DNA of 64,000 nt from contig RPFO01000086.1 of assembly GCA_009746045.1 (NCBI GenBank), forward strand, positions 399,732 to 463,731, given 5' to 3'. This document shows, piece after piece, positions 1 through 64,000 of this stretch (its first letter is position 1; every line of letters begins with the position of its first letter). The DNA comes from Mesostigma viride. Taxonomy: Eukaryota > Streptophyta > Mesostigmatophyceae > Mesostigmatales > Mesostigmataceae. The position numbers and the translations under genes were made by a program. The notes beneath the pieces are model-generated. The model made no database searches and was not told the DNA's origin. It worked only from the letters and a program-made list of their open reading frames with translations.

Positions 1-3
1 AAG

Positions 4-1836
4 ATGCTGGAGCCACAAGTGGGTCAGAAGGTCCTAGCTTGGAAGGAACCTAGCCTTTATGGCAAACGTGGTAGCTGGAGTCCTGGGGTGGTTACCCAGG
101 TTGATGAAGCTAGCCACGCATGCTTGGTCAGCATGGAGGACGAACCAAAGCATGTGCACCGGCTGAGTTGGTCATATGTCAAGCCTAACCTGATGAATGA
201 GGGCAGTCAGGCACAAGGCTCACAGGATCTGCAGGATTTTCAGGTCCCAAGTGACATCACTGACGCAACGACCACATCTGTTGCAGGGGAATCTGTCAGC
301 CCTGGCCAGGTTGCAGAGGTACTTGTTGAACAGGCTGCAAGGTCAACAGCTGGGGAGTCAACTGTCAAGCCCAAGGCACTAACCAAGCCCAGGGGGACAA
401 GTTTGGCTGGATTGATTGGGGCTCTACAAAGAGCCAAGAAGCAGCCCAAGGTAGCCAAGCTCAGGTGGCATGGCAATCTGGGGCTGGACACTGCCTTAGA
501 GGTAGACACTAATTCTCAGGTTTCCATCATTGGGACCAGGGCTGCAGCAGGGTACAGCATGACTGAACCCAGCTATCAGTTTGTGTCTGACTTCAGTGGC
601 GGGGTACACGTGAAGGTACTGGGTGAGGTATTCATTCCTATCCTTGGACAGGACACTGCTTTTTGTGTCTTGGAGGGCTATCAAGGACCTGCTCTTCTGG
701 GGCAGAATTTCCTATGCCAGGATGGGGTAGTGATCACGTCCTCTCTCCTGACTAAGGAAGGGGCTGGTCAGGTCCCACTGATTAATTTCAGGACCACTCA
801 CCTATCACGTGCAGTAACCAGGACGGTTAAGCGTGTGCAAGTGTGCCAGGGGCAGGAGCCCTTGGTTGATGACCTCATATTGCCAGCTGCTAGTCATCCA
901 AGCAGTTTGGGCATTGGTCCTCACTCACTTGCTGGACACAGCCCTATCAACTACCAAGGCCTGGTGAAGCTCATGTCCTCTCCCATTATGTGTCCCCAGG
1001 TCACACTGGGTCTGATTAAATCTGGGGAGGACTGGATCTCCAAGAAATGCGTGGAACCTGTCAATGACCTGCCTCCTGCACGACGTCTACTCAAGCTCAA
1101 GTTTGTCATCAAGATGAAGGAGGTGGACGGGGTCAAGGTACCACATGTCAGGCCAGTGCTGAATGAGTTCAAGGGTACTGGTGAGTGCACTGCTGAGGAG
1201 TTGTATACCCCTGGCATGTTGCATGACACTTGGAGGCTGCTGCTGTGTGTATTTCTAGGCCTTCTCAACAAGGGCTTGGACTATGGCTCAGTGGTGGTAG
1301 ACTTCAAGAGGGCATTTCTGGAGGGGGATGCAGATGTGGCACAGGAAAAGTGGGAGGGCAAGACGCCTTTCTATGTTAGGGTGCCTGCTGTATGGAAAAG
1401 GGACATCCACACGGAGTTCCTTAAAATCCTCAAGGGCCTGGAGGGCCTGAGGTCAAGTCCAATAATCTGGAGGGAGACTCTCAACCGTTTCCTGAAGGAG
1501 CATTGCAACTTGAAGGTCTCTCCTGTAGACCCCTGTCTGTTTCTGGGGCAATGGGAAGGCCTACCAGTGTATGCTTCGCTGCACGGGGATGACCTACATC
1601 TGATAGCTCCCACGTCGTGGCTTAAGGAGCTGATCTCCATCATTAAGTCCAAGTTTCCTCTGGGTAGGGAGCAATGGCAGGTGGAGAATGAGCCTCTGCT
1701 GTTTGTGGGCATGGAGGCCACACTGGTGAAGAAGGGGGGGAGTGGCGTATGCTGCTGGTGGGGGGCAATGATTATCAAGAGACCCTCATTAGCAAGCTTC
1801 CTCCAACCATCACACAGGCACTGTGTCCTATGGTGA
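4..1836 (+). CDS. Copia-like Pol, protease and reverse transcriptase part
   Basis: Partial polyprotein of a Ty1/copia-like retrotransposon; the reading frame may continue left of the window. Residues about 1-62 look like a small SH3/Tudor-type fold as found at integrase C-termini. Residues 160-240 resemble a retroviral-type aspartic protease: EVDTN at 166-170 stands where D-T/S-G is usual, and ALLGQNFL at 230-237 is the second flap motif. RT follows: VVDFKRAFLEGD (about 431-442, first Asp), the YVRVPAVWK block near 457, and HGDD at 527-530 in place of the usual YVDD. The frame runs into unrelated sequence after about residue 575; the real continuation is in the -1 frame. The apparent order SH3-like, protease, RT is odd, because copia normally has protease before integrase. 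Family call is firm; the domain order and the DTN/HGDD variants are what can be seen, not proven activity. Confidence 0.8.
   Translation: MLEPQVGQKVLAWKEPSLYGKRGSWSPGVVTQVDEASHACLVSMEDEPKHVHRLSWSYVKPNLMNEGSQAQGSQDLQDFQVPSDITDATTTSVAGESVSPGQVAEVLVEQAARSTAGESTVKPKALTKPRGTSLAGLIGALQRAKKQPKVAKLRWHGNLGLDTALEVDTNSQVSIIGTRAAAGYSMTEPSYQFVSDFSGGVHVKVLGEVFIPILGQDTAFCVLEGYQGPALLGQNFLCQDGVVITSSLLTKEGAGQVPLINFRTTHLSRAVTRTVKRVQVCQGQEPLVDDLILPAASHPSSLGIGPHSLAGHSPINYQGLVKLMSSPIMCPQVTLGLIKSGEDWISKKCVEPVNDLPPARRLLKLKFVIKMKEVDGVKVPHVRPVLNEFKGTGECTAEELYTPGMLHDTWRLLLCVFLGLLNKGLDYGSVVVDFKRAFLEGDADVAQEKWEGKTPFYVRVPAVWKRDIHTEFLKILKGLEGLRSSPIIWRETLNRFLKEHCNLKVSPVDPCLFLGQWEGLPVYASLHGDDLHLIAPTSWLKELISIIKSKFPLGREQWQVENEPLLFVGMEATLVKKGGSGVCCWWGAMIIKRPSLASFLQPSHRHCVLW
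1734..1740 (+). other. G7 slippery heptamer at the copia Pol frame junction
   Basis: Seven consecutive G. In the upstream frame it reads G GGG GGG, the X XXY YYZ layout of a -1 slip site, and the downstream frame is exactly -1. This is either programmed frameshifting, a decay indel, or a homopolymer sequencing error. Confidence 0.5.
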
Positions 1837-2492
1837 GGGGCATGGTTGCTTGGGTGGCAGGCATTTCCAGGCCAGACCTTATGGTCATAGCCAGGTTGCC
1901 TGATGACATGCTGGTGGAGCTAGGGTCTGCCAAGGTGGCTGATCAGGTCAGGGCTTCATCTGGCATTCTGTTGTCTGCAGTGGATTTATCACAACCCATT
2001 TGCATGGAGCTGTATGTGGATAGCTCAATGGACAGCAGGCAGGTCTCCAAGGTCAGGGGCAGGGCTGCAGGGCTCTTTGTGCTCAGACAGGAAGGCCTGG
2101 GGAGTTTGGTGAGCTGGTTTAGTCGCCTGCACAAACGGGTGGCTGTCAGCAGTGATGTGGCAGAATGCAGGGCTATTTGTGAAGGCATTCACACAAGCCT
2201 TTATCTGAAGGAGTTGCTTCATCAGATGACTTCTAACACTCCTTGGCCACTTCAGGTTACCACTCTTCTAAAAACAGACTCCATGGGGATGGTGCAGTTT
2301 GTGCACAGGCAGATGGCCAGAAGTAGGGACTTGGATTATCTCCTTCTTAAGGAGTTGTCCTCCTTGGCCAATATTGAGCATATCCCTGGGGTTGACAATC
2401 CTGCTGATGCTTTGACCAAGCTAGTGCAGAAGGCAGCAGTGCAATACAAGGTTCTTCAGTCTCTGATGGACCCATCTCAGCAAGCTGTCTAA
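1749..2492 (+). CDS. Copia-like Pol, RNase H part (frame -1)
   Basis: C-terminal continuation of the preceding Pol, in the -1 frame. It contains ISRPDLMV, the copia 'RPDI' block just after RT, and then a copia RNase H: LYVDSSMDSRQ, VAECRAICEG, LLKTDSMGMVQFV and the terminal GVDNPADALTK block that closes nearly all copia Pol proteins. The first in-frame ATG is probably not a start. The frame is open upstream to the G run at 1734-1740, where the two frames join as a -1 shift. The 247 residues are full length for the RNase H tail. It ends at TAA 2490-2492, followed by about 0.8 kb of noncoding element sequence. Confidence 0.8.
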   Translation: MLLVGGNDYQETLISKLPPTITQALCPMVRGMVAWVAGISRPDLMVIARLPDDMLVELGSAKVADQVRASSGILLSAVDLSQPICMELYVDSSMDSRQVSKVRGRAAGLFVLRQEGLGSLVSWFSRLHKRVAVSSDVAECRAICEGIHTSLYLKELLHQMTSNTPWPLQVTTLLKTDSMGMVQFVHRQMARSRDLDYLLLKELSSLANIEHIPGVDNPADALTKLVQKAAVQYKVLQSLMDPSQQAV

Positions 2493-3327
2493 GCTGGTGC
2501 ATGGTTATAGGGCATTGGAGAGCAGATTGTGTGGTAGTGTCAGCATTGTGACTGGCATAATACCTGTATTTTAGTCTGTACTAAGGCTCATGGACCATGG
2601 TACACTCACTCTGATTTTAATCAGGATACAGCCAGGTTTTGGCTGGGGTTCATGCTGTTGACTACACAAGGTTGACAGGTCCATTACAGACCATGTATTC
2701 TATTTTAAAAGAAATGTATATTTGTACATACCTCTCACAATGGTCTGGGAACCTTTATTCTGGGGTTTATAGGGCGGGGTTCGATTCCCTGGTATTATGT
2801 TTCTACAAGCTGGCCTGTTCAGGTGTTTGCCTGTTCAGACTTCCCTAGTTCCCCAGGGCAGGATTTAATTGTTGCCTATGTGTTTCATTTTGTCATTTGT
2901 TTGCTGTGGCAGTTTACCATCTGGCAAGTAGACGGGCGCCGTAAGACGGGCGCCAATAGACCCCTGTTGAGAGAATGACAGGCAAACTATTGTAATACGC
3001 CTTACTTTGTCAAGTGGTATTTTAATTGTCATGGATTTATTGTACTTATATTGAATATGTACTGGGTTTTATGGGATTAGTATCTGGGATTAATGTAACT
3101 CACCGCCAGAAGGTCATTGTACTGGAGGCTCTACCGAGGTGATGGGATTAATTCCTGGAGAAGACCTCATAGAATTAACCTGTATGTATTTAATTTTGTG
3201 TGCTTCTAATATCTGGTGGTACTCTGTAATGCCACTTCCATAGGTTTTTATCCATTTCTCATGGAATGGTTTTCCCTGTGGCAGATCTGTTTCTTTTCCA
3301 GTTCCTTAAAAGAAAAGGCTGGGGGAA
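2493..3327 (+). other. Copia element 3' untranslated region with polypurine tract
   Basis: About 0.8 kb without a convincing gene. It carries a short direct repeat AGACGGGCGCC (near 2930 and 2945) and ends in a purine-rich tract at 3308-3327 (AAAAGAAAAGGCTGGGGGAA), the expected second-strand primer just before a 3' LTR. Confidence 0.4.
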
Positions 3328-4016
3328 TGGCAATGGCCATTAAAGACATCTGTTCAAGCTTCAAGCTGGAGTGAAGGACATTTCAAGCTACTTCAAGGGT
3401 CCCTGGCAGGGGATGTGATCCCTAAAGAAAAGAAGGGATTGGAGTTAACGTAAAGGATTTACGTTAGATGGATAGAGATTGTTACGCTCTTTCCAACGGC
3501 ACCTTGAACGCCTCATTTGGTTAAGGAACGTAAAAGTTATGACGTTTCCTAGGCTGTGCCGACAGTACCCGGCGCGCCACTGTGGGCGCGTACGGACACA
3601 GGATGTACAAGTGTCACTTTGATAGTCCGCAGGACGTTGACAGGACTTGTACAGGACTTGATGGTCAATTGATAGGTAGGCGCGCTGTAGCGCGCCAGGA
3701 CCTATGAGACAATTGATGCTGAGTAGTGTACGGACAGGTCCACAGGACTAGCCGTATGGATAATTGATAGATCTGCGCGCCAAAGGCGTGCCAGAGTCTG
3801 TGTAATCAATTGATTGACAGTTCAGCTGTGACAGTGCAGCTGAATACTTGGACGCGTCCCTAGCAACCTATATGTGTGACTTGGTAGCTCTAGGACGCCA
3901 GTTCTTGCGTGCACGTTCTCTTGGCACTGCGACCCTGTCGTCTGTGCTGCGTGCAGTCTTGGAAGTGACGTGACTTACGTCTGTGTTCCTTGTTATTAAT
4001 AAAGGCAACTTCCTGC
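3328..4016 (+). repeat. Putative copia 3' LTR
   Basis: Begins TGG directly after the polypurine tract and ends CTGCA. It contains an AATAAA signal at 3998-4003. The matching 5' LTR lies outside the window, so neither end can be verified. An alternative LTR start is TGTTGAGAG near 2965, but no polypurine tract precedes it. Confidence 0.25.
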
Positions 4017-4996
4017 AAGAACCATGGCGGAATTCTTGGCATTCACTCTCATACAACTCAAACTGCCATTCACCGGGCGCGACGCGAGGCTGAGCGCCTG
4101 CCGGCCGCATCTGCCACGCCTGCCACGCTTGCCTCCAATCCTCCTACTGGAGTTGCCTCCAATTCTCCTGCAGATGCCACCGGTGGTGCACGGACCATTG
4201 CGACTGCGGATCATATTTTTTCCGTAAATCCCGGCATTATCTCCCGCGGAGACTTTCTCATCATCAAGAGACCTGCGGTGACGTGCGGGGAAGGCATGCC
4301 CTGGCCAGAGGAGCTCTTGGTGAAGGTCATGGATGCATCTACTGTTCGTTCACGCGGGACTCTGACTGTTTCCGTGTTTTACTCACCCTCCTGGGAAGGG
4401 CAGTTTAACAAGCTCTCGCTCGCAGGCGGTGGGCCGGGCCTGACGGTGTCGGCATCGGAAATCATCGTTCAACACTGGACAGTCATGGTGCATCAGGGCA
4501 GGCTGTCCACACTCCGTCGCTGACAGCAGCACGTAAGCTATCTCGTGCAACCCTCCAGGCCTTAGATGACCATCCACACGTGCACTTTGCTGGTTTTCAA
4601 ACGCAGCAAGCTGCTGCAGCGACGTCAAAAGCTGCATGTGCGGCACACTTTGTTGAGCACGGGCTGCACGCGCTGAAAGGGAGAAGGCTGTGCGCCTTGT
4701 GGGGTGCTGCCAAGACCCGTTTTCACGGGTGGGTCACAGAAGTACATGAGAATGGCGGGGCTTTGAAGATCGAGACGGTTTGGTCCGACGGCAAGGGAGC
4801 GACGTACACCACGTTGGAGGAAGTCTTAAAGTTCATCTGCGGGTGCCCTCATGCGGCTAATGCCTTTGGCCGCGAAAAGTTTTTTCAGGATGGTGCCGCG
4901 GCCGACGCTGAGACGGGGGCGGAAGAGCCCCAACTTTCTTTTGTTTGTGAGAGTAGCGAGAGTAGCGATGATGAGGAGGAGGAAGCATGGGAATGA
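3990..4996 (+). pseudogene. Broken paralogue of the large transposase C-terminal module
   Basis: Two open segments in different frames: about 3990-4523, then the frame ending at TGA 4996. They join with a shift near 4505. The combined protein parallels the last ~330 residues of the 1,722-aa protein at 28968-34136. Both have a G-x-hydrophobic block followed by a strand-rich stretch. Both then show 'ASE/DL' plus a Thr/Ser-Leu-x-Ala-x-x-Lys-Leu helix ending in LQALDD here and LKALKE there. Both close with a basic/aromatic block ending in ICGCP. An acidic tail (SSDDEEEEAWE) ends the frame, as in the large protein. The N-terminal catalytic half is missing, probably cut off by the copia element. 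No start codon can be assigned. Relationship is by eye, not by alignment. Confidence 0.5.
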
Positions 4997-5255
4997 TGGG
5001 GAATGTGTGAAAGCTTCGATAGGAGTAAAGGCGTCTCTTTGTCCTGTCAAGCATGCTAGTCTTGTTGCAAGAATGAAGCCCAACATGCCAACTGTCCATG
5101 CATGGTCATGTTGCATAATGGTGGGCATAAGATACATGTGTTTGCTAGTGGCCATGTTTTACACGGAAATGGATTTACGTTCAGTATGTGATTCAATGAC
5201 ATGTGATTATTTTGGTTGATGCATGCAATATACCCCATGATAACCAATGCACGTG

Positions 5256-5822
5256 CAAAGAATAAAGATGTGTGTTTATATGCAATTTGAGGTGCAACGG
5301 TGCAACGGTGCAACGGTGCAACGGTGCAACGCGGTGCAACGGTGTCATGAGCATCTAGGTAACCCTTGCATGACCCATCCACCTACATAAAACCCATGGA
5401 TAACAATTGCATGTGCAAAGGTGTGTGTTTATATGCAATTTGAGGTGCAACGGTGCAACGGTGCAACGGTGCAACGGTGCCACGGTGCCACGGTGGCACG
5501 GTGGCACCATGCCACGATGCAACGGTGTCATGAGCATGTCTAGGTAACCCTTGCATGACCCATTACCCTTGATAGATCCCAATGGATAACCATTGTATGT
5601 GCAAAGATGTGTGTTTATATGCAATTTGAGGTGCAACGGTGCAACGGCGCCACGGTGGCACGGTGTCATGAGCATCTAGGTAACCCTTGCATGACCCATC
5701 CACCTACATAAATCCCATGGATAACAATTGCATGTGCAAAGGTGTGTGCATATATGCAATTTGAGGTGCAACGGTGCAACGGTGCAACGGTGCAACGGTG
5801 CAACGGTGCAACGGTGCCACGG
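5256..5822 (+). repeat. Higher-order tandem repeat with GGTGCAAC core
   Basis: Four diverged units of roughly 130-190 bp. Each holds ATGTGCAAAG, GTGTGTTTATATGCAATTTGAG, a run of the 9-bp unit GGTGCAAC(G), and GTGTCATGAGCATCTAGGTAACCC. It abuts the 3' end of the minus-strand DIRS-like element and may be its terminal repeat region. Confidence 0.8.
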
Positions 5823-5849
5823 CCGCCGACGAACTTTTTTTTCCTCAAA

Positions 5850-6244
5850 GACTTTAGTTGACCCTTTAAATGCATGAAAATGCAACTTTCAAAACTGAAG
5901 TACAATTTGAAAAATGTAGTACAATTCCAGGTGTGCCTAGGGTCGCGCACCCAGCCTGCCAAGAAAGTCGCCATGGATTGGCCGCGAGAAACGCCATCGG
6001 CTGGTTGAAGTGCACTCGGCGTCCACACCCACTGGGAACGACTCCCAGTGGCGAGGGTCAGCGCGCACAAGCGGCGGCAGTGCTTGTTGAGCTTGTGGGA
6101 TGAGGACCGCCCCTTAGCCAAGCAGCCAAACGCCGCGGTGGAGTCCACCAACCTCACCACCCGCTTGCCTCGGTTTGCCAAGCTGCGCGCACTCCTCTCC
6201 ACGCCCTTCACTGCAGCCCGCACCTCCTTCTCGTTGATGTGCAT
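5850..6244 (-). pseudogene. DIRS-like RNase H, C-terminal part
   Basis: Minus-strand frame with HINEKEVRAAVKG, then RVVRLVDSTAAFG, AKGRSSSHKLNKHCRR and a final SALQPADGVSRG. This succession (Glu helix, catalytic Asp in 'VDS', K-G-R-S-S, then PAD..SR) is the C-terminal half of the RNase H found after RT in DIRS-like and related tyrosine-recombinase retroelements. It is in a different frame from the N-terminal half at 6319-6633, so the element is broken. No tyrosine recombinase is recognisable further downstream before the tandem repeats. Confidence 0.6.
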
Positions 6245-6318
6245 CCCCGGATCCCGCCAACGACTCCTGACCCCAACCCGCCATTGCTGGCTAGTGATTG
6301 CTTGTTGCGCCCGCGCGC

Positions 6319-6633
6319 TCAGTGGCCTAGGGCCAGCGTAGGCCTGACCTCACTTGGTATGAGCAAAGTCGGGTACCCCCGCACCTCTCGTGCCCTCGCC
6401 AGCTCCGTCACATCGCCCGGCTCCATGGTTGCGTACACGACACCTTGCCCGTAGGTGGACGCGTCAGATGCAACCACCTCACGTGCCAAAGGTGCGCTTC
6501 GGTCAACCCTTAGCATGGGAGCAAAGGCCAGGGCACACTCTAACTCCTCCCGCACCCCGGCCCACAGCACCCAGGATCGCTGCCCCCACCCTTGCAAGCT
6601 GATGAATTTGAAACATTGCTGCCAAATGGACAA
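6319..6633 (-). pseudogene. DIRS-like RNase H, N-terminal part
   Basis: Contains EVVASDASTYGQGVVYA, the first catalytic Asp block of an RNase H (D-A-S-x-x-G-x-G). It is preceded by a stretch continuing the RT thumb/connection (GWGQRSWVLWAG). It overlaps the end of the RT frame at 6503-6633 in another frame; the true path shifts near 6615. A second shift must occur between 6244 and 6319. Two shifts in about 400 bp indicate decay. Confidence 0.6.
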
Positions 6634-8236
6634 GCAGCTCAGTGCGGCTTAACATCTGCAGCCACAACCACCGCCCCAAGACGGCAGCCAGCCCCTCGGC
6701 CGTAGCTCGGCCTCGAGTGAGTATAGCCTGCGTGTGGGCGATCACAAGGTTGAGCTGCTTGACCGTTGGTTCCAGCACGCCGTTCCATCGGTGCACCACC
6801 CCTAGGGCTTCTAGCTCGTCCCCTTCCAGGCTCGCCATCTTAGTCTTCTCCTTAGACGGCACAAGGTTGTTAGGGAGGTAGCCTTCCTCAATAGCGCGCG
6901 TGATGAGCTGGTTCACCGCCTCGCAGGTCCGCCCGTTGCAGGCCACCAAGTCATCAATGGTGATGGACAGCATGGGGGCAGGGGGGTTTTCCAGGTCAAT
7001 CTGAAGCTCCCCGGCGCGCTCCTCCTTGTACTCGATGGCCAAGCGCAGTGGCTGGCCACACTCGTCGCGCACCAAGGTGAGCTCACCTGCGCTTGAGAGG
7101 TAGTTGACCTGGCGCCTCGGATCCAGGGCACCGGTCATGTAGAGCACCATCTCATGGATGGCCTCCCCCAGCGCCACCGCATGGGAATGTCCCATGGCCA
7201 GCACCTTGAGCACGGGCCACACCTTCCGCCTCGGCCCTGCCAGACCTACGCTAGTCGACCACACACTAGGAAGTCCTTGGTAGTCCCACCACCACTCGGG
7301 CACCTCGATGGAGTAGTAGTATGACACGAGGTCGCTCTTGGCGCAGTAGCACCAGCCCTTGATGTAGACCTCCACGAGGATGCCCAGGTGGGGTAGCAGG
7401 ATCTTGGGGGGGTCCACCCACAGCAGGTTGCCCAGCTTCCTGTTGACGATGAACCGAAGCTCGCCCACCCCCTTGGCCACTCCAAAGCAGCCATCCACCC
7501 ACTTGGGCCGCCTCTCCCGGAACGCCACCATGCCCACGCCCGCTGCCCGGCTCATGAGCTTGCCCCATTCATCCATGGAGCATCCCCGGCTGGGCTTGGG
7601 CACATTCCAATACTTTGCGCTCGCCACGACCGCTGGCTTGATGCAGTTCTCTTCGCTGGCATATATCTCCCGCCAGCTCGGCCGCATAGCCAACAGGTCG
7701 AGCAGCCGTGCCTTCCCCGCCACCTCCGCCTTTGGTAGACTCACCGCGTCCGCGCGCAGTTGTTCATACTTATTCTGCTTCCCATATATTGCATCAGCAC
7801 CTTCTTGCTCCTGGCCTGTCGCAACGCCCCCTACGCGGCGACTGTGCCAGGTGCAGTGCCTCTTGACCCTCGCAAGGGCCTCCTCCCTCCCCTTAGAGCA
7901 CGCCCCTCTAGGGTTAGGAGGAGGGTCTTGCCCCCCTCCCCACAGCCAATTAAGCCAACGCACTACCTTGCATTGCAGTGTGTACTCGCGGTGGCGGCGC
8001 GTGGCACGCTGTCGCCGGCGTGCCGATCTCACCCTGCCCCACGCGGTGTACGCTGGCCTAAGTGGGTATGGCAGCGGGAAAAGGGAGCGGTCCCGCTGGG
8101 ATTCTATTTCCCTACTTGTTGAGCCTTGCTGAGCTTGTCCAAGAGGATCGCAGTTTGGAGAGCTGCCTTGACAGCCGGGGTGGCTGACAGTGCAGCCTCC
8201 TCCCCCAATGGCAGGAGGTGGCTGGCCACCTTCCAC
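6503..8236 (-). CDS. DIRS-like reverse transcriptase (decaying)
   Basis: 577-codon frame. About the first 110 codons overlap the gag-like frame and look non-coding. RT core, counted from 8236: LRFIVNRKLGN (260-270), KSDLVSYYYSIEVPEWW (300-316, first catalytic Asp D302), MGHSHAVALGEAIHEM (348-363), and SITIDDLVA (424-432) with the DD pair at 428-429. The DLVSYYYSI block and the M-G-x-S-x-A-V-x-L-x-x-x-x-H-E block are typical of RT linked to the DAS...PAD..SR RNase H of DIRS-like elements rather than Ty3 or copia. No ATG suits a start; translation would need a shift or re-initiation from the upstream gag-like frame. Downstream RNase H pieces are frame-shifted. A Ty3-related or other unclassified RT cannot be excluded because no recombinase or integrase is seen. 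Confidence 0.65.
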   Translation of the reverse strand: MEGGQPPPAIGGGGCTVSHPGCQGSSPNCDPLGQAQQGSTSREIESQRDRSLFPLPYPLRPAYTAWGRVRSARRRQRATRRHREYTLQCKVVRWLNWLWGGGQDPPPNPRGACSKGREEALARVKRHCTWHSRRVGGVATGQEQEGADAIYGKQNKYEQLRADAVSLPKAEVAGKARLLDLLAMRPSWREIYASEENCIKPAVVASAKYWNVPKPSRGCSMDEWGKLMSRAAGVGMVAFRERRPKWVDGCFGVAKGVGELRFIVNRKLGNLLWVDPPKILLPHLGILVEVYIKGWCYCAKSDLVSYYYSIEVPEWWWDYQGLPSVWSTSVGLAGPRRKVWPVLKVLAMGHSHAVALGEAIHEMVLYMTGALDPRRQVNYLSSAGELTLVRDECGQPLRLAIEYKEERAGELQIDLENPPAPMLSITIDDLVACNGRTCEAVNQLITRAIEEGYLPNNLVPSKEKTKMASLEGDELEALGVVHRWNGVLEPTVKQLNLVIAHTQAILTRGRATAEGLAAVLGRWLWLQMLSRTELLVHLAAMFQIHQLARVGAAILGAVGRGAGGVRVCPGLCSHAKG

Positions 8237-9158
8237 CCCCCCCTCCTTGCCCCTCCACCTGCAGCAAGGCCGCCACCACCCTCATTAGGTACTCCATGCC
8301 CACAAGCTCCCCGGCTGCTGAGCCCAGCTCCTTGAGAAGGGTGTCCATGGCCAATGCAATGTTCATGACAATTTTCCTGTTCTCCATGTTCCGCCAATTT
8401 CCAGGCTTGACCGTCATGACCCACGACCGGATTCCCATCCCATTGTCGCTGGCGTCCTCCAACACCCCCGGCAGCACCCGCTCCGAAATCCGATATTTCA
8501 CGCTCTTGGCTCGGCTTGGCAGCGCCACCCCTTTCGAGGCCTTGAAGTGGCTTCCCGCCCCCTCCATTCCTCCCAGCGCTGCCTTCAAACCTTGCATGAA
8601 TTTCTCGGCTGCGACCTCCCCCTCCTCGTCCTCCTCGTCGTCCTGATTTTCGGTTTCCAGAGGTGCCCCAACGAATGTCGCCAACCTCGCCCTCATTTCC
8701 TTTCCGACAGCCCCCCAACCTGCCGAAACCTTGGCCGCGCCTTTCGGCTTGGCCATTTTTCGTTGCGCAGGTGTCGTTGGTGGCAGCGCCTGATCCTCCT
8801 CCTCGTCCGCCGCGAGATCTGCCACGGCCAGCAGTTTTGCCACCAACGTTCCGTTTGGATCACGTGCGTCCAACACGTCGCCAACATCAACGTGATCGGC
8901 CCGCAACTGCACGACAGACTTCAGCTGGCTTGAGCTCCACGAGCTGGCGTCCGTCACCCAGTCCTCGGCACCGAAGACCTGCTCGACTGCCCCCACCGCC
9001 TCTGCGGGGCTGATGCACTTGGCGAGCAGAGTGGCGAGCTGCTTCTTTTTGGCGCTGAAGGCGACTGGCGCGTGACTGGCGGCAGCAGCCCGCGGTGTGG
9101 GCGTCCCGTCCTCCCCGCGCGCTGCCTGCCCTCCTGTAGCTTTGCGCCCCTTCGGCAT
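8104..9158 (-). CDS. Gag-like protein of the DIRS-like element
   Basis: Starts at ATG 9158 (MPKGRKATGG). The N-terminus is basic and Pro/Ala-rich, followed by an acidic linker (DDEEDEEGEVAAEKF) and an amphipathic Ala/Leu-rich region (GNWRNMENRKIVMNIALAMDTLLKELG). The frame as written loses sense at the run of eight C at about 8237-8244 on the plus strand. The frame ending at 8104 after that run continues with a helix-rich tail (TPAVKAALQTAILLDKLSKAQ) that looks more authentic. A one-base shift in the homopolymer is therefore likely, real or technical. No zinc knuckle is visible. Role inferred from position just 5' of the RT frame. Confidence 0.55.
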
Positions 9159-10119
9159 TGCTGCTCAGGGCCAAAAATGGCTCCGACAGTACAGGTTCGT
9201 CAAACCAAAGGTTCGTTTCCCCTGGCTTGAGCACTGTCGCCGCCCTCGTGAAAAGAAAAGAGGCCGACCTTAGCTAGGTGGGTTTGTTTTTGTCCTTTTT
9301 TGCGTGTCATGCGGCCTTGGCCCGGACGGCATTTTTTCGCCACGCAAATGTTGCGTCTGAACAAATGACGCAATGTGGCGTTCTAATTGCCGGCAGCTTA
9401 CGTAAGGCTGCCGGGGCTATTAGGTCACATATTGCGTGAGAGAAAGAATCTAGATCTAGTTAATCACTACGCCATGAGCCAAGAAACCTAGACAGTGGCA
9501 GGTTTATATCTCAACGTAGCTCCTGCCACCTGGCCAAGAAAAACTGGCCAAAGTTTTGGCCACGACTGATCCGGATCAGGCCGCACCGGCCTCAAAAGGT
9601 AAGTCACGTGAACCCGGCCAATAACCTAGCTATAGCGGCTACCCTTCCATCTCACTATGAAGAAACTATGTTCAGAGAACCACGATTAATTAGTTAATGT
9701 GAAGCCTTCGTTCTCAAGAAAGCAACCCAGGTAAACAGACCTTTCATACTTTGGATCATGGATAATGTAGATGATCATTTTCGGTCGTTTCACCTAGCCA
9801 CCTGCTGCCACGTGCAAGTACGCTAGTGCACGATAAAGATCCAGCCATACCCTTTTACAGCCTATAATAGATAGCAACAACACAGCCAGTCATGCTACGT
9901 CCATCGCTTTGCTCAGCTTGCTTGCCCAATGCCCACGCTCTCCTTGTCATGCTATGCTCAAGCGGGTCTTATTGCACCCACAGAATTTGTCGGATCGTTT
10001 AATCGGATCCGATTGCCGCTGTGGCATGCATGCCTCATTGCCTCTGGCATGAAGGAAAGCCTGGGGGGTCTCTGCCCCTTCTCCTGCGCTGTGCATATAC
10101 AACAGGGTATATTAAAAGC
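9159..10119. other. No gene recognised; upstream of the DIRS-like element
   Basis: Moderate-GC, non-repetitive sequence with stops in all frames. It may include the 5' terminal repeat of the minus-strand element, but no partner was found. Confidence 0.5.
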
Positions 10120-10178
10120 ACTCCGGTGCTCCGTGACTCCCCAACTGGAGCACGTGTGTTAATTAATTAATTAATTAT
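10120..10178 (+). repeat. LINE-B type 3' terminus, short copy
   Basis: Carries GGTGCTCCGTGACTCCCCAA, then GGAGCACGTG and a (TTAA)n tail. The same block ends LINE-B at 59137-59203 and the truncated copy at 61272-61325. Confidence 0.6.
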
Positions 10179-10182
10179 CTTA

Positions 10183-10315
10183 TGAGACAAGCAGAGGGGC
10201 ATGAGACAAGTGCGGGGGCATGAGGCAATTAAGCACAGGGGCATGAGACAAGCACAGCCCGGGGCATGAGACAAGTTCGGGGGCATGAGACAAGCACAGG
10301 GGCATGAGACAAGTC
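10183..10315 (+). repeat. GGGGCATGAGACAAG minisatellite, first block
   Basis: About seven units of ~19 bp with core GGGGCATGAGACAAG. The same unit forms the larger block at 10983-11372. Confidence 0.9.
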
Positions 10316-10748
10316 CCGTCGCAATTACCCACTGGCAAACTTGCGCGCGCCCCGCACCGACGCGAGCGCGCGACCTGGACGTCCTATGTGACATAATTAC
10401 TTTAGGATGCAGGGCTTCTGGGACTATGTACTCCGCGCCCGCATGCTACTAGACAAGGAGAAATGGGCTGCCGTCTGCGATGAAAGCACCTTCATGAGGG
10501 GCATGCTCCTGTTTTATCCCCGCGGGCCCCGCAGCCCATCGCTATAATGCGCAGGGTAGAAGTCCGCAGGTGGAGGTTATTGCCCCTGCGGATAGCCGCC
10601 ACACTACCGCCTCGTCTGCCACTACCGACAGTAGTAGAGGACAGCTCGTGCAGATGACGATTATATCCCCCTCTAGTGAGTAGTGGCTACATGCATGGTT
10701 GGGGTATGATGCAGACAATACTTGTAACTTTCGTGTAATTGTTTTCTA
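10316..10748. other. Spacer between minisatellite blocks; no gene seen
   Basis: Single-copy looking, with stops in all frames. It includes a near-palindromic CGCGCGCC..GCGAGCGCGCG segment near 10343-10373. Confidence 0.4.
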
Positions 10749-10763
10749 TAATGAGATTAGCAT

Positions 10764-10910
10764 GAGGGTGCAGGTGCCTTGGTGCACCTAGAGCAAGTGT
10801 TGCTTACATTCCCACCCTTGCAGGAAGTAGCCCAGAATGTATTAAAAGCCATATGCCCCTTCTCAGGGATATGTGCTACATGTACTCCCAACGGAGTTAT
10901 GTTTCTAATT
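10764..10910 (+). mobile_element. SINE-like / 3' LINE-derived insertion with 15-bp TSD
   Basis: 147-bp copy of a dispersed family: GTGCACC, then CATTCCCACCCTTGCAGG, AAGCCATATGCCCCTTCTC, and CTCCCAACGGAGTTATG with a short AATT-rich tail. It is flanked by perfect 15-bp direct repeats TAATGAGATTAGCAT at 10749-10763 and 10911-10925. The un-inserted paralogue of this site is present near 60050-60064. No clear pol III boxes are seen, so a LINE 3'-end fragment is as likely as a true SINE. Confidence 0.85.
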
Positions 10911-10982
10911 AATGAGATTAGCATAGTACTCCGTGGCACGCGCATGCGCATGACACGCAATTAGTACTTCCTTCCTTACTTT

Positions 10983-11372
10983 CTTATGAGACAAGCACGT
11001 ACAGGGGCATGAGACAAGCACATGGGCATAAGACAAGCACAGGGGCATGAGACAAGTGCGGGGCATGAGACAAGTGTGGGGGCATGGGACAAGCACAGGG
11101 GCATGAGACAAGCCCAGGGGCATGCGACAAGTGCGGGGGCATGAGACAAGTGCGGGGGCATGAGACAAGTGCGGGGGCATGAGACAAGTGTGGGGGCATG
11201 AGACAAGTGCGGGGGCATGAGACAAGTGCAGGGGCATGAGACAAGTGCGGGGGCATGAGACAAGTGCGGGGCCATGAGACAAGTGCGGGGGCATGAGACA
11301 AGTACAAGGGCATGAGACAAGTGCGGGGGCATGAGACAAGCACAGGGGCGTGAGACAAGTGCGGGTGCATGA
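10983..11372 (+). repeat. GGGGCATGAGACAAG minisatellite, second block
   Basis: About 20 units of 18-19 bp (core GGGGCATGAGACAAGTGC). Long open frames across it on the minus strand (Ser-His-Ala-Pro-Ala-Leu repeats) are a by-product of the repeat. Confidence 0.95.
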
Positions 11373-14300
11373 CTATTGTACTAGTGCATGAAAAAGATGA
11401 AACAGGCAGTATACACATTCCCGGCCCAGGCAGCATGGCACACATCCATGGGGAAGCACAGACAACGGGTCCTATGGGGGCAGCATCAGGGCACTGTGGG
11501 TCAGCACCCACCCTTTGTCCTGGCGCCATGTCCAGTCACTGTACAGTGTACATCTGGCAGGTCACTCGGCTAACGGCTCACGGCAAGCCCCACGCGCTTG
11601 GATTGATAGAGGGATGCCGCTTGCATCTGTAACGTGAGAAATGTGGCGTTGGAAATTTGAAAGGGCAGGGGGCGTTGTCCTTGTCGATGGTCGATCCTCA
11701 CACAACACAGGGGGATCTATACACAAAACAGGGGGATCTGTGGTGCAAGCGAAAGGGAGAGCGCTTCGGAAACAACACCACGAGCTGACCGCCGTGACAA
11801 GGCACGCACTCCGCCTGCAGATGCAGGGACCGTGCCGCCACGTCACCAGAGGAAGCAACGCGGTGCGCTTGCTGGAGATTGCCTATTTAAGCACAGCAAG
11901 CCAAGTTCCATGATTGCGGTCACGCACGCCATGTGTCGTCAGGCGAGCTGGCAATTGAGCAAGTTCAACCATACGTCAAGGACTACAGCAAAGTCGCCGA
12001 CGCAACCTTGCAGCCTGGCAAGAAGGGACATGGTCGCCAGCCTCCACTGTGCCGCCAACTCAGCCACACACATACATTTCAGAGGAGGGGGAACATTCCC
12101 CCCCCAAATCGCACAAGAGCGCCCTCCATTGTCTGGCCTAGCGCGCCGCCCGGCGCCAGCCAAAAAAGCCCAAGTGGGAAATGGCTGAGTGCGCTACGTC
12201 AGCAAAAGGGCTGCGCCGGGTCGAAAACAGGTTCTGTGGGAGTGTGCTACGAGCTTCGTTGCTTGTGAGACACGTGGCAATCTTAACTAGCATTTCTTAC
12301 ACGTGGCATTCTAAGAAGCATCTCGTAGCGGCAGCTCTTAGCATAAGCACTCAGCTGCAGCAGTACTTCAACGGTGTTCGTCATGTTGTACAGTGACCAT
12401 GATCCGGTTTCCGGTGCGTGGGAAGTCCACTATTGTACGTTCTTCTCACAGTACAGGGTCAAAGCTGACTACTGAACACGCCACGTGTCAGCTATACCCT
12501 GAAACGAACCCAACCTATACACCTGGCACCTGTTGGTACACTCCTCCACTCTGTTAAATCAAGCGCCGGACCACGCTATCGGGAGCAGCAGAGCGCACTC
12601 CTTTTCCTAAATCCAGGCGACCGACCGGCGGGAAGAGTGAACTCCTGAAACTGTTCTTTGCTGCCGCTCTCGAAAATTTCGACCAGAGCGCGCTCCGTCG
12701 CCAAAATTTTGGCGCCGGATCCGTTTTTGCTGGTTTTGGGAGCTCGCTCAACGTCCCAAGGTGCCACACCGGATTGGTGACACAGTGTGGCAGTGTGCTG
12801 TTTTGGCTGGATGGCCCCCCTCCTCATTTCAGCCATGCACGTACAGCATGGAGGGCAGTAGAAAGAAAGACAGTAGACCAGGTGGGGGCAGTGGGCCTGA
12901 TGGGGGCAGTAGACCCGTTAGGCACAGCAGAACAGACAGACAGGGGCCATCGAACAGATAAGGGCAGCCATGCATTATGCTTCTGCGCGGACATGCCAGT
13001 CGCCTACAAACTCCCTCACAAGATCATGCATGTAGCATGTGCGCGCAATGCCTGGCAAGGAAGAAACCTGGTGACATTGCAGAGCATAAGCATGAGCAGC
13101 AGGCTCTCTGGCTAACTGCCACAAGCGCGAGAAGTGGCATTTGAAGATACATTTCCCCACAAATGCACAGAGGAAAAAAGTCAGCCACCTATATTTAAGT
13201 TACCAAGACATCCATGACTCAATGCCTATACTCGTGCTAAGAAATGGTTTGATGAAACATAATTGCATGGCAAACGTGTGGGCATCTATTAAGCCATCTT
13301 CTGTGTCTCAATACTGGAGTGCTCTACCTAATGGTGCTTAGCTTTGAATAGTGAGCAGGCTCAGTGCGCCCGATACTGACACAGCAGAACGATGAAGGCG
13401 CGAAACGGCAACTTCATGCGGCAACGTGGCCTTTGGTGGCAGCGATCCAGCAGACAATTCACAAGTGACGACAGCTTGCACACATGTAAATGCACATGTG
13501 TGACAATAGCTTCCACAGATGCAGCATTTGATTCATCAGATTAAAAAAAATAAAATAAAAAATTCAGGACATGGTGAGAGGATGCCAGCTGGAAACAATC
13601 TGGATGCCAATAGAAAACCAAAAGGCCTAGCCACCTTCCCACTGGACTTTGCCATGGGCAAGGCCAACAAGGCAACGACAAAGAGTGAGACATAGCCTAC
13701 CGAGCAGGGATGGGCAAAGACATCGGCCAAACGGTAGGCGCCCCTTTGGCTCGGCGGCGCCAAGGCCAGCAAATACATTTCTTGAAGCCCAGATGCAAAC
13801 GCAGTGATGCATGCTTATCGTGCGCTAGCTGCACGATTACGACTATGCCAAGTGGATGTACCCACGACCGATGGCAGTGAGAGGGTTGGCTTCCCATAAT
13901 GTGGGTGCTGGGAGCGAGCTCTGCGCTCCAAAGCTCATCCTCCCCCCTTCCGGCGAGCATCTGCTGGCAGGAGCCATGCGTCGGGAACCGCAGAAGCCAT
14001 GTGTCGGGCAAACACTGCTAAGGAAGTAAAAACATTACGGGAAAAAAATGAAAAGATTCTTTAGATATACCTGGTTTGATGACACCCGCCTCGGTAACGC
14101 CAGCGCCATCAACACACCCACCACACGGCAAAGTAACCACCCGTGCGCAGATGACCACCGCACGTGCCCAGGGTCCCTCATGGCGCACGCTGGTGTCCCT
14201 GATGCTTGGCCAGCGTGCTCGGGCAACCTCAGCTCTTGCCTGTGTGGTGGCCATCCATCCGCAAGTACCTCGACGGCTGCCCTACAGGCATGGTGGCCCA

Positions 14301-15324
14301 ATAACCTTCGTCACTAACCTTTGATTCAATACGCTGGCCCGATACCTAGCCATTGGTGAGTGTAGGGTGATACCCTTCGTGTGCTATGACGCAGCATTGG
14401 GCTGGAATGACCTATCCATGGCACATAAAACACACACACCGCCGGCATCCCCATCGATGGTGTCAATGCAACATTGAACGGTGACGCATGATCCATGATG
14501 ATGCAGTCATCAACAACGGCGGCATGCGTAGATATGCGGCGCGAGAAAAGCGACATCACGAGAACTTGTGCCATTGTGGAATGACCATTTGATGGCCACC
14601 CTATCCTTATTCCCCTTGCACCCACACCCATTCCCATACACCATCACCACCAACTTTACATAGCTCTGTAGTCCTCTGAACGGAGGCACGCAGTTAATTA
14701 CCAGCCTGTTCAGATCGATTAAGCATCACAGACTGCCCCGGTGCCTGTTGTGCCGAGGGTTCATGGGCAGGACACCATCACCCTGCTATCTGGCGTGGAA
14801 GCCAAACAAGAAAGAGCGACGTTGCTGAATCCCGGAAGCCAGCAGAGCAAACATGTCAGCAGGACCTTGTTGTTAAGGGACTTCAGGAGTCCAGTGAAGT
14901 TGATTTCCGAAGTTACCCCGCGCACAAAATCCACGCAAAGCATCGTGCAATAACATGATTATGGACATAACCAAGCGTAGGCTTAGAGGCAGGCAAATTT
15001 GCGTAGGGTAGGGGCGGGGGGGAGGGCGGAGTACTCACCCTGGGATGACGTGACGGAATTCTCGCGCACACATGAAATCATGTTCTTATCATTGACAGGC
15101 AGCCAAAATACAACCAACCTAATATGACTATGTAAACCTGGTATTCAAGCTAAAGCATCGTGTATCTTATTATTACTAGGTAGCCACGTTGGAAACCTCC
15201 CATTTCATAGAAGGAAATCAATAAATTCATAGCATGCAATAATCCATCAGGCACTGTTCCCGCGCGAAAGCTATTCTGCTTATATATAAACCTAAATTCG
15301 AGATTTGGACATCGATCATCTGAA
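11373..15324. other. About 4 kb without a recognised gene
   Basis: Only short frames with no family motif, codon bias or splice pattern that I could support. One A-rich stretch occurs near 13541-13560. Some short direct repeats (GGGGGCAGTAGACC near 12890-12915; ACACGTGGCA near 12270-12300) are visible. Possibly old, unrecognisable element sequence or intergenic DNA. Confidence 0.5.
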
Positions 15325-15408
15325 GGTCCTGTGGCCGAGCGGTCCAAGGCGCATGGTTCAGGTCCATGTCTCCTCCGGGGGGCGTGGGTTCAAATCCCAC
15401 CGGGGCCA
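15325..15408 (+). tRNA. tRNA-Leu(CAG), array copy 1
   Basis: 84 nt. Acceptor GGTCCTG pairs with CGGGGCC plus discriminator A. The D arm is GCC/GGC. Anticodon stem CATGG/CCATG encloses loop TTCAGGT, anticodon CAG (reads CUG). It has a long class II variable arm typical of Leu. The T arm is GTGGG-TTCAAAT-CCCAC. A box TGGCCGAGCGG and B box GGTTCAAATCC are intact. No intron; no CCA is encoded. A TTTT pol III stop lies 5 nt downstream. The spacer found before other copies is absent here, so this is the array's left edge. Confidence 0.95.
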
Positions 15409-15467
15409 TACCCTTTTGCCTTCCCGTCACGTTCCAGTTTATTTTTCCGTTGATGTCGTGCATGGAA

Positions 15468-15551
15468 GGTCCTGTGGCCGAGCGGTCCAAGGCGCATGGT
15501 TCAGGTCCATGTCTCCTCCGGGGGGCGTGGGTTCAAATCCCACCGGGGCCA
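15468..15551 (+). tRNA. tRNA-Leu(CAG), array copy 2
   Basis: Identical to copy 1 across 84 nt and offset by exactly 143 bp. The 59-bp spacer and downstream TTTT are retained. Confidence 0.95.
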
Positions 15552-15610
15552 TACCCTTTTGCCTTCCCGTCACGTTCCAGTTCACTTTTCCGTTGATGTC
15601 GTGTATGGAA

Positions 15611-15694
15611 GGTCCTGTGGCCGAGCGGTCCAAGGCGCATGGTTCAGGTCCATGTCTCCTCCGGGGGGCGTGGGTTCAAATCCCACCGGGGCCA
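15611..15694 (+). tRNA. tRNA-Leu(CAG), array copy 3
   Basis: Identical mature sequence, 143 bp after copy 2. The trailer differs slightly (AAAACCTTTT instead of TACCCTTTT) but keeps the T4 terminator. Confidence 0.95.
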
Positions 15695-15753
15695 AAACCT
15701 TTTGCCTTCCCGTCACGTTCCAATTTATTTTTCCGTTGATGTCGTGTATGGAA

Positions 15754-15837
15754 GGTCCTGTGGCCGAGCGGTCCAAGGCGCATGGTTCAGGTCCATGTCT
15801 CCTCCGGGGGGCGTGGGTTCAAATCCCACCGGGGCCA
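15754..15837 (+). tRNA. tRNA-Leu(CAG), array copy 4
   Basis: Identical mature sequence, 143 bp after copy 3, with a T4 terminator downstream. Confidence 0.95.
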
Positions 15838-15896
15838 TACCCTTTTGCCTTCCCGTCACGTTCCAGTTTATTTTTCCGTTGATGTCGTGTATGGAA

Positions 15897-15980
15897 GGTC
15901 CTGTGGCCGAGCGGTCCAAGGCGCATGGTTCAGGTCCATGTCTCCTCCGGGGGGCGTGGGTTCAAATCCCACCGGGGCCA
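15897..15980 (+). tRNA. tRNA-Leu(CAG), array copy 5
   Basis: Identical mature sequence, 143 bp after copy 4. The trailer reads TACCCTTTAA, so the near T4 stop is lost. The next TTTT is about 55 nt downstream, implying a longer precursor or poor termination. Confidence 0.93.
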
Positions 15981-17424
15981 TACCCTTTAATTTGCCTTTG
16001 TCGCGTCCGTGATCTATTGACGTCCGCAATTCAGATTTTGGCGTAATTCTGACGTCCGCAGCCTTGTGCGGGTAGCTATACCGCGGCCCGGTACTGACGC
16101 CGCGCATCTCAGTTGTACTTTCGCGCCAAGTCCGCTGACGGAGCTTTTGGGCGGACCCGAATGTCACTGACATTTGTCACAAGGGCAGTTTGCCGAATGC
16201 TGGTACACAGCAAGCTGGCGAGGCACTGAGCAGCTGTGCAATTTCAGGATGTCAACGTGGGACACCAGACACAAATGCAAGGAAGCCCCAGGCGGTGCCT
16301 GGCATGGCCGATAGATTTGCCCTTGTATATTTGTGTTCGCTTGACAGATAAAGCTTGAAGTTTAGCTTGTCGGAAATTAGACAATGTTATGATTGGCTGA
16401 TGTCTAAAGTGGCGCTAGTGGCGCCAGCCGCCAGGCTTGAGCTTTGAGCAGTATAGAAGGATGAGCAACGAACCATGGTGGTCGTTGTTCGTCCGTTTCT
16501 CTCCCTCACAATTGGTTTCTTGTCTTCATGGGGTGAAATAGTTCGAGCAGCCCGGAGCAGCCCCCGTGAGTGGTTGCATGCAGTCAGTTGCCATGAGGAT
16601 GGACTGACGGATATGACAATGTATTGGTTTTGTTAAGAATGTGTGTAAGACTGAGAACGAGACAAGGGACAGGGCCTTCGGGCAACCCTGGTCGTCGTTG
16701 GCATGCATGCCAGTAGGAACTAGGTCGGGAACACACGCGCACTGCCGCCACAAGGGGCCTGCAGTGGCGTCACCCAAGGGGCCTCACAGCTGCTCTTATA
16801 ACTACAACATTACAACTCGACAGTCTTTGTAATTCGTCATGTATCTCATTGCAATTGAAAGGTCTTTTGGTTGCTTTGATGATAAAGCATTGTCTCAAGA
16901 ATCGGCTGATTGGGCCGGATTCAATGCCTGTCATGAAGGTAGCGGTGCCGTAAAGGACCGCACCTTACATTCTCATTTTAAACGGACGAACAACCCATGA
17001 TGGGTTCAGTCCGGCCAGCCCCCAGGCACGGGGTTCCTCCTGCTTCACCCAGGGAAGCACAAGGAAGAGGTTATTGCTTAGCCTTCAAAAGCATCTGAAG
17101 AGGTTAGGCTTTTCCCTGTAAAAAGCCATTGAAGGGGTTATTGCTAAGCCTTTAAAAGCATGCATGTTAAGGTTGTTGCTGATCCTGGAAAAGCATCTGT
17201 GAGCAGCTGGAATTTTTTTTTTTTTTTGGCTGCTGCCTGGAATGACGCCCTCTTTGGGCTTCCTTCTTTTGTGTGAGATGCCTTTCTTTCACTTTTTGCT
17301 CTCACGTTGTTGTGAGCTAAAGAGTGGGGGGGGAGGTGGCATATCACACACATGATTACTGCTGATAGTGGATGCATTCCAAGTAGCGGTAATGACCAGT
17401 CCAGGATGATATGGCACGCAAACG
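15981..17424. other. 1.4-kb block interrupting the tRNA-Leu array
   Basis: Separates copy 5 from the spacer of copy 6. No coding gene is seen. It contains a TG...CA segment (16368-16822) with 5-bp inverted ends but no matching TSD. It also holds imperfect 40-50 bp repeats built on GGTTATTGCTTAGCCTTCAAAAGCATCTG (about 17065-17190). Confidence 0.5.
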
Positions 17425-17478
17425 CGACACCTTGCCGTCACGTTCCAGTTTATTTTTCCGTTGATGTCGTGTATGGAA

Positions 17479-17562
17479 GGTCTTGTGGCCGAGCGGTCCA
17501 AGGCGCATGGTTCAGGTCCATGTCTCCTCCGGGGGGCGTGGGTTCAAATCCCACCGGGGCCA
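17479..17562 (+). tRNA. tRNA-Leu(CAG), outlying copy 6
   Basis: Same 84-nt gene with one change in the acceptor stem (GGTCTTG instead of GGTCCTG), converting a C-G to a U-G pair, still foldable. The array spacer precedes it (from about 17427) and TTTT follows (17567), so it came from the same array. Confidence 0.92.
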
Positions 17563-17630
17563 ATCATTTTGCAGCGTTTTGTTCCATGTGCCGACGTGGT
17601 AGAACATTATACTAAGTGGAACACAGAAAA

Positions 17631-17749
17631 GGTCCTGTGGCCGAGCGGTCCGACATCCGACCCCTCGACTTGGGAGTCCAAGGCGCATGGTTCGATCAGG
17701 TTCATGTCTCCTCCAGGGGGCGTGGGTTATTAAAATCCCATTGGGGCCA
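17631..17749 (+). pseudogene. tRNA-Leu pseudogene, copy 7
   Basis: Starts GGTCCTGTGGCCGAGCGGTCC and ends TTGGGGCCA like the others. It has an insertion of about 29 bp in the D loop flanked by GTCC, extra bases in the anticodon loop (TTCGATCAGG) and a disrupted T loop (GGTTATTAAAATCCC). The A box is split and the B box destroyed. Not functional. Confidence 0.85.
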
Positions 17750-18046
17750 ATTCATAAATCACTTTTGAGTCTAAAGTATTTTTATTTTGGTTTTTTGTTC
17801 ACTACATTTTGCCATAATCGATGAGATTATCACAACATGGAGGTCCTTTACACATTCGGTTTTTAACGAAACTCGAGCGTGGATCCCAAAACAAATAGAC
17901 GGCTCGAGCCTGATCGATTCCGGCGCAAGTAAATGGCATTTTCAAGGCTTGTACATGCATTAATTAATGAATTAGGAACATAACTCCGTAAACTCCCCAG
18001 GTTCAGAAGAGCCACGAGCCACGAGGTAGCCATGGCTGACGGCGGA
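17750..18046. other. Intergenic, no feature seen
   Basis: AT-rich sequence without an open frame of note, between the tRNA pseudogene and the LINE-A head. Confidence 0.4.
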
Positions 18047-18158
18047 GCTCATAACTTTCACGTTTGAGCACCGAATTTAGCCGTGAATATCACAATCGAC
18101 GCGTCTTTCTACGACGCACATGCTGATATAATTTTCCGAAGCTATTACGCAATATACG
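18047..18158 (+). other. LINE-A 5' UTR
   Basis: GCTCATAACTTTCAC, a spaced GAATTT, a TCTTTCTACGACGCACATG and GATATAAT. The same layout opens LINE-B (22619-22786) and part of LINE-C (52801-52870), marking a shared 5' head, possibly an internal promoter. Confidence 0.65.
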
Positions 18159-18657
18159 ATGAGCAAACGCCTCTCAACGCAACGCAGCCTGGCGGCTGCG
18201 CTTAGCAATGAAAATACGTCTGCAGCCCCGGCTGCAGCTTCGCCAACCGGCCCAGAAGGCAGCGGCGCCACTAGCCAAGCTCTAGTGGTCGCCCAGCCCC
18301 CTGCTGAGCCCACATCGCCAGCAGCGTCGCCAGAACCCAAGCGCAGTCGCCCTGCCGAGCCGAGCTGGGTCGAGGTCGAATTTGTAGCCGAAGCCCGCCA
18401 GCCCGGCTTCTTGGACAAGTTTACCGAGGAACGCATCCTGGGCTGCGTGTTTTTTGGATCACACGCCTCGCTTGTTGAATTGTGCAAGCAGCTCTTCAAC
18501 CGAGGCCGCCTCTTTGATCCTCGCCTGAATCGCGTCTCCTCTTTCGACCCCTTTCCCAGCCTCCGCCGCCCCCACCTCCAGGAATACGCTCTCTTCTCCC
18601 TCCTTGGACGCTCCATCTCGGAGCTTTGGCCCCCAAAGCCCCTCACCACCACCTTAA
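18159..18657 (+). CDS. LINE-A ORF1, 5' segment
   Basis: Begins at ATG 18159 (MSKRLSTQRSLAAALSNEN), 112 bp after the conserved 5' head. It encodes a low-complexity Ala/Pro/Ser N-terminus, a basic PEPKRSRPAEPSW patch, and a folded-looking stretch (FLDKFTEERILGCVFFGSHA). The frame is interrupted at TTAA 18654-18657 by a piggyBac-like insertion. It resumes in exactly the same frame at 20742 after the second TTAA. Without the insertion the ORF1 would be about 470 codons, a normal size for an L1-type ORF1 protein. It is the RNA-binding partner of the LINE. Confidence 0.75.
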
Positions 18658-20741
18658 CCCTTCAACTGTCAAAACTCGAACCACGAGAACGGACTGAGTT
18701 TGGGTATCTTTGTGCGCCTGAGAGTAACTAGCCAAATAACATTTTCTGGCCCACCCTTGGAACCAAGCATGCTTTTATATCAAATAATGTTTGGGAAATT
18801 TGGTTGGTCACATATCCATGCCCTACACCTGCTAAAAATAGCACCCCCCTCAGGGGGGTACAGTGCACATGGGGTTGGAGACATATATAATGCATTATCG
18901 ACCATTTACACAAATCAGTTGGCCCTGGCCTTTTAAAGGCAGGTTATTATAATCATAGACATGCCATCAATGCATTCACAACATGAAATGTCACAAAACT
19001 GTGGACGCTAGCTACAAAATGGCCAAAGCCAGCTGGCACCGTTATAACGGTGCCAGCTGGCAGGGGTATAAATGGTAGCATAACAACACAAAACTTTATT
19101 CCAATTGGCATGAAACAACAAGGGATGCCCAATTGGGCATCATGCACCATACCCAGGTGATAAAACAAGAGACCATGCCATATAACACATGCCAACATGC
19201 CGCAAGGGGCCAAAATGGCACTAGCGCGCGCGTGCGGTATACATAGCGCAAGACTAGCCAAGGGTGTAGCTAACTGTCAATTGGGCTACCTGGCTATATG
19301 CCAAACTACGGATTGCGCCTCTGGGTGCGCAGATACTGCCTCCTACAAGGCCCTGTCAGCTGGGTGCCAGCTGCCAACGTGCGGGTCGTGCGGCCATTGG
19401 CCTCAGCCCATGCGCGGCCAGCCGGGCTGCGGGCTGACAAGGGCTGCATGGCACGCTGGCGGCGGACGTCGTCGTCGTCGAGGCCAGCCACTGGCCCAGC
19501 GTGGAAGCTGAGATAAGCCAGCATATAAGACACAAGACCATGCTAAAAAATAGGTGAAAGGCTCATTAATCAAGGCCTCAAGCGCGCGTCAAAGGGGTGG
19601 CAAGGAGCTACATCACTAACCCACCCGATGAATGACAGAACACCTCCACGTTCTTTGCAACAATAAAGAAAACAAAATAAACAAGTTGGTAATGCTTCCA
19701 TGCAAACAGGTATTGGGTATCTCCATGTTTGTCACATGCAATGGATGCAAAATCAGAAGGTGGGCGTTGGCCAGCAAAACAAGAAGCCATGCCTAAAACT
19801 GGTCAGAAAAGAACTTGTCTCGGGCTGTTTGAGCCAGGAAAAGCATTGGGTAATCACCTTAACCATATTACTAACCAATACCAACCGTTATCACGCTATT
19901 TCCGTTGCAGCCTCAGCTAACAGCGACCAAACATGGTCCAAAATCTGCTTGACCTGATGGTATTCCACAACCATGACAAGCCGATGCGTAGAGGGAGCAA
20001 AACAACAAAATGACAATCACAAGCCCTCGATTATAACTCTGATATTAGTTATAAACGATAATACAACCATATACGGTTAACGGAACACGCTAGGAGGCTA
20101 GAACGTACCAGGTCGGAACAGCAGATTACCTTTCCTGCGGGAGCCAGCACGCCCGATTCATGGACGTAGCCTCGAGCCTTTCCTGGCTGCCAATTCTAGC
20201 AAATCTGGTTGGGAACAACGTCAAAGGTTTATCCATGCGCAAATACCTCGAAAATTTCCGCCTAGCAACATGCAGCACTCGCACTGTCACCGCCTGGCCG
20301 CTGACATGATTTGCTGCGCCGACCAGCACCCCGATGACCCATCTACGCATCTTCAAACGTTCCATGGCTAGAGATAAAACGTTTCTAGGACTTGAAAATC
20401 ATGCCTACAAAATTTGAGTCCAATATGTCAAGCCATTCTCTCGTACCAGTCAGTTGCGTGCACCGCCATAGCCGTGCGCGTCAATATTTTTCATGCACGT
20501 CGGTCCCGTTGGACCATGGTACCCCCCTAACTTTGCTCAAGCATATCTCCCTGGCCAGGTGTCCAAAGTAAGGTCTGAATAGTGCCAGGCATAGCTTAAG
20601 TCTAGATCTTTCGATCCCCCCAGGTTTGACCGTTAAATTATTATTGGCGCGGCGCCTGGTTCTGCCACAAACTCAGTCCGTTAGAGTGGCGCGAGTTCAA
20701 CTGGCGCCACGAAAACGGACTCAGTACAGTTTAAGGGTTAA
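18654..20741. mobile_element. piggyBac-like nonautonomous element 1 (2.1 kb)
   Basis: Bounded by TTAA at 18654-18657 and 20738-20741, the diagnostic piggyBac TSD. The ends are CCCTTCAACTGT and the inverse of ACAGTTTAAGGG (11 of 12 match). Both subterminal regions carry ACGGACTGAGTTTG. Removing the element and one TTAA restores LINE-A ORF1. No transposase frame is present. It shares internal motifs with the 634-bp element at 24427-25068 (TACCCCC-TAACTTTG versus TACCCCCTTGACTTTG; AGATCTTT near the right end). Confidence 0.85.
19028..19061. repeat. Perfect 34-bp palindrome
   Basis: Arm GCCAGCTGGCACCGTTA repeated exactly in reverse complement with no spacer. It could extrude as a cruciform. It lies inside piggyBac-like element 1. 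Confidence 0.95.
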
Positions 20742-21652
20742 CCGAAGCCTCCATCCGCTCACTCCTCCATGAGGCCCTCGAGCAGCACGTGGCCCCCATC
20801 GCAGCAGATGTGGCGGTCATGGGCAGCACGCTGGCTGCCGAGCTCCCCCTCCTCTCCACCGCCACCTCCACCATCTCCACCGCCACCTCCACCCTCCTCG
20901 CCTCCTCCACCGCCACCACCTCCACCTCCGACGCCATCACCGCTCAGCTCCGTGACATCGACCAGCGTCTTAAGGACAACGCCATCGCTATCGAGGTTCT
21001 GCAGAACACCGCAGGCCTCACCGCCCAGGCGGTGAAGGACATTGCCGCCAAGCCAGCCCCGGCTGGCCTGGCCGGCGATGCTCCTCCCATCACCACCTGG
21101 GCGGACATGCTTAAGCAACATACCACCTCCACCACCTCCGCCGTCGCAGCCCAGCTCCAACGGCAGACGCTTGACCTCCGCGAGGAGGCCGAGCTCGCCA
21201 AGCGCAGCCTCAACGTCATTGTCAAGAACTTCAAGATGGAGGAAGGTGAGAATTCCGAGAAGCTTTTGCGTGCGTTTGAGAGAGAAATCCTTGGTCGCAT
21301 GGGCCTTAACGGTGAGATCGAGCTGGCCGCCCACCGCCTTCCCCGCGCGCGGGGTAAGGCAGGGCCGCCCCCGCTCCTTCTCACCTTTAAGACCCCGGCG
21401 GACAAGATTTCTTTTCTCAGACGCCGCAAGCGGCTCGAGAAGACTCTCTTCACCCTTGATGACGACTTGACCCTGGCGCAGCAACAACGGCGACGGGAGC
21501 TATGGCCGACCTATACCTCCAGCTCCGGCAGACCAAGGCGGGGCAGCCGGTGCATGTACTGGAAGGGGGCGGCCATCTACGTCGGCCACAAGCCCTGGCA
21601 GGCGACCCCCCCCCCCCCCGCGGCCCCAGCGACTCCAGACGCCCCAGCTTAG
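20742..21652 (+). CDS. LINE-A ORF1, 3' segment
   Basis: Continues LINE-A ORF1 in frame from the TTAA junction. It shows a Ser/Thr-Ala low-complexity stretch, a coiled-coil-like helix (DAITAQLRDIDQRLKDNAIA), the marker AVKDIAAKPAPAG and TTWADMLKQHTT, then a basic helix. An RRM-like core follows: RSLNVIVKNFKMEEGENS, LLRAFEREILGRMG, AAHRLPRARGK, LLLTFKTPADKISFLRRRKR and LDDDLTLAQQQRRRELW. This is the classic order of L1-type ORF1/transposase_22-like proteins (strand, helix, 'AHRLG', 'V-x-F' and 'EDLT..R..R..LW'). The tail is Pro-rich. Stop at 21650-21652. No ORF2 follows, so LINE-A is ORF1-only here. Confidence 0.8.
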
Positions 21653-21954
21653 GGGAATACAGCAGTAGTAGTGCAGAATAGATAGACCGTGGCCATGTAC
21701 ATGTACGCCTCCTAGAGGCACTATCCCAGCTAAGCCCCGCGCTTTATTTAATCATGTACATGTGTGCCTATGATGTGCCACACTCCAGACGATGCCTAGC
21801 CTTATTTAGTAATGTTGTGCCCATGCAGGGAGTAACTCTCTGCATGCTGAGATGCCATGCCCTAGCTTTTTGTATAGCCATGCTGATCTTCCCCCCCATG
21901 ACAGGCTCCCCCTTCGCTGCATGGGCATAGCTTGAAGATCATGGGGATGCAAGT
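21653..21954 (+). other. LINE-A 3' UTR
   Basis: Shares GGGAATA-AGCAGTAGT-GTA-A-TAGATAG with 51974-52010 and with the inverse of 59320-59355, which also directly follow ORF1-type sequence. It has no gene. Confidence 0.6.
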
Positions 21955-22420
21955 GCCCTGGCTGGTGCACCTAGAGCAAGGGTCCTTTACATTCCCACCC
22001 TTGCAGGAAGTAGCTTAGAATGTATGATAGGCCATATGCCCCTTCTCTGGGCTATGTGCTACATATACTCCCAAGTTACGGAGTTATGTTCCTAATTAAT
22101 TAGTTAATTAATTAATTAACTCCGTAAATCAGAATAACTCCGTTGGGATCGAGTATATGTAGCACATATCCCTGAGAAGTCACGTGTCTATTAATTAATT
22201 CCCTGAGAAGGGGCATATGTCTTTTTATACATTCTAGTAGGCGACTTCCTGCAAGGCTTCCTCCACTCCACCCACCCATCATGGAATATGTGCTACATGA
22301 TCTCCCAACGGAGGCATGTTATAATTTAATTTAATTTTTTTTTCCTGCAAGGGTAGGGATGTAAACTACTCCTGCTCTGGGTGCACAAAGGCCGGGCACC
22401 TGCACACCACTGTATTCAGG
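21955..22420. repeat. Head-to-head inverted pair of SINE-like repeats
   Basis: Plus copy about 21955-22125 and minus copy about 22126-22420 meet at an (AATT)n centre. Each arm carries CATATGCCCCTTCTC, GTAGCACATA and ACTCCGTT-type blocks. The outer end of the minus copy (CACTGTATTCAGGCACC) matches the inverse of the start of the 39125-39299 copy. The minus arm is further broken by an internal duplication near 22185-22210. Confidence 0.75.
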
Positions 22421-22618
22421 CACCTAGGGGTGCCGACAGAGGTGGGAAGATGATCATGGCTATATACGAAGGCTAGGGCATGGATTCTTGCCACAGGGTG
22501 ACTCTCTGCATAGGCAGAGCTTGGCTATAAATTCTTAATGATGCAGCATCCATGGGCTAAATTCTTAATAATGCAGCATTCCACGGTTTATGGTGTGCCG
22601 AGCTATGGATGCCGAGAA

Positions 22619-22786
22619 TGCTCATAACTTTTACATCCGGGCATGAAATTTGGTCGGGTAAATTGCAGTAGATGCGCCTTTTGATGACGAACACGATGAT
22701 ATAATGTTCAGCCGCCATCGCCCTAGATTTAGCGCAATATCATAAAACGCAGCACAGGCAGGGTTCGTATTTTCCCGGAACCAGCT
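22619..22786 (+). other. LINE-B 5' UTR head
   Basis: GCTCATAACTTTTACATCC, GAAATTTGGTCGGGTAAATT, CTTTTGATGACGAACACG and GATATAATG. The middle blocks match LINE-C at 52801-52870 almost perfectly. Confidence 0.7.
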
Positions 22787-24426
22787 ATGGCAGAAACTCC
22801 GTCAACCGCATCCCCTCCTCTCTCCGAGGGGGAGGCTTCAGCGCCCAACACGATTACGCAACTAATCGCAGCTGCGGAAACCATTGCGATGCAGCCCCCG
22901 GCAAACGAGGCAGCCATTACCGCCTCCTCCAAGCGGCTTTGCGTCAACCCAGCCGACGAGATGGAGCGCCAGATCCCTCCGCCATCGTCTTCTAAATCCA
23001 GCGAGGACACCCCCATTGACGACGCCATCGACGACGCTACCAACGACGCTGAGCTCGACCCAGCATCCTTCATGCCTGGCGAGGTTGTCGCCGAGCATGC
23101 ACCGGTTCTTTTCGCTTACCGCCGAGGAGGCGCAGGCTATCCTGCACCATGCACCTGAAAGCCAACGACATTCCGATCTATTTTCCTAGCACGTCTGGCG
23201 GGACCATTTCAATGGACGAGCTCCCCGACATGGACGAGCCACAGCTTCGACTTTCTGTTTTCCTGAGCCACGCGCAGGCCCCTTGCCTCCGGGCACTCTT
23301 TGCCGCTTTCGAGGACGCCGAGCACGGCACCGCCAACACCCCCGATGCTTGATCCCCGGAAGCAGACCTGCACAAGCTCAATAAGAAAGTCGCAGACATG
23401 GCTGCCCAACTCGGAGCCTTGTCCAGTGACCGCTATTCGTAAAGACACTGCTGCATGAGCTCCACTCCAGCATTGCCGAGGTCAAGGCCGCCCTGACCAG
23501 CCCGCCCCAGCCAGCCGCCCCCGCACCCACCAGCTACGCTAACATGGTGAAACAGACGGACATTGCCAACCTGATGGAGGATGCCGCACGCAGGGGGGCT
23601 GCAGCCCACAAGACTGCTGTCGAGGAGGACCAGCGCTCACGCAGTATATTGGTCCGCGGTATTTCGAGGTAGCGCAGCAGCCAGAAACGGACCTGATGCT
23701 AGCGCAACGCCTGTACCACAGCCTCATCGTGGGCCGGCTGCATCTGGGCAACGAACGCATCCGCATTGAGTCGGCCGCCTGGATGGCGGGCCAGCCTGGC
23801 CCCATCCGGGTGACCTTCGCGAATGTGGCCAGCAAGGTGAAGGTACTCTAGGCCCGCAAGCTCCTATAGGCGGGCGAAACGCGCCGAGCCTCGACGACCT
23901 ACTCTCCCCGGCCCAGCTAGTCATCAAGAACGGTCTGCTGGGCAGCGACGTGGCGATCAAGGCCAGGCATGAAGCCGGCCAGAAGGTATATACGTCTGCC
24001 TCGTCAACGACACCCCCGTGCTTTTCATCAACGGTCAGCGCACGGATGTGCAGGCTCCCAACAAGCGGCACAAGCCGGGCCGTCCCAAGCATGCCCCAGC
24101 TGCGTCATCATCGTCCACGCACGTCCCGGGTATGGAGGGCGCCCGGTAAGGGCACACCCTCGCGGCCTCGCGGTACAATAGGCTTTGGGCATAGCCTTTT
24201 ATAAACAAGCCCCTTTCCACCCTCATGTCGCACCGTGCGAGCATGATGAGGATGCAAGGTCGCCAGGCACGCCACGGTCAACCTTCCCGCCAATTTACCA
24301 GCCTCAAACGCCTCCTGGCCCGCCTTGAGCGGGATGAGGCCCAGTCGACACGCCGGCGACCCCAGCCACTGGGATGGAGACGACGCATATCCGCCCTGAA
24401 AGAAAGACTCCATGCGTTGACAAGCA
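22787..24426 (+). pseudogene. LINE-B ORF1, decayed
   Basis: Starts at ATG 22787 (MAETPSTASPPLSEGEASAP). Open pieces follow in changing frames: to 23158; 23149-23352 (DELPDMDEPQLRLSVFLSHA); about 23520-23670 (YANMVKQTDIANLMEDAARR, then SRSILVRGI in the RRM-like position); and basic, Arg-rich frames to 24426. Several in-frame stops show it cannot give one protein. Identity rests on the shared 5' head, on position upstream of the endonuclease/RT frames, and on the helix-strand order parallel to LINE-A and LINE-C ORF1. The next insertion cuts its 3' end at TTAA 24427. Confidence 0.6.
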
Positions 24427-25068
24427 TTAACCCCTCCACCGTCTCTGACTCGTGACTAAAATGAGTCACGAGTTGCACAGTATGCCACAGGTGCCCCCAT
24501 TCAGAGTAATTATTTTTTCTAGACCATACTAAGAACCAAGCATAACCATATTAGGGCCCACCTGGGGGTATAGTGGGTGGTCCCAGTGCTAGGCCCCCCT
24601 GCTCTATAAATAGCTCCCCCGGCTCAGGGGGTATGGTGAGTGTGCGCGGTGACACCCTTATAATGGATGATAGACCCCTTTCCTCGATGAGTTGATCCTG
24701 GGGTTGGTTTTGTAGATAGATTTTTTAGTTAGGATGGGATACAAACACTAAAAATTGTAACTGCTCCAGGGACCCATCAGCTGGTGCTAAAAATAATTGG
24801 GTTATTTCCCTACTCAGACAGCTGTGCACCAGGGTACCACAGTACCCCCTTGACTTTGACCAGGGTTTCCACCCTGATACGGTGGTCAACTACAGTCAGA
24901 CAAGTGTCCTACGGATAGAGTGAATCTAGATCTTTTCAGTGGTCTAGTCAATGGTTCCCCCAAAAACCTTCACGCCAAATCCCTACAGGGCGCACAAACT
25001 CGTGCAGAACGTGAGGCATGAGAAAAACTCGCAGTCGAAAATCGGCACGAGGACGGTTGAGGGGTTAA
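24427..25068. mobile_element. piggyBac-like nonautonomous element 2 (634 bp)
   Basis: TTAA at 24427-24430 and 25065-25068. The ends are CCCCTCCACCGTC and the inverse of GACGGTTGAGGGG (12 of 13 match). It is noncoding. Internal motifs match the longer element at 18654-20741, so it is an internally deleted relative. It sits in LINE-B between ORF1 and ORF2. Confidence 0.8.
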
Positions 25069-26029
25069 CCCCAATCGCCACCCTCCCCCTCCCCCCCCAT
25101 CCCCACCCCCACCCCCACCTCCAGCACTACCCTTCTCCACCCCTACCCCCACCCCCACCCCCCCGCTATAATAGGGCAACGGCCCATTCTTGGTATTGCA
25201 AGCTCCCTCCCTGCAGATCCTTCTACGAGCGGCGGCACCCCAGCACGCCAACGCGTCGACGAGCTGATCGCCTGTGCGCCGACAACAAGATCGCTGTCCT
25301 CGGGGTCCAGGAGCACCGACGCACCGTTGACCCTCAGCACGGGGTCAACGGTCTGCTGGTCGACGACCTGCGTGCGGGCTGGCGGTTCCACTATGGTGGC
25401 GGCGTCGCGCCGGGTCAAGGTGGTGTGGGCCTCTTGTGCTCGCCGGCAGCATCAGAGCAGCTCCAGTCCATCGTGCTGCGGTCCCCGCGTGTGCTATAGT
25501 GGCCACTTTTTCGGCCACTGAGGGCCATTCCCACCACACGCTAACCGTTATCGTGGGATATGCACCACATGCGGGTCGAGCTCAGGCGGAACGTGAGGCC
25601 TTCTTCAACGCCCTCAAGGAGGAGGAGGCCAACATCCCAGCTCGGCACTTCCTGGTTATGCTGCTCGACGCCCATGCCACGCTGCCAGTTGGCACTGGGG
25701 GCGCTCAGTACTCCCCAACCAACACGACAGCCAACGGTAACACGCCTTTATTTGCGAATCTGCTGGCAGAATCTGCGCTGGTTGCATGCAATGCTTCTTT
25801 CGCACGCCCCGCTGAGCAGCTTGCCACCTTTTTTGGGCCGTCGGATCGGGTGGTGTGCCTTGACTATATCTGCGTACGTCGGGCTCAGCGCCCCTCAGTT
25901 GTCGATGCTCGCGTCCTGCAAGATTCTGTCAGCACGGTGGAATCTGATCACCGTCTCGTGCTCGCTCGTATCAGATTGCGGTTTCCTGGGGTGAAACCGT
26001 CGCGACAGCTGGCGCCTCAGCCAGTCTGA
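25069..26029 (+). pseudogene. LINE-B ORF2, AP endonuclease domain
   Basis: APE-type endonuclease that nicks target DNA to prime reverse transcription. Visible blocks: LCADNKIAVLGVQEHRR (metal-binding Glu in the Q-E-H position) in the first frame, up to about 25440. A frame change follows, then VIVGYAPHAG (Y-AP block), ARHFLVMLLDAHATLP (the 'GDFNA' position, here LDAHA), FFGPSDRVVCLDYICVRR ('IDYI' block) and VESDHRLVLARIRL (catalytic S-D-H). At least one frameshift makes it inactive as it stands. A long C/CA-rich tract at 25080-25165 lies just upstream. Confidence 0.75.
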
Positions 26030-27770
26030 TCTGAAGGTGCTCCGGATTGTGCTGAAGGATGCCGACAAGATGTCAGCAGCAGAGCAGGCCGCTATGTCGC
26101 ACATGCAGGGATGATTTCCTGGCCGTCTTCGACGCCCGTGGCAGCCGACAGCAGTTACACGCCATTCCGCCGCCGGGTGATATTTCGGTGATCCTCCGCG
26201 GTGTCGCTGCCAAGTATCGCCTGGCTGCCCGCACCCTCCCCACCGACCTTGCCTCCGCGCCGACAGCTTGCTGTCCACCGTCACGCACCGACAGTGGTCG
26301 CCGCCAGGCAGATGCTCCGCCGCAACAGGGATCCGATCGCCAAACCTGGGCTGCAAGCAGCTCTAAGGGCCGCCTACGAGCAGGCTGAGAAGGCAGACGC
26401 TCAGCAGATGGTCAAGGACCTGCGCAGCTGCCAGCAGAAGCACGACGGCAAAGGGGCCTGGTTCTGGTACAAGCGCCTCGGGCACCCGGACGGCCTCGGC
26501 CGGCCCCACCGTCACGACGTCCCCGGCGCCCCAGCCAAGCGGCTTCGTACCTGGGCCACGGCTACGGCCGAGGTCGTGGGGACAGCTGCGCCGCCCCCGC
26601 CCCTGCTCCCAGCCGCCGCCGCCCGCCCGGCCGCCCTGGCCGGCCCCGCTGGGCCCCCGGCCCCGCCTAGGTCAGCGGCGGACTACTTAGTCCCCCCGCT
26701 GGTCGGCCCACTTGGCGACCCGTCTGACATGCCTCCTTTCACCTCTCGCGAGGTCACGGAGGCGGTCCAGCGCCTGCGCTATGACGCAGCCACCGGCTCT
26801 GACGAGATTCCTAGCTGCCGCAGTTGTAAAACTTGCAGCCGAATTCGAGGACACAGGTGTTATGCTGCTCTTCCGGGACAATGATCTGCAACCGCCTTCT
26901 GCTGTCGTCGCAACCGCCTCCAGCGGCCTGGCAACACAGTTTTCGCACGATGCTGTACAAGAACAAGGGGTCGCCTGCCGACCGGCCCCGGCAACTACAG
27001 AGGGGTGTGCATTCAAAGTGCATGCCCCCCTCAAGCTTCTTATGCGGCTCATCCTGAACCGCCTGCGCACGCGGCCCTGGACGGTCACCTCAGCGAGACT
27101 CAGCACGGCTTCCGCTCAGGTCGCAACACAGTACAGGCGCTCTTCGCTACTCGCCGACTGGTGGAGGAACTGCAACGCCTTCAGCCTGGTGAGTCCCCTT
27201 TGCACCTTGTGCTGGTGGACTTCATCAAAGCCTTTGATTCGGTTTTCTGGCCTGCGCTTTGGGACATCCTCGAGTTGTTCTGGATCCTCGAGTTGTTCCG
27301 GATCCGGCCCCGCTCCCTTATTGCTGTCATCCGCAACCTGTATGAAGGGTCCACCACTTCGGTGCGCACTTCTTACGGGACCACGCCCCCATGCCCTTTA
27401 CAGAAGGGTGTGTGGCAGGGCTGCGTGCTGTCGCCCTACCTGTTCATTATTGTTGTGGTCGAATCCGTAATGATTCAGGCGCGCAAGCGATTTACCCGCA
27501 TCGTGGGTAGGGAACCAGGGGTGCAGGTCGCTAACAAATATTGGCATGGCGGAGCGGACACTGAGATTCGGCTGGCAGACATCATCTACGCAGACGACAC
27601 CACCCTCTTCGAGGACACTGGGCACGTGCAGACATGGCTTGACTGCCTGCATGGCTATCGAGGCCCGTGCAGTGGGGCTTGAGGTCAGCAAGAAGACAGA
27701 GGCCCTGGCGGTTGGGCTCACCCACTCACCGCCACCCCTCTATCTCCTCGACGGCTCTCGAGTCCTGTAT
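26030..27770 (+). pseudogene. LINE-B ORF2, reverse transcriptase domain
   Basis: Linker with EKADAQQMVKDLRSCQQK and FTSREVTEAVQRLRYDAATG (the pre-RT 'EV..A...L....G.D' block). The RT follows, broken by shifts near 26820-27000. From 27090 the blocks are clear: ETQHGFRSGRNTVQALFATR, LHLVLVDFIKAFDSVFW (first Asp), KGVWQGCVLSPYLFI, and LADIIYADDTTLFED (catalytic YADD). It ends in DGSRVLY at codon TAT 27768-27770, where the 18-kb element is inserted. The protein resumes in frame at 45842. L1-like by domain content. Confidence 0.8.
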
Positions 27771-27799
27771 GGGTGGTTTTACCGGATTAGGATACATTT

Positions 27800-28967
27800 G
27801 CACAGCTTCAAATGTATCCTAAATGCACCATTGGCAAACATGGTTTCTGGACATGGTCGATATCATTCATATGTTTGGCAAGCATGATATGATCATGCTT
27901 GCCAAAGATGTTGTCTCTTTTCATATTTCACACATATATTATCGGCCTCGGCGTGCCATGCTTCCACGTTTGTTGTCTCTTTTCATATATTGTAAATATG
28001 ATCAATAAAATTCCAAACATGACCATGTTGGAGACTTCAAGTGGAGCATCATGATTACTGTTTTCACTATTACGTAACCCATGGTTCATGTTAACATGGC
28101 ATAATGAGCAATCCTATTGACCCCATGACTAATGGTGAAGTTAATAAAGTTACATCGTGGCACGTCACTATAGCATCAAGTTGCATCATTGTGCATAAAG
28201 TAGTTTAGCACTGAGTTGGCATGCCAACACCAGGTACACTAAATAAATTAAAACCAGAATTGATAAACAACCCAGTATCCAAATACAGTATCCATATATA
28301 TGCAGGTCGTACTACAGGTACAGCCACGGCTGCCACGCGGCTTCTGCAGCGATCACGCTCTTTCTCCTAGACAATTGCTCTACTGGTCCCTACAGGTCGG
28401 TCGACTTGGACCATGATGCGTCAAGAACCGTTAATTGACCGACTTAAACAAGATGTTTGTCTACATGCAGCTGTCTGCACCTAACTAACGCGAAACCGCG
28501 TGCTACCAAATATAGCGGGAAATGCATGAGTAACACATGTCAACGCACAACCGGTGGAAATCACGCGATACCAACCGCGGCAACAGTGGTGTGAACATAG
28601 CGGGCACTGCCATGCAAAAAAGCACCAGCAGCGGCATCAGTAGCAAATTGTAGTAGCGGAACAATAGCCACTACATCAATGCAACAACACATCAGCCCAG
28701 CAACACAGCAGCAGCATGACCGTAGCACAGCAGCAGCACAACTGTAGCTCAGCAGCACGGCCGTAATGCAGCAGTGCATCAACACAGCAGCACGGCAGCA
28801 GCACGACAGCAATACATCAGCGGCACGGCAGCAATGCAGCAACACATCAGCACAACAGCACAACAGCAGCACGGCAGCAATGCAGCAACAGTAGCATGGC
28901 AGCACAGCAGCAGCAGCAGCAGCAGCAGCACATGAGCAGCTCAATGACAACAACCGCTGCTCGCGCT
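27800..28967. other. Left subterminal region of the 18-kb element
   Basis: No gene. It starts with a hairpin (GGATACATTTG / CAAATGTATCC). It repeats TTGTCTCTTTTCATAT twice (near 27911 and 27973) and TTGGCAAGCATGAT-like dyads near 27873-27905. From 28580 to 28935 there is a degenerate CAG/CAA-type repeat (AGCAGCACAGCAGCAA). It forms the 3' flank of the transposase gene. Confidence 0.6.
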
Positions 28968-31900
28968 TCAGCAGTCGTCGTCGTCGTCGTCGTCGTCATC
29001 GTCATCGGCAAGGATGAGCGCTCGCTTCCGACGCCGGGAGGCGCCTGCGTTGTTGTTCTCCGCCACATCGTCGCTGGGTGGAACCATCTCGCGCAATCGA
29101 GCCTCGGCCAGGGTGATATCCGGCGCTTGCAACGCAGGGACGACCACACCGGGGCACCCGCAGATCTGTGCCTCCAGCTCGTGGAGAGGCACACAAGAAA
29201 CCGCGTCCTCCTCCCAACGGGCACCCCAGTACATGGCTACCATGTCGTTTTGCGTGTCGACAACAGCGACACGACCATGGTACCTGCCGTCCCGGCTTTC
29301 GGTGCGACCGTCCGCGGATGTCACACGCTCCGACGCCCAATGACACACGACTTGCCCTACGAGGTTGCGGCTGCCACTCTTGACCTGCAGCCTTATGCCT
29401 TCCCAGCATGCCTTCGCCATGCCGACGATGCCCTTCGAGCATTCAGCATCTTGCCACTTCACGACCGGGTGTTCCGCGTCATAGGGCACCTCCTTCAGCG
29501 CCTTTAGGCACTCCTTGGTGAGCTTTTTGTTCGCACCCAAGGAGACTGCATGGGGCGGCTGACCTCGCTTGCCCACCACTTGTGTCAAGACGAGGTCTGA
29601 CGCGGTGATGATCACCGTGTGCGCCGCAGTGGTTGGCGGATGGGGCCATTGCGCAATGTCTGGGTTCCACGGGTGCCACGTGTCACGCAAATGCTTAGCG
29701 CGGTATACAAAGAGCTCAATAGAAGGTTGGCCGCCATCCTCCTTCGCAACCACCTCCTTGATGATGCCAAAGAGGACTGGAGTCCACGTGAGCTTCGAGT
29801 TGCAGAGAATACCAGCTGAAGGGTGCCAGTATAGAACAGCGGAGCCTTTCTCAACGCCTTGCATGCGCTTCAAGTAAGCGACCTTGGCTGTCATGGCCCT
29901 GTCTTCTGCCGCCCATTCCTGCTGTGTGTGGCCATCATGAAGAACTCGGTCTACCAGCGGGGTGACGCGCACCGCCTCTGCGTCGACCAACGCCATGAAG
30001 TGCTCTTCTTGCGTCGGTGGTGGTTCAGGCGCTGCATCGTGCTCACGCAGGGCGGAGATGTCCGCGCGAGATGGCCACGGCAAAGGGCGCCACTCCTCAG
30101 GCACCTCCTCAGGGGCATGTGGGACTTTTGCGAAAAAGGCCTCGTTTGGCTTGATGGTGTCGGGCGGAAAGTACCACTGCCAGATGCCATGGGGCAACTT
30201 CTCGACCCTTGTTTTGATCGACTCCAGCTCCTTCCCCAGAAACTCCATGTTCAATGGTGCGAAGGCTGGGGTGTCCTGCAACATCGGAATGCGGTCTGGA
30301 TCCACAAGTCGGACGCCAAACAGCGGCCGCCCCTCCGCATCAAACTTGTAAGGCTGTGTCATCGCCTTCCCGCACCGTGGCGCGCCTTCCTGTCGAGTCC
30401 CCGCGGGCTGCCACGGCGTCTTTTGGGACTCCGTGGTCCGGTAGGACAACCAGGTCTCTGCGTTGCCCTGTACCTGGAAGAAGACGGCGTGGTGCACCTT
30501 CATTGAGCGACCGCGTTTTTCAGGCACCGGCTGTGCCGCTCCGCCGCCCGCCGGCTGCGCCTCCGGCCCGCCGCGCGCCGGCTGCCCCGCCCCGCCGCCC
30601 GTCGACTGCCCCGCCCCGCCGCCCGTCGACAGCCCCGCCCCGCCGCCCACGCGCGCCGGCAGCGCCGCTGGCCCCCCGCACGCCGACCGCCCTGCCCCGC
30701 CGCCCGTCGACTGCCCCGCCCCGCCGCCCGTCGACAGCCCCGCCCCGCCGCATGCCAGCTGCGCCGGCCCGCCGCCCACGCGCGCCGGCAGCGCCGCTGG
30801 CCCCCCGCACGCCGACGGCCCTGCCCCGCCGCCCGTCGACTGCCCCGCCCCGCCGCCCGTTGACAGCCCCGCCCCGCCGCCCACGCGCGCCGGCAGCGCC
30901 GCTGGCCCCCCGCACGCCGACCGCCCTGCCCCGCCGCCCGTCGACTGCCCCGCCCCGCCGCCCGTCGACAGCCCCGCCCCGGCGCCCACGCGCGCCGGCA
31001 GCGCCGCTGGCCCCCGCGCGCCGACTGCCCCGCCACGCCGCCCGTCGACAGCCCCGCCCCGCCGCCCACGCGCGCCGGCAGCGCCGCTGGCCCCCGCGCG
31101 CCGACGGCCCCGCCCCGCCGCCCGTCGACAGCCCCGCCCCGCCGCCCACGCGCGCCGGCAGCACCGCTGGCCCCCCGCACGCCGACTGCCCCGCCCCGCC
31201 GCCCGTCGACAGCCCCGCCCCGCCGCCCACGCGCGCCGGCAGCACCGCTGGCCCCCCGCCCGTCGACTGCCCCGCCCCGCCGCCCGTCGACAGCCCCGCC
31301 CCGCCGCCCACGCGCGCCGGCAGCGCCGCTGGCCCCCCGCGCGCCGACGGCCCTGCCCCGCCGCCCGTCGACTGCCCCGCCCCGCCGCCCGTCGACAGCC
31401 CCGCCCCGCCGCCCACGCGCGCCGGCAGCGCCGCTGGCCCCCCGCACGCCGACCGCCCTGCCCCGCCGCCCGTCGACTGCCCCGCCCCGCCGCCCGTCGA
31501 CAGCCCCGCCCCGCCGCCCACGCGCGCCGGCAGCGCCGCTGGCCCCCCGCACGCCGACCGCCCCGCCACGCCGCCCGTCGACTGCCCCGCCCCGCCGCCC
31601 GTCGACAGCCCCGCCCCGCCGCCCACGCGCGCCGGCAGCGCCGCTGGCCCCCCGCGCGCTGACTGCCCCGCCACGCCGCCCGTCGACAGCCCCGCCCCGC
31701 CGCCCACGCGCGCCGGCAGCACCGCTGGCCCCCCGCACGCCGACTGCCCCGCCCCGCCGCCCGTCGACAGCCCCGCCCCGCCGCCCACGCGCGCCGGCAG
31801 CACCGCTGGCCCCCCGCACGCCGACGGCCCTGCCCCGCCGCCCGTCGACTGCCCCGCCCCGCCGCCCGTCGACAGCCCCGCCCCGCCGCCCACGCGCGCC

Positions 31901-34136
31901 GGCAGCACCGCTGGCCCCCCGCACGCCGACGGCCCTGCCCCGCCGCCCGTCGACTGCCCCGCCCCGCCGCCCGTCGACAGCCCCGCCCCGCCGCCCACGC
32001 GCGCCGGCAGCGCCGCTGGCCCCCGCGCGCCGACTGCCCCGCCCCGCCGCCCGCGCGCGCCGGCAGCACCGCTGGCCCGCCGCCCGTCGACGGCCCTGCC
32101 CCGCCGCCCGTCGACTGCCCCGCCCCGCCGCGCACCGGCAGCGCCGCCCCGCTGCCCGCTGACTGCCCCGCCCCGCCGCGTGCCGGCTGCGCCGCCGCTG
32201 CCGCCCCGCCGCGCACCGATGGCGCCGCCCCTCCGTGCGCCGGCTGCGCCTCGCTGCACGCAGGCTGCACGACATCACCACGCACCCTGGTGACCTTGAT
32301 AACCTGATCCTCCCTACCGGTCATCCAATCTACTGTGCTGCACCAACCGGCAAACGACTCGCGCTGCAACGGAGTGAGAAAGTTCCTGACATCGTAAGCG
32401 ACCCCCAATACCTTGACCTCCGTGCCAGCGGGGACGGTCGAGTTGCAGTTCGCAGCTGCACCACTAGGCTGACGGAATGCCTCTTCTATGGCCGCCACCC
32501 AGCTCTCCAAAGTTGGGTACTTGTGCACGAAGCTAGGCCCCCCCGCCACAGCGTGTCTCATGTAGGCCACAAGCACGCCGAATTTCTGATCTGGGTCGGC
32601 GTGCGTGTGGCCCACGAGCATGCGGTGCATTTCGACGACGTCGAAGAAGCCAACGTGTACGAGCCACCATGCAAACAGTAAGACGGTGTGATTCCGGTTT
32701 TCACTCCCACCGTCCAGTTGCAGGCACAAACACCTGGGCATGTGCGGCAGCCCCGCCCTCCTCCATGGCTGGTCCCTCATCAACTGCGCCAGGATGTGCA
32801 TCAGCATCGTGACGGTGACACTGCCGGAGAGGTTGTCGGTCATGAGGACCCATGCGAGAACGATGAACCACATCGCCTTGTACCCATGGACGGCCGCACA
32901 GAAGAGCGAGAACGGCATCATGCCACCTGCATAGCTGCCCCATGAGTCGGGCCCCCCCACCAGCTTCGGCCAGTATGTCTTGGCGTGATCCAGCTTGTCG
33001 AGGTTGATCGACAAAATGGCCGTCAACATAGCGGCCACCATCGCGCAGGCAAGCTCGCGCCTCAACCAATAGTTCTGGCGGGTAAACCAGGCCAGAGCGA
33101 CATGCTGCTTGATTTGGTTGTCGACGTACTGCCGTTGTGCCTCAGTTGAAGCACCGCGGCGCCGCATGCGCAGTTCCACGCAGTCCGCGCAGTGACCGGT
33201 GCTCTTGTTGTGCGGGCATACCACCACCTTCGGGCTCCTCTGCCCTGGGAAGTAGTCGCCTTTGCAGTAGGTGCGCCAGATGCGGTAGAATGCGTTGTAG
33301 CCTAGCACCTTGGCCCCTTCCCCCGCTTCTGCCACCACGTCTTCAACGTACATGGCGTGCATCTCCTTGATGGACATGACGTCCATGAAGACAACGCCAG
33401 CATGAGTCGGGTCATGGTCTGCGATCTGCTGCACCAACTCGTGCATCCACATTGCTGCGTGTTCGCCAACCTCCGAACGCCCCCGAGCATCACGCTCAGG
33501 TGGTGCGTGCTCCAGACCAACACCGAAAGTCGCTAGGTCGTTGGGATGCACGGTCAGGAAATACTCTTTCGCCGACACGACCGACGCCACCAGATTGTTC
33601 CAAGTCGCCCGGGTAACGCCGGCCATCTTCCGGATGGCAGATGCACAACCGGTGACGGTGTACATGCACCCCGCAATCACCACGTCCACGTGTAAAGGGC
33701 CGGTAATGATGTACTTCTTGTAACGGCCACCGTCGGCAGGGGATTCTACCTCGATGTTGCCCACGCCGGCCGACCGGATCACGTCGCAAAGGGAGGCCAT
33801 GCGCTGCTGGTCCGTTTGGTTGTACAGGTACTCTCGAAAGGCAGTCCACGACCTGGTATCGGTAAGTAAGGTGCCCACCTTCTCGAGGCAATGCTCCCCA
33901 CAAGTCGGACCGCACTTCCTGGCCTTGGCGATGTCCTTGTCAACGGACTTCAATTTGGAGGCGAGAAGCCGGGCGCCATCTTTCTTCCCACTGCGCTTCG
34001 CTCGAGAGGAAGACGTGCCGGGCCCCATTTCCGTGTGAAGCAGGTCGTCGTCAGAGCCGTCAGAATCTACGCCCCAACTAGCTTCAGAACTCGCATCCGA
34101 ATCCACCAGGTCTGGCACATCCCATTCTTCATCCAT
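28968..34136 (-). CDS. Giant DDE-like transposase (DUF7869-type pattern), 1,722 aa
   Basis: Intact frame from ATG 34136 to the stop near 28968. The N-terminus is acidic (1-35). A Cys cluster CGPTCGEHC lies at 75-83 and a second Cys pair CPHNKSTGHCADC at 307-319. The RNase H-like core has SINLDKLDHAKTYWP (376-390, Asp 380/383), CLQLDGGSENRN (471-482, Asp 474) and LVGHTHADPDQKFG (507-520, Asp 514/516). These blocks and their spacing match my memory of the DUF7869-type, transposase-like proteins common in algal and other eukaryotic genomes. Residues about 640-1180 are an Ala/Gly/Arg/Pro low-complexity insert encoded by a GC-rich tandem repeat. The C-terminal module (about 1180-1722) has no family I can name; it ends ICGCPG... 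and a run of Asp (DDDDDDDDDDDC). It is paralogous to 3990-4996. Single exon as written. Nuclear DNA transposition is inferred. Confidence 0.72.
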   Translation of the reverse strand: MDEEWDVPDLVDSDASSEASWGVDSDGSDDDLLHTEMGPGTSSSRAKRSGKKDGARLLASKLKSVDKDIAKARKCGPTCGEHCLEKVGTLLTDTRSWTAFREYLYNQTDQQRMASLCDVIRSAGVGNIEVESPADGGRYKKYIITGPLHVDVVIAGCMYTVTGCASAIRKMAGVTRATWNNLVASVVSAKEYFLTVHPNDLATFGVGLEHAPPERDARGRSEVGEHAAMWMHELVQQIADHDPTHAGVVFMDVMSIKEMHAMYVEDVVAEAGEGAKVLGYNAFYRIWRTYCKGDYFPGQRSPKVVVCPHNKSTGHCADCVELRMRRRGASTEAQRQYVDNQIKQHVALAWFTRQNYWLRRELACAMVAAMLTAILSINLDKLDHAKTYWPKLVGGPDSWGSYAGGMMPFSLFCAAVHGYKAMWFIVLAWVLMTDNLSGSVTVTMLMHILAQLMRDQPWRRAGLPHMPRCLCLQLDGGSENRNHTVLLFAWWLVHVGFFDVVEMHRMLVGHTHADPDQKFGVLVAYMRHAVAGGPSFVHKYPTLESWVAAIEEAFRQPSGAAANCNSTVPAGTEVKVLGVAYDVRNFLTPLQRESFAGWCSTVDWMTGREDQVIKVTRVRGDVVQPACSEAQPAHGGAAPSVRGGAAAAAQPARGGAGQSAGSGAALPVRGGAGQSTGGGAGPSTGGGPAVLPARAGGGAGQSARGGQRRCRRAWAAGRGCRRAAGRGSRRAAGQGRRRAGGQRCCRRAWAAGRGCRRAAGRGSRRAAGQGRRRAGGQRCCRRAWAAGRGCRRAAGRGSRRAGGQRCCRRAWAAGRGCRRAAWRGSQRAGGQRRCRRAWAAGRGCRRAAGRGSRRAAWRGGRRAGGQRRCRRAWAAGRGCRRAAGRGSRRAAGQGGRRAGGQRRCRRAWAAGRGCRRAAGRGSRRAAGQGRRRAGGQRRCRRAWAAGRGCRRAAGRGSRRAGGQRCCRRAWAAGRGCRRAAGRGSRRAGGQRCCRRAWAAGRGCRRAAGRGRRRAGASGAAGARGRRGGAVDGRRGGAVGARGPAALPARVGAGAGLSTGGGAGQSTGGGAGRSACGGPAALPARVGGGAGLSTGGGAGQSTGGGAGPSACGGPAALPARVGGGPAQLACGGAGLSTGGGAGQSTGGGAGRSACGGPAALPARVGGGAGLSTGGGAGQSTGGGAGQPARGGPEAQPAGGGAAQPVPEKRGRSMKVHHAVFFQVQGNAETWLSYRTTESQKTPWQPAGTRQEGAPRCGKAMTQPYKFDAEGRPLFGVRLVDPDRIPMLQDTPAFAPLNMEFLGKELESIKTRVEKLPHGIWQWYFPPDTIKPNEAFFAKVPHAPEEVPEEWRPLPWPSRADISALREHDAAPEPPPTQEEHFMALVDAEAVRVTPLVDRVLHDGHTQQEWAAEDRAMTAKVAYLKRMQGVEKGSAVLYWHPSAGILCNSKLTWTPVLFGIIKEVVAKEDGGQPSIELFVYRAKHLRDTWHPWNPDIAQWPHPPTTAAHTVIITASDLVLTQVVGKRGQPPHAVSLGANKKLTKECLKALKEVPYDAEHPVVKWQDAECSKGIVGMAKACWEGIRLQVKSGSRNLVGQVVCHWASERVTSADGRTESRDGRYHGRVAVVDTQNDMVAMYWGARWEEDAVSCVPLHELEAQICGCPGVVVPALQAPDITLAEARLREMVPPSDDVAENNNAGASRRRKRALILADDDDDDDDDDDC
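30530..32260. repeat. GC-rich coding minisatellite inside the transposase
   Basis: Imperfect units of about 100-150 bp. Each is built from GCCCGTCGACTGCCCCGCCC, GCCCGTCGACAGCCCCGCCC, CACGCGCGCCGGCAGCGCCG and CTGGCCCCCCGCACGCCGAC. It contains no stop codons in several frames on both strands, producing long spurious frames of about 580-680 codons. Unit-length changes not divisible by 3 switch the protein between Gly/Ala/Ser-rich and Arg-rich frames without ending it. Confidence 0.95.
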
Positions 34137-34640
34137 GTTAATAGGAAATCTACTGTATTACACCCGGTGGTGCTTGGACAGAAGCAAGAAACCCCGCCCA
34201 CCGCTCAAATGTGGCGCCCAACAAAGCCCCAAACTGTTTTCTTCAATAAGTCTACTGTTCTACATCCGGTGGTGGATGGACACAAGCAATAAAGGCCCCG
34301 CCCACACCTCAGATTTCTTTAGAAAATCTACTGATCTACATTCGATGGCGCCTTCACAGAAGCAGGAAACTCCGCCCACCGGTCAAATGTGACGCCCAAC
34401 AAAGCCCCAACTGATTTCTTCAAGAAGTATACTGTTTTACAGCCGGTAGTGCTTGGGCAGAAGCACTATAAAAGAGACAACCAGCGCAGGCCAGAAATCG
34501 CAGGCCAGAAATCGCAACTATGTAAAGCCCGCCCACACATCGGATTTCTTTACGAAAAACCTGTTTTACATTCGATGGGGTCTTGACAGATTCAAACAAA
34601 TTATCGTTTCTACCTGCGTGCGACTGCTGCGGCTGAGTGC
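34137..34640. promoter_or_regulatory. Divergent control region A: ~90-bp repeats
   Basis: Five imperfect units starting near 34149, 34250, 34329, 34428 and 34558, each with CTACTGTTCTACATCCGGTGG, GAAGCA-GAAACCCCGCCCAC and CAAATGTGGCGCCCAACAAAG. They lie directly upstream of the minus-strand transposase ATG. A plus-strand TATAAAAG is at 34467-34474. A promoter or transposase-binding array is inferred from position. Confidence 0.5.
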
Positions 34641-34651
34641 TGCAACTTGTC

Positions 34652-35665
34652 TTCACGTCTTCACGTCTTCACGTCTTCACGTCTTCACCGCGTCTTCACC
34701 TGTCTTCACCACGTCTTCACGGCTTCACGGCTTCACGTCTTCACGGCTTCACCTGAACACCTGAACTTCACCTGAACTTGCCGTATCGTGTCTTCACGTC
34801 TTCACGTCTTCACGTCTTCACGTCTTCACGTCTTCACCGCGTCTTCACCTGTCTTCACCACGTCTTCACGGCTTCACGGCTTCACGTCTTCACGGCTTCA
34901 CCTGAACACCTGAACTTCACCTGAACTTGCCGTATCGTGTCTTCACGTCTTCACGTCTTCACGTCTTCACGTCTTCACGTCTTCACCGCGTCTTCACCTG
35001 TCTTCACCACGTCTTCACGGCTTCACGGCTTCACGTCTTCACGGCTTCACCTGAACACCTGAACTTCACCTGAACTTGCCGTATCGTGTCTTCACGTCTT
35101 CACGTCTTCACGTCTTCACGTCTTCACGTCTTCACCGCGTCTTCACCTGTCTTCACCACGTCTTCACGGCTTCACGGCTTCACGTCTTCACGGCTTCACC
35201 TGAACACCTGAACTTCACCTGAACTTGCCGTATCGTGTCTTCACGTCTTCACGTCTTCACGTCTTCACGTCTTCACGTCTTCACCGCGTCTTCACCTGTC
35301 TTCACCACGTCTTCACGGCTTCACGGCTTCACGTCTTCACGGCTTCACCTGAACACCTGAACTTCACCTGAACTTGCCGTATCGTGTCTTCACGTCTTCA
35401 CGTCTTCACGTCTTCACGTCTTCACGTCTTCACCGCGTCTTCACCTGTCTTCACCACGGCTTCACGGCTTCACGTCTTCACGTCTTCACGGCTTCACCTG
35501 AACACCTGAACTTCACCTGAACTTGCCGTATCGTGTCTTCACGTCTTCACGTCTTCACGTCTTCACGTCTTCACGTCTTCACCACGTCTTCACCTGTCTT
35601 CACCACGTCTTCACGGCTTCACGGCTTCACGTCTTCACGGCTTCACCTGAACACCTGAACTTTGC
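34652..35665 (+). repeat. 149-bp tandem array of CTTCACG(T) units
   Basis: About 6.8 near-identical 149-bp units; the marker CCGTATCGTGTC recurs at 34781, 34930, 35079, 35228, 35377 and 35526. Each unit is built from CGTCTTCA, CGGCTTCA and ACCTGAACACCTGAACTTC. It ends about 155 bp before the zinc-finger gene ATG and could be its promoter or 5' UTR, or a binding array. Confidence 0.95.
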
Positions 35666-35820
35666 GTATCGTATCTTTGATACATTGCATCATTTGCATG
35701 CCTTGGAGCTGCACGTCTTCAAGCAGTGTCACCCAGTTCCCGCTTGATTCAAATGCACTTCGCGCTTGAATTCGTGACTTCGCTCAAGGTGGAAGGTGAT
35801 GGGCACTAGCCACGGGAACT

Positions 35821-37472
<1,652 letters not shown>

Positions 37473-37486
37473 CACCGGGAAGGGGG

Positions 37487-37960
37487 GTGTGACATTTTGT
37501 GATATTTTGTGACATATCACGTGACATTTTGTGATGTGGATGTGACAAAATGTGACATTTTGTGATTTTTTGTGACAAAAGTGTGATATTCTGTGACATT
37601 TCGTGACAAATCATGTGATAAAACCAGCATATTCTGTGATTATCTTTGTGACAAAAACAAGGAAATTATCACAAAATATCAATGTCACGACTTGATAAAA
37701 CGCACTGACAAAATCCGTGACATTATCACTGATATATCACGAAAAAAGGGTGACAAATCCGTGACATTATCACGAAAAAAAGGGTGACAAATCCGTGACA
37801 TTATCACGAAAAAAGGGTGACAAATCCGTGACATTATCACTGATATATCAGGAAAAAAAGGGTGACGAAATCCGTGACATTGTCACTGATATATCAGGAA
37901 AAAAAGGGTGACAAAGCCGTGACAATGTCACTGATAAATCTAGGGAGAAAACAGTGACAT
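37487..37960. repeat. Left subterminal GTGACA/TGTGAT repeat array
   Basis: Short motifs GTGACATTTTGTGAT at the tip, then about five units of roughly 35-48 bp with ATCCGTGACATTATCAC, TGATATATCA and GAAAAAAAGGGTGACAAA. The mirror-image array lies at 43960-44260. Confidence 0.85.
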
Positions 37961-38573
37961 AAAACCACGGGCGATCATGACATATCACACAGATATATCA
38001 GAACACATTCCAAAGCAAAACGGATGAAAAGCACAGCTCGCGATTTCTTTATTACAAATATAAAGATAAATGTAACAGATCTTCATTCTTCATTCTTGAT
38101 TCTTCATTCTTCAACAGTGATTATCGATCAGTGACAATTTGCAAACGCCGGCTTGGCGCTTGTCGTTGCGTGACAGAAATCTCAGAATGTTCCTGGAATG
38201 CATTAAAAAACGCACATGCGCAAGAAACATTAACGGATGGTTGGTGTCAGTTGTCTCATCTGCCACCGCACCCTAGAAAACCAATTCATGAACAAGAAAG
38301 CGCTCGATATAGATCAAGAAAACAAAAACAAACCTGCACAGTCATGGCGCCTAGATGACGATGTTAAGTGGACGACGACGAGGAGGCCGGCACCTTGTCT
38401 CCCTGTGAGCAGAAAAAAAAAGGCAAGTTTGAACACTCAAGATTTGTCATAGCCTTTCACAGCCTCGATCAATAGAAATGCACATCAAAATCAATGTGTT
38501 GCCTAGAACATCCTTGAATGGGTTTCAAGAACAGCAAGGCGGCCTCCCCGCCCGCAAACTCATAATCCCAGTG

Positions 38574-38603
38574 TTTACAACCCCCTCATGAGGGGGTTGT
38601 AAA
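38574..38603. repeat. Perfect 30-bp palindrome
   Basis: TTTACAACCCCCTCA followed by its exact reverse complement. It lies inside the 6.8-kb element, next to imperfect CCCAGTTTCCCACAGCCCCC repeats (38630-38830). Confidence 0.95.
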
Positions 38604-39124
38604 ATTGCAATCAGTCATTAAAAAAAAAAAAAAATCCCAGTTTCACACACTGCCCACTCATAAATAATCCCAGTTTCTGACAGCCCCCGCTCAGCCCACT
38701 CATGAACAACCCAGTTTAGACCCCCCCACTCATACACTATCCCAGTTTCCCACAGCCCCCACTCAGCCCACTCTGACATTAACCACCCCAGTTTAGACAC
38801 CCCCTCTCATGAATAAGCCCAGTTTCCCACAGTCACCTGAGAAACCGCGCAACCTGGGGTCAGTCAGGTCAGTCACAGCCGGTGCGGCGCTAGATTACAA
38901 TACCGGTCCGATGTAGTGTAGTGGGGTGGGTGGGTGGGTGGGTGGGGGAAGGGGGGGGGGTTCCCCCTCCTTTGGCGGGTGTCAAGGGGGACATTGGTAG
39001 GGGTTGATGATTTAGTAGTTGTGGAACGCAGTTGTAAATGTGGGTAGCTCGTGCGTAGGTCACAGGTTCGTGTGAGGGGTGGGGATGCTTGGGTTGCCGT
39101 GGTGGCTTGCCTATGGTACGTAGG

Positions 39125-39299
39125 TGCCTGAATACAGTGGTGGGCAGGTGCACTTCGTGCACCCAGAGCAGGTGGCAGTTTACATTCCCCCACCTGCAAG
39201 AAGTAGCCAAGAGTGTATTAAAGGCCATATGCCCCTTCTCAGGGCTATGTGCTACATATACTCCCAACGGAGTTATGTTCCTAATTAATTAATTAATTA
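39125..39299 (+). mobile_element. SINE-like insertion with 12-bp TSD
   Basis: 175 bp, TGCCTGAATACAGTGGTGGG to (AATT)n. It is flanked by ATGGTACGTAGG at 39113-39124 and 39300-39311. This copy defines both ends of the dispersed family also seen at 10764, 21955, 51275 and 52295. Confidence 0.88.
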
Positions 39300-39311
39300 A
39301 TGGTACGTAGG

Positions 39312-42300
39312 CGGGCTTGGCGATGGTCTATGCAGCAGGGTCAGTTATGGTTGAGTGGACAAGGGGTTGGTTGCCCCGGAGGCCGGGGTGGGCGGGGTTG
39401 GTTATGGTTCATGTGGATGGTGGGGTGGAGTCATCGTATATTAGGGCAGCGGGGGGTGGGGTCACTGGGCGGGGTGCAGTGGTGTAGGGGAACCTCGTTG
39501 TGGGGCGGGTGGTTGGTTTAGTGGATGGTTTGCGATGTTGGTGTGGAATGTGGTGGAGGTAATACGGAAGGGTGGTAGTCACATAGGTTGGCTAGGGGGA
39601 CTCAAGGTGGATGGTCGGGTGGGTCAGCGTATGGTTTGGGGAGGAGGGCAGTGTATGGTTTGGGGAGGAGGGCGGTGTTACGGTGTTGTGGGGGACCTCA
39701 GGGTGGGGGCGAGAGTGGTCCGTAGTCAGGGGGGGATGGATAGCGGCATGTGGATGTCCGTAATGTATCTTTGTGGGTGGGGTGGGTATGGAACAGGCAG
39801 GGGAGTGGGGCGAGTGGGGATTAGCAGGGTGGAGGGTGCTGGCATTGTGGCGGGATGGTTGGAGGCACATGGACACACATAATGGCAAGAGTAACTGCAT
39901 GCATAGCAACATGGGACCAGCTGTTCCGAGAACATCTGAAACCCTCACCATGCAACAACCAACAGCAACCAGCAACTGCCAACAGTGACAACGTTCGCAA
40001 GATGTGACGCCAAGGCCATTGGAGATCCTGATGTAATTTCGGGGGGTTCCTAGTCCTGCCGTGTACTTAACTTAATTCAGGGCCGCACACTTCGTGTGGT
40101 GCAGTGGTGCAGCAAGGGCTCATGGCCGGTATGGTGGTAGCCGGTAGGTGAAGACCTTGCTGCGAATCGAGGGCGTGATATTGCATGGGAAAATGATGCC
40201 GAGAGTCTCAGGGCGTCTCGCGTGGTGACAGCTGCAGCGTGTGGGCCGAGGAGCTCGAGATGCAGGTCTCGTCGGTACATGTGGGCCACTGGAGAGGGCG
40301 CCAATGTGATGGAGGCCTTTCCATCGTGCCAGTTGGACATCACTCAACAGCCAAAGGGGCGGCTGCATTGGCGGTGGGGCTAGAATTCTGGTAACTGCAC
40401 AGAATTGACCCAAGAAAGCTCGAATCGCGGGCATGGGCAGGCAAGGTAAAAGAGGGAAACATTGCGCCAGCGGTTGAGGAAAGATGGCCTGTTTACAGTG
40501 CTGGGCCTCAGAAGGAGTCGAGGCGTCGGCTCAGTTGGCAGGGCGACGATAAGTCTGTCAAAGCTGCGCATGGGTGGCGCAATGAGAGCTCATTAGGAAG
40601 GTCTCGCGCAGGAGGTTTCGATAGGCTAAAATTTTTCTCAGTCCTCGAAGATTAGGCGGGTGAAAATCGTAAATCCGCCATAGCCGCCATTTAAAAAATT
40701 TTCCCGCTTTCCATGGGATATACTGCCTAGCCTTACAGTAGCCAAATGGATTTGCGTGCGCCTCAGTCCATGCACCTAGTCGTTCGCCATCGGTTTCGGC
40801 GCAATATTTGAATTTTGCGCAAGGATCCTGACGGGTTGATTCCAGACTTGCGCTTGTTGCGAAAGATTATTGATTTATTGTCCATTCATTCCAGACTCCC
40901 AAGCTAGGGGCCGCCGTCGACTGTAGTCTGAACGGTACGGCTAACAGTTACGATGCCAGGCCAGCAGCAAGCGGTCAAAACCAAGCGATACTAGAGAGTC
41001 ATGTCAGTCGTCTTTTTACTGGTTTCGTCAGTCAGTTATTCCTCATGTATGTCAAACTACTTCTACTCGGAGAGATATGTAGTAGCGGCGAAATCGGAAG
41101 GGGACGTGGGCAGGGGGGGGGCGGGAAGTACGACTGATGCAATATACCGTACGTTAGTTATCGTCACAAAGCGAGTGACTGACGATAGTAAAGGGCCTCT
41201 AATGACGACAGTGATGACGATAGTATTTGGCACTGATGAGTGATGACAGGAAGAGCGATGACCCCAAGTTACCAGACTTTGCGACGTTGATGAGACTTAG
41301 CGAATTGCGAGCCCTCATTCCAGTGGTTGCGCGGGTGTTACCGTTGAAGTTGAAGTTAAGACGACGCGAAAAAAAAAATTACTTGACTTGAACATCTATC
41401 CACGCTGCACAGGTGGGAAAGGTGGAAGGGAGCTGCGATCGGCTCGCAGCCAAGGCGGGATTATGTGCCTTTTGATTTCCAGCAATGTCGCTTCTGTATG
41501 AACGCACGTGGTGGTTGGAATAGGAGCATAGGCTCACTGATGACCGTCGTGATTTATGTAGCCATTAGGGCGTCGTCTTAAATGAATTCAGGAGCGAGCT
41601 CGGACAAGGCTACAAGCAGCCATCGGGGGAGAAACATAGGCATGGTCTGGAATAAAGCTTTAATCGATCTGTTCGCTCAGTGGTAGGCACAGCACATTCG
41701 GACATCCAGAAGCTGCCCACTCTTTACCAGGTGAGGTGAGCAAGGAATTCCTCGCCTGAAATTCTAATAAGTTTGCATCGACTTTAACATGCATGCCGTA
41801 CGCACGTGGCATTCTCACGTATCGCCCTAGGGCCAAGGCTGCTATGGGCCGCTCGGTTTCATGCCAAGTTAGCCGTGCTTGCCATGAATGCTGCAGCAGT
41901 TTCACTATCTCATTCGTACAAGGTCAATAGACTATGCAAACGACATCCGATTTAGTTTTCATGAAGGGCATAACCTTGTTCAGATTGAGAGTTGCATGAC
42001 ATGGGCTGCTCTTGCGCCACTTTCCTTGTCTTAACCTACTGATTCTCTGTTTATGCTTTCGGTCGTTATACATTCGTATGTGTGCATCTGTGTTGCCATT
42101 GTGGTGTCGATTTTGCGCGTGTACTTGTGATGCCTGATACCGTTGGACTTGCACGCGGCCCCATCGCATGTGGCAGCGACAAGCTCTTGGTCACCTGTCC
42201 AGCGCGGCGAATTCTTGATGGTGAGCAACGGTGATCATTCTTTATGTAGTGCTCATTCCTCAAATTATCAACGTGCTGTGCGTGTCAGCCACCATTGGCC

Positions 42301-43200
42301 TTGTTCTTCCAGCTTCAGTGCATGATTTTTTTGTAGCCCGCTGGTGATGCTCTGAGCTACAAATAGTTTGCATTATTTGTACCAATTCCTTCGCTGTCGG
42401 TAGAATCTTCTTTGCAATCCAGTAGCCTTGGTTGACATTCATGCATTGCTGGACTATATCTCGCTTCCTTGCATGGGTAGCATCTTTGCATATTTATCCT
42501 TTTTGCTCAGATCACAGCTTTTTTTCATTCCCTCCCCCCCGCTCCCCACCCTGAACGACTCCTGCTAGTGTCAACTGCAGACGTAGAGCCTTCAGCCTCG
42601 TTAGAGTTCATCCTACCTGTAACGGGGCATATTGTTGGTTGATTGGCCTTGCATTTTCTTGGCACTATTCAGGCGTTTCTTTCTTATTGCCGTATTAACC
42701 ATACAGAGATTGCAATGAAGTAGATTGTGAGGCCTCTTGGCATGTTAGGGAACCTTTGCGACTCCAGGATTTCTGGGTGTGCAGTTCCCTACAACTTGTG
42801 AGGCATGTAGATACAATTTAGGTGAACATCTATGGCCAATTTTTTTTCTCGAGCACCCCTGTCTCTCTCTTGGCCCAGTATCTCACCTTTCTTTGTCCTA
42901 AAATTAGGCCGGTACTCATAGATAGCCACGCAACTGCTGCGATCTCCCCCGCATCCTTACATACAAGTGAACTGAAGTCATGCAAAGTTGTTGGCACGTC
43001 CAGCGCGTAGCGTTCATCTCACTAACAAATTTTTGTGTGTACCGATGCGTGCTTTGCCGGATGATGTATTTTTGTCTTGCATGCAGGCAATATACCTAAC
43101 ACAGTCGGGCCGGGCACATCCGTCAGTCCAACACGGCGAGAGGCCACATGCGGATGCAGATTTTGTAGGCTCTGAGCCTTCAATGGTCACATTGCCGTAG
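39312..43200. other. Interior of the 6.8-kb element; no gene identified
   Basis: 39312-39880 is a degenerate G/T-rich repeat (GGTTGG, GGGTGGG). The rest is mixed-composition sequence with stops in all frames. Possible acceptor-like TTGCATGCAG ends near 43087, so small exons cannot be excluded. Confidence 0.4.
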
Positions 43201-43326
43201 CACTCGACAGTGTCCTGTGATTGTTTCTAGAGAGTCATCCAGTTACTTCAGCAATGGTGGCTGGGACAGCCCTCGTGATGGTTTCGGTGATGATGAGGAT
43301 GATGACTTTGATGACGAGGACTGTTG
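43088..43326 (+). other. Candidate terminal exon with acidic tail
   Basis: After an acceptor-like TGCATGCAG (43087), one frame runs to TGA 43324-43326. It ends in SNGGWDSPRDGFGDDEDDDF and DDEDC. This resembles the Asp-run-plus-Cys end of the 1,722-aa transposase. Upstream exons were not resolved. Confidence 0.3.
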
Positions 43327-43959
43327 AGCCCCGTTGTACTTCTCGGTCAACAGATTTTATATTGCATTTGTGAGATGATTGTGGGTGTCCATTTTGCACA
43401 CCACCCACAGCCATGCTTGAGTGCACCGTTCCTTGTGTGTGTATCAATACAGTTTGTGTTCGTATTTGATCAGTTGTGCCATTTCATCGGGTTGTTGCAT
43501 GCCATCTGAATATGTTCACTCCCCGTTGCCATTTTATCATACTAGTGTTGTGAGCTCAGAGCAATGGATGCATGATGCAGTGTTGTGATTCAGTGTAGAT
43601 ATTGACGATTTTACCTTTGATCAGCACGATGGATGCTTGGCCAGCGATGGGTCGGAGGTTGACACTTGATGACCGTGATGATCATTGCCCTGAATGTTCA
43701 ATATTGGTGTTTTTCTTAACATCCCAGTCGATATTTTTGCAATAAACCATGTCTCCCATGGCTCATGACATTGTGGTGCATTTTATCATGCACCTGAGAG
43801 TGTTTCCAGCTTGTTTTGTCAGTTCCTTTCAGTACGCTTGCCCCGTACCGCTGCACGTGTTGTCTCTCCTGGCATTGCCACCGTGTCGTGTCCCACCTTG
43901 GCCTTTTCCTTCTCCGTCTCTGCTGCGGCACGCACTTCCTTGCTGCGGATGTGCATTAT

Positions 43960-44260
43960 GCGTGCTTTGTGATATATCACTTCCCCTGAGTGGTTGTGAT
44001 TTATCATCTTGTCACATTTTGTTTTTCTGTGGGTTTGTGACATTTTGTGACACTTTGACATTTTGTGATAGTGACGTTATCACAAAATATGCTGGTTTTA
44101 TCACGTTTGTCACGTTTTGTCACAATCATGACATGTCTCGATCACAATTTGTCACAGTTTTATCACATTTTGTCACATTTTGTCACGTTTTATCATTTTT
44201 TTATCACAAAATGTCACAAAAGTGACATTTTGTGATAAAAAAATATCACAAAATGTCACA
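43960..44260. repeat. Right subterminal GTGACA/TGTGAT repeat array
   Basis: Dense TTTTGTGACATTTTGTGA and TCACAATTTGTCACA motifs in inverted relation to the left array. Confidence 0.85.
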
Positions 44261-44275
44261 GACCCCTTCCCGGTG

Positions 44276-44894
44276 CAGCAGCAGTTCCCGCAGCAGCAGC
44301 AGCAGTTCCCGCAGCAGCAGCAGCAGTTCCCGCAGCAGCAGCAGCAGTTCCCGCAGCAGCAGCAGCAGTTCCCGCAGCAGCAGCAGCAGTTCCCGCAGCA
44401 GCAGCAGCAGTTCCCGCAGCAGCAGCAGCAGTTCCCGCAGCAGCAGCAGCAGTTCCCGCAGCAGCAGCAGCAGTTCCCGCAGCATGCAGCAGCAGCAGTT
44501 CCCGCAGCAGCAGCAGCAGTTCCCGCAGCAGCAGCAGCAGTTCCCGCAGCAGCAGCAGCAGTTCCCGCAGCAGCAGCAGCAGTTCCCGCAGCAGCAGCAG
44601 CAGTTCCCGCAGCAGCAGCAGCAGCAGTTCCCGCAGCAGCAGCAGCAGTTCCCGCAGGCATCGTCGGCAGTGCTTCATCTACAGCTGGCGTCACCGGCAA
44701 CACAGCAGTTCCCGCAGGCATCGTCGGGAGCACTTCAGTTACAGCTGGCGTCACCAGCAGCGCTTCAGTTCCCGCAGGCAGCGTCGGCAATGTGGCAGAT
44801 TCCACAGGCATGGTCGGCACTGCAGCAGTTTTCGCAGGGACCGTCGGCAGCAGAGCAGTTCCCGCAGGGATCATCGGTGGTGCAGCAGTTCTTT
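44276..44894 (+). CDS. Zinc-finger/polyQ gene, continuation after the nested element
   Basis: Resumes the QQQQQFP coding repeat in phase with 35821-37472. At CAGCATGCAGCAG (about 44481-44493) the repeat phase shifts, so the continuing frame reads Ala/Val-Pro repeats. These become a diverged repeat (VPAGIVGSTSVTAGVTSSAS-like) up to GGAAVL. The block ends at a consensus donor, CTTT|GTGAGT (44895). The other frame stays Gln-rich (QFPQASSA-type) and is also open to the donor, so the true frame is uncertain. Either way the polyQ protein originally extended about 200 residues past the insertion. Confidence 0.6.
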
Positions 44895-45328
44895 GTGAGT
44901 CATTCGTGTAGTGTTGAGTGGGTGGGGTGGGTGGGTGGGGTGGGTGGGTGGGGTGGGTGGGTGGGGTGGGGGGGTGGGGTGGGGGGGTGGGGTGGGGGGG
45001 GGGGGGGGGGGGGGGTGGGGGGGGATGGGGGGGGTTGACTGTGTGACTGCGTGGCTGCTTGGCTGGAAAGGAGGGTGCGTGGCTGCGTGGCTGCGCTGCT
45101 GCGTGGCTGCGTGGCTGCGTGGCTGCGTGGCTGGCTGGCTGGGGGGGGTGCCGGGTGCGTGGATGCGTGGATGTGTGGCTGGGTGGGTGCGTCACTGCGT
45201 GGCTGGCTGGCTTTGTGGCTGCGTGGGCGGCTGGATGGCCGGGTCAGCGTGGCTGCGTGTTCAATGGGATGCTAATATGTTGTTGCCTTTGGATGCCACA
45301 ATTCATGGATTCTTTTGTTCACATGCAG
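44895..45328 (+). other. Intron with G-rich minisatellite
   Basis: GTGAGT donor (44895) and TTGTTCACATGCAG acceptor (ending 45328). The interior is (GGGTGGGGT)n, a G run of about 20 near 44995-45015, then GCTGCGTGGCTGCGTG repeats. Strong G-quadruplex potential on the plus strand. Confidence 0.55.
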
Positions 45329-45408
45329 GTGCTGCCGTCTTCCCCATCGACGTCGTCAAGACCGATGTCGCCAAGAAGGATGATGCAATCACTCTCGGCC
45401 ATGTTTAA
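45329..45408 (+). CDS. Zinc-finger/polyQ gene, putative last exon
   Basis: If the Ala/Val frame is used, one base carries over the intron. The exon then reads AAVFPIDVVKTDVAKKDD-type sequence to TAA 45406-45408, a compact coding-like tail. The alternative phase-0 reading runs Ser/Arg/Met-rich to 45448 and looks less natural. A polyadenylation signal AATAAA follows at 45728-45733, just inside the element's right end. Confidence 0.5.
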
Positions 45409-45809
45409 CTCATGTGGGCCTTCATGGCCACACGGGAAATATGATTGAATCAGTTCTTTGACACTGAGTTGGCACTAGACGCAACACCTTTGATGCACAT
45501 GAGTGCAGGGCGCATGTGTGGAAACCATGCAACCATGGCGATCCCTCAAAAAGTTTGGTTATGTAATAAGTGAGACAATTATTCCGGACGTATGATGGCC
45601 CAACGTCCTGTAAGGTTGAGTTGTCTTATTCAATTGGCATATGTTGTCTTATTGATGTTGTCTCATTGCCTTAATGGGTCAATTGTCTTAGTTTATATCA
45701 TGTATATCTTGGGAAACTCATTGCTTCAATAAAATGCATGTTAGGCGCAATCAACCCCCTCAAACACATCTGAAAACTGCACAGTGCATCAAATGTATCC
45801 TAAACAAAA
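45409..45809. other. Right subterminal region of the 18-kb element
   Basis: Noncoding, with TTGTCTTATT repeated three times (near 45630-45655) and TTGTCTCATT. These echo the TTGTCTC motifs at the left end and are candidate transposase-binding sites. Confidence 0.5.
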
Positions 45810-45841
45810 AAATGTATCCTAATCCGGTAAAACCACCCTAT

Positions 45842-46526
45842 CGGGACCGCGTCAAGCTGCTGGGCAGCCTGCTCCCCAGCTGCGAGGTTGATGTGGACCA
45901 TCGCATCTCCCTCGCCTGGCACGCTTTACGCCAGTATACCGGGCCCTGTGGCGCAAGCCCCTGGGCAACTGAGATCGAGAAACAGGACCTGTTCAAGGTC
46001 CTCGTCCTTCCTGTTCTCACGTATGGGGCCGAGACGTGGACCCTCACCGCCGACCTGGCCCGCAAGCTGGACGGCGCGGTCACCAACATGCTGCGTTCCA
46101 TTTTCAGAGTAGGATATGCTGCTCATGTCCGCAACGAGGACCTGTATCAGGGCATGCCATATATATATCACCAGCACCATTAAGCAGCGGCGCCTGCAGC
46201 TAGTAGGGCACTTAGCTCGCACCAACCAGGACGTAGACACCTCACGTGGCCCCCCCGCAGGTCTGCGCCCAGCTCAGCCTGGCCGGCACCTCCTGACGTG
46301 GGCCGGGCCCAGTCATGTTAGACGCCGCAAGGCCCGCACCTTCAAAGAACAGCTAGTAAAAGACATGGGGGGCCTAGGCCTCTCCGTGATTTGGACGAAG
46401 ATCATTGATGCATGGACAAGGCCAAGTGGGCCCAGGTCGATCATAGAGGACAACGAGCCCCCCCCTGTGGGGAAGCGCCCGCGTGTGCAAACCCGTGGGA
46501 GGCACGCCAGCCAGCTCCCCTACTAG
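45842..46526 (+). pseudogene. LINE-B ORF2, C-terminal part
   Basis: Continues the RT frame from 27770 without loss of phase: RDRVKLLGSLLPSCEVDVDH and RISLAWHALRQ, then LFKVLVLPVLTYGAETWTLT, the strongly conserved 'K..L...V.P.LLYG.E.W..T' thumb block of LINE RTs. KLDGAVTNMLRSIFRV follows. A frameshift near 46150-46185 moves to a frame with RRLQLVGHLARTNQDVDTSR, the 'GHl.R' block, ending at TAG 46524-46526. Together with 25069-27770 it forms one APE-RT ORF2 of normal order. Confidence 0.82.
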
Positions 46527-46641
46527 GGCAGCGTGAGGCTGCCTAGATAGATGTTGTAGTTAGATTAATGCTGTTAGATAGATGTCGTAGGTAGCTGATG
46601 TAGATAGACTAGACCGGTAGGACTGCTTGCACCCATCCATC
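46527..46641 (+). other. LINE-B 3' UTR, unique part
   Basis: TAGATAGATGTTGTAGTTAG, AGATGTCGTAGGTAGCTGATG and TAGACCGGTAGGACTG. It recurs in the truncated copy at 61168-61255. Confidence 0.75.
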
Positions 46642-48055
46642 CTGCATCCATCCATCCATATCCATCCATCCATCCATCCATCCATCCATCCATCCATCCA
46701 TCCATCCATCCATCCATCCATCCATCCATCCATCCATCCATCCATCCATATCCATCCATCCATCCATCCATCCATCCATCCATCCATCCATCCATCCATC
46801 CATCCATCCATCCATCCATCCATCCATCCATCCATCCATCCATCCATCCATCCATCCATCCATCCATCCATCCATCCATCCATCCATCCATCCATCCATC
46901 CATCCATCCATCCATCCATCCATCCATCCATCCATCCATCCATCCATCCATCCATCCATCCATCCATCCATCCATCCATCCATCCATCCATCCATCCATC
47001 CATCCATCCATCCATCCATCCATCCATCCATCCATCCATCCATCCATCCATCCATCCATCCATCCATCCATCCATCCATCCATCCATCCATCCATCCATC
47101 CATCCATCCATCCATCCATCCATCCATCCATCCATCCATCCATCCATCCATCCATCCATCCATCCATCCATCCATCCATCCATCCATCCATCCATCCATC
47201 CATCCATCCATCCATCCATCCATCCATCCATCCATCCATCCATCCATCCATCCATCCATCCATCCATCCATCCATCCATCCATCCATCCATCCATCCATC
47301 CATCCATCCATCCATCCATCCATCCATCCATCCATCCATCCATCCATCCATCCATCCATCCATCCATCCATCCATCCATCCATCCATCCATCCATCCATC
47401 CATCCATCCATCCATCCATCCATCCATCCATCCATCCATCCATCCATCCATCCATCCATCCATCCATCCATCCATCCATCCATCCATCCATCCATCCATC
47501 CATCCATCCATCCATCCATCCATCCATCCATCCATCCATCCATCCATCCATCCATCCATCCATCCATCCATCCATCCATCCATCCATCCATCCATCCATC
47601 CATCCATCCATCCATCCATCCATCCATCCATCCATCCATCCATCCATCCATCCATCCATCCATCCATCCATCCATCCATCCATCCATCCATCCATCCATC
47701 CATCCATCCATCCATCCATCCATCCATCCATCCATCCATCCATCCATCCATCCATCCATCCATCCATCCATCCATCCATCCATCCATCCATCCATCCATC
47801 CATCCATCCATCCATCCATCCATCCATCCATCCATCCATCCATCCATCCATCCATCCATCCATCCATCCATCCATCCATCCATCCATCCATCCATCCATC
47901 CATCCATCCATCCATCCATCCATCCATCCATCCATCCATCCATCCATCCATCCATCCATCCATCCATCCATCCATCCATCCATCCATCCATCCATCCATC
48001 CATCCATCCATCCATCCATCCATCCATCCATCCATCCATCCATCCATCCATCCAT
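46642..48055 (+). repeat. 1.4-kb (CATC)n microsatellite in the LINE-B 3' UTR
   Basis: More than 340 nearly perfect CATC units; only a few ATATCC interruptions near its left end. The truncated LINE-B copy at 61257-61270 has just three or four units at the same place, so the tract expanded here. It is open in several frames but not a gene. Confidence 0.97.
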
Positions 48056-48071
48056 CACTAGGAGTTAATTT

Positions 48072-48400
48072 GAAGCCCCCGTAACCTGTCCGGTAACTTC
48101 GACGCCCCCGTAACCTGCCCGGTAACTTCGACGGGCCAGGTTACGGGTCCGTATTCCTTGGCGGTTTGGGTTACCGGACCGGTTACGGTACCATTCGGAA
48201 TATTGGCCCCGAGATTCGGTACGGCCCAGTAACTGGGCCGGTTATGTTTACGGGGGCGTGAACGGCTTCGGTTCAGGTTACGTTGGGGTATACGGGACGG
48301 GTCAGGTAGTGGTTACGGCGCCATAGCTGCCCCAATATTAGGTACTGGGGTGGTTACGGAGCCGTTATCGTTAACTGGATCGTAAACCGCGACATAGCTG
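48072..48400. repeat. Left subterminal CCGTAACC array of the CACTA-like element
   Basis: CCCCCGTAACCTG, CCGGTAACTTCGACG, GGTTACGG and GGTTACCGG occur about a dozen times in both orientations. Confidence 0.85.
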
Positions 48401-48411
48401 GCTAGCTACGC

Positions 48412-49680
48412 ATGCACACTGAGGAAGACGTAGAAGACGCGTTAATTGACTTCTCTGCAGCATCAGCAAAGTATGATGTACATGGCAACCCATGGAAGCG
48501 TGCGGCGGGGGCAAAATATATGCTACAGGAATTGAGAAAATGGCATCAACAAAATCGCACGCTGTGGAAGAGCCTTCAAGTGGTAAAACAACGCCACAAT
48601 GGAGGTGTGACCAGTCGGCTTCAGGGAAGAGTAGCGGTGAGTCACTCTCTTATTTTAGTTGGCGGCAATTCATTGCTGTGATGCAGGCTGCCATGCCAGC
48701 AGTCTTCCCTAATGTGTATGGTAGGAGTACAAGACTAAGGCAGTTATGTTGCTGGCCTCTGCACTGACCCTCCCGCTACATTGTTGGTAATGTTGCTGCT
48801 TGGTTGGCTTTCCTTTGACGTGCATATCGTCCAATTCTGTGATGCAGATTGAACGCCTAAGCAGCCACATCTATATCTGGAGCAAGGCATGAACGGCAGC
48901 AGAAAAGAGAGAGGAAGAGAGGGAAAGAGAGGCTGCGGAGAAGCGCGAGGAACAGCTAAGATGCAAGAGGCAACGGGTGGAGGAACATGGCAACGAAGCC
49001 AGTGGTAGTGGGAGCTGCGAGCAAGCACGTCAACTGCGGTGGATGCACACGTGGGGGAGGCACATGCGGGGCAAGCATGTGTAGGCCTGCAAATCGTGCC
49101 AGGGCCCACCGTGATTGCAATTGCCGAGTTCCTGCTGAAGCGAGCACTGGCCTCCTTTCCGCAGTTGGCAGCCAAGGACGCGACAATCACGCTTGTGGAG
49201 AGTTTGTGTAAGGAAGAACCTGGACTCGGCATCGGGCAGTCCAGCGGTGGACCTGCTGAACAACACAGCCTGTGCCCTTGCGAATGCCGCGCTGCAGTTG
49301 GTCTCCAACTCCGTCCATCCATGTTGATGGCAAGGTTAGTTGTGCCACATTTTCTTCCTGTTTTGGGTATGACGCATCAATAATTGCCCCTTGTATGTAC
49401 GGGTGCGGTCGATTGACCTCCCTCCAGCAACATTGCAACATCCGTTACTGACGTCCACTGCGGCGGATGCGTTCCTCCAGCATGTTAGTTGCCTTGTGAG
49501 CTGTAATTGTGCAGGGTGTCGTCAGTACATCCGATGAGAAGGATAACAAGGAGCTCAAGTGTCACTGGTGTTGCCTGGTTGATGGCGCGCGTAATATCCA
49601 TGGGCATCAGCATATGGTCCCAAACACACTCAAACGGCTGGCCGAGTCGCTGGGAGAGGCAGTCCACATGCAGTTGGAGA
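48412..49680 (+). other. Putative spliced gene fragments in the CACTA-like element
   Basis: Several exon-like blocks with GT-AG signals. 48541-48637 (MASTKSHAVEEPSSGKTTP...) ends at GTGAGT. 48687-48720 follows CTGTGATGCAG. A block from 48848 follows GTGATGCAG and includes a charged coiled-coil stretch (EREREAAEKREEQLRCKRQR). 49205-49336 (SPAVDLLNNTACALANAAL) ends at GTTAGT. 49520-49679 follows TTGTGCAG and reads KELKCHWCCLVDGARNIHGH, QHMVPNTLKRLAESLG, a possible Cys2-His zinc motif. Phases were not reconciled and no family is recognised. Perhaps the remains of an element-encoded DNA-binding protein. Confidence 0.35.
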
Positions 49681-49699
49681 GGGTGGGTGGGTGGGGTGG

Positions 49700-49845
49700 C
49701 GGGAGGGAGGGAGGGAGGGAGGGAGGGAGGGAGGGAGGGAGGGAGGGAGGGAGGGAGGGAGGGAGGGAGGGAGGGAGGGAGGGAGGGAGGGAGGGAGGGA
49801 GGGAGGGAGGGAGGGAGGGAGGGAGGGAGGGAGGGAGGGAGGGTG
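49700..49845 (+). repeat. (GGGA)n microsatellite
   Basis: About 36 GGGA units, purine-only on this strand, with triplex/quadruplex potential. Confidence 0.97.
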
Positions 49846-51274
49846 GGTGGGTGGTTATGGTGGGTGGATGGGTGCAAGGGTGGTTGCTTATAAGTGAATC
49901 GCCAGGTGGCTGGGGGATCGACGGGGTTTGGGAACTCCTAGGTGGGTGCATTATTGGATGCCTGAGTGAAACTGTTTCATGGGCTGGAGGATTTGCACCG
50001 TTGGTTTGTGGCGGGTGGATGTGTAGCTGTGATTAGAAGTGGGTGGGGTGAGCGATGGGGAAGGTAGATGGGTGGGTGGGTGCACGGATATGGGTGGGTG
50101 GGTGGTTTTGTAGTTGGGATCGACTCACCTATCGCGGGTGGAGGGCTGTGCATGTTAGGGGTGAGATGGGTGGGTGACTGGCTGAGAGGATGTGGATGTG
50201 TGAGGGTGAGTGGGTGCAGGTCGGTGGGTATAAGGGTATGGGGGGAAAGAGTGGTCGAGTGGGAAGGGGCGTGGGTGGGTCAGGGGTGGGCGGCCCGGTG
50301 GGCACACATGGGGCCAGCTGGCTGGGTGGTTAGGTGGCTGCGTGGTTTTAGTAATGGGTGCCTGGATAAAAGGATGGGTGAATGCCTCCTTATTGCCTAG
50401 GTGGGTAGATTGCATATGTGGCTAGCTGGGTGGGTGGATGTCCCAGTGGGTGGGTATGTGGCTGGGTGCCTGGGTGCACGAGTGGTTAGATAGGTTGGTT
50501 TAGTAGGTGCGTGGCTGGCTGGCTGGGTCACCGGGTGGGTGGACCAGTGGGTGGCTGGGTACTCAGGTGCGCAAGTGTATGAGTACTTGTGTGGGTGGGC
50601 CAGGTGGATGCATGGGTGGGTGACTGCATGGGTGACTCGGTACGCACAAAGGGCAACGGATATAGACATGGGGATATGCCAATGCCTTGGGGTGAGCATA
50701 CGTGGATGCCAGGTGACATGTGCCAGCCTGTCGCAGTTATACTATACCTTGGCGTTTGCTTGGCGTGTCGTTGCCAATAATTTCACACAGGACGTACATG
50801 GTACGTGTTGGTAGCAATCACATGGCTGTGTTAGTGAGTGATGTTGCATGTATTGTTCAGCTTTCTTTCCCATTTTGCAATGTGCCAAGGTTCTTAAGTA
50901 GTTTAGAAGTATGGTGTCATGGGGTATACATCAAGGAGACAACCAGCGCAGGCCAGAAATCGGGAGAATCCGGACCATGGTAGCTCACATGCATGTGCAC
51001 TGCACATCACACATTTGTGGCATACTCGCAATGTCTACCTTACATCTTGCATTCTGTTAGGAACAGTCGCCACTCAGGCATTCACATGCACCAGGGTTTC
51101 GCTCACTGTTTGTGCTGTAGTCATCGTTAAATAAAAAATCTTTACAAAGCCTGGCAATTGTCATAATGTTGGGCTCCTTATGACATGAGATTTTGCACAC
51201 GAAGTTTTGCGACCATGCTTCAGATGCTTGCATGATGACGACCAGTTTTTGTTGTAATATGACATGGTGGTGCA
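49846..51274. other. G/T-rich degenerate satellite, then unassigned sequence
   Basis: 49846-50690 is a degenerate (TGGGTGGG/TGGCTGGG) repeat. The remainder has no gene. At 50938-50962 it carries GACAACCAGCGCAGGCCAGA and AATCG, also found at 34475-34500 in the 18-kb element. Confidence 0.5.
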
Positions 51275-51425
51275 GGTGCCCTGGTGCACCTAGAGCAGGG
51301 GTAGCTTACATTCCCACCCTTGCATGAAGTAGCCTAGAATGTATTAAAAGCCATATGCCCCTTCTCAGGGATATGTGCTACATTTACTCCCAACGGAGTG
51401 ATGTTGATAACTAATTAATTACATC
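51275..51425 (+). mobile_element. SINE-like copy
   Basis: GTGCACCTAGAGCAGGGGTA to CTCCCAACGGAGTGATG with a short AATT tail. No clear TSD. Confidence 0.7.
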
Positions 51426-51959
51426 ATATTAATTTTTAAAATCATTATTGATAGCAACACTACCTTGTTAGCATTTGTTACCATTCAGGGCTCCAAATGC
51501 CCTGAGGCGTTGTTCAAGGTCTGAACAACCGTAATTCATTGTGGCTGTTAAGTTCCAGCTTCGTCGGGCATAATTCGTCTAACTATCTAAGTGCAAACGT
51601 TGTTTGGAAGGGACTCATTTTGGCCTTAATTAAGGATCTGGAGCAGGAGCACGTATTCCATGGACTGATGGGGGTGGGTGCATTAGAACTGAGCCGCGAA
51701 GACTAGCTGATCTCACTCTAATCTTATATACCAAGTTGTCTCCTTGATAATATACAAAGTTGTCTCTCTTAATACAAAATCCTAACTACTCTACTCAGTC
51801 ACGCACCCCTTCCTCCTGGCGTGGGGGAGGGGGGGCTCTTACATCGCCATGCGTCCAGGCATGATTTGTCTCGCTTCATCTACCATGATTGCCTTTAATT
51901 TGACCATTAATTAATTAATTAATTAATTAAGAACATCCATCCATCCATCCATCCCCTCC
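51426..51959. other. Unassigned sequence
   Basis: No gene seen. Ends in (TTAA)n and a short (CATC)n near 51905-51952. Confidence 0.4.
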
Positions 51960-52466
51960 TGCCACTCCAGGCTAGGGAATATACCAGTAGTGTAGATTAG
52001 ATAGGCTTAGCCTTGCAAGTGGCCCACGCGCATGTGCGCCCATAATGGCCCCCATGGATGATGCTTTCAGTATCTAGCCGCGCCCAGCCTACAATGGGAC
52101 CTCCCATGGATGATGCATTAAGAATTTAGCCATGCGATGCCTATGCAGGGAGCTACTCTCTGCTGAGATGCCATGTGTACACCAGCTATAGCCTAGCTAC
52201 ATACCCTCCACCCCATATGTCATGCAGGCCTTCTAGGCCCTCTCCTCAAGCCCCCCCTGGGTGCCTGTGCTTGTTAAGGAGGCATGAACCATCATGGCGG
52301 TGCAGGTGCACCTTGTGCACCCAGAGCAGGTGACAGTTGTACATCCTCCACCTGCAGGTTGTAGCCCTGATTGTATTACAAACCCATAGATGCCCCTTTC
52401 TCAGGGCTATGTGTTACATATGCTCCCAACGGAGCTATGATTTTAATTAATTAATTAATTAATTAA
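51960..52466 (+). mobile_element. 5'-truncated LINE 3' UTR plus SINE-like tail
   Basis: Begins with GCTAGGGAATATACCAGTAG, the block that follows ORF1 in LINE-A and in the inverted copy at 59210-59995. It continues through two GGATGATGC repeats and ends in a SINE-like copy (52295-52440: GTGCACCCAGAGCAGGTG ... CTCCCAACGGAGCTATG) and a (TTAA)n tail. This links the SINE-like family to LINE 3' ends. Confidence 0.65.
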
Positions 52467-52800
52467 TCCATCCATCCATCCCTCCCTCCCTCCCTCCCTC
52501 CCTCCCTCCCTCCCTCCCTCCCTCCCTCCCTCCCTCCCTCCCTCCCTCCTCCCTCCCTCCCTCCCTCCCTCCTCCCTCCCTCCCTCCCTCCCTCCTCCCT
52601 CCCTCCCTCCCTCCCTCCCTCCCTCCCTCCCTCCTCCTCCTCCCTCCCTCCCTCCTCCCTCCTCCTCCCTCCCTCCTCCCTCCCTCCCTCCCTCCCTCCC
52701 TCCCTCCCTCCCTCCCTCCCTCCCTCCCTCCCTCCCTCCCTCCCTCCCTCCCTCCCTCCCTCCCTCCCTCCCTCCCTCCCTCCCTCCCTCCATCCATCCA
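52467..52800 (+). repeat. (CTCC)n microsatellite
   Basis: About 330 bp of CCCT/CCTC units with CATC units at both ends, directly abutting the LINE-C head. Confidence 0.97.
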
Positions 52801-53015
52801 TGATGAAATTTGGTCGGGTAAATTGCAATAGACTCGCCTTTTGATGACGAACACGCCGATCTAATTTTTGGCAGCCATCGCCCAGGATTTCGCAAGTTAT
52901 CGCCAGCAACCTGCCCAGCAGATCTCGCTATTTTTCTGCACATTATGGCGGCACCACGCATGTGATCAGTGTGCCTGCGCCCCCTGCCCTCGTCTAGGTG
53001 CTATTAAACGTAGCT
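52801..53015 (+). other. LINE-C 5' UTR
   Basis: GAAATTTGGTCGGGTAAATT, CTTTTGATGACGAACACG and GCAGCCATCGCCCA match the LINE-B head. The first CTCATAACTTT block is missing, so the copy is slightly 5'-truncated or cut by the microsatellite. Confidence 0.7.
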
Positions 53016-54215
53016 ATGGAGGTCCCCGCATCGTCTTCAGCTCTTGCCGCCGATTCTATTGATGCCCAGATTGCTGCAAACAAAATCGCCCACGACATTG
53101 TCGTCGCCAAGAACGCCGCTAACAAGCGATCCAAGACTTCGGAAGCAACTTCGGAAGCAACTCCGATAGCTGCTGAAACCTCCTTGCCGGACGCCATTTC
53201 TTCCTCATTCTACATGCCAGGCCAGCGTTTGAGCCTGGCAGACATCGATACCTTACTCGCCTACAATGACGCCGCTGTGACAAGCGTGCTGAAGCTCCGC
53301 AACGACAACGACGCCCCGATTCGCCACCCTAAGAGCGGCCAGGTTATGGAGGCTGCTTCGGATGAATGGCCTCATTGGGATGAGCGCCAGCGTCGGCTTG
53401 CCTGTCTTATTTCGTGCTGCCCTGAACTTGTCGAGCTGCCGGCGACGACCATCGCCAGGCCAGCCCCCGCGACCGATGTTAACGTGCAGCTGCAGGACGT
53501 CGCACAGTCTTTTACGACCGTGCAGGGCGACATTAAGGTCCTGACGGAGGCGTCTGCAGCTGCGACGGCACAATTGCTGGAGCTGAAGAAAGCCATGGCA
53601 GCCCCCGCCAAAACTACCACGTTTGCCGACGTCACCGGCAAGCAGTTGACCACCATCGTTCAACAGGCGGCCAAGTCTGCAGCTACCGCTGCGGTCACCC
53701 AGAATGCAGTGCAGCAACGCCAGCGCAATATGGTAATCAAAGGCTTCCAGACAGGCGCGGCAGCACATGAGACAGCACACTCACTTGCCGAGGAGCTGCG
53801 CGGCCCAGCGTTTCTGGGGAAGATGCAGCTCCAGAACCGTGTTGTCATTGAACGAGCCATTCGGCTGCCAGGCCCTCCGGGCCTGGTCGTCGTCACCATG
53901 GCCTCCATGCACGACAAACGCCTCGTGCTGGGAGCACGTCGTCTGCTCCAGCCCGGCGACTTCAGCCTCGACGAGAACTACACGCCGGCTCAACTGAAGG
54001 CGAGGAGCGCGGTGTGGAACAGCACCATCGTCCAGGGGGAGCGGCGTTGCCACCCTCCATCGCCTGACTACGTATGCATTGAGTCGTCCCCCTCTTCTTC
54101 CCCCTCTTTTTCAACCTCCACCGGCGGGCCGCTTCGGCCACTTGCCGCTTTCTCTTGGCCTGTTTTTGCGCGATGTCAACGGGATTTTCCATGGTGGCTG
54201 TACTTTCGCTCGTAA
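53016..54215 (+). CDS. LINE-C ORF1 protein
   Basis: About 399 codons from ATG 53016 (MEVPASSSALAADSIDAQIA). The N-terminus is Ala/Thr-rich with a short basic patch (ANKRSK). A helical region (MPGQRLSLADIDTLLAYNDA) leads to a coiled coil (NVQLQDVAQSFTTVQGDIKV through AQLLELKKAM). An RRM-like core follows: RQRNMVIKGFQTGAAAHE, AHSLAEELRG, VVIERAIRLPGPPGLVVVTM and DKRLVLGARRLLQPGDFSLD, then ENYTPAQLKARSAVW. The order matches LINE-A ORF1 and L1-type ORF1 proteins (nucleic-acid chaperone binding LINE RNA). After about residue 340 the sequence becomes Ser/Pro-rich and the expected end is lost, so the tail may be frame-shifted. No ORF2 follows before the satellite at 54365. Confidence 0.75.
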   Translation: MEVPASSSALAADSIDAQIAANKIAHDIVVAKNAANKRSKTSEATSEATPIAAETSLPDAISSSFYMPGQRLSLADIDTLLAYNDAAVTSVLKLRNDNDAPIRHPKSGQVMEAASDEWPHWDERQRRLACLISCCPELVELPATTIARPAPATDVNVQLQDVAQSFTTVQGDIKVLTEASAAATAQLLELKKAMAAPAKTTTFADVTGKQLTTIVQQAAKSAATAAVTQNAVQQRQRNMVIKGFQTGAAAHETAHSLAEELRGPAFLGKMQLQNRVVIERAIRLPGPPGLVVVTMASMHDKRLVLGARRLLQPGDFSLDENYTPAQLKARSAVWNSTIVQGERRCHPPSPDYVCIESSPSSSPSFSTSTGGPLRPLAAFSWPVFARCQRDFPWWLYFRS

Positions 54216-54364
54216 TTACGGGTGGTGCATTAAGCGCAGGCTTTCGACCTTCCCTTTCAACACCAAACTACTCCATCATCTTGTGTAAGTTAGGGTCTTA
54301 GGGGCAGTGCAGCTTGTCTGGACGATCGATCATGCAGACAAGCACACGTGACCCTGACCGAAAT

Positions 54365-54507
54365 GATTACCAAAAAAGGACAAATGATTACCGATTTTTA
54401 CCGATGATTACACATGATTACACATGATTACACGTACATGATTACCAAAAAAGGACAAATGATTACCGATTTTTACCGATGATTACACATGATTACATAT
54501 GATTACA
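54365..54507 (+). repeat. ATGATTACACATGATTACCG repeats
   Basis: Two units of about 85 bp (AAAAAAGGACAAATGATTAC, then TTTTTACCGATGATTACACA) at the 3' flank of LINE-C ORF1. Confidence 0.85.
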
Positions 54508-55068
54508 CCCCCGTATTACATAGGAAGGTGTAACTATGTACTCCACCCTATGTACTCCAAGAGTACATAGTCCGGAGTACATATGATCCGGGATTTCCGA
54601 ATAGGGGACTGCCGACGCGGTGAGACACGCCCGTATTACATAGGAAGGAGTGACTATGTACTCCACACTATGTACTCCAAGAGTACATAGGGTGGCACAC
54701 TATGTACTCCAAGAGTACATAGTCCGGAGTACATATGATCCGGGATTTCCGAATAGGGGACTGCCGACGCGGTGAGACACGCCCGTATTACATAGGAAGG
54801 AGTGACTATGTACTCCACACTATGTACTCCAAGAGTACATAGGGTGGCACACTATGTACTCCAAGAGTACATAGTGTGGAGTACGATCCGGGATTTCCGA
54901 ATAGGGGACTGCCGACGCGGTGAGACACGCCCGTATTACTTAGGAAGGAGTGACTATGTACTCCACACTATGTACTCCAAGAGTACATAGGGTGGCACAC
55001 TATGTACTCCAAGAGTACATAGTGTGGAGTACATATGATCCGGGATTTCCGAATAGGGGACTGCCGAA
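54508..55068 (+). repeat. ~150-bp tandem repeat of hairpins
   Basis: Four units (starts near 54509, 54629, 54781, 54930), each with CCCGTATTACATAGGAAGG, one or two copies of the hairpin TATGTACTC-CAA-GAGTACATA, and GATCCGGGATTTCCGAATAG. Confidence 0.93.
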
Positions 55069-56094
55069 CTCGAGGCCCCCAGAGTACCAACTAGGCTGAC
55101 TATCTACTCGAGTCACGACGCAGTGAGATACGCCAAGCCGCCCGAAGCAGATCTCTGCATGCGCCACGTGTAACGAGGGTTCTGCTTGCGAATTCGAATT
55201 GCGATGAGCCGTTGCAGACGCGCCGCCTAGATGTTTGAATTTCATCAACGAGCCTTGAACGAGCTGGTAAAGTTTGCCTGCCCTTGCATCACCTTGCGCT
55301 GGCTATGCCGATTGCAGTCCAGCCGACTGATAGTGGTGAAAGAATAAGCGCCCCCCTAAACCCGCATGCTCACGATGCTTGAAGAAAAAAAAGCAAAAGG
55401 CGCACTAGGATGCATGACAAGCCCTTTTGGAGCCCCAGTTTAGCATGATTCGGTCATCCGTTTCCAGCCATCGGCAGCGCCAACTCCGATACAGCTTACT
55501 ATGGCGTAGTCGGTAGCCAGCTACACCGCTTTTCTTGCCTTTGTTACTACATGCAAACTTCAATTCGTTACATCGTGCGCCTGCGGCATATTTAAGAAAG
55601 CGGCTGCAAGCGCACCTTGCTGAGCCAGGTACACAATGTCTTCAGTCAGCGACCGCGTATGCATGCCACGTTTAGTCGCATCGAGTCGCGTAGACAATGC
55701 GTTCCGGATTAAATTGTTCACCGTTCAATTGCTCAGCGCTGCCTGAATGCAGCGCGCTTTATTTCTGATTCTGTCCTCTTTGCATGCATTGCAGTCGATT
55801 GTATGTTATTTTCACGTTGTCCATCTTTCCACTCGCTTTCATTGTTTACCAGATACAAAAGTCTCCCACGAGGTAGGCGACACTTCAATCTCGCTTATTT
55901 TACACCTGGCACACCTGGGCTTCTCTGTATGTGCCGATGCCCATCGTAAGTTGTTGAACGTTTTTTGCCCTCCATGGTTGCCAATTTTACTAGGAGTTCT
56001 TAGGAGCTTTCTCTCCATTGACTTCTCTGTCTCTTTTGCTTTGGCCATGCCATGTTAGTGTAATGTCTTCCTTGCTGCCATGCTAGCGGGCCCA
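55069..56094. other. No gene recognised
   Basis: Mixed sequence in the CACTA-like element with only short frames. Confidence 0.4.
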
Positions 56095-57860
56095 CGTGCT
56101 TGTTCCTTGTCAAAGTAGGGAGGCTCGCGGGGTGGGTGGCTGGTCATGCGTGTACCTTATCAAGGGAGGGGCCCACGTAGGGTAGGTGGGTGGGCATGCG
56201 TGTACCTTGTCAAGGGAGGGATTCACGTATGGTAGGTGGGTGCACGAGCTTGGTCCTTGTCAAGAGGCACATACGTAGGGTAGGTGAGTGCACGTGCTTG
56301 TTACTGGTCAGGGGAGGCATGGATGTGGGGTAGGCATGTGCACGTGCTTATTCCTTGTCAAGGGAGGGACGCACGTAGTGTAGGTGAGTTCATGTGCTTG
56401 TTCCTTGTCAAAGGAGGGGTGCACATAGGGTGGGTGGGTGCACGTGCTCGTTCCTTGTCAAGGGAGGCATGCATGTGGGGTAGGCATGTGCACGTGCTTG
56501 TTTCATGTCAAGGGAGGGATGCAGGTAGGGTAGGTGGGTGGGCTTGCTTGTTCCTTGTCAAGGGAGGGATGCACGTACGGTAGATGAGTGCACATGCTTG
56601 TTCCTTGTCAAAGGAGGGGGGCATGTGGAGTAGGAATGTGCACATGGTTGTTCCATGTCAAGGGAGGGATGCAGGTAGGGTAGGTGGGTGGGCATGCTTG
56701 TACCTTATCAAGGGAGGGGCGGACATAGGGTTGGTGGGTGCACGTGCTTGTTCGATGTCAAAGGAGGGACGCATGTGGGGTAGGCATGTGCACATGCTTG
56801 TTCCATGTCACAGGAGGGATGCACGTAGGGTAGGTGGGTGCACGTGCTTGTTACTGGTCAGGGGAGGTATGGATGTGGGGTAGGCATGTGCACGTGCCTA
56901 TTCCTTGTCAAGGGAGGGACGCGCGTAGTGTAGGTGAGTTCATGTGCTTGTTCCTTGTCAAAGGAGGGGTGCACACAGGGTGGGTGGGTGCACGTGCCCG
57001 TTCGATTCTTGTCAAGGGAGGCATGCATGTGGGGTGGGGCATGTGCACGTGCTTGTTCCTTGTCAAGGGAGGGACGCACGTAGTGTAGGTGAGTTCATGT
57101 GCTTGTTCCTTGTCAAAGGAGGGGTGCACATAGGGTGGGTGGGTGCACGTGCTCGTTCCTTGTCAAGGGAGGCATGCATGTGGGGTAGGCATGTGCACGT
57201 GCTTGTTTCATGTCAAGGGAGGGATGCAGGTAGGGTAGGTGGGTGGGCTTGCTTGTTCCTTGTCAAGGGAGGGATGCACGTGCGGTAGATGAGTGCACAT
57301 GCTTGTTCCTTGTCAAAGGAGGGGGGCACTTAGGGTAGGTGGGTGCACGTGCTTGTTGCTTGTCAAGAGGCACGTACATAGGGTTGGTGGGTGCACGTGC
57401 TTGTTCCATGTCACAGGAGGGATGCACGTAGGGTAGGTGGGTGCACGTGCTTGTTACTGGTCAGGGGAGGCATGGATGTGGGGTAGGCATGTGCACGTGC
57501 CTATTCCTTGTCAAGGGAGGGACGCGTATAGTGTAGGTGAGTTCATGTGCTTGTTCCTTGTCAAAGGAGGGGTGCACACAGGGTGGGTGGGTGCACGTGC
57601 TCGTTCGATTCTTGTCAAGGGAGGCATGCATGTGGGGTAGGCATGTACACGTGCTTGTTCCTTGTCAAAGGAGGGGTGCACATAGGGTAGGTGGGTGCAC
57701 GTGCCCGTTCGATTCTTGTCAAGGGAGGCATGCATGTGGGGTAGGGCATGTGCACGTGCTTGTTCCTTGTCAAGGGAGGGACACAACAGGGTATGTGGGT
57801 GGTTTTGCTGGTTCCTTGCCATGGGAGGGACGTAATAGGGTAGGTGAGTGCACGCATCAT
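56095..57860 (+). repeat. ~60-bp minisatellite, about 29 units
   Basis: Unit GCACGTGCTTGTTCCTTGTC, AAGGGAGGGATGCACGTAGG, GTAGGTGGGT. Larger segments are duplicated: about 56280-56620 closely matches 57062-57320, and 56816-57060 matches 57412-57660. Confidence 0.93.
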
Positions 57861-58559
57861 TTTTTTCCTTATTCTCAGCCCATCAACTAGAACTTTCAGC
57901 TGCCAGTCCTCACTAGTCTACGACCGTAACTGCATTCGGGTTCATGTTAAATACGTTGCGTTTTTCTTGGACGGCATGGAAGATGCTGTCATTTTCAAGA
58001 GAGGGATGCACGTACGTATTGGTGGTGGTGCACGCATCGTCCTTTTTCTTACTAGTTGCCTGTGTACTAGAAATTTCAACTGCCATTCCTCGCTACCGTA
58101 TGGCCGTAACTGCATTCGGGGCATTTTGCGTTTTCTATGAGTGCGTGACAGTTGCTGTCTTACTTGGACAAAGGCGGAATGAACTGCAGGCAATCCGGAA
58201 TGATTAAGACGGGAAGTTGGTCAACTCGCACCAAAAGCGGAGCCGCCATATGGACGGCGGTACCTTTCAAATCAACATGGGCGATTACCCCTGGCCGAGC
58301 GGACTTGAGGGTGACAACAGCTTCAAGACGCCACCCTCATCGGCCAAGGTTCTACTGCCGTAACGGCTTAATTTATTACCTAAGATGTTCCGTGAACTTC
58401 ATGTGCGTCATCTCCACGATTTCATCATGAAGCCCACGTTGACAACATCGGATGGAAGTGATTCGTGCAATTGATTATTAATGACTTCTTAAACATTTTA
58501 ATGAAATGCCTAATTCAAAAATGCATCTTGAAAAGCACCATATCATGCAAGCCACTCAC
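57861..58559. other. Interior right side of the CACTA-like element
   Basis: Two diverged direct copies of about 135 bp (TTTTTTCCTTATTCTCAGCC... and TTTTTCTTACTAGTTGCCTG..., each with CTAC-GTA-GGCCGTAACTGCATTCGGG-like blocks). No gene. Confidence 0.5.
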
Positions 58560-59089
58560 CATAGCCGGGGTCAAAGCATTTTAGAATTCGGGGCCATAAC
58601 CCGGACAGGCTGCGTTGTAGGCATGGGTTACTACTATTACTGGGGCATAACCGGCCCCGTAACCACCGCAGTAGCCAGGGTCAACTACTGGGCCGTAACT
58701 ACTGCAGGTTACGGGACGGTTGACGGACCCGTAACCAGGCCAGTAGCCAGGCCCGGTTATCAGAACTGGTCCCGTAACCATGCCGGTAACCCATCCCGGT
58801 TCTCAGAACTGGTCCCGTAACCATGCCAGTTTACCGCCCGGTAACTTCTACTTGGGCCGTAACCATGACCGTAACCCAGATAGGTTACGGGCATGGTTAC
58901 GGCTCCGGTAAAAGTTACCGCCCAGTAAACGTTCCGGTAACTATTACCGCCCGGTAACCATTACCGGCCGGTATTTAGTCTGTCGCGTTTAAGGTTACCG
59001 GCCGGTAACCTGGCCGGTAACCTTAAACGTACATGGTTACTGGCCAGTAACCGCCCCGGTAACCTCAACCGGGGCGTTTACGCCCCGTA
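58560..59089. repeat. Right subterminal CCGTAACC/CCGGTAAC array
   Basis: About two dozen GGTTACGG, CCGTAACC and CCGGTAAC motifs in both orientations, ending in the TIR. Confidence 0.9.
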
Positions 59090-59105
59090 AAATTAACTCC
59101 TAGTG

Positions 59106-59203
59106 ATCCATCCATCCATCCATCCATCCATCCATCGGGGTTAATGCTCCGTGACTCCCCAACGGGAGCACGAGTCTAATTAATTAATTAATTAATTAAT
59201 TAA
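59106..59203 (+). mobile_element. LINE-B 3' terminus displaced by the CACTA-like element
   Basis: Seven ATCC units, then GGGGTTAATGCTCCGTGACT, CCCCAACGGGAGCACGAG and a (TAAT)n tail. The truncated copy at 61138-61325 has the same order without interruption, identifying this as the true 3' end of LINE-B. Confidence 0.85.
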
Positions 59204-59209
59204 TCCATG

Positions 59210-59995
59210 GGGAGTCCCATTATAGGCAGGGCGTGGCTAAACTCTGAAGGCATCATCCATGGAGGGCCACTGGGCCAGTATGGGCGCACATGCGCGTAGG
59301 CCACGTGCTAGGCTATGTAAGACTTACTAATCTACACTACTGCGCTATATTCCCTAGACTGGGGTTACTGGAGTGGCAGGGGGTGCCTGCCAGGGCTTGT
59401 GGTCGATGTGGATGACGTCCCCCCTCCAGTATCTTGGTAACTCCCCCCCTGGCGCTCTGCCGGAGCTGGAGGTAGGTCGGCCATGGAGTCGCGGTTGTTG
59501 CTGGGCCAGGGTCAAGTCATCGTCCAGTGTGAAGCGAGTCCTCGAGAGCTTCTTGCGGCATTTAAGGAACGACAGCTTATCCGCCAGGTGTCAGAGGAGC
59601 ACGGGAGCCGGGACAGCCTTACCCCACGCGCGGGGAAGGCAGGCAGCCGACATCCGCATGCAGCTCACCAGTGAGTTGCATGGGGGCAATAAAGTCGCGC
59701 TTAAATGCCATGAGAAGAGTCGCCGAGGTCTCACTCATCTGCCGGCTGGTCGAAGTGCTTGACGATGACATTGTGGCTGCGCTGGGTGCGGTCGGCCTCC
59801 CCATGGAGGTCGAGGGCTTGTTGCTTGAGCTGTGCCGCGATGGTGGAGGTAGTGGCTCCAGGTGGTGTGGTGCTTGAGCAGGTCCGCCCAGGTCTGGGTG
59901 GGAGGAGCATCGCTGGCCGGGCCAGCAGATGCCGGCTGGGCAGCGATGTCCTTCACCGCCTGGGCGGTGATCAATGCCTGCGGTGTTTTGTAGGT
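59210..59995 (-). pseudogene. Inverted, truncated LINE-A-type ORF1 and 3' UTR
   Basis: On the minus strand from 59995: TAQAVKDIAAQPASAGPASD and QTWADLLKHHTT match the marker segment of LINE-A ORF1 (AVKDIAAKPAPAG ... TTWADMLKQHTT). The corresponding RRM-like and 'DDDLTL...' regions follow in broken frames to about 59360, then the LINE 3' UTR block (GGGAATATAGCGCAGTAGTG) to 59210. Its tail meets the LINE-B tail, giving two LINEs tail to tail. 5'-truncated and frameshifted. Confidence 0.75.
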
Positions 59996-60039
59996 AGGTG
60001 TACATGCAGGTCTAAACTTTTGTCTAAACTTTTGTGTAA

Positions 60040-60110
60040 TTATTTTTCTAATGAGATTAGCATAGTACTCCGTGGCATGCCTTTGCGCATGACACGCAAG
60101 TACTTACTTA
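60040..60110 (+). repeat. Empty-site paralogue of the 10.75-kb SINE-like insertion
   Basis: TTTGTGTAATT, TCTAATGAGATTAGCAT and AGTACTCCGTGGCA correspond to both sides of the insertion at 10764-10910, with a single copy of the 15-bp target. Confidence 0.8.
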
Positions 60111-61125
60111 CTTACTTACATGCAGGTAGGTGTACATGCCGATGGTCTTCAGCAACAGTATTTCACAGCGCGGCGGTCGGACTTCTCATATAATAACTTA
60201 GATCTCTTGTCCGTGAGTCGTTCAGATTATGCAACTGGGGCAGGCATACAGACTATAAAAATTTTGCATAGTACGGGACGTTAACCTACAAATGATCAAC
60301 TTGCATGCGCTCCTAGTAGCTTCATAACGATCAGTGCATTGATGAAAGGTGCAATGGAGGGTCATTTTACCCTTCTGAATGAGACAACTTGTGATGGTGG
60401 TGTGAACTTAGAAGGGCAGTGATAAGTTCTGGGAATTGCAACTCCACAGAGAAACAAGCACTTTTTAAACACAAGTAGTGTAACATGTTGTGCATGCCAA
60501 ATACTTCTTGTCATAAAGTCATTCATTCTCAATCAATATTGTCAATGTCAACTATTTGATGGCCCCAGATATCAAGCTATGTATGACTACTACTATTTGG
60601 AAACGCAGCCGTGGCACAAATTTAGCTAACACTCTTTCGTACCGCTTTCGGCTTCAGCCACTCAGCGGCGCGACGTACAGTCCGCTTGACGAATGAGCTG
60701 CGCGTTATTTCATCGCGACCAATCACCAAAATGCCACACCACGGTGTTCATATTATCAGGGTTTTCCTACGCTATATCTGGACAGGTGAGCCATTTGGCA
60801 GAGGTCCGTACGAGCAGATTGCAGCGGGAGCCCAACTCTGCGATGTCCTAGTGTGTTCGTGAGCTGCAGATATCAAGGAGACATCCAGATATAACCGTCG
60901 CAAACTTTTGTGCACTGTTGCTCAAAGTTTTGTCTTACGAACCAATTACAAACAGCTGCTCACACGTGGATTTTCGTCTGGTCCACTGCCTGTAAGTGGG
61001 CTTGCTGCTCCCGCAGGCGCACATGCAGCTCACCTAAGAGCTAACTCTGCGATGTCCATCTGGATGCGCTCCACACTACAGCGCGCCGGCGAGGCATGCA
61101 CAGACCGTGAAGTTGGCAGGTATCC
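60111..61125. other. No gene recognised
   Basis: Short TACTTACT repeats near 60095-60120; otherwise mixed sequence with stops in all frames. Confidence 0.4.
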
Positions 61126-61137
61126 TTAATTACTATA

Positions 61138-61325
61138 TTACCCGTGGGAGGCACGCCAGTGCTGTATAGATAGATGTTGTAGTTAGTAATGCTGTTAGAT
61201 AGATGTCGTAGGTAGCTGATGTAGATAGCTTAGACCGGTAGGACTGTCTGCACCCACCCATCCATCCATCGGGGTTAATGCTCCGTGACTCCCCAACGAG
61301 AGCACGAGTCTAATTAATTAATTAA
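61138..61325 (+). mobile_element. 5'-truncated LINE-B copy with 12-bp TSD
   Basis: Starts within the last codons/3' UTR of LINE-B (CCCGTGGGAGGCACGCCAG) and continues through GTAGGTAGCTGATGTAGATA, a short (CATC)3-4, GGGGTTAATGCTCCGTGACT and an (AATT)n tail. Flanked by TTAATTACTATA at 61126-61137 and 61326-61337. It shows LINE-B was mobile and gives the uninterrupted 3' structure. Confidence 0.88.
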
Positions 61326-61337
61326 TTAATTACTATA

Positions 61338-61801
61338 CGTGTCAGTTTAATTGATTGATTAATTAAATAATACGTGTCAGTTGATAATATATGCCAATCT
61401 CACGGCAATCAGAGTTGTTTTAAATATCGGACGCGTGTACATAGCTAGTTAATCTTAAAGGTTATGACGTCGAATCGCGCATGCTCGGAGATCATGCCGT
61501 GATTTTTGCTATTTTCCTGTCTGCTCCTCCACCTATAGCCAAACTTCCAGCCCCTAAAGCTAGTGCGCACTCCTTGGCGGGGCTAGCGCCACCCGGCACT
61601 CGGTGGGGGTATGTGGTGTCACGCATCTCCCTAGCTGGGGCTCCTTGGCCGGGGACCGGCCACAAAAAAGTACAAGCTCTAATGTTGGGGGCGAAGCCCG
61701 CAAAACTTGACAGGACAAAGGTCATATGCAAAAAGCTGTCACACGTGTACACACTAGCACACGTGAACACACCATGTCCTTAATTCATGTTGCCTTGGTC
61801 A
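61338..61801. other. Downstream of the minus-strand gene; no feature assigned
   Basis: AT-rich then GC-rich; presumably the 3' flank of the following gene. No gene seen. Confidence 0.4.
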
Positions 61802-61972
61802 TCAAGAGTGAATTACTGAGGAGATTAGGGAGCACACGTACGCCTCTCCAAAATACTCCACCAAGTGGGCAACAAATGCATTGTTGGAAATGTAATGCAT
61901 TTGGTACAATCTTTGAGCAGCCTCCACCTTGTCCTGCTCCATGGGTGAAACAGGGACAGCGTCTTGTGCCAA
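61802..61972 (-). CDS. Unrecognised host gene, terminal exon
   Basis: Last coding exon of a multi-exon minus-strand gene. After acceptor CACAGAG it reads LAQDAVPVSPMEQDKVEAAQ, RLYQMHYISNNAFVAHLVEY and FGEAYVCSLISSVIHS, ending at TGA (61802-61804). Codon use and the amphipathic helix pattern look like ordinary protein, unlike the surrounding repeats. It joins the exon at 62029-62130 across a 56-bp GT-AG intron with no phase change. I do not recognise the family. Confidence 0.6.
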   Translation of the reverse strand: MAQDAVPVSPMEQDKVEAAQRLYQMHYISNNAFVAHLVEYFGEAYVCSLISSVIHS

Positions 61973-62028
61973 CTCTGTGCACAAGTTAAAAATAATTCAA
62001 AGCAAGACAGGTCGAATGAATGCCATAC

Positions 62029-62130
62029 TTCATAAGCAAGTTGAAACATGAACCGTAGCTGGACATCTTCGTATGGCCAAGCCACTATTAGGAACAAATT
62101 TGCCGCATGCAGGGGTGCCATTCCAACAAT
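62029..62130 (-). CDS. Unrecognised host gene, penultimate exon
   Basis: 102 bp (34 codons), acceptor GCCATTTTAG, donor GAA|GTATGG. It reads IVGMAPLHAANLFLIVAWPY, EDVQLRFMFQLAYE, hydrophobic and well formed. Phase 0 at both ends. The phase does not agree with the exon candidate immediately upstream, so one exon between 62131 and 62296 is probably missing from this reconstruction. Confidence 0.55.
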
Positions 62131-62296
62131 CTAAAATGGCAAGTGTAATATGCCAGCATATTGTAAGTATTAGAAAGTAGCCAACACAACCGTTTTCACT
62201 TAGTTTTGCAAATTCACTGCCCCCCTCAAGCATACGACAGTTGACATGCGAAGGAAATCCCAAGCGCAGCCACAATTCAATGACAATAACAATCAC

Positions 62297-62336
62297 CAAA
62301 AATTGGCATAGCGACAAAGACGTAGATAGTTGTTTT
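62297..62336 (-). CDS. Unrecognised host gene, small exon candidate
   Basis: 40 bp between CTATGCAG and TTTTTG|GTGATT. With the one-base carry-over from 62460 it reads ENNYLRLCRYANF. Supported only by splice signals and phase agreement with the upstream exon. Confidence 0.4.
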
Positions 62337-62459
62337 CTGCATAGGATGAACTATGGAAACCAATGTTGCCAAAAACGTCATCAAATAATTGTTTGGAATG
62401 TTCAAGGATTGTTTTGGTACAACCAAATTAGCTTGGAACGCGAGCTTTGGTTGAATAAC

Positions 62460-62526
62460 CTGTCAGCTTTTTTAGAGTGCCCCCATCTGCTACTACACAG
62501 ATTTCAGACACGATTACCAACTTCAA
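62460..62526 (-). CDS. Unrecognised host gene, internal exon
   Basis: 67 bp, acceptor TTTCTTGCAG, donor GACAG|GTTATT. It reads LKLVIVSEICVVADGGTLKK plus LT, the only open frame. The upstream junction is unresolved, because the 62925-63193 exon ends in a phase that would give a stop here. Confidence 0.45.
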
Positions 62527-62924
62527 CTGCAAGAAATAAAAAAAGGCGAACAAATTATGTTAACACGCACGATCAGCTAGGAACACGACAACTCCGTAAG
62601 TAGTGAGAACAAAAGACTAAGAAGTTACGAGAAAGCATCTCCTTCTAGCTCATAAAGAACACACTGCGGATTACGATTTTGCTTGCTTCCTATCTATAAC
62701 TCCCTTATTCTGATATTTTGGGGACATAATACACGTTAGGACACAAATTCCCCACCCACAAGTACACCACAAGTAGCAAGCATGTGTGTTCTCAACTGTC
62801 CATGCACGGCATTCTACATGTCACCCCGTCAATTCTAAGGCGGTATCCAAAACGCAGAACCGCCCCCTCACTATATACTGATGTGGCATGGACATGCCAA
62901 TAACATTTCCAGGCCGGCATGTAC

Positions 62925-63193
62925 CTAAATATAATTCGATGGCTTGACGTAGTGCAGACACGGCACGGTGCTTCAGCCGCGGTTCCATCTGCGCAAGGCC
63001 ATCAGAAGTGGGCTGGCTCCCGGGATCTCTCGCTGCACTCCCTTCAGGCTCCATGCATTTGGCCTGCTTGCGCGTGCGTGCTGAGTTGGCCTCCTTGGCG
63101 TGTCGTGCGGACGACATGAACAGCATCCCTTGGGACGCAAACCGCTGCGCCTCGAAGAAGTCGTGAGGAAATGCCGTGCAGATGTCGCGGTAC
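62925..63193 (-). CDS. Unrecognised host gene, internal exon
   Basis: 269 bp, acceptor GCTTAACAG, donor TTTAG|GTACAT. It reads YRDICTAFPHDFFEAQRFAS and QGMLFMSSARHAKEANSART, then a Lys/Glu/Ser linker and KHRAVSALRQAIELYL. The first base completes the codon left open by the exon at 63900-64000, so the two join in phase across a 706-bp intron. Confidence 0.6.
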
Positions 63194-63899
63194 CTGTTAA
63201 GCAGCCACCAGAAGAGTGCCCATCATGTGCAAGCAGAAGAGTGTAAAGTTCTGCTTGAGGTTGAAACTCACTGGACTGGCCCAGAATTTGAAAGCAATGC
63301 AGTGCAGTGACACCACACTGCTTGCGGAATGTGGCCACTATGAGCGCAATAGCATAACACTACAGAACCACCTATTCCAATTCTCTCCACCATCCAACCG
63401 TCCGCACATTGCTTTCTCAGTGACCCGGGTCTGGGGGGCATCGCATGCAGGTCATGAGCCCATAACAATCGTGAGAGGCTGCAACGTCCATGCTTCACCA
63501 GCACTTTTTGGAACATCCCGTGTGCAGCAGGCGCCTCAGGTACACATGCAGGCACGGATCCCACCGGCCTGTGCGTGCCAAGCGGGAGAGCCAGACTCGA
63601 GCATGGTCTGTGCGAGAGCCCGTGGGTTACGCGGTGCCACTGTACTACGCATACCCAGTCCCATGCAGAACATGGGGCCTGGATACCCAGAGTTAAAAGC
63701 AGTCCCTCACCCTGCCTCCTGGCCCCCCTTCCCCTTTCCCCCCCAGCCCCCACCCCAAGCTTTCAAGCCTACACTCAAGTCTCACGCGGCGCGCACCTCC
63801 CCATGCCAACTCAAAGATGACCCCGGCACGTGCCCCTGCCCACCCACGCCATCCTCTCCATTAACACAGCACATTAAGGGTGCAGATGACAGCACTCAC

Positions 63900-64000
63900 T
63901 GATAGCGCAGCTCCGCCAGCGGTGCCACGTATCGGCCGGTGTACTCATAGTTCTCAAACATGGGCACAAAGTCTAAGGAACAGAGCCACTTGTCCTCCCG
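63900..64000 (-). CDS. Unrecognised host gene, exon running off the right edge
   Basis: Minus-strand frame REDKWLCSLDFVPMFENYEY and TGRYVAPLAELRYQ up to a consensus GTGAGTG donor (intron begins at 63899). The aromatic-rich, compact sequence looks conserved, but I cannot name the family. The gene continues beyond 64000, so its 5' end is not in the window. Confidence 0.6.

Follow-up and report, generated by a model that had tools for sequence, protein, structure and literature searches.

Among described DNA transposons, the KDZ elements of algae and fungi are very large and carry large transposases together with accessory genes (parts of PMC12730594 and PMC12477816). According to sections of PMC12730594, their target site duplications (TSDs) measure 7-8 bp, and Kyakuja has CA..TG ends and no terminal inverted repeats (TIRs); EnSpm/CACTA and its relatives (CMCT) are described there with TSDs of 2-5 bp. 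Sections of PMC4482050 report, for the PHIS elements (PIF/Harbinger-ISL2EU-Spy, Pangu, Nuwa), 3-bp TSDs in several groups, GG or GGG termini in Pangu and NuwaI, and a transposase accompanied by a second gene as the usual layout. Giant algal elements carrying only non-transposase genes also exist (a section of PMC12477816).

The element described here lies in a 64,000-bp stretch of DNA (the window) of the streptophyte alga Mesostigma viride. It is bounded by perfect 29-bp TIRs at 27771-27799 (+ strand, beginning GGGTGG) and 45810-45838 (- strand), and flanked by the TSD copies TAT at 27768-27770 and 45839-45841; TIRs and TSD had been claimed in the initial annotation, and both were found in the window sequence. 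The longest word shared by the two ends is 29 bp, compared with a maximum of 12 over 100 shuffles. An extra copy of the terminal 11-mer AGGATACATTT was found on the - strand inside each end (27810-27820 at the left, 45791-45801 at the right), and none of the word's four occurrences in the window is more than 60 bp away from an end of the element; these copies are candidate transposase-binding sites. The host is a retroelement, which we take from its motifs to be a LINE, with a reverse transcriptase domain (RVT_1, E 2.3e-13) at 27005-27682 (+), and it continues from 45842. When the element and one TAT were removed, a frame of 212 aa was continuous across the junction. This is not the frame of the reverse transcriptase ORF, so this LINE copy must have been frameshifted already, and the exact restoration of LINE ORF2 suggested earlier is correct as far as a frame spanning the junction is concerned but not for the frame of the domain.

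A genome search with the 29-bp TIR, which had been proposed as a check, found 484 exact copies, and none of the reversed 29-mer used as control. The best 40 of 422 candidate left ends (including that of the window) were all 100% identical over 301 bp, and in all 20 of these whose flank was read the match started at GGGTGG, with 19 different flanks. Both ends were read in 36 further copies, and 33 of these carry a 3-bp TSD, against 23 matches in 812 wrongly paired flanks. Seven of the 36 come from a set of 10 fetched copies in which they alone have an exact right TIR, and each of the seven had a TSD (the three dropped for lack of such a TIR include C1580, which is mostly masked, and C1579, in which the match ends two bases before the element end); the other 29 are TIR pairs chosen from part of the exact TIRs, of which 26 had a TSD. 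Two copies are nearly or fully identical to the window copy (C1868, 100% over 6,100 bp; C2036, 99.967%). These results strongly support the proposal of a DNA transposon with defined ends and a DUF7869-type protein (see below), and show that the family is abundant and recently active. The shared flank of two left ends (L020 and L021), and the left flank of C121, which is the same as that of C1933, could point to segmental duplication or assembly error instead of transposition, but the remaining flanks differ, and this explanation, rejected on the TSD counts, is extremely improbable. The flanks mismatched in three copies, including C121 and C347, both of which enclose DUF7869. Among 34 TSDs there were 21 different triplets, with TNA in seven; positions 1 and 3 lean towards T and A (27 of 68 each, both strands counted). 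With its very large size, large putative transposase and accessory gene the element resembles KDZ elements, from which it differs by its GGG..CCC termini, 29-bp TIRs and a TSD, in the window as in these copies, of 3 bp instead of 7-8 bp; the TSD length bears out the earlier exclusion of KDZ.

The first of the two genes (28968-34136, - strand) is open over 1,722 aa and encodes a DUF7869 protein, the candidate transposase. The match to PF25273 (32370-32828, - strand; residues 437-589) has 57.8 bits and E 1.4e-15, above the curated cut-off of 26 bits, which two further protein families of the genome also exceed. At least 150 of 275 candidates in the genome gave scored DUF7869 matches, falling into several separate repeated score classes, among them proteins of 753 aa and of 585 aa; no match was found in 14 control genomes. 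Comparison of the three families places the putative catalytic core at 32589-32999 (-), residues 380-516, with D380, D475, D514 and D516 invariant in all three families aligned, which belong to this genome; in the triad so proposed from three families the last catalytic residue is D instead of E. Of the acidic blocks named at the outset, D380, D514 and D516 could be retained, 'D474' is D475, and D383 is not kept in the third family. AlphaFold2 models built from two-sequence alignments (mean pLDDT 36.9 and 40.7) both contained, with low confidence, a strand-helix-strand-helix order in their second half, and comparison with solved structures gave no match better than E 0.1. The most likely role of the DUF7869 protein is that of a DDD transposase of the RNase H-like kind, in which D380, D475 and either D514 or D516 would form the triad.

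Protein searches with the first 640 residues at E 1e-3 and with residues 270-600 at E 1 gave no match, and residues 458-545 found one protein, P0003, which bears the label Mesvir1, in keeping with M. viride as the host. This was rejected as a relative from another species, as 714 of its residues are identical to a repeated ORF of the same genome; it thus gives no evidence for spread between species. No relative was found in viral, plasmid, phage and prokaryote collections, where eight viral loci matching a short pattern were rejected as chance matches, and sequence searches gave no relatives beyond this one genome.

A GC-rich minisatellite (30527-32211, - strand), either a coding insert or an intron, accounts for some 580 residues (about 625-1200) of the 1,722-aa gene 1 ORF. 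It contains frame shifts, four of its six frames are open from end to end without a codon-position signature, the GC1/GC2/GC3 pattern of the remaining ORF is absent, and P0003 does not have it. Thus the 1,722-aa DDE-like protein originally described stands with respect to its DUF7869 match and acidic residues but is not supported as one functional unit, and the locus offers a case for the question of intron versus coding sequence within a transposase gene.

Between the two divergent genes (34137-35820) lies an array of 6.8 units of 149 bp (34649-35662; 99% matches) with short units inside, which is probably a shared regulatory region. Instead of the two different arrays initially seen in this shared 1.7-kb region, there is one large array, and the second amounts to 14 bp x 2.3 only. 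Gene 2 begins at 35821-37472 (+) with a Cys-rich N-terminus and a polyQ/FPQ array, and the FPQ array continues in its 3' part (44276-44911, + strand) beyond a nested element. Its ORF has only 563 aa because it is truncated by this insertion; in six of nine other copies (C1580 left out) the ORF has 758-920 aa, with the FPQ array in another frame in two of the six, and in the remaining three it is broken by an indel, interrupted, or extends beyond the fetched stretch. In the part before the nested element, domain searches gave no significant domain: the PHD match of the Cys-rich N-terminus was below threshold (E 0.032), and the Pfam search gave no Myb/SANT match at E values of up to 1. The divergent zinc-finger/polyQ gene described at the outset is present as a divergent Cys-rich/polyQ gene, with a 563-aa ORF cut by an insertion; its product probably has an accessory role, binding either DNA or the transposase.

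The nested element (37473-44275; 6,803 bp), which disrupts gene 2, is unrelated and has its own family. Its ends are CACCGGGAAGGGG..CCCCTTCCCGGTG, with 34 of 36 terminal bases matching and subterminal TGTGACATTTTGTGA repeats. The termini CACCGGG..CCCGGTG correspond to the CAC..GTG ends, with a TSD of 2-5 bp, of EnSpm/CMCT. If its duplication is taken as the 2 bp CA, the host array regains a run of 15 bases (8+9-2), though within this CAG repeat 5 or 8 bp fit as well. No EnSpm transposase was found in the 10 ORFs examined of the 30 listed in this region, and the nested element may be non-autonomous or have a transposase split by introns. Since the 18,068-bp stretch in the window includes these 6,803 bp, the initially proposed 18-kb size was not borne out; without the nested insertion the element is about 11.27 kb long, and so is the autonomous form.

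Some of the other copies were used to ask whether their ends exclude one of the two genes. A listed DUF7869 match lies inside each of the seven copies with an exact right TIR (lists compared by eye), and six of the seven have an unbroken gene 2 match, in one of which an indel disrupts the frame. Among the 29 TIR pairs, six (C121, C136, C196, C347, C426 and C557:300486) enclose a listed match, again compared by eye; none of the 17 pairs of up to 10,026 bp does so, and six of the 12 longer pairs are without one, both counts referring to the matches listed (150 of 275). The two shorter copies that were read, of 9.1 and 9.9 kb, lack part of gene 2 and, in gene 1, residues 1-1203 and with them the catalytic core. 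Both retain intact TSDs and the same ends as the full element, which suggests non-autonomous derivatives mobilized in trans. The loss of the core from both of these copies, the longer pairs without a listed DUF7869 match, and the giant algal elements with non-transposase genes (a section of PMC12477816) would also fit a DUF7869 gene that is a passenger, with the transposase of another family sharing the same ends moving the element in trans. Movement in trans probably happens. We nevertheless consider a passenger role improbable, taking into account that the only other recognized gene of the full-size form has no significant nuclease-like domain, and that DUF7869 occurs in several repeated score classes with a conserved acidic pattern.

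Taken as a whole, the observations are, with high probability, best explained by a recently active DNA transposon family of M. viride with a DUF7869 DDD transposase, one copy of which was later hit by a nested insertion. In the envisaged mechanism the DUF7869 protein would recognize the TIR, together with the 11-mer repeated inside each end, and cut at the GGG terminus, and the ends would be joined to the target with a 3-base stagger, giving the 3-bp TSD with its weak T..A lean. Transposition would proceed by cut-and-paste and not by copying, and core-less copies of 9-10 kb would have been moved in trans. Neither an excision footprint nor, in other copies, an empty site was encountered. The window copy was struck later, in gene 2, by the unrelated CAC..GTG element. 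The streptophyte alga harbors a recently active giant transposon, and a Pfam family of unknown function becomes a testable transposase with defined ends, a TSD, near-identical copies and natural core-less derivatives.

How does the element relate to catalogued superfamilies? Pfam includes a KDZ model. Up to E 1, the Pfam-A search of the gene 1 protein reported neither this model nor a PHIS-type DDE transposase nor any other transposase model, with HMMER filters that drop most weak matches. The literature searched for 'DUF7869' gave no paper containing the name. In two further DUF7869 families (L119/L120 and L121/L122) the element ends were sought and not located: the similarity exceeds the fetched stretches or enters arrays, one side is masked, and no related TIR was found. 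It is possible, if rather doubtful, that the family belongs to a catalogued superfamily (for example divergent PHIS/Harbinger, EnSpm, Sola, or a group that Repbase lists by a different name), DUF7869 being simply Pfam's label for it. The GGG termini, 3-bp TSD and two-gene layout resemble PHIS, above all Nuwa as described in sections of PMC4482050, and the T and A lean of the TSD is in keeping with such a relationship. In contrast, most TSDs do not follow TNA, ANT or CWG, no Myb/SANT match was obtained for the part of gene 2 that precedes the nested element, the Pfam and literature searches went the other way, and NuwaI measures about 4.5 kb against about 11 kb here. The TSD length also falls within the 2-5 bp of EnSpm/CMCT, but the outer element has GGG..CCC and not CA..TG ends, and the CMCT C(2)C motif between the second and third acidic residues is absent (alignment by eye); it is the nested element, and not the outer one, that resembles the EnSpm/CACTA group. 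By the features tested, the family is best read as one of DDD transposases that belongs to neither KDZ nor PHIS nor EnSpm. On the wider proposal, that eukaryotic DNA transposons include an undescribed superfamily whose transposases are the DUF7869 proteins (D-94-D-38/40-D, GGG..CCC, a nearly free 3-bp TSD, a giant two-gene structure, recent activity in a streptophyte alga, several families), our judgment is evenly balanced. The Pfam entry for DUF7869 names no function; here the domain is tied to an element with defined ends and a TSD.

Perfect 29-bp inverted repeats (27771-27799 and 45810-45838) with TAT on either side delimit the outer element, and the longest word common to its two ends was 29 bp, compared with at most 12 in 100 shuffles. 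The ends proposed in the initial annotation were confirmed, as were the duplication and the classification as a DNA transposon. Four copies of the 11-mer AGGATACATTT are present in the 64-kb window, two per element end, which makes it a candidate binding site. Removal of the element and one TAT yields a 212-aa frame, which spans the junction downstream of the reverse transcriptase domain of the host retroelement, taken by us from its motifs to be a LINE. The claim that LINE ORF2 is exactly restored held as far as an open frame crosses the junction, but this frame is not that of the reverse transcriptase ORF, so the host LINE copy must already have been frameshifted. The target site of the window copy (27762-27770 plus 45839-45847) forms an imperfect palindrome, a weak pattern from a single site. 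A 1.4 kb CCAT tetranucleotide array (46633-48056, 99% matches) lies directly downstream of the LINE fragment.

The outer element is a real, recently active transposon family. In the 440 Mb assembly the exact 29-mer TIR was found 484 times (234 forward, 250 reverse) and its reversed control not at all, so the proposed search for further copies was productive. The best 40 of 422 candidate left ends were scored (the window's own included), and all were 100% identical over 301 bp; where flanks were read, 20 of 20 matched from GGGTGG on, with 19 different flanks. The right side was fetched for ten of these 20 copies, seven of which had the exact right TIR and, without exception, a 3-bp duplication; the other three, one of them mostly masked, were kept out of the count. 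Another 29 TIR pairs were chosen among the exact-TIR matches listed; 26 of them had a 3-bp duplication (18/20 in a first batch, 8/9 in a second), and flanks wrongly paired as a control agreed in 23 of 812 cases, which upholds the target site duplication originally described. The copy on contig C1868 is identical to that of the window over 6,100 bp, and the one on C2036 differs by two 1-base indels. One copy on C777 sits within another, as judged by eye from a piece of gene 1 encoded in its flank. A further copy (L033, G000:C1604:44564-44724) is inserted in a short regular array, possibly telomere-like, with TTACGC as its unit.

Other features were seen elsewhere in the window. Five tandem copies of tRNA-Leu(CAG) form a 143-bp repeat (15322-15988, 97% matches), and a sixth lies 1.5 kb downstream (17479-17562). 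Foldback-like inverted repeats common to 10776-10913 and 21866-22471 look like small palindromic (MITE-like) elements. A Copia-type reverse transcriptase at the left edge (4-1836) matched RVT_2 with an E value of 2e-06, under the curated cut-off.

The size of 18 kb first given for the element proved to be composite, since the window copy contains a nested element (37473-44275) and most other copies with both ends are about 11 kb. Subtraction leaves 11,265 bp; six of the seven other copies with both ends measure 10,834-11,277 bp and one 25,565 bp. In none of the ten fetched copies did the stretches searched contain the exact 13-base end of the nested element. The latter has the ends CACCGGGAAGGGG..CCCCTTCCCGGTG, which agree at 34 of 36 terminal bases, and carries TGTGACATTTTGTGA repeats in subterminal position. 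It is a separate family of its own, because among the best 40 of 196 candidates scored with its first 301 bp (the window's own included) 12 matched at 100% over the full length and 32 started at its first base. Pfam detected no transposase in the 10 ORFs examined of the 30 listed for the region.

Gene 2 is not intact in the window copy, contrary to the first description, since the nested element splits its FPQ-repeat array; a 2-bp CA duplication at this site brings back a 15-base run seen in most array units. Seven of nine gene 2 copies checked were 100% identical over 1,430 bp, one of the others having an indel and one being interrupted. The ORF extends over 758-920 aa in six of the nine, two of these six having the FPQ array in another frame, so the tail varies freely. 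The Cys-rich N-terminus gave a PHD match below the Pfam threshold, and no significant match was obtained with NCBIfam or solved structures; the likeliest role would be that of an accessory binding protein.

The integrity of the 1,722-aa gene 1 frame, with DUF7869 at residues 437-589 (Pfam), was likewise not borne out. The sole match in a similarity search, the 759-aa protein P0003 (source name Mesvir1/Mv26525, taken to mean Mesostigma viride), aligned to residues 171-619 and 1206-1518, skipping about 580 residues. The skipped part corresponds to a GC-rich array, within which the repeat appears in two reading frames. GC content by codon position is equal in the array (0.86/0.91/0.88) and follows GC3 > GC1 > GC2 in the flanks; four of six frames are open throughout, and the two indels of the C2036 copy disrupt the single frame. 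Two readings fit the array: an intron, or an insert that varies freely. Judged by sequence, P0003 represents a paralogous family and not the protein of a distant species, because the ORF of a repeated family in the same genome is identical to it at 714 of 714 residues; this identity makes Mesostigma viride, or something very close to it, the probable host.

In this genome PF25273 had 275 candidates, of which 150 were scored as matches; 14 control genomes gave none. By score and length the matches listed form several classes, and in several of these many scores are identical, which points to several repeated DUF7869 families. Loci L119-L122 represent two more such families, with 753-aa and 585-aa ORFs; arrays lie near the DUF7869 gene in at least the first, and a search for the ends of the two found none. 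An alignment of three families (gene 1, P0003 and the 585-aa class) showed D380, D475, D514 and D516 to be the invariant acidic core residues. C316, C319, H510 and H512 are also invariant, as is D242 further upstream; D383, E479 and E502 vary. Of the acidic blocks initially proposed (D380/D383, D474, D514/D516), D380, D514 and D516 were therefore retained, D475 is the invariant residue of the second block, and D383 drops out. In the second half, strands and helices are predicted in an order that would fit an RNase H core; as both models were of low confidence, the RNase H-like fold is regarded as putative. The core is probably a new type of transposase core.

Seventeen of the 29 tested pairs span 8.8-10.0 kb. 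Two of these short copies were read (9,112 and 9,920 bp). Both have intact ends and target site duplications; of gene 1 they retain the C-terminal part but not the DDD core, and of gene 2 only fragments. Compared by eye with the 150 of 275 DUF7869 candidates listed, a match was enclosed by none of the 17 short pairs, by all seven copies fetched with both ends, and by six of the 12 longer pairs; the 3-bp duplication was present in four of these six and absent in C121 and C347. This pattern, though not proof, is as expected if full-size copies mobilise core-less copies in trans.

The mismatch with KDZ noted at the outset was corroborated: KDZ elements have 7-8 bp duplications and Kyakuja has no TIRs (PMC12730594), whereas the outer element combines 3-bp duplications with 29-bp TIRs. 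CMCT elements, described as having mostly CA..TG ends and a C(2)C motif (PMC12730594), differ from the outer element in both features; the ends of the nested element fit this group. PHIS elements, according to PMC4482050, have 3-bp duplications, GG/GGG ends, a second gene, TNA/ANT/CWG targets and mostly Myb/SANT proteins. The outer element shares the 3-bp duplication, the GGG end and the second gene, but PHIS targets are not its rule (TNA in 7 of 34 duplications, the window's included), and Pfam gave no Myb/SANT match in the part of gene 2 before the nested element. The word DUF7869 appeared in no paper of the literature searched. The family may exist as an earlier or differently named Repbase entry; it is set apart from KDZ, PHIS and CMCT by the features compared here.
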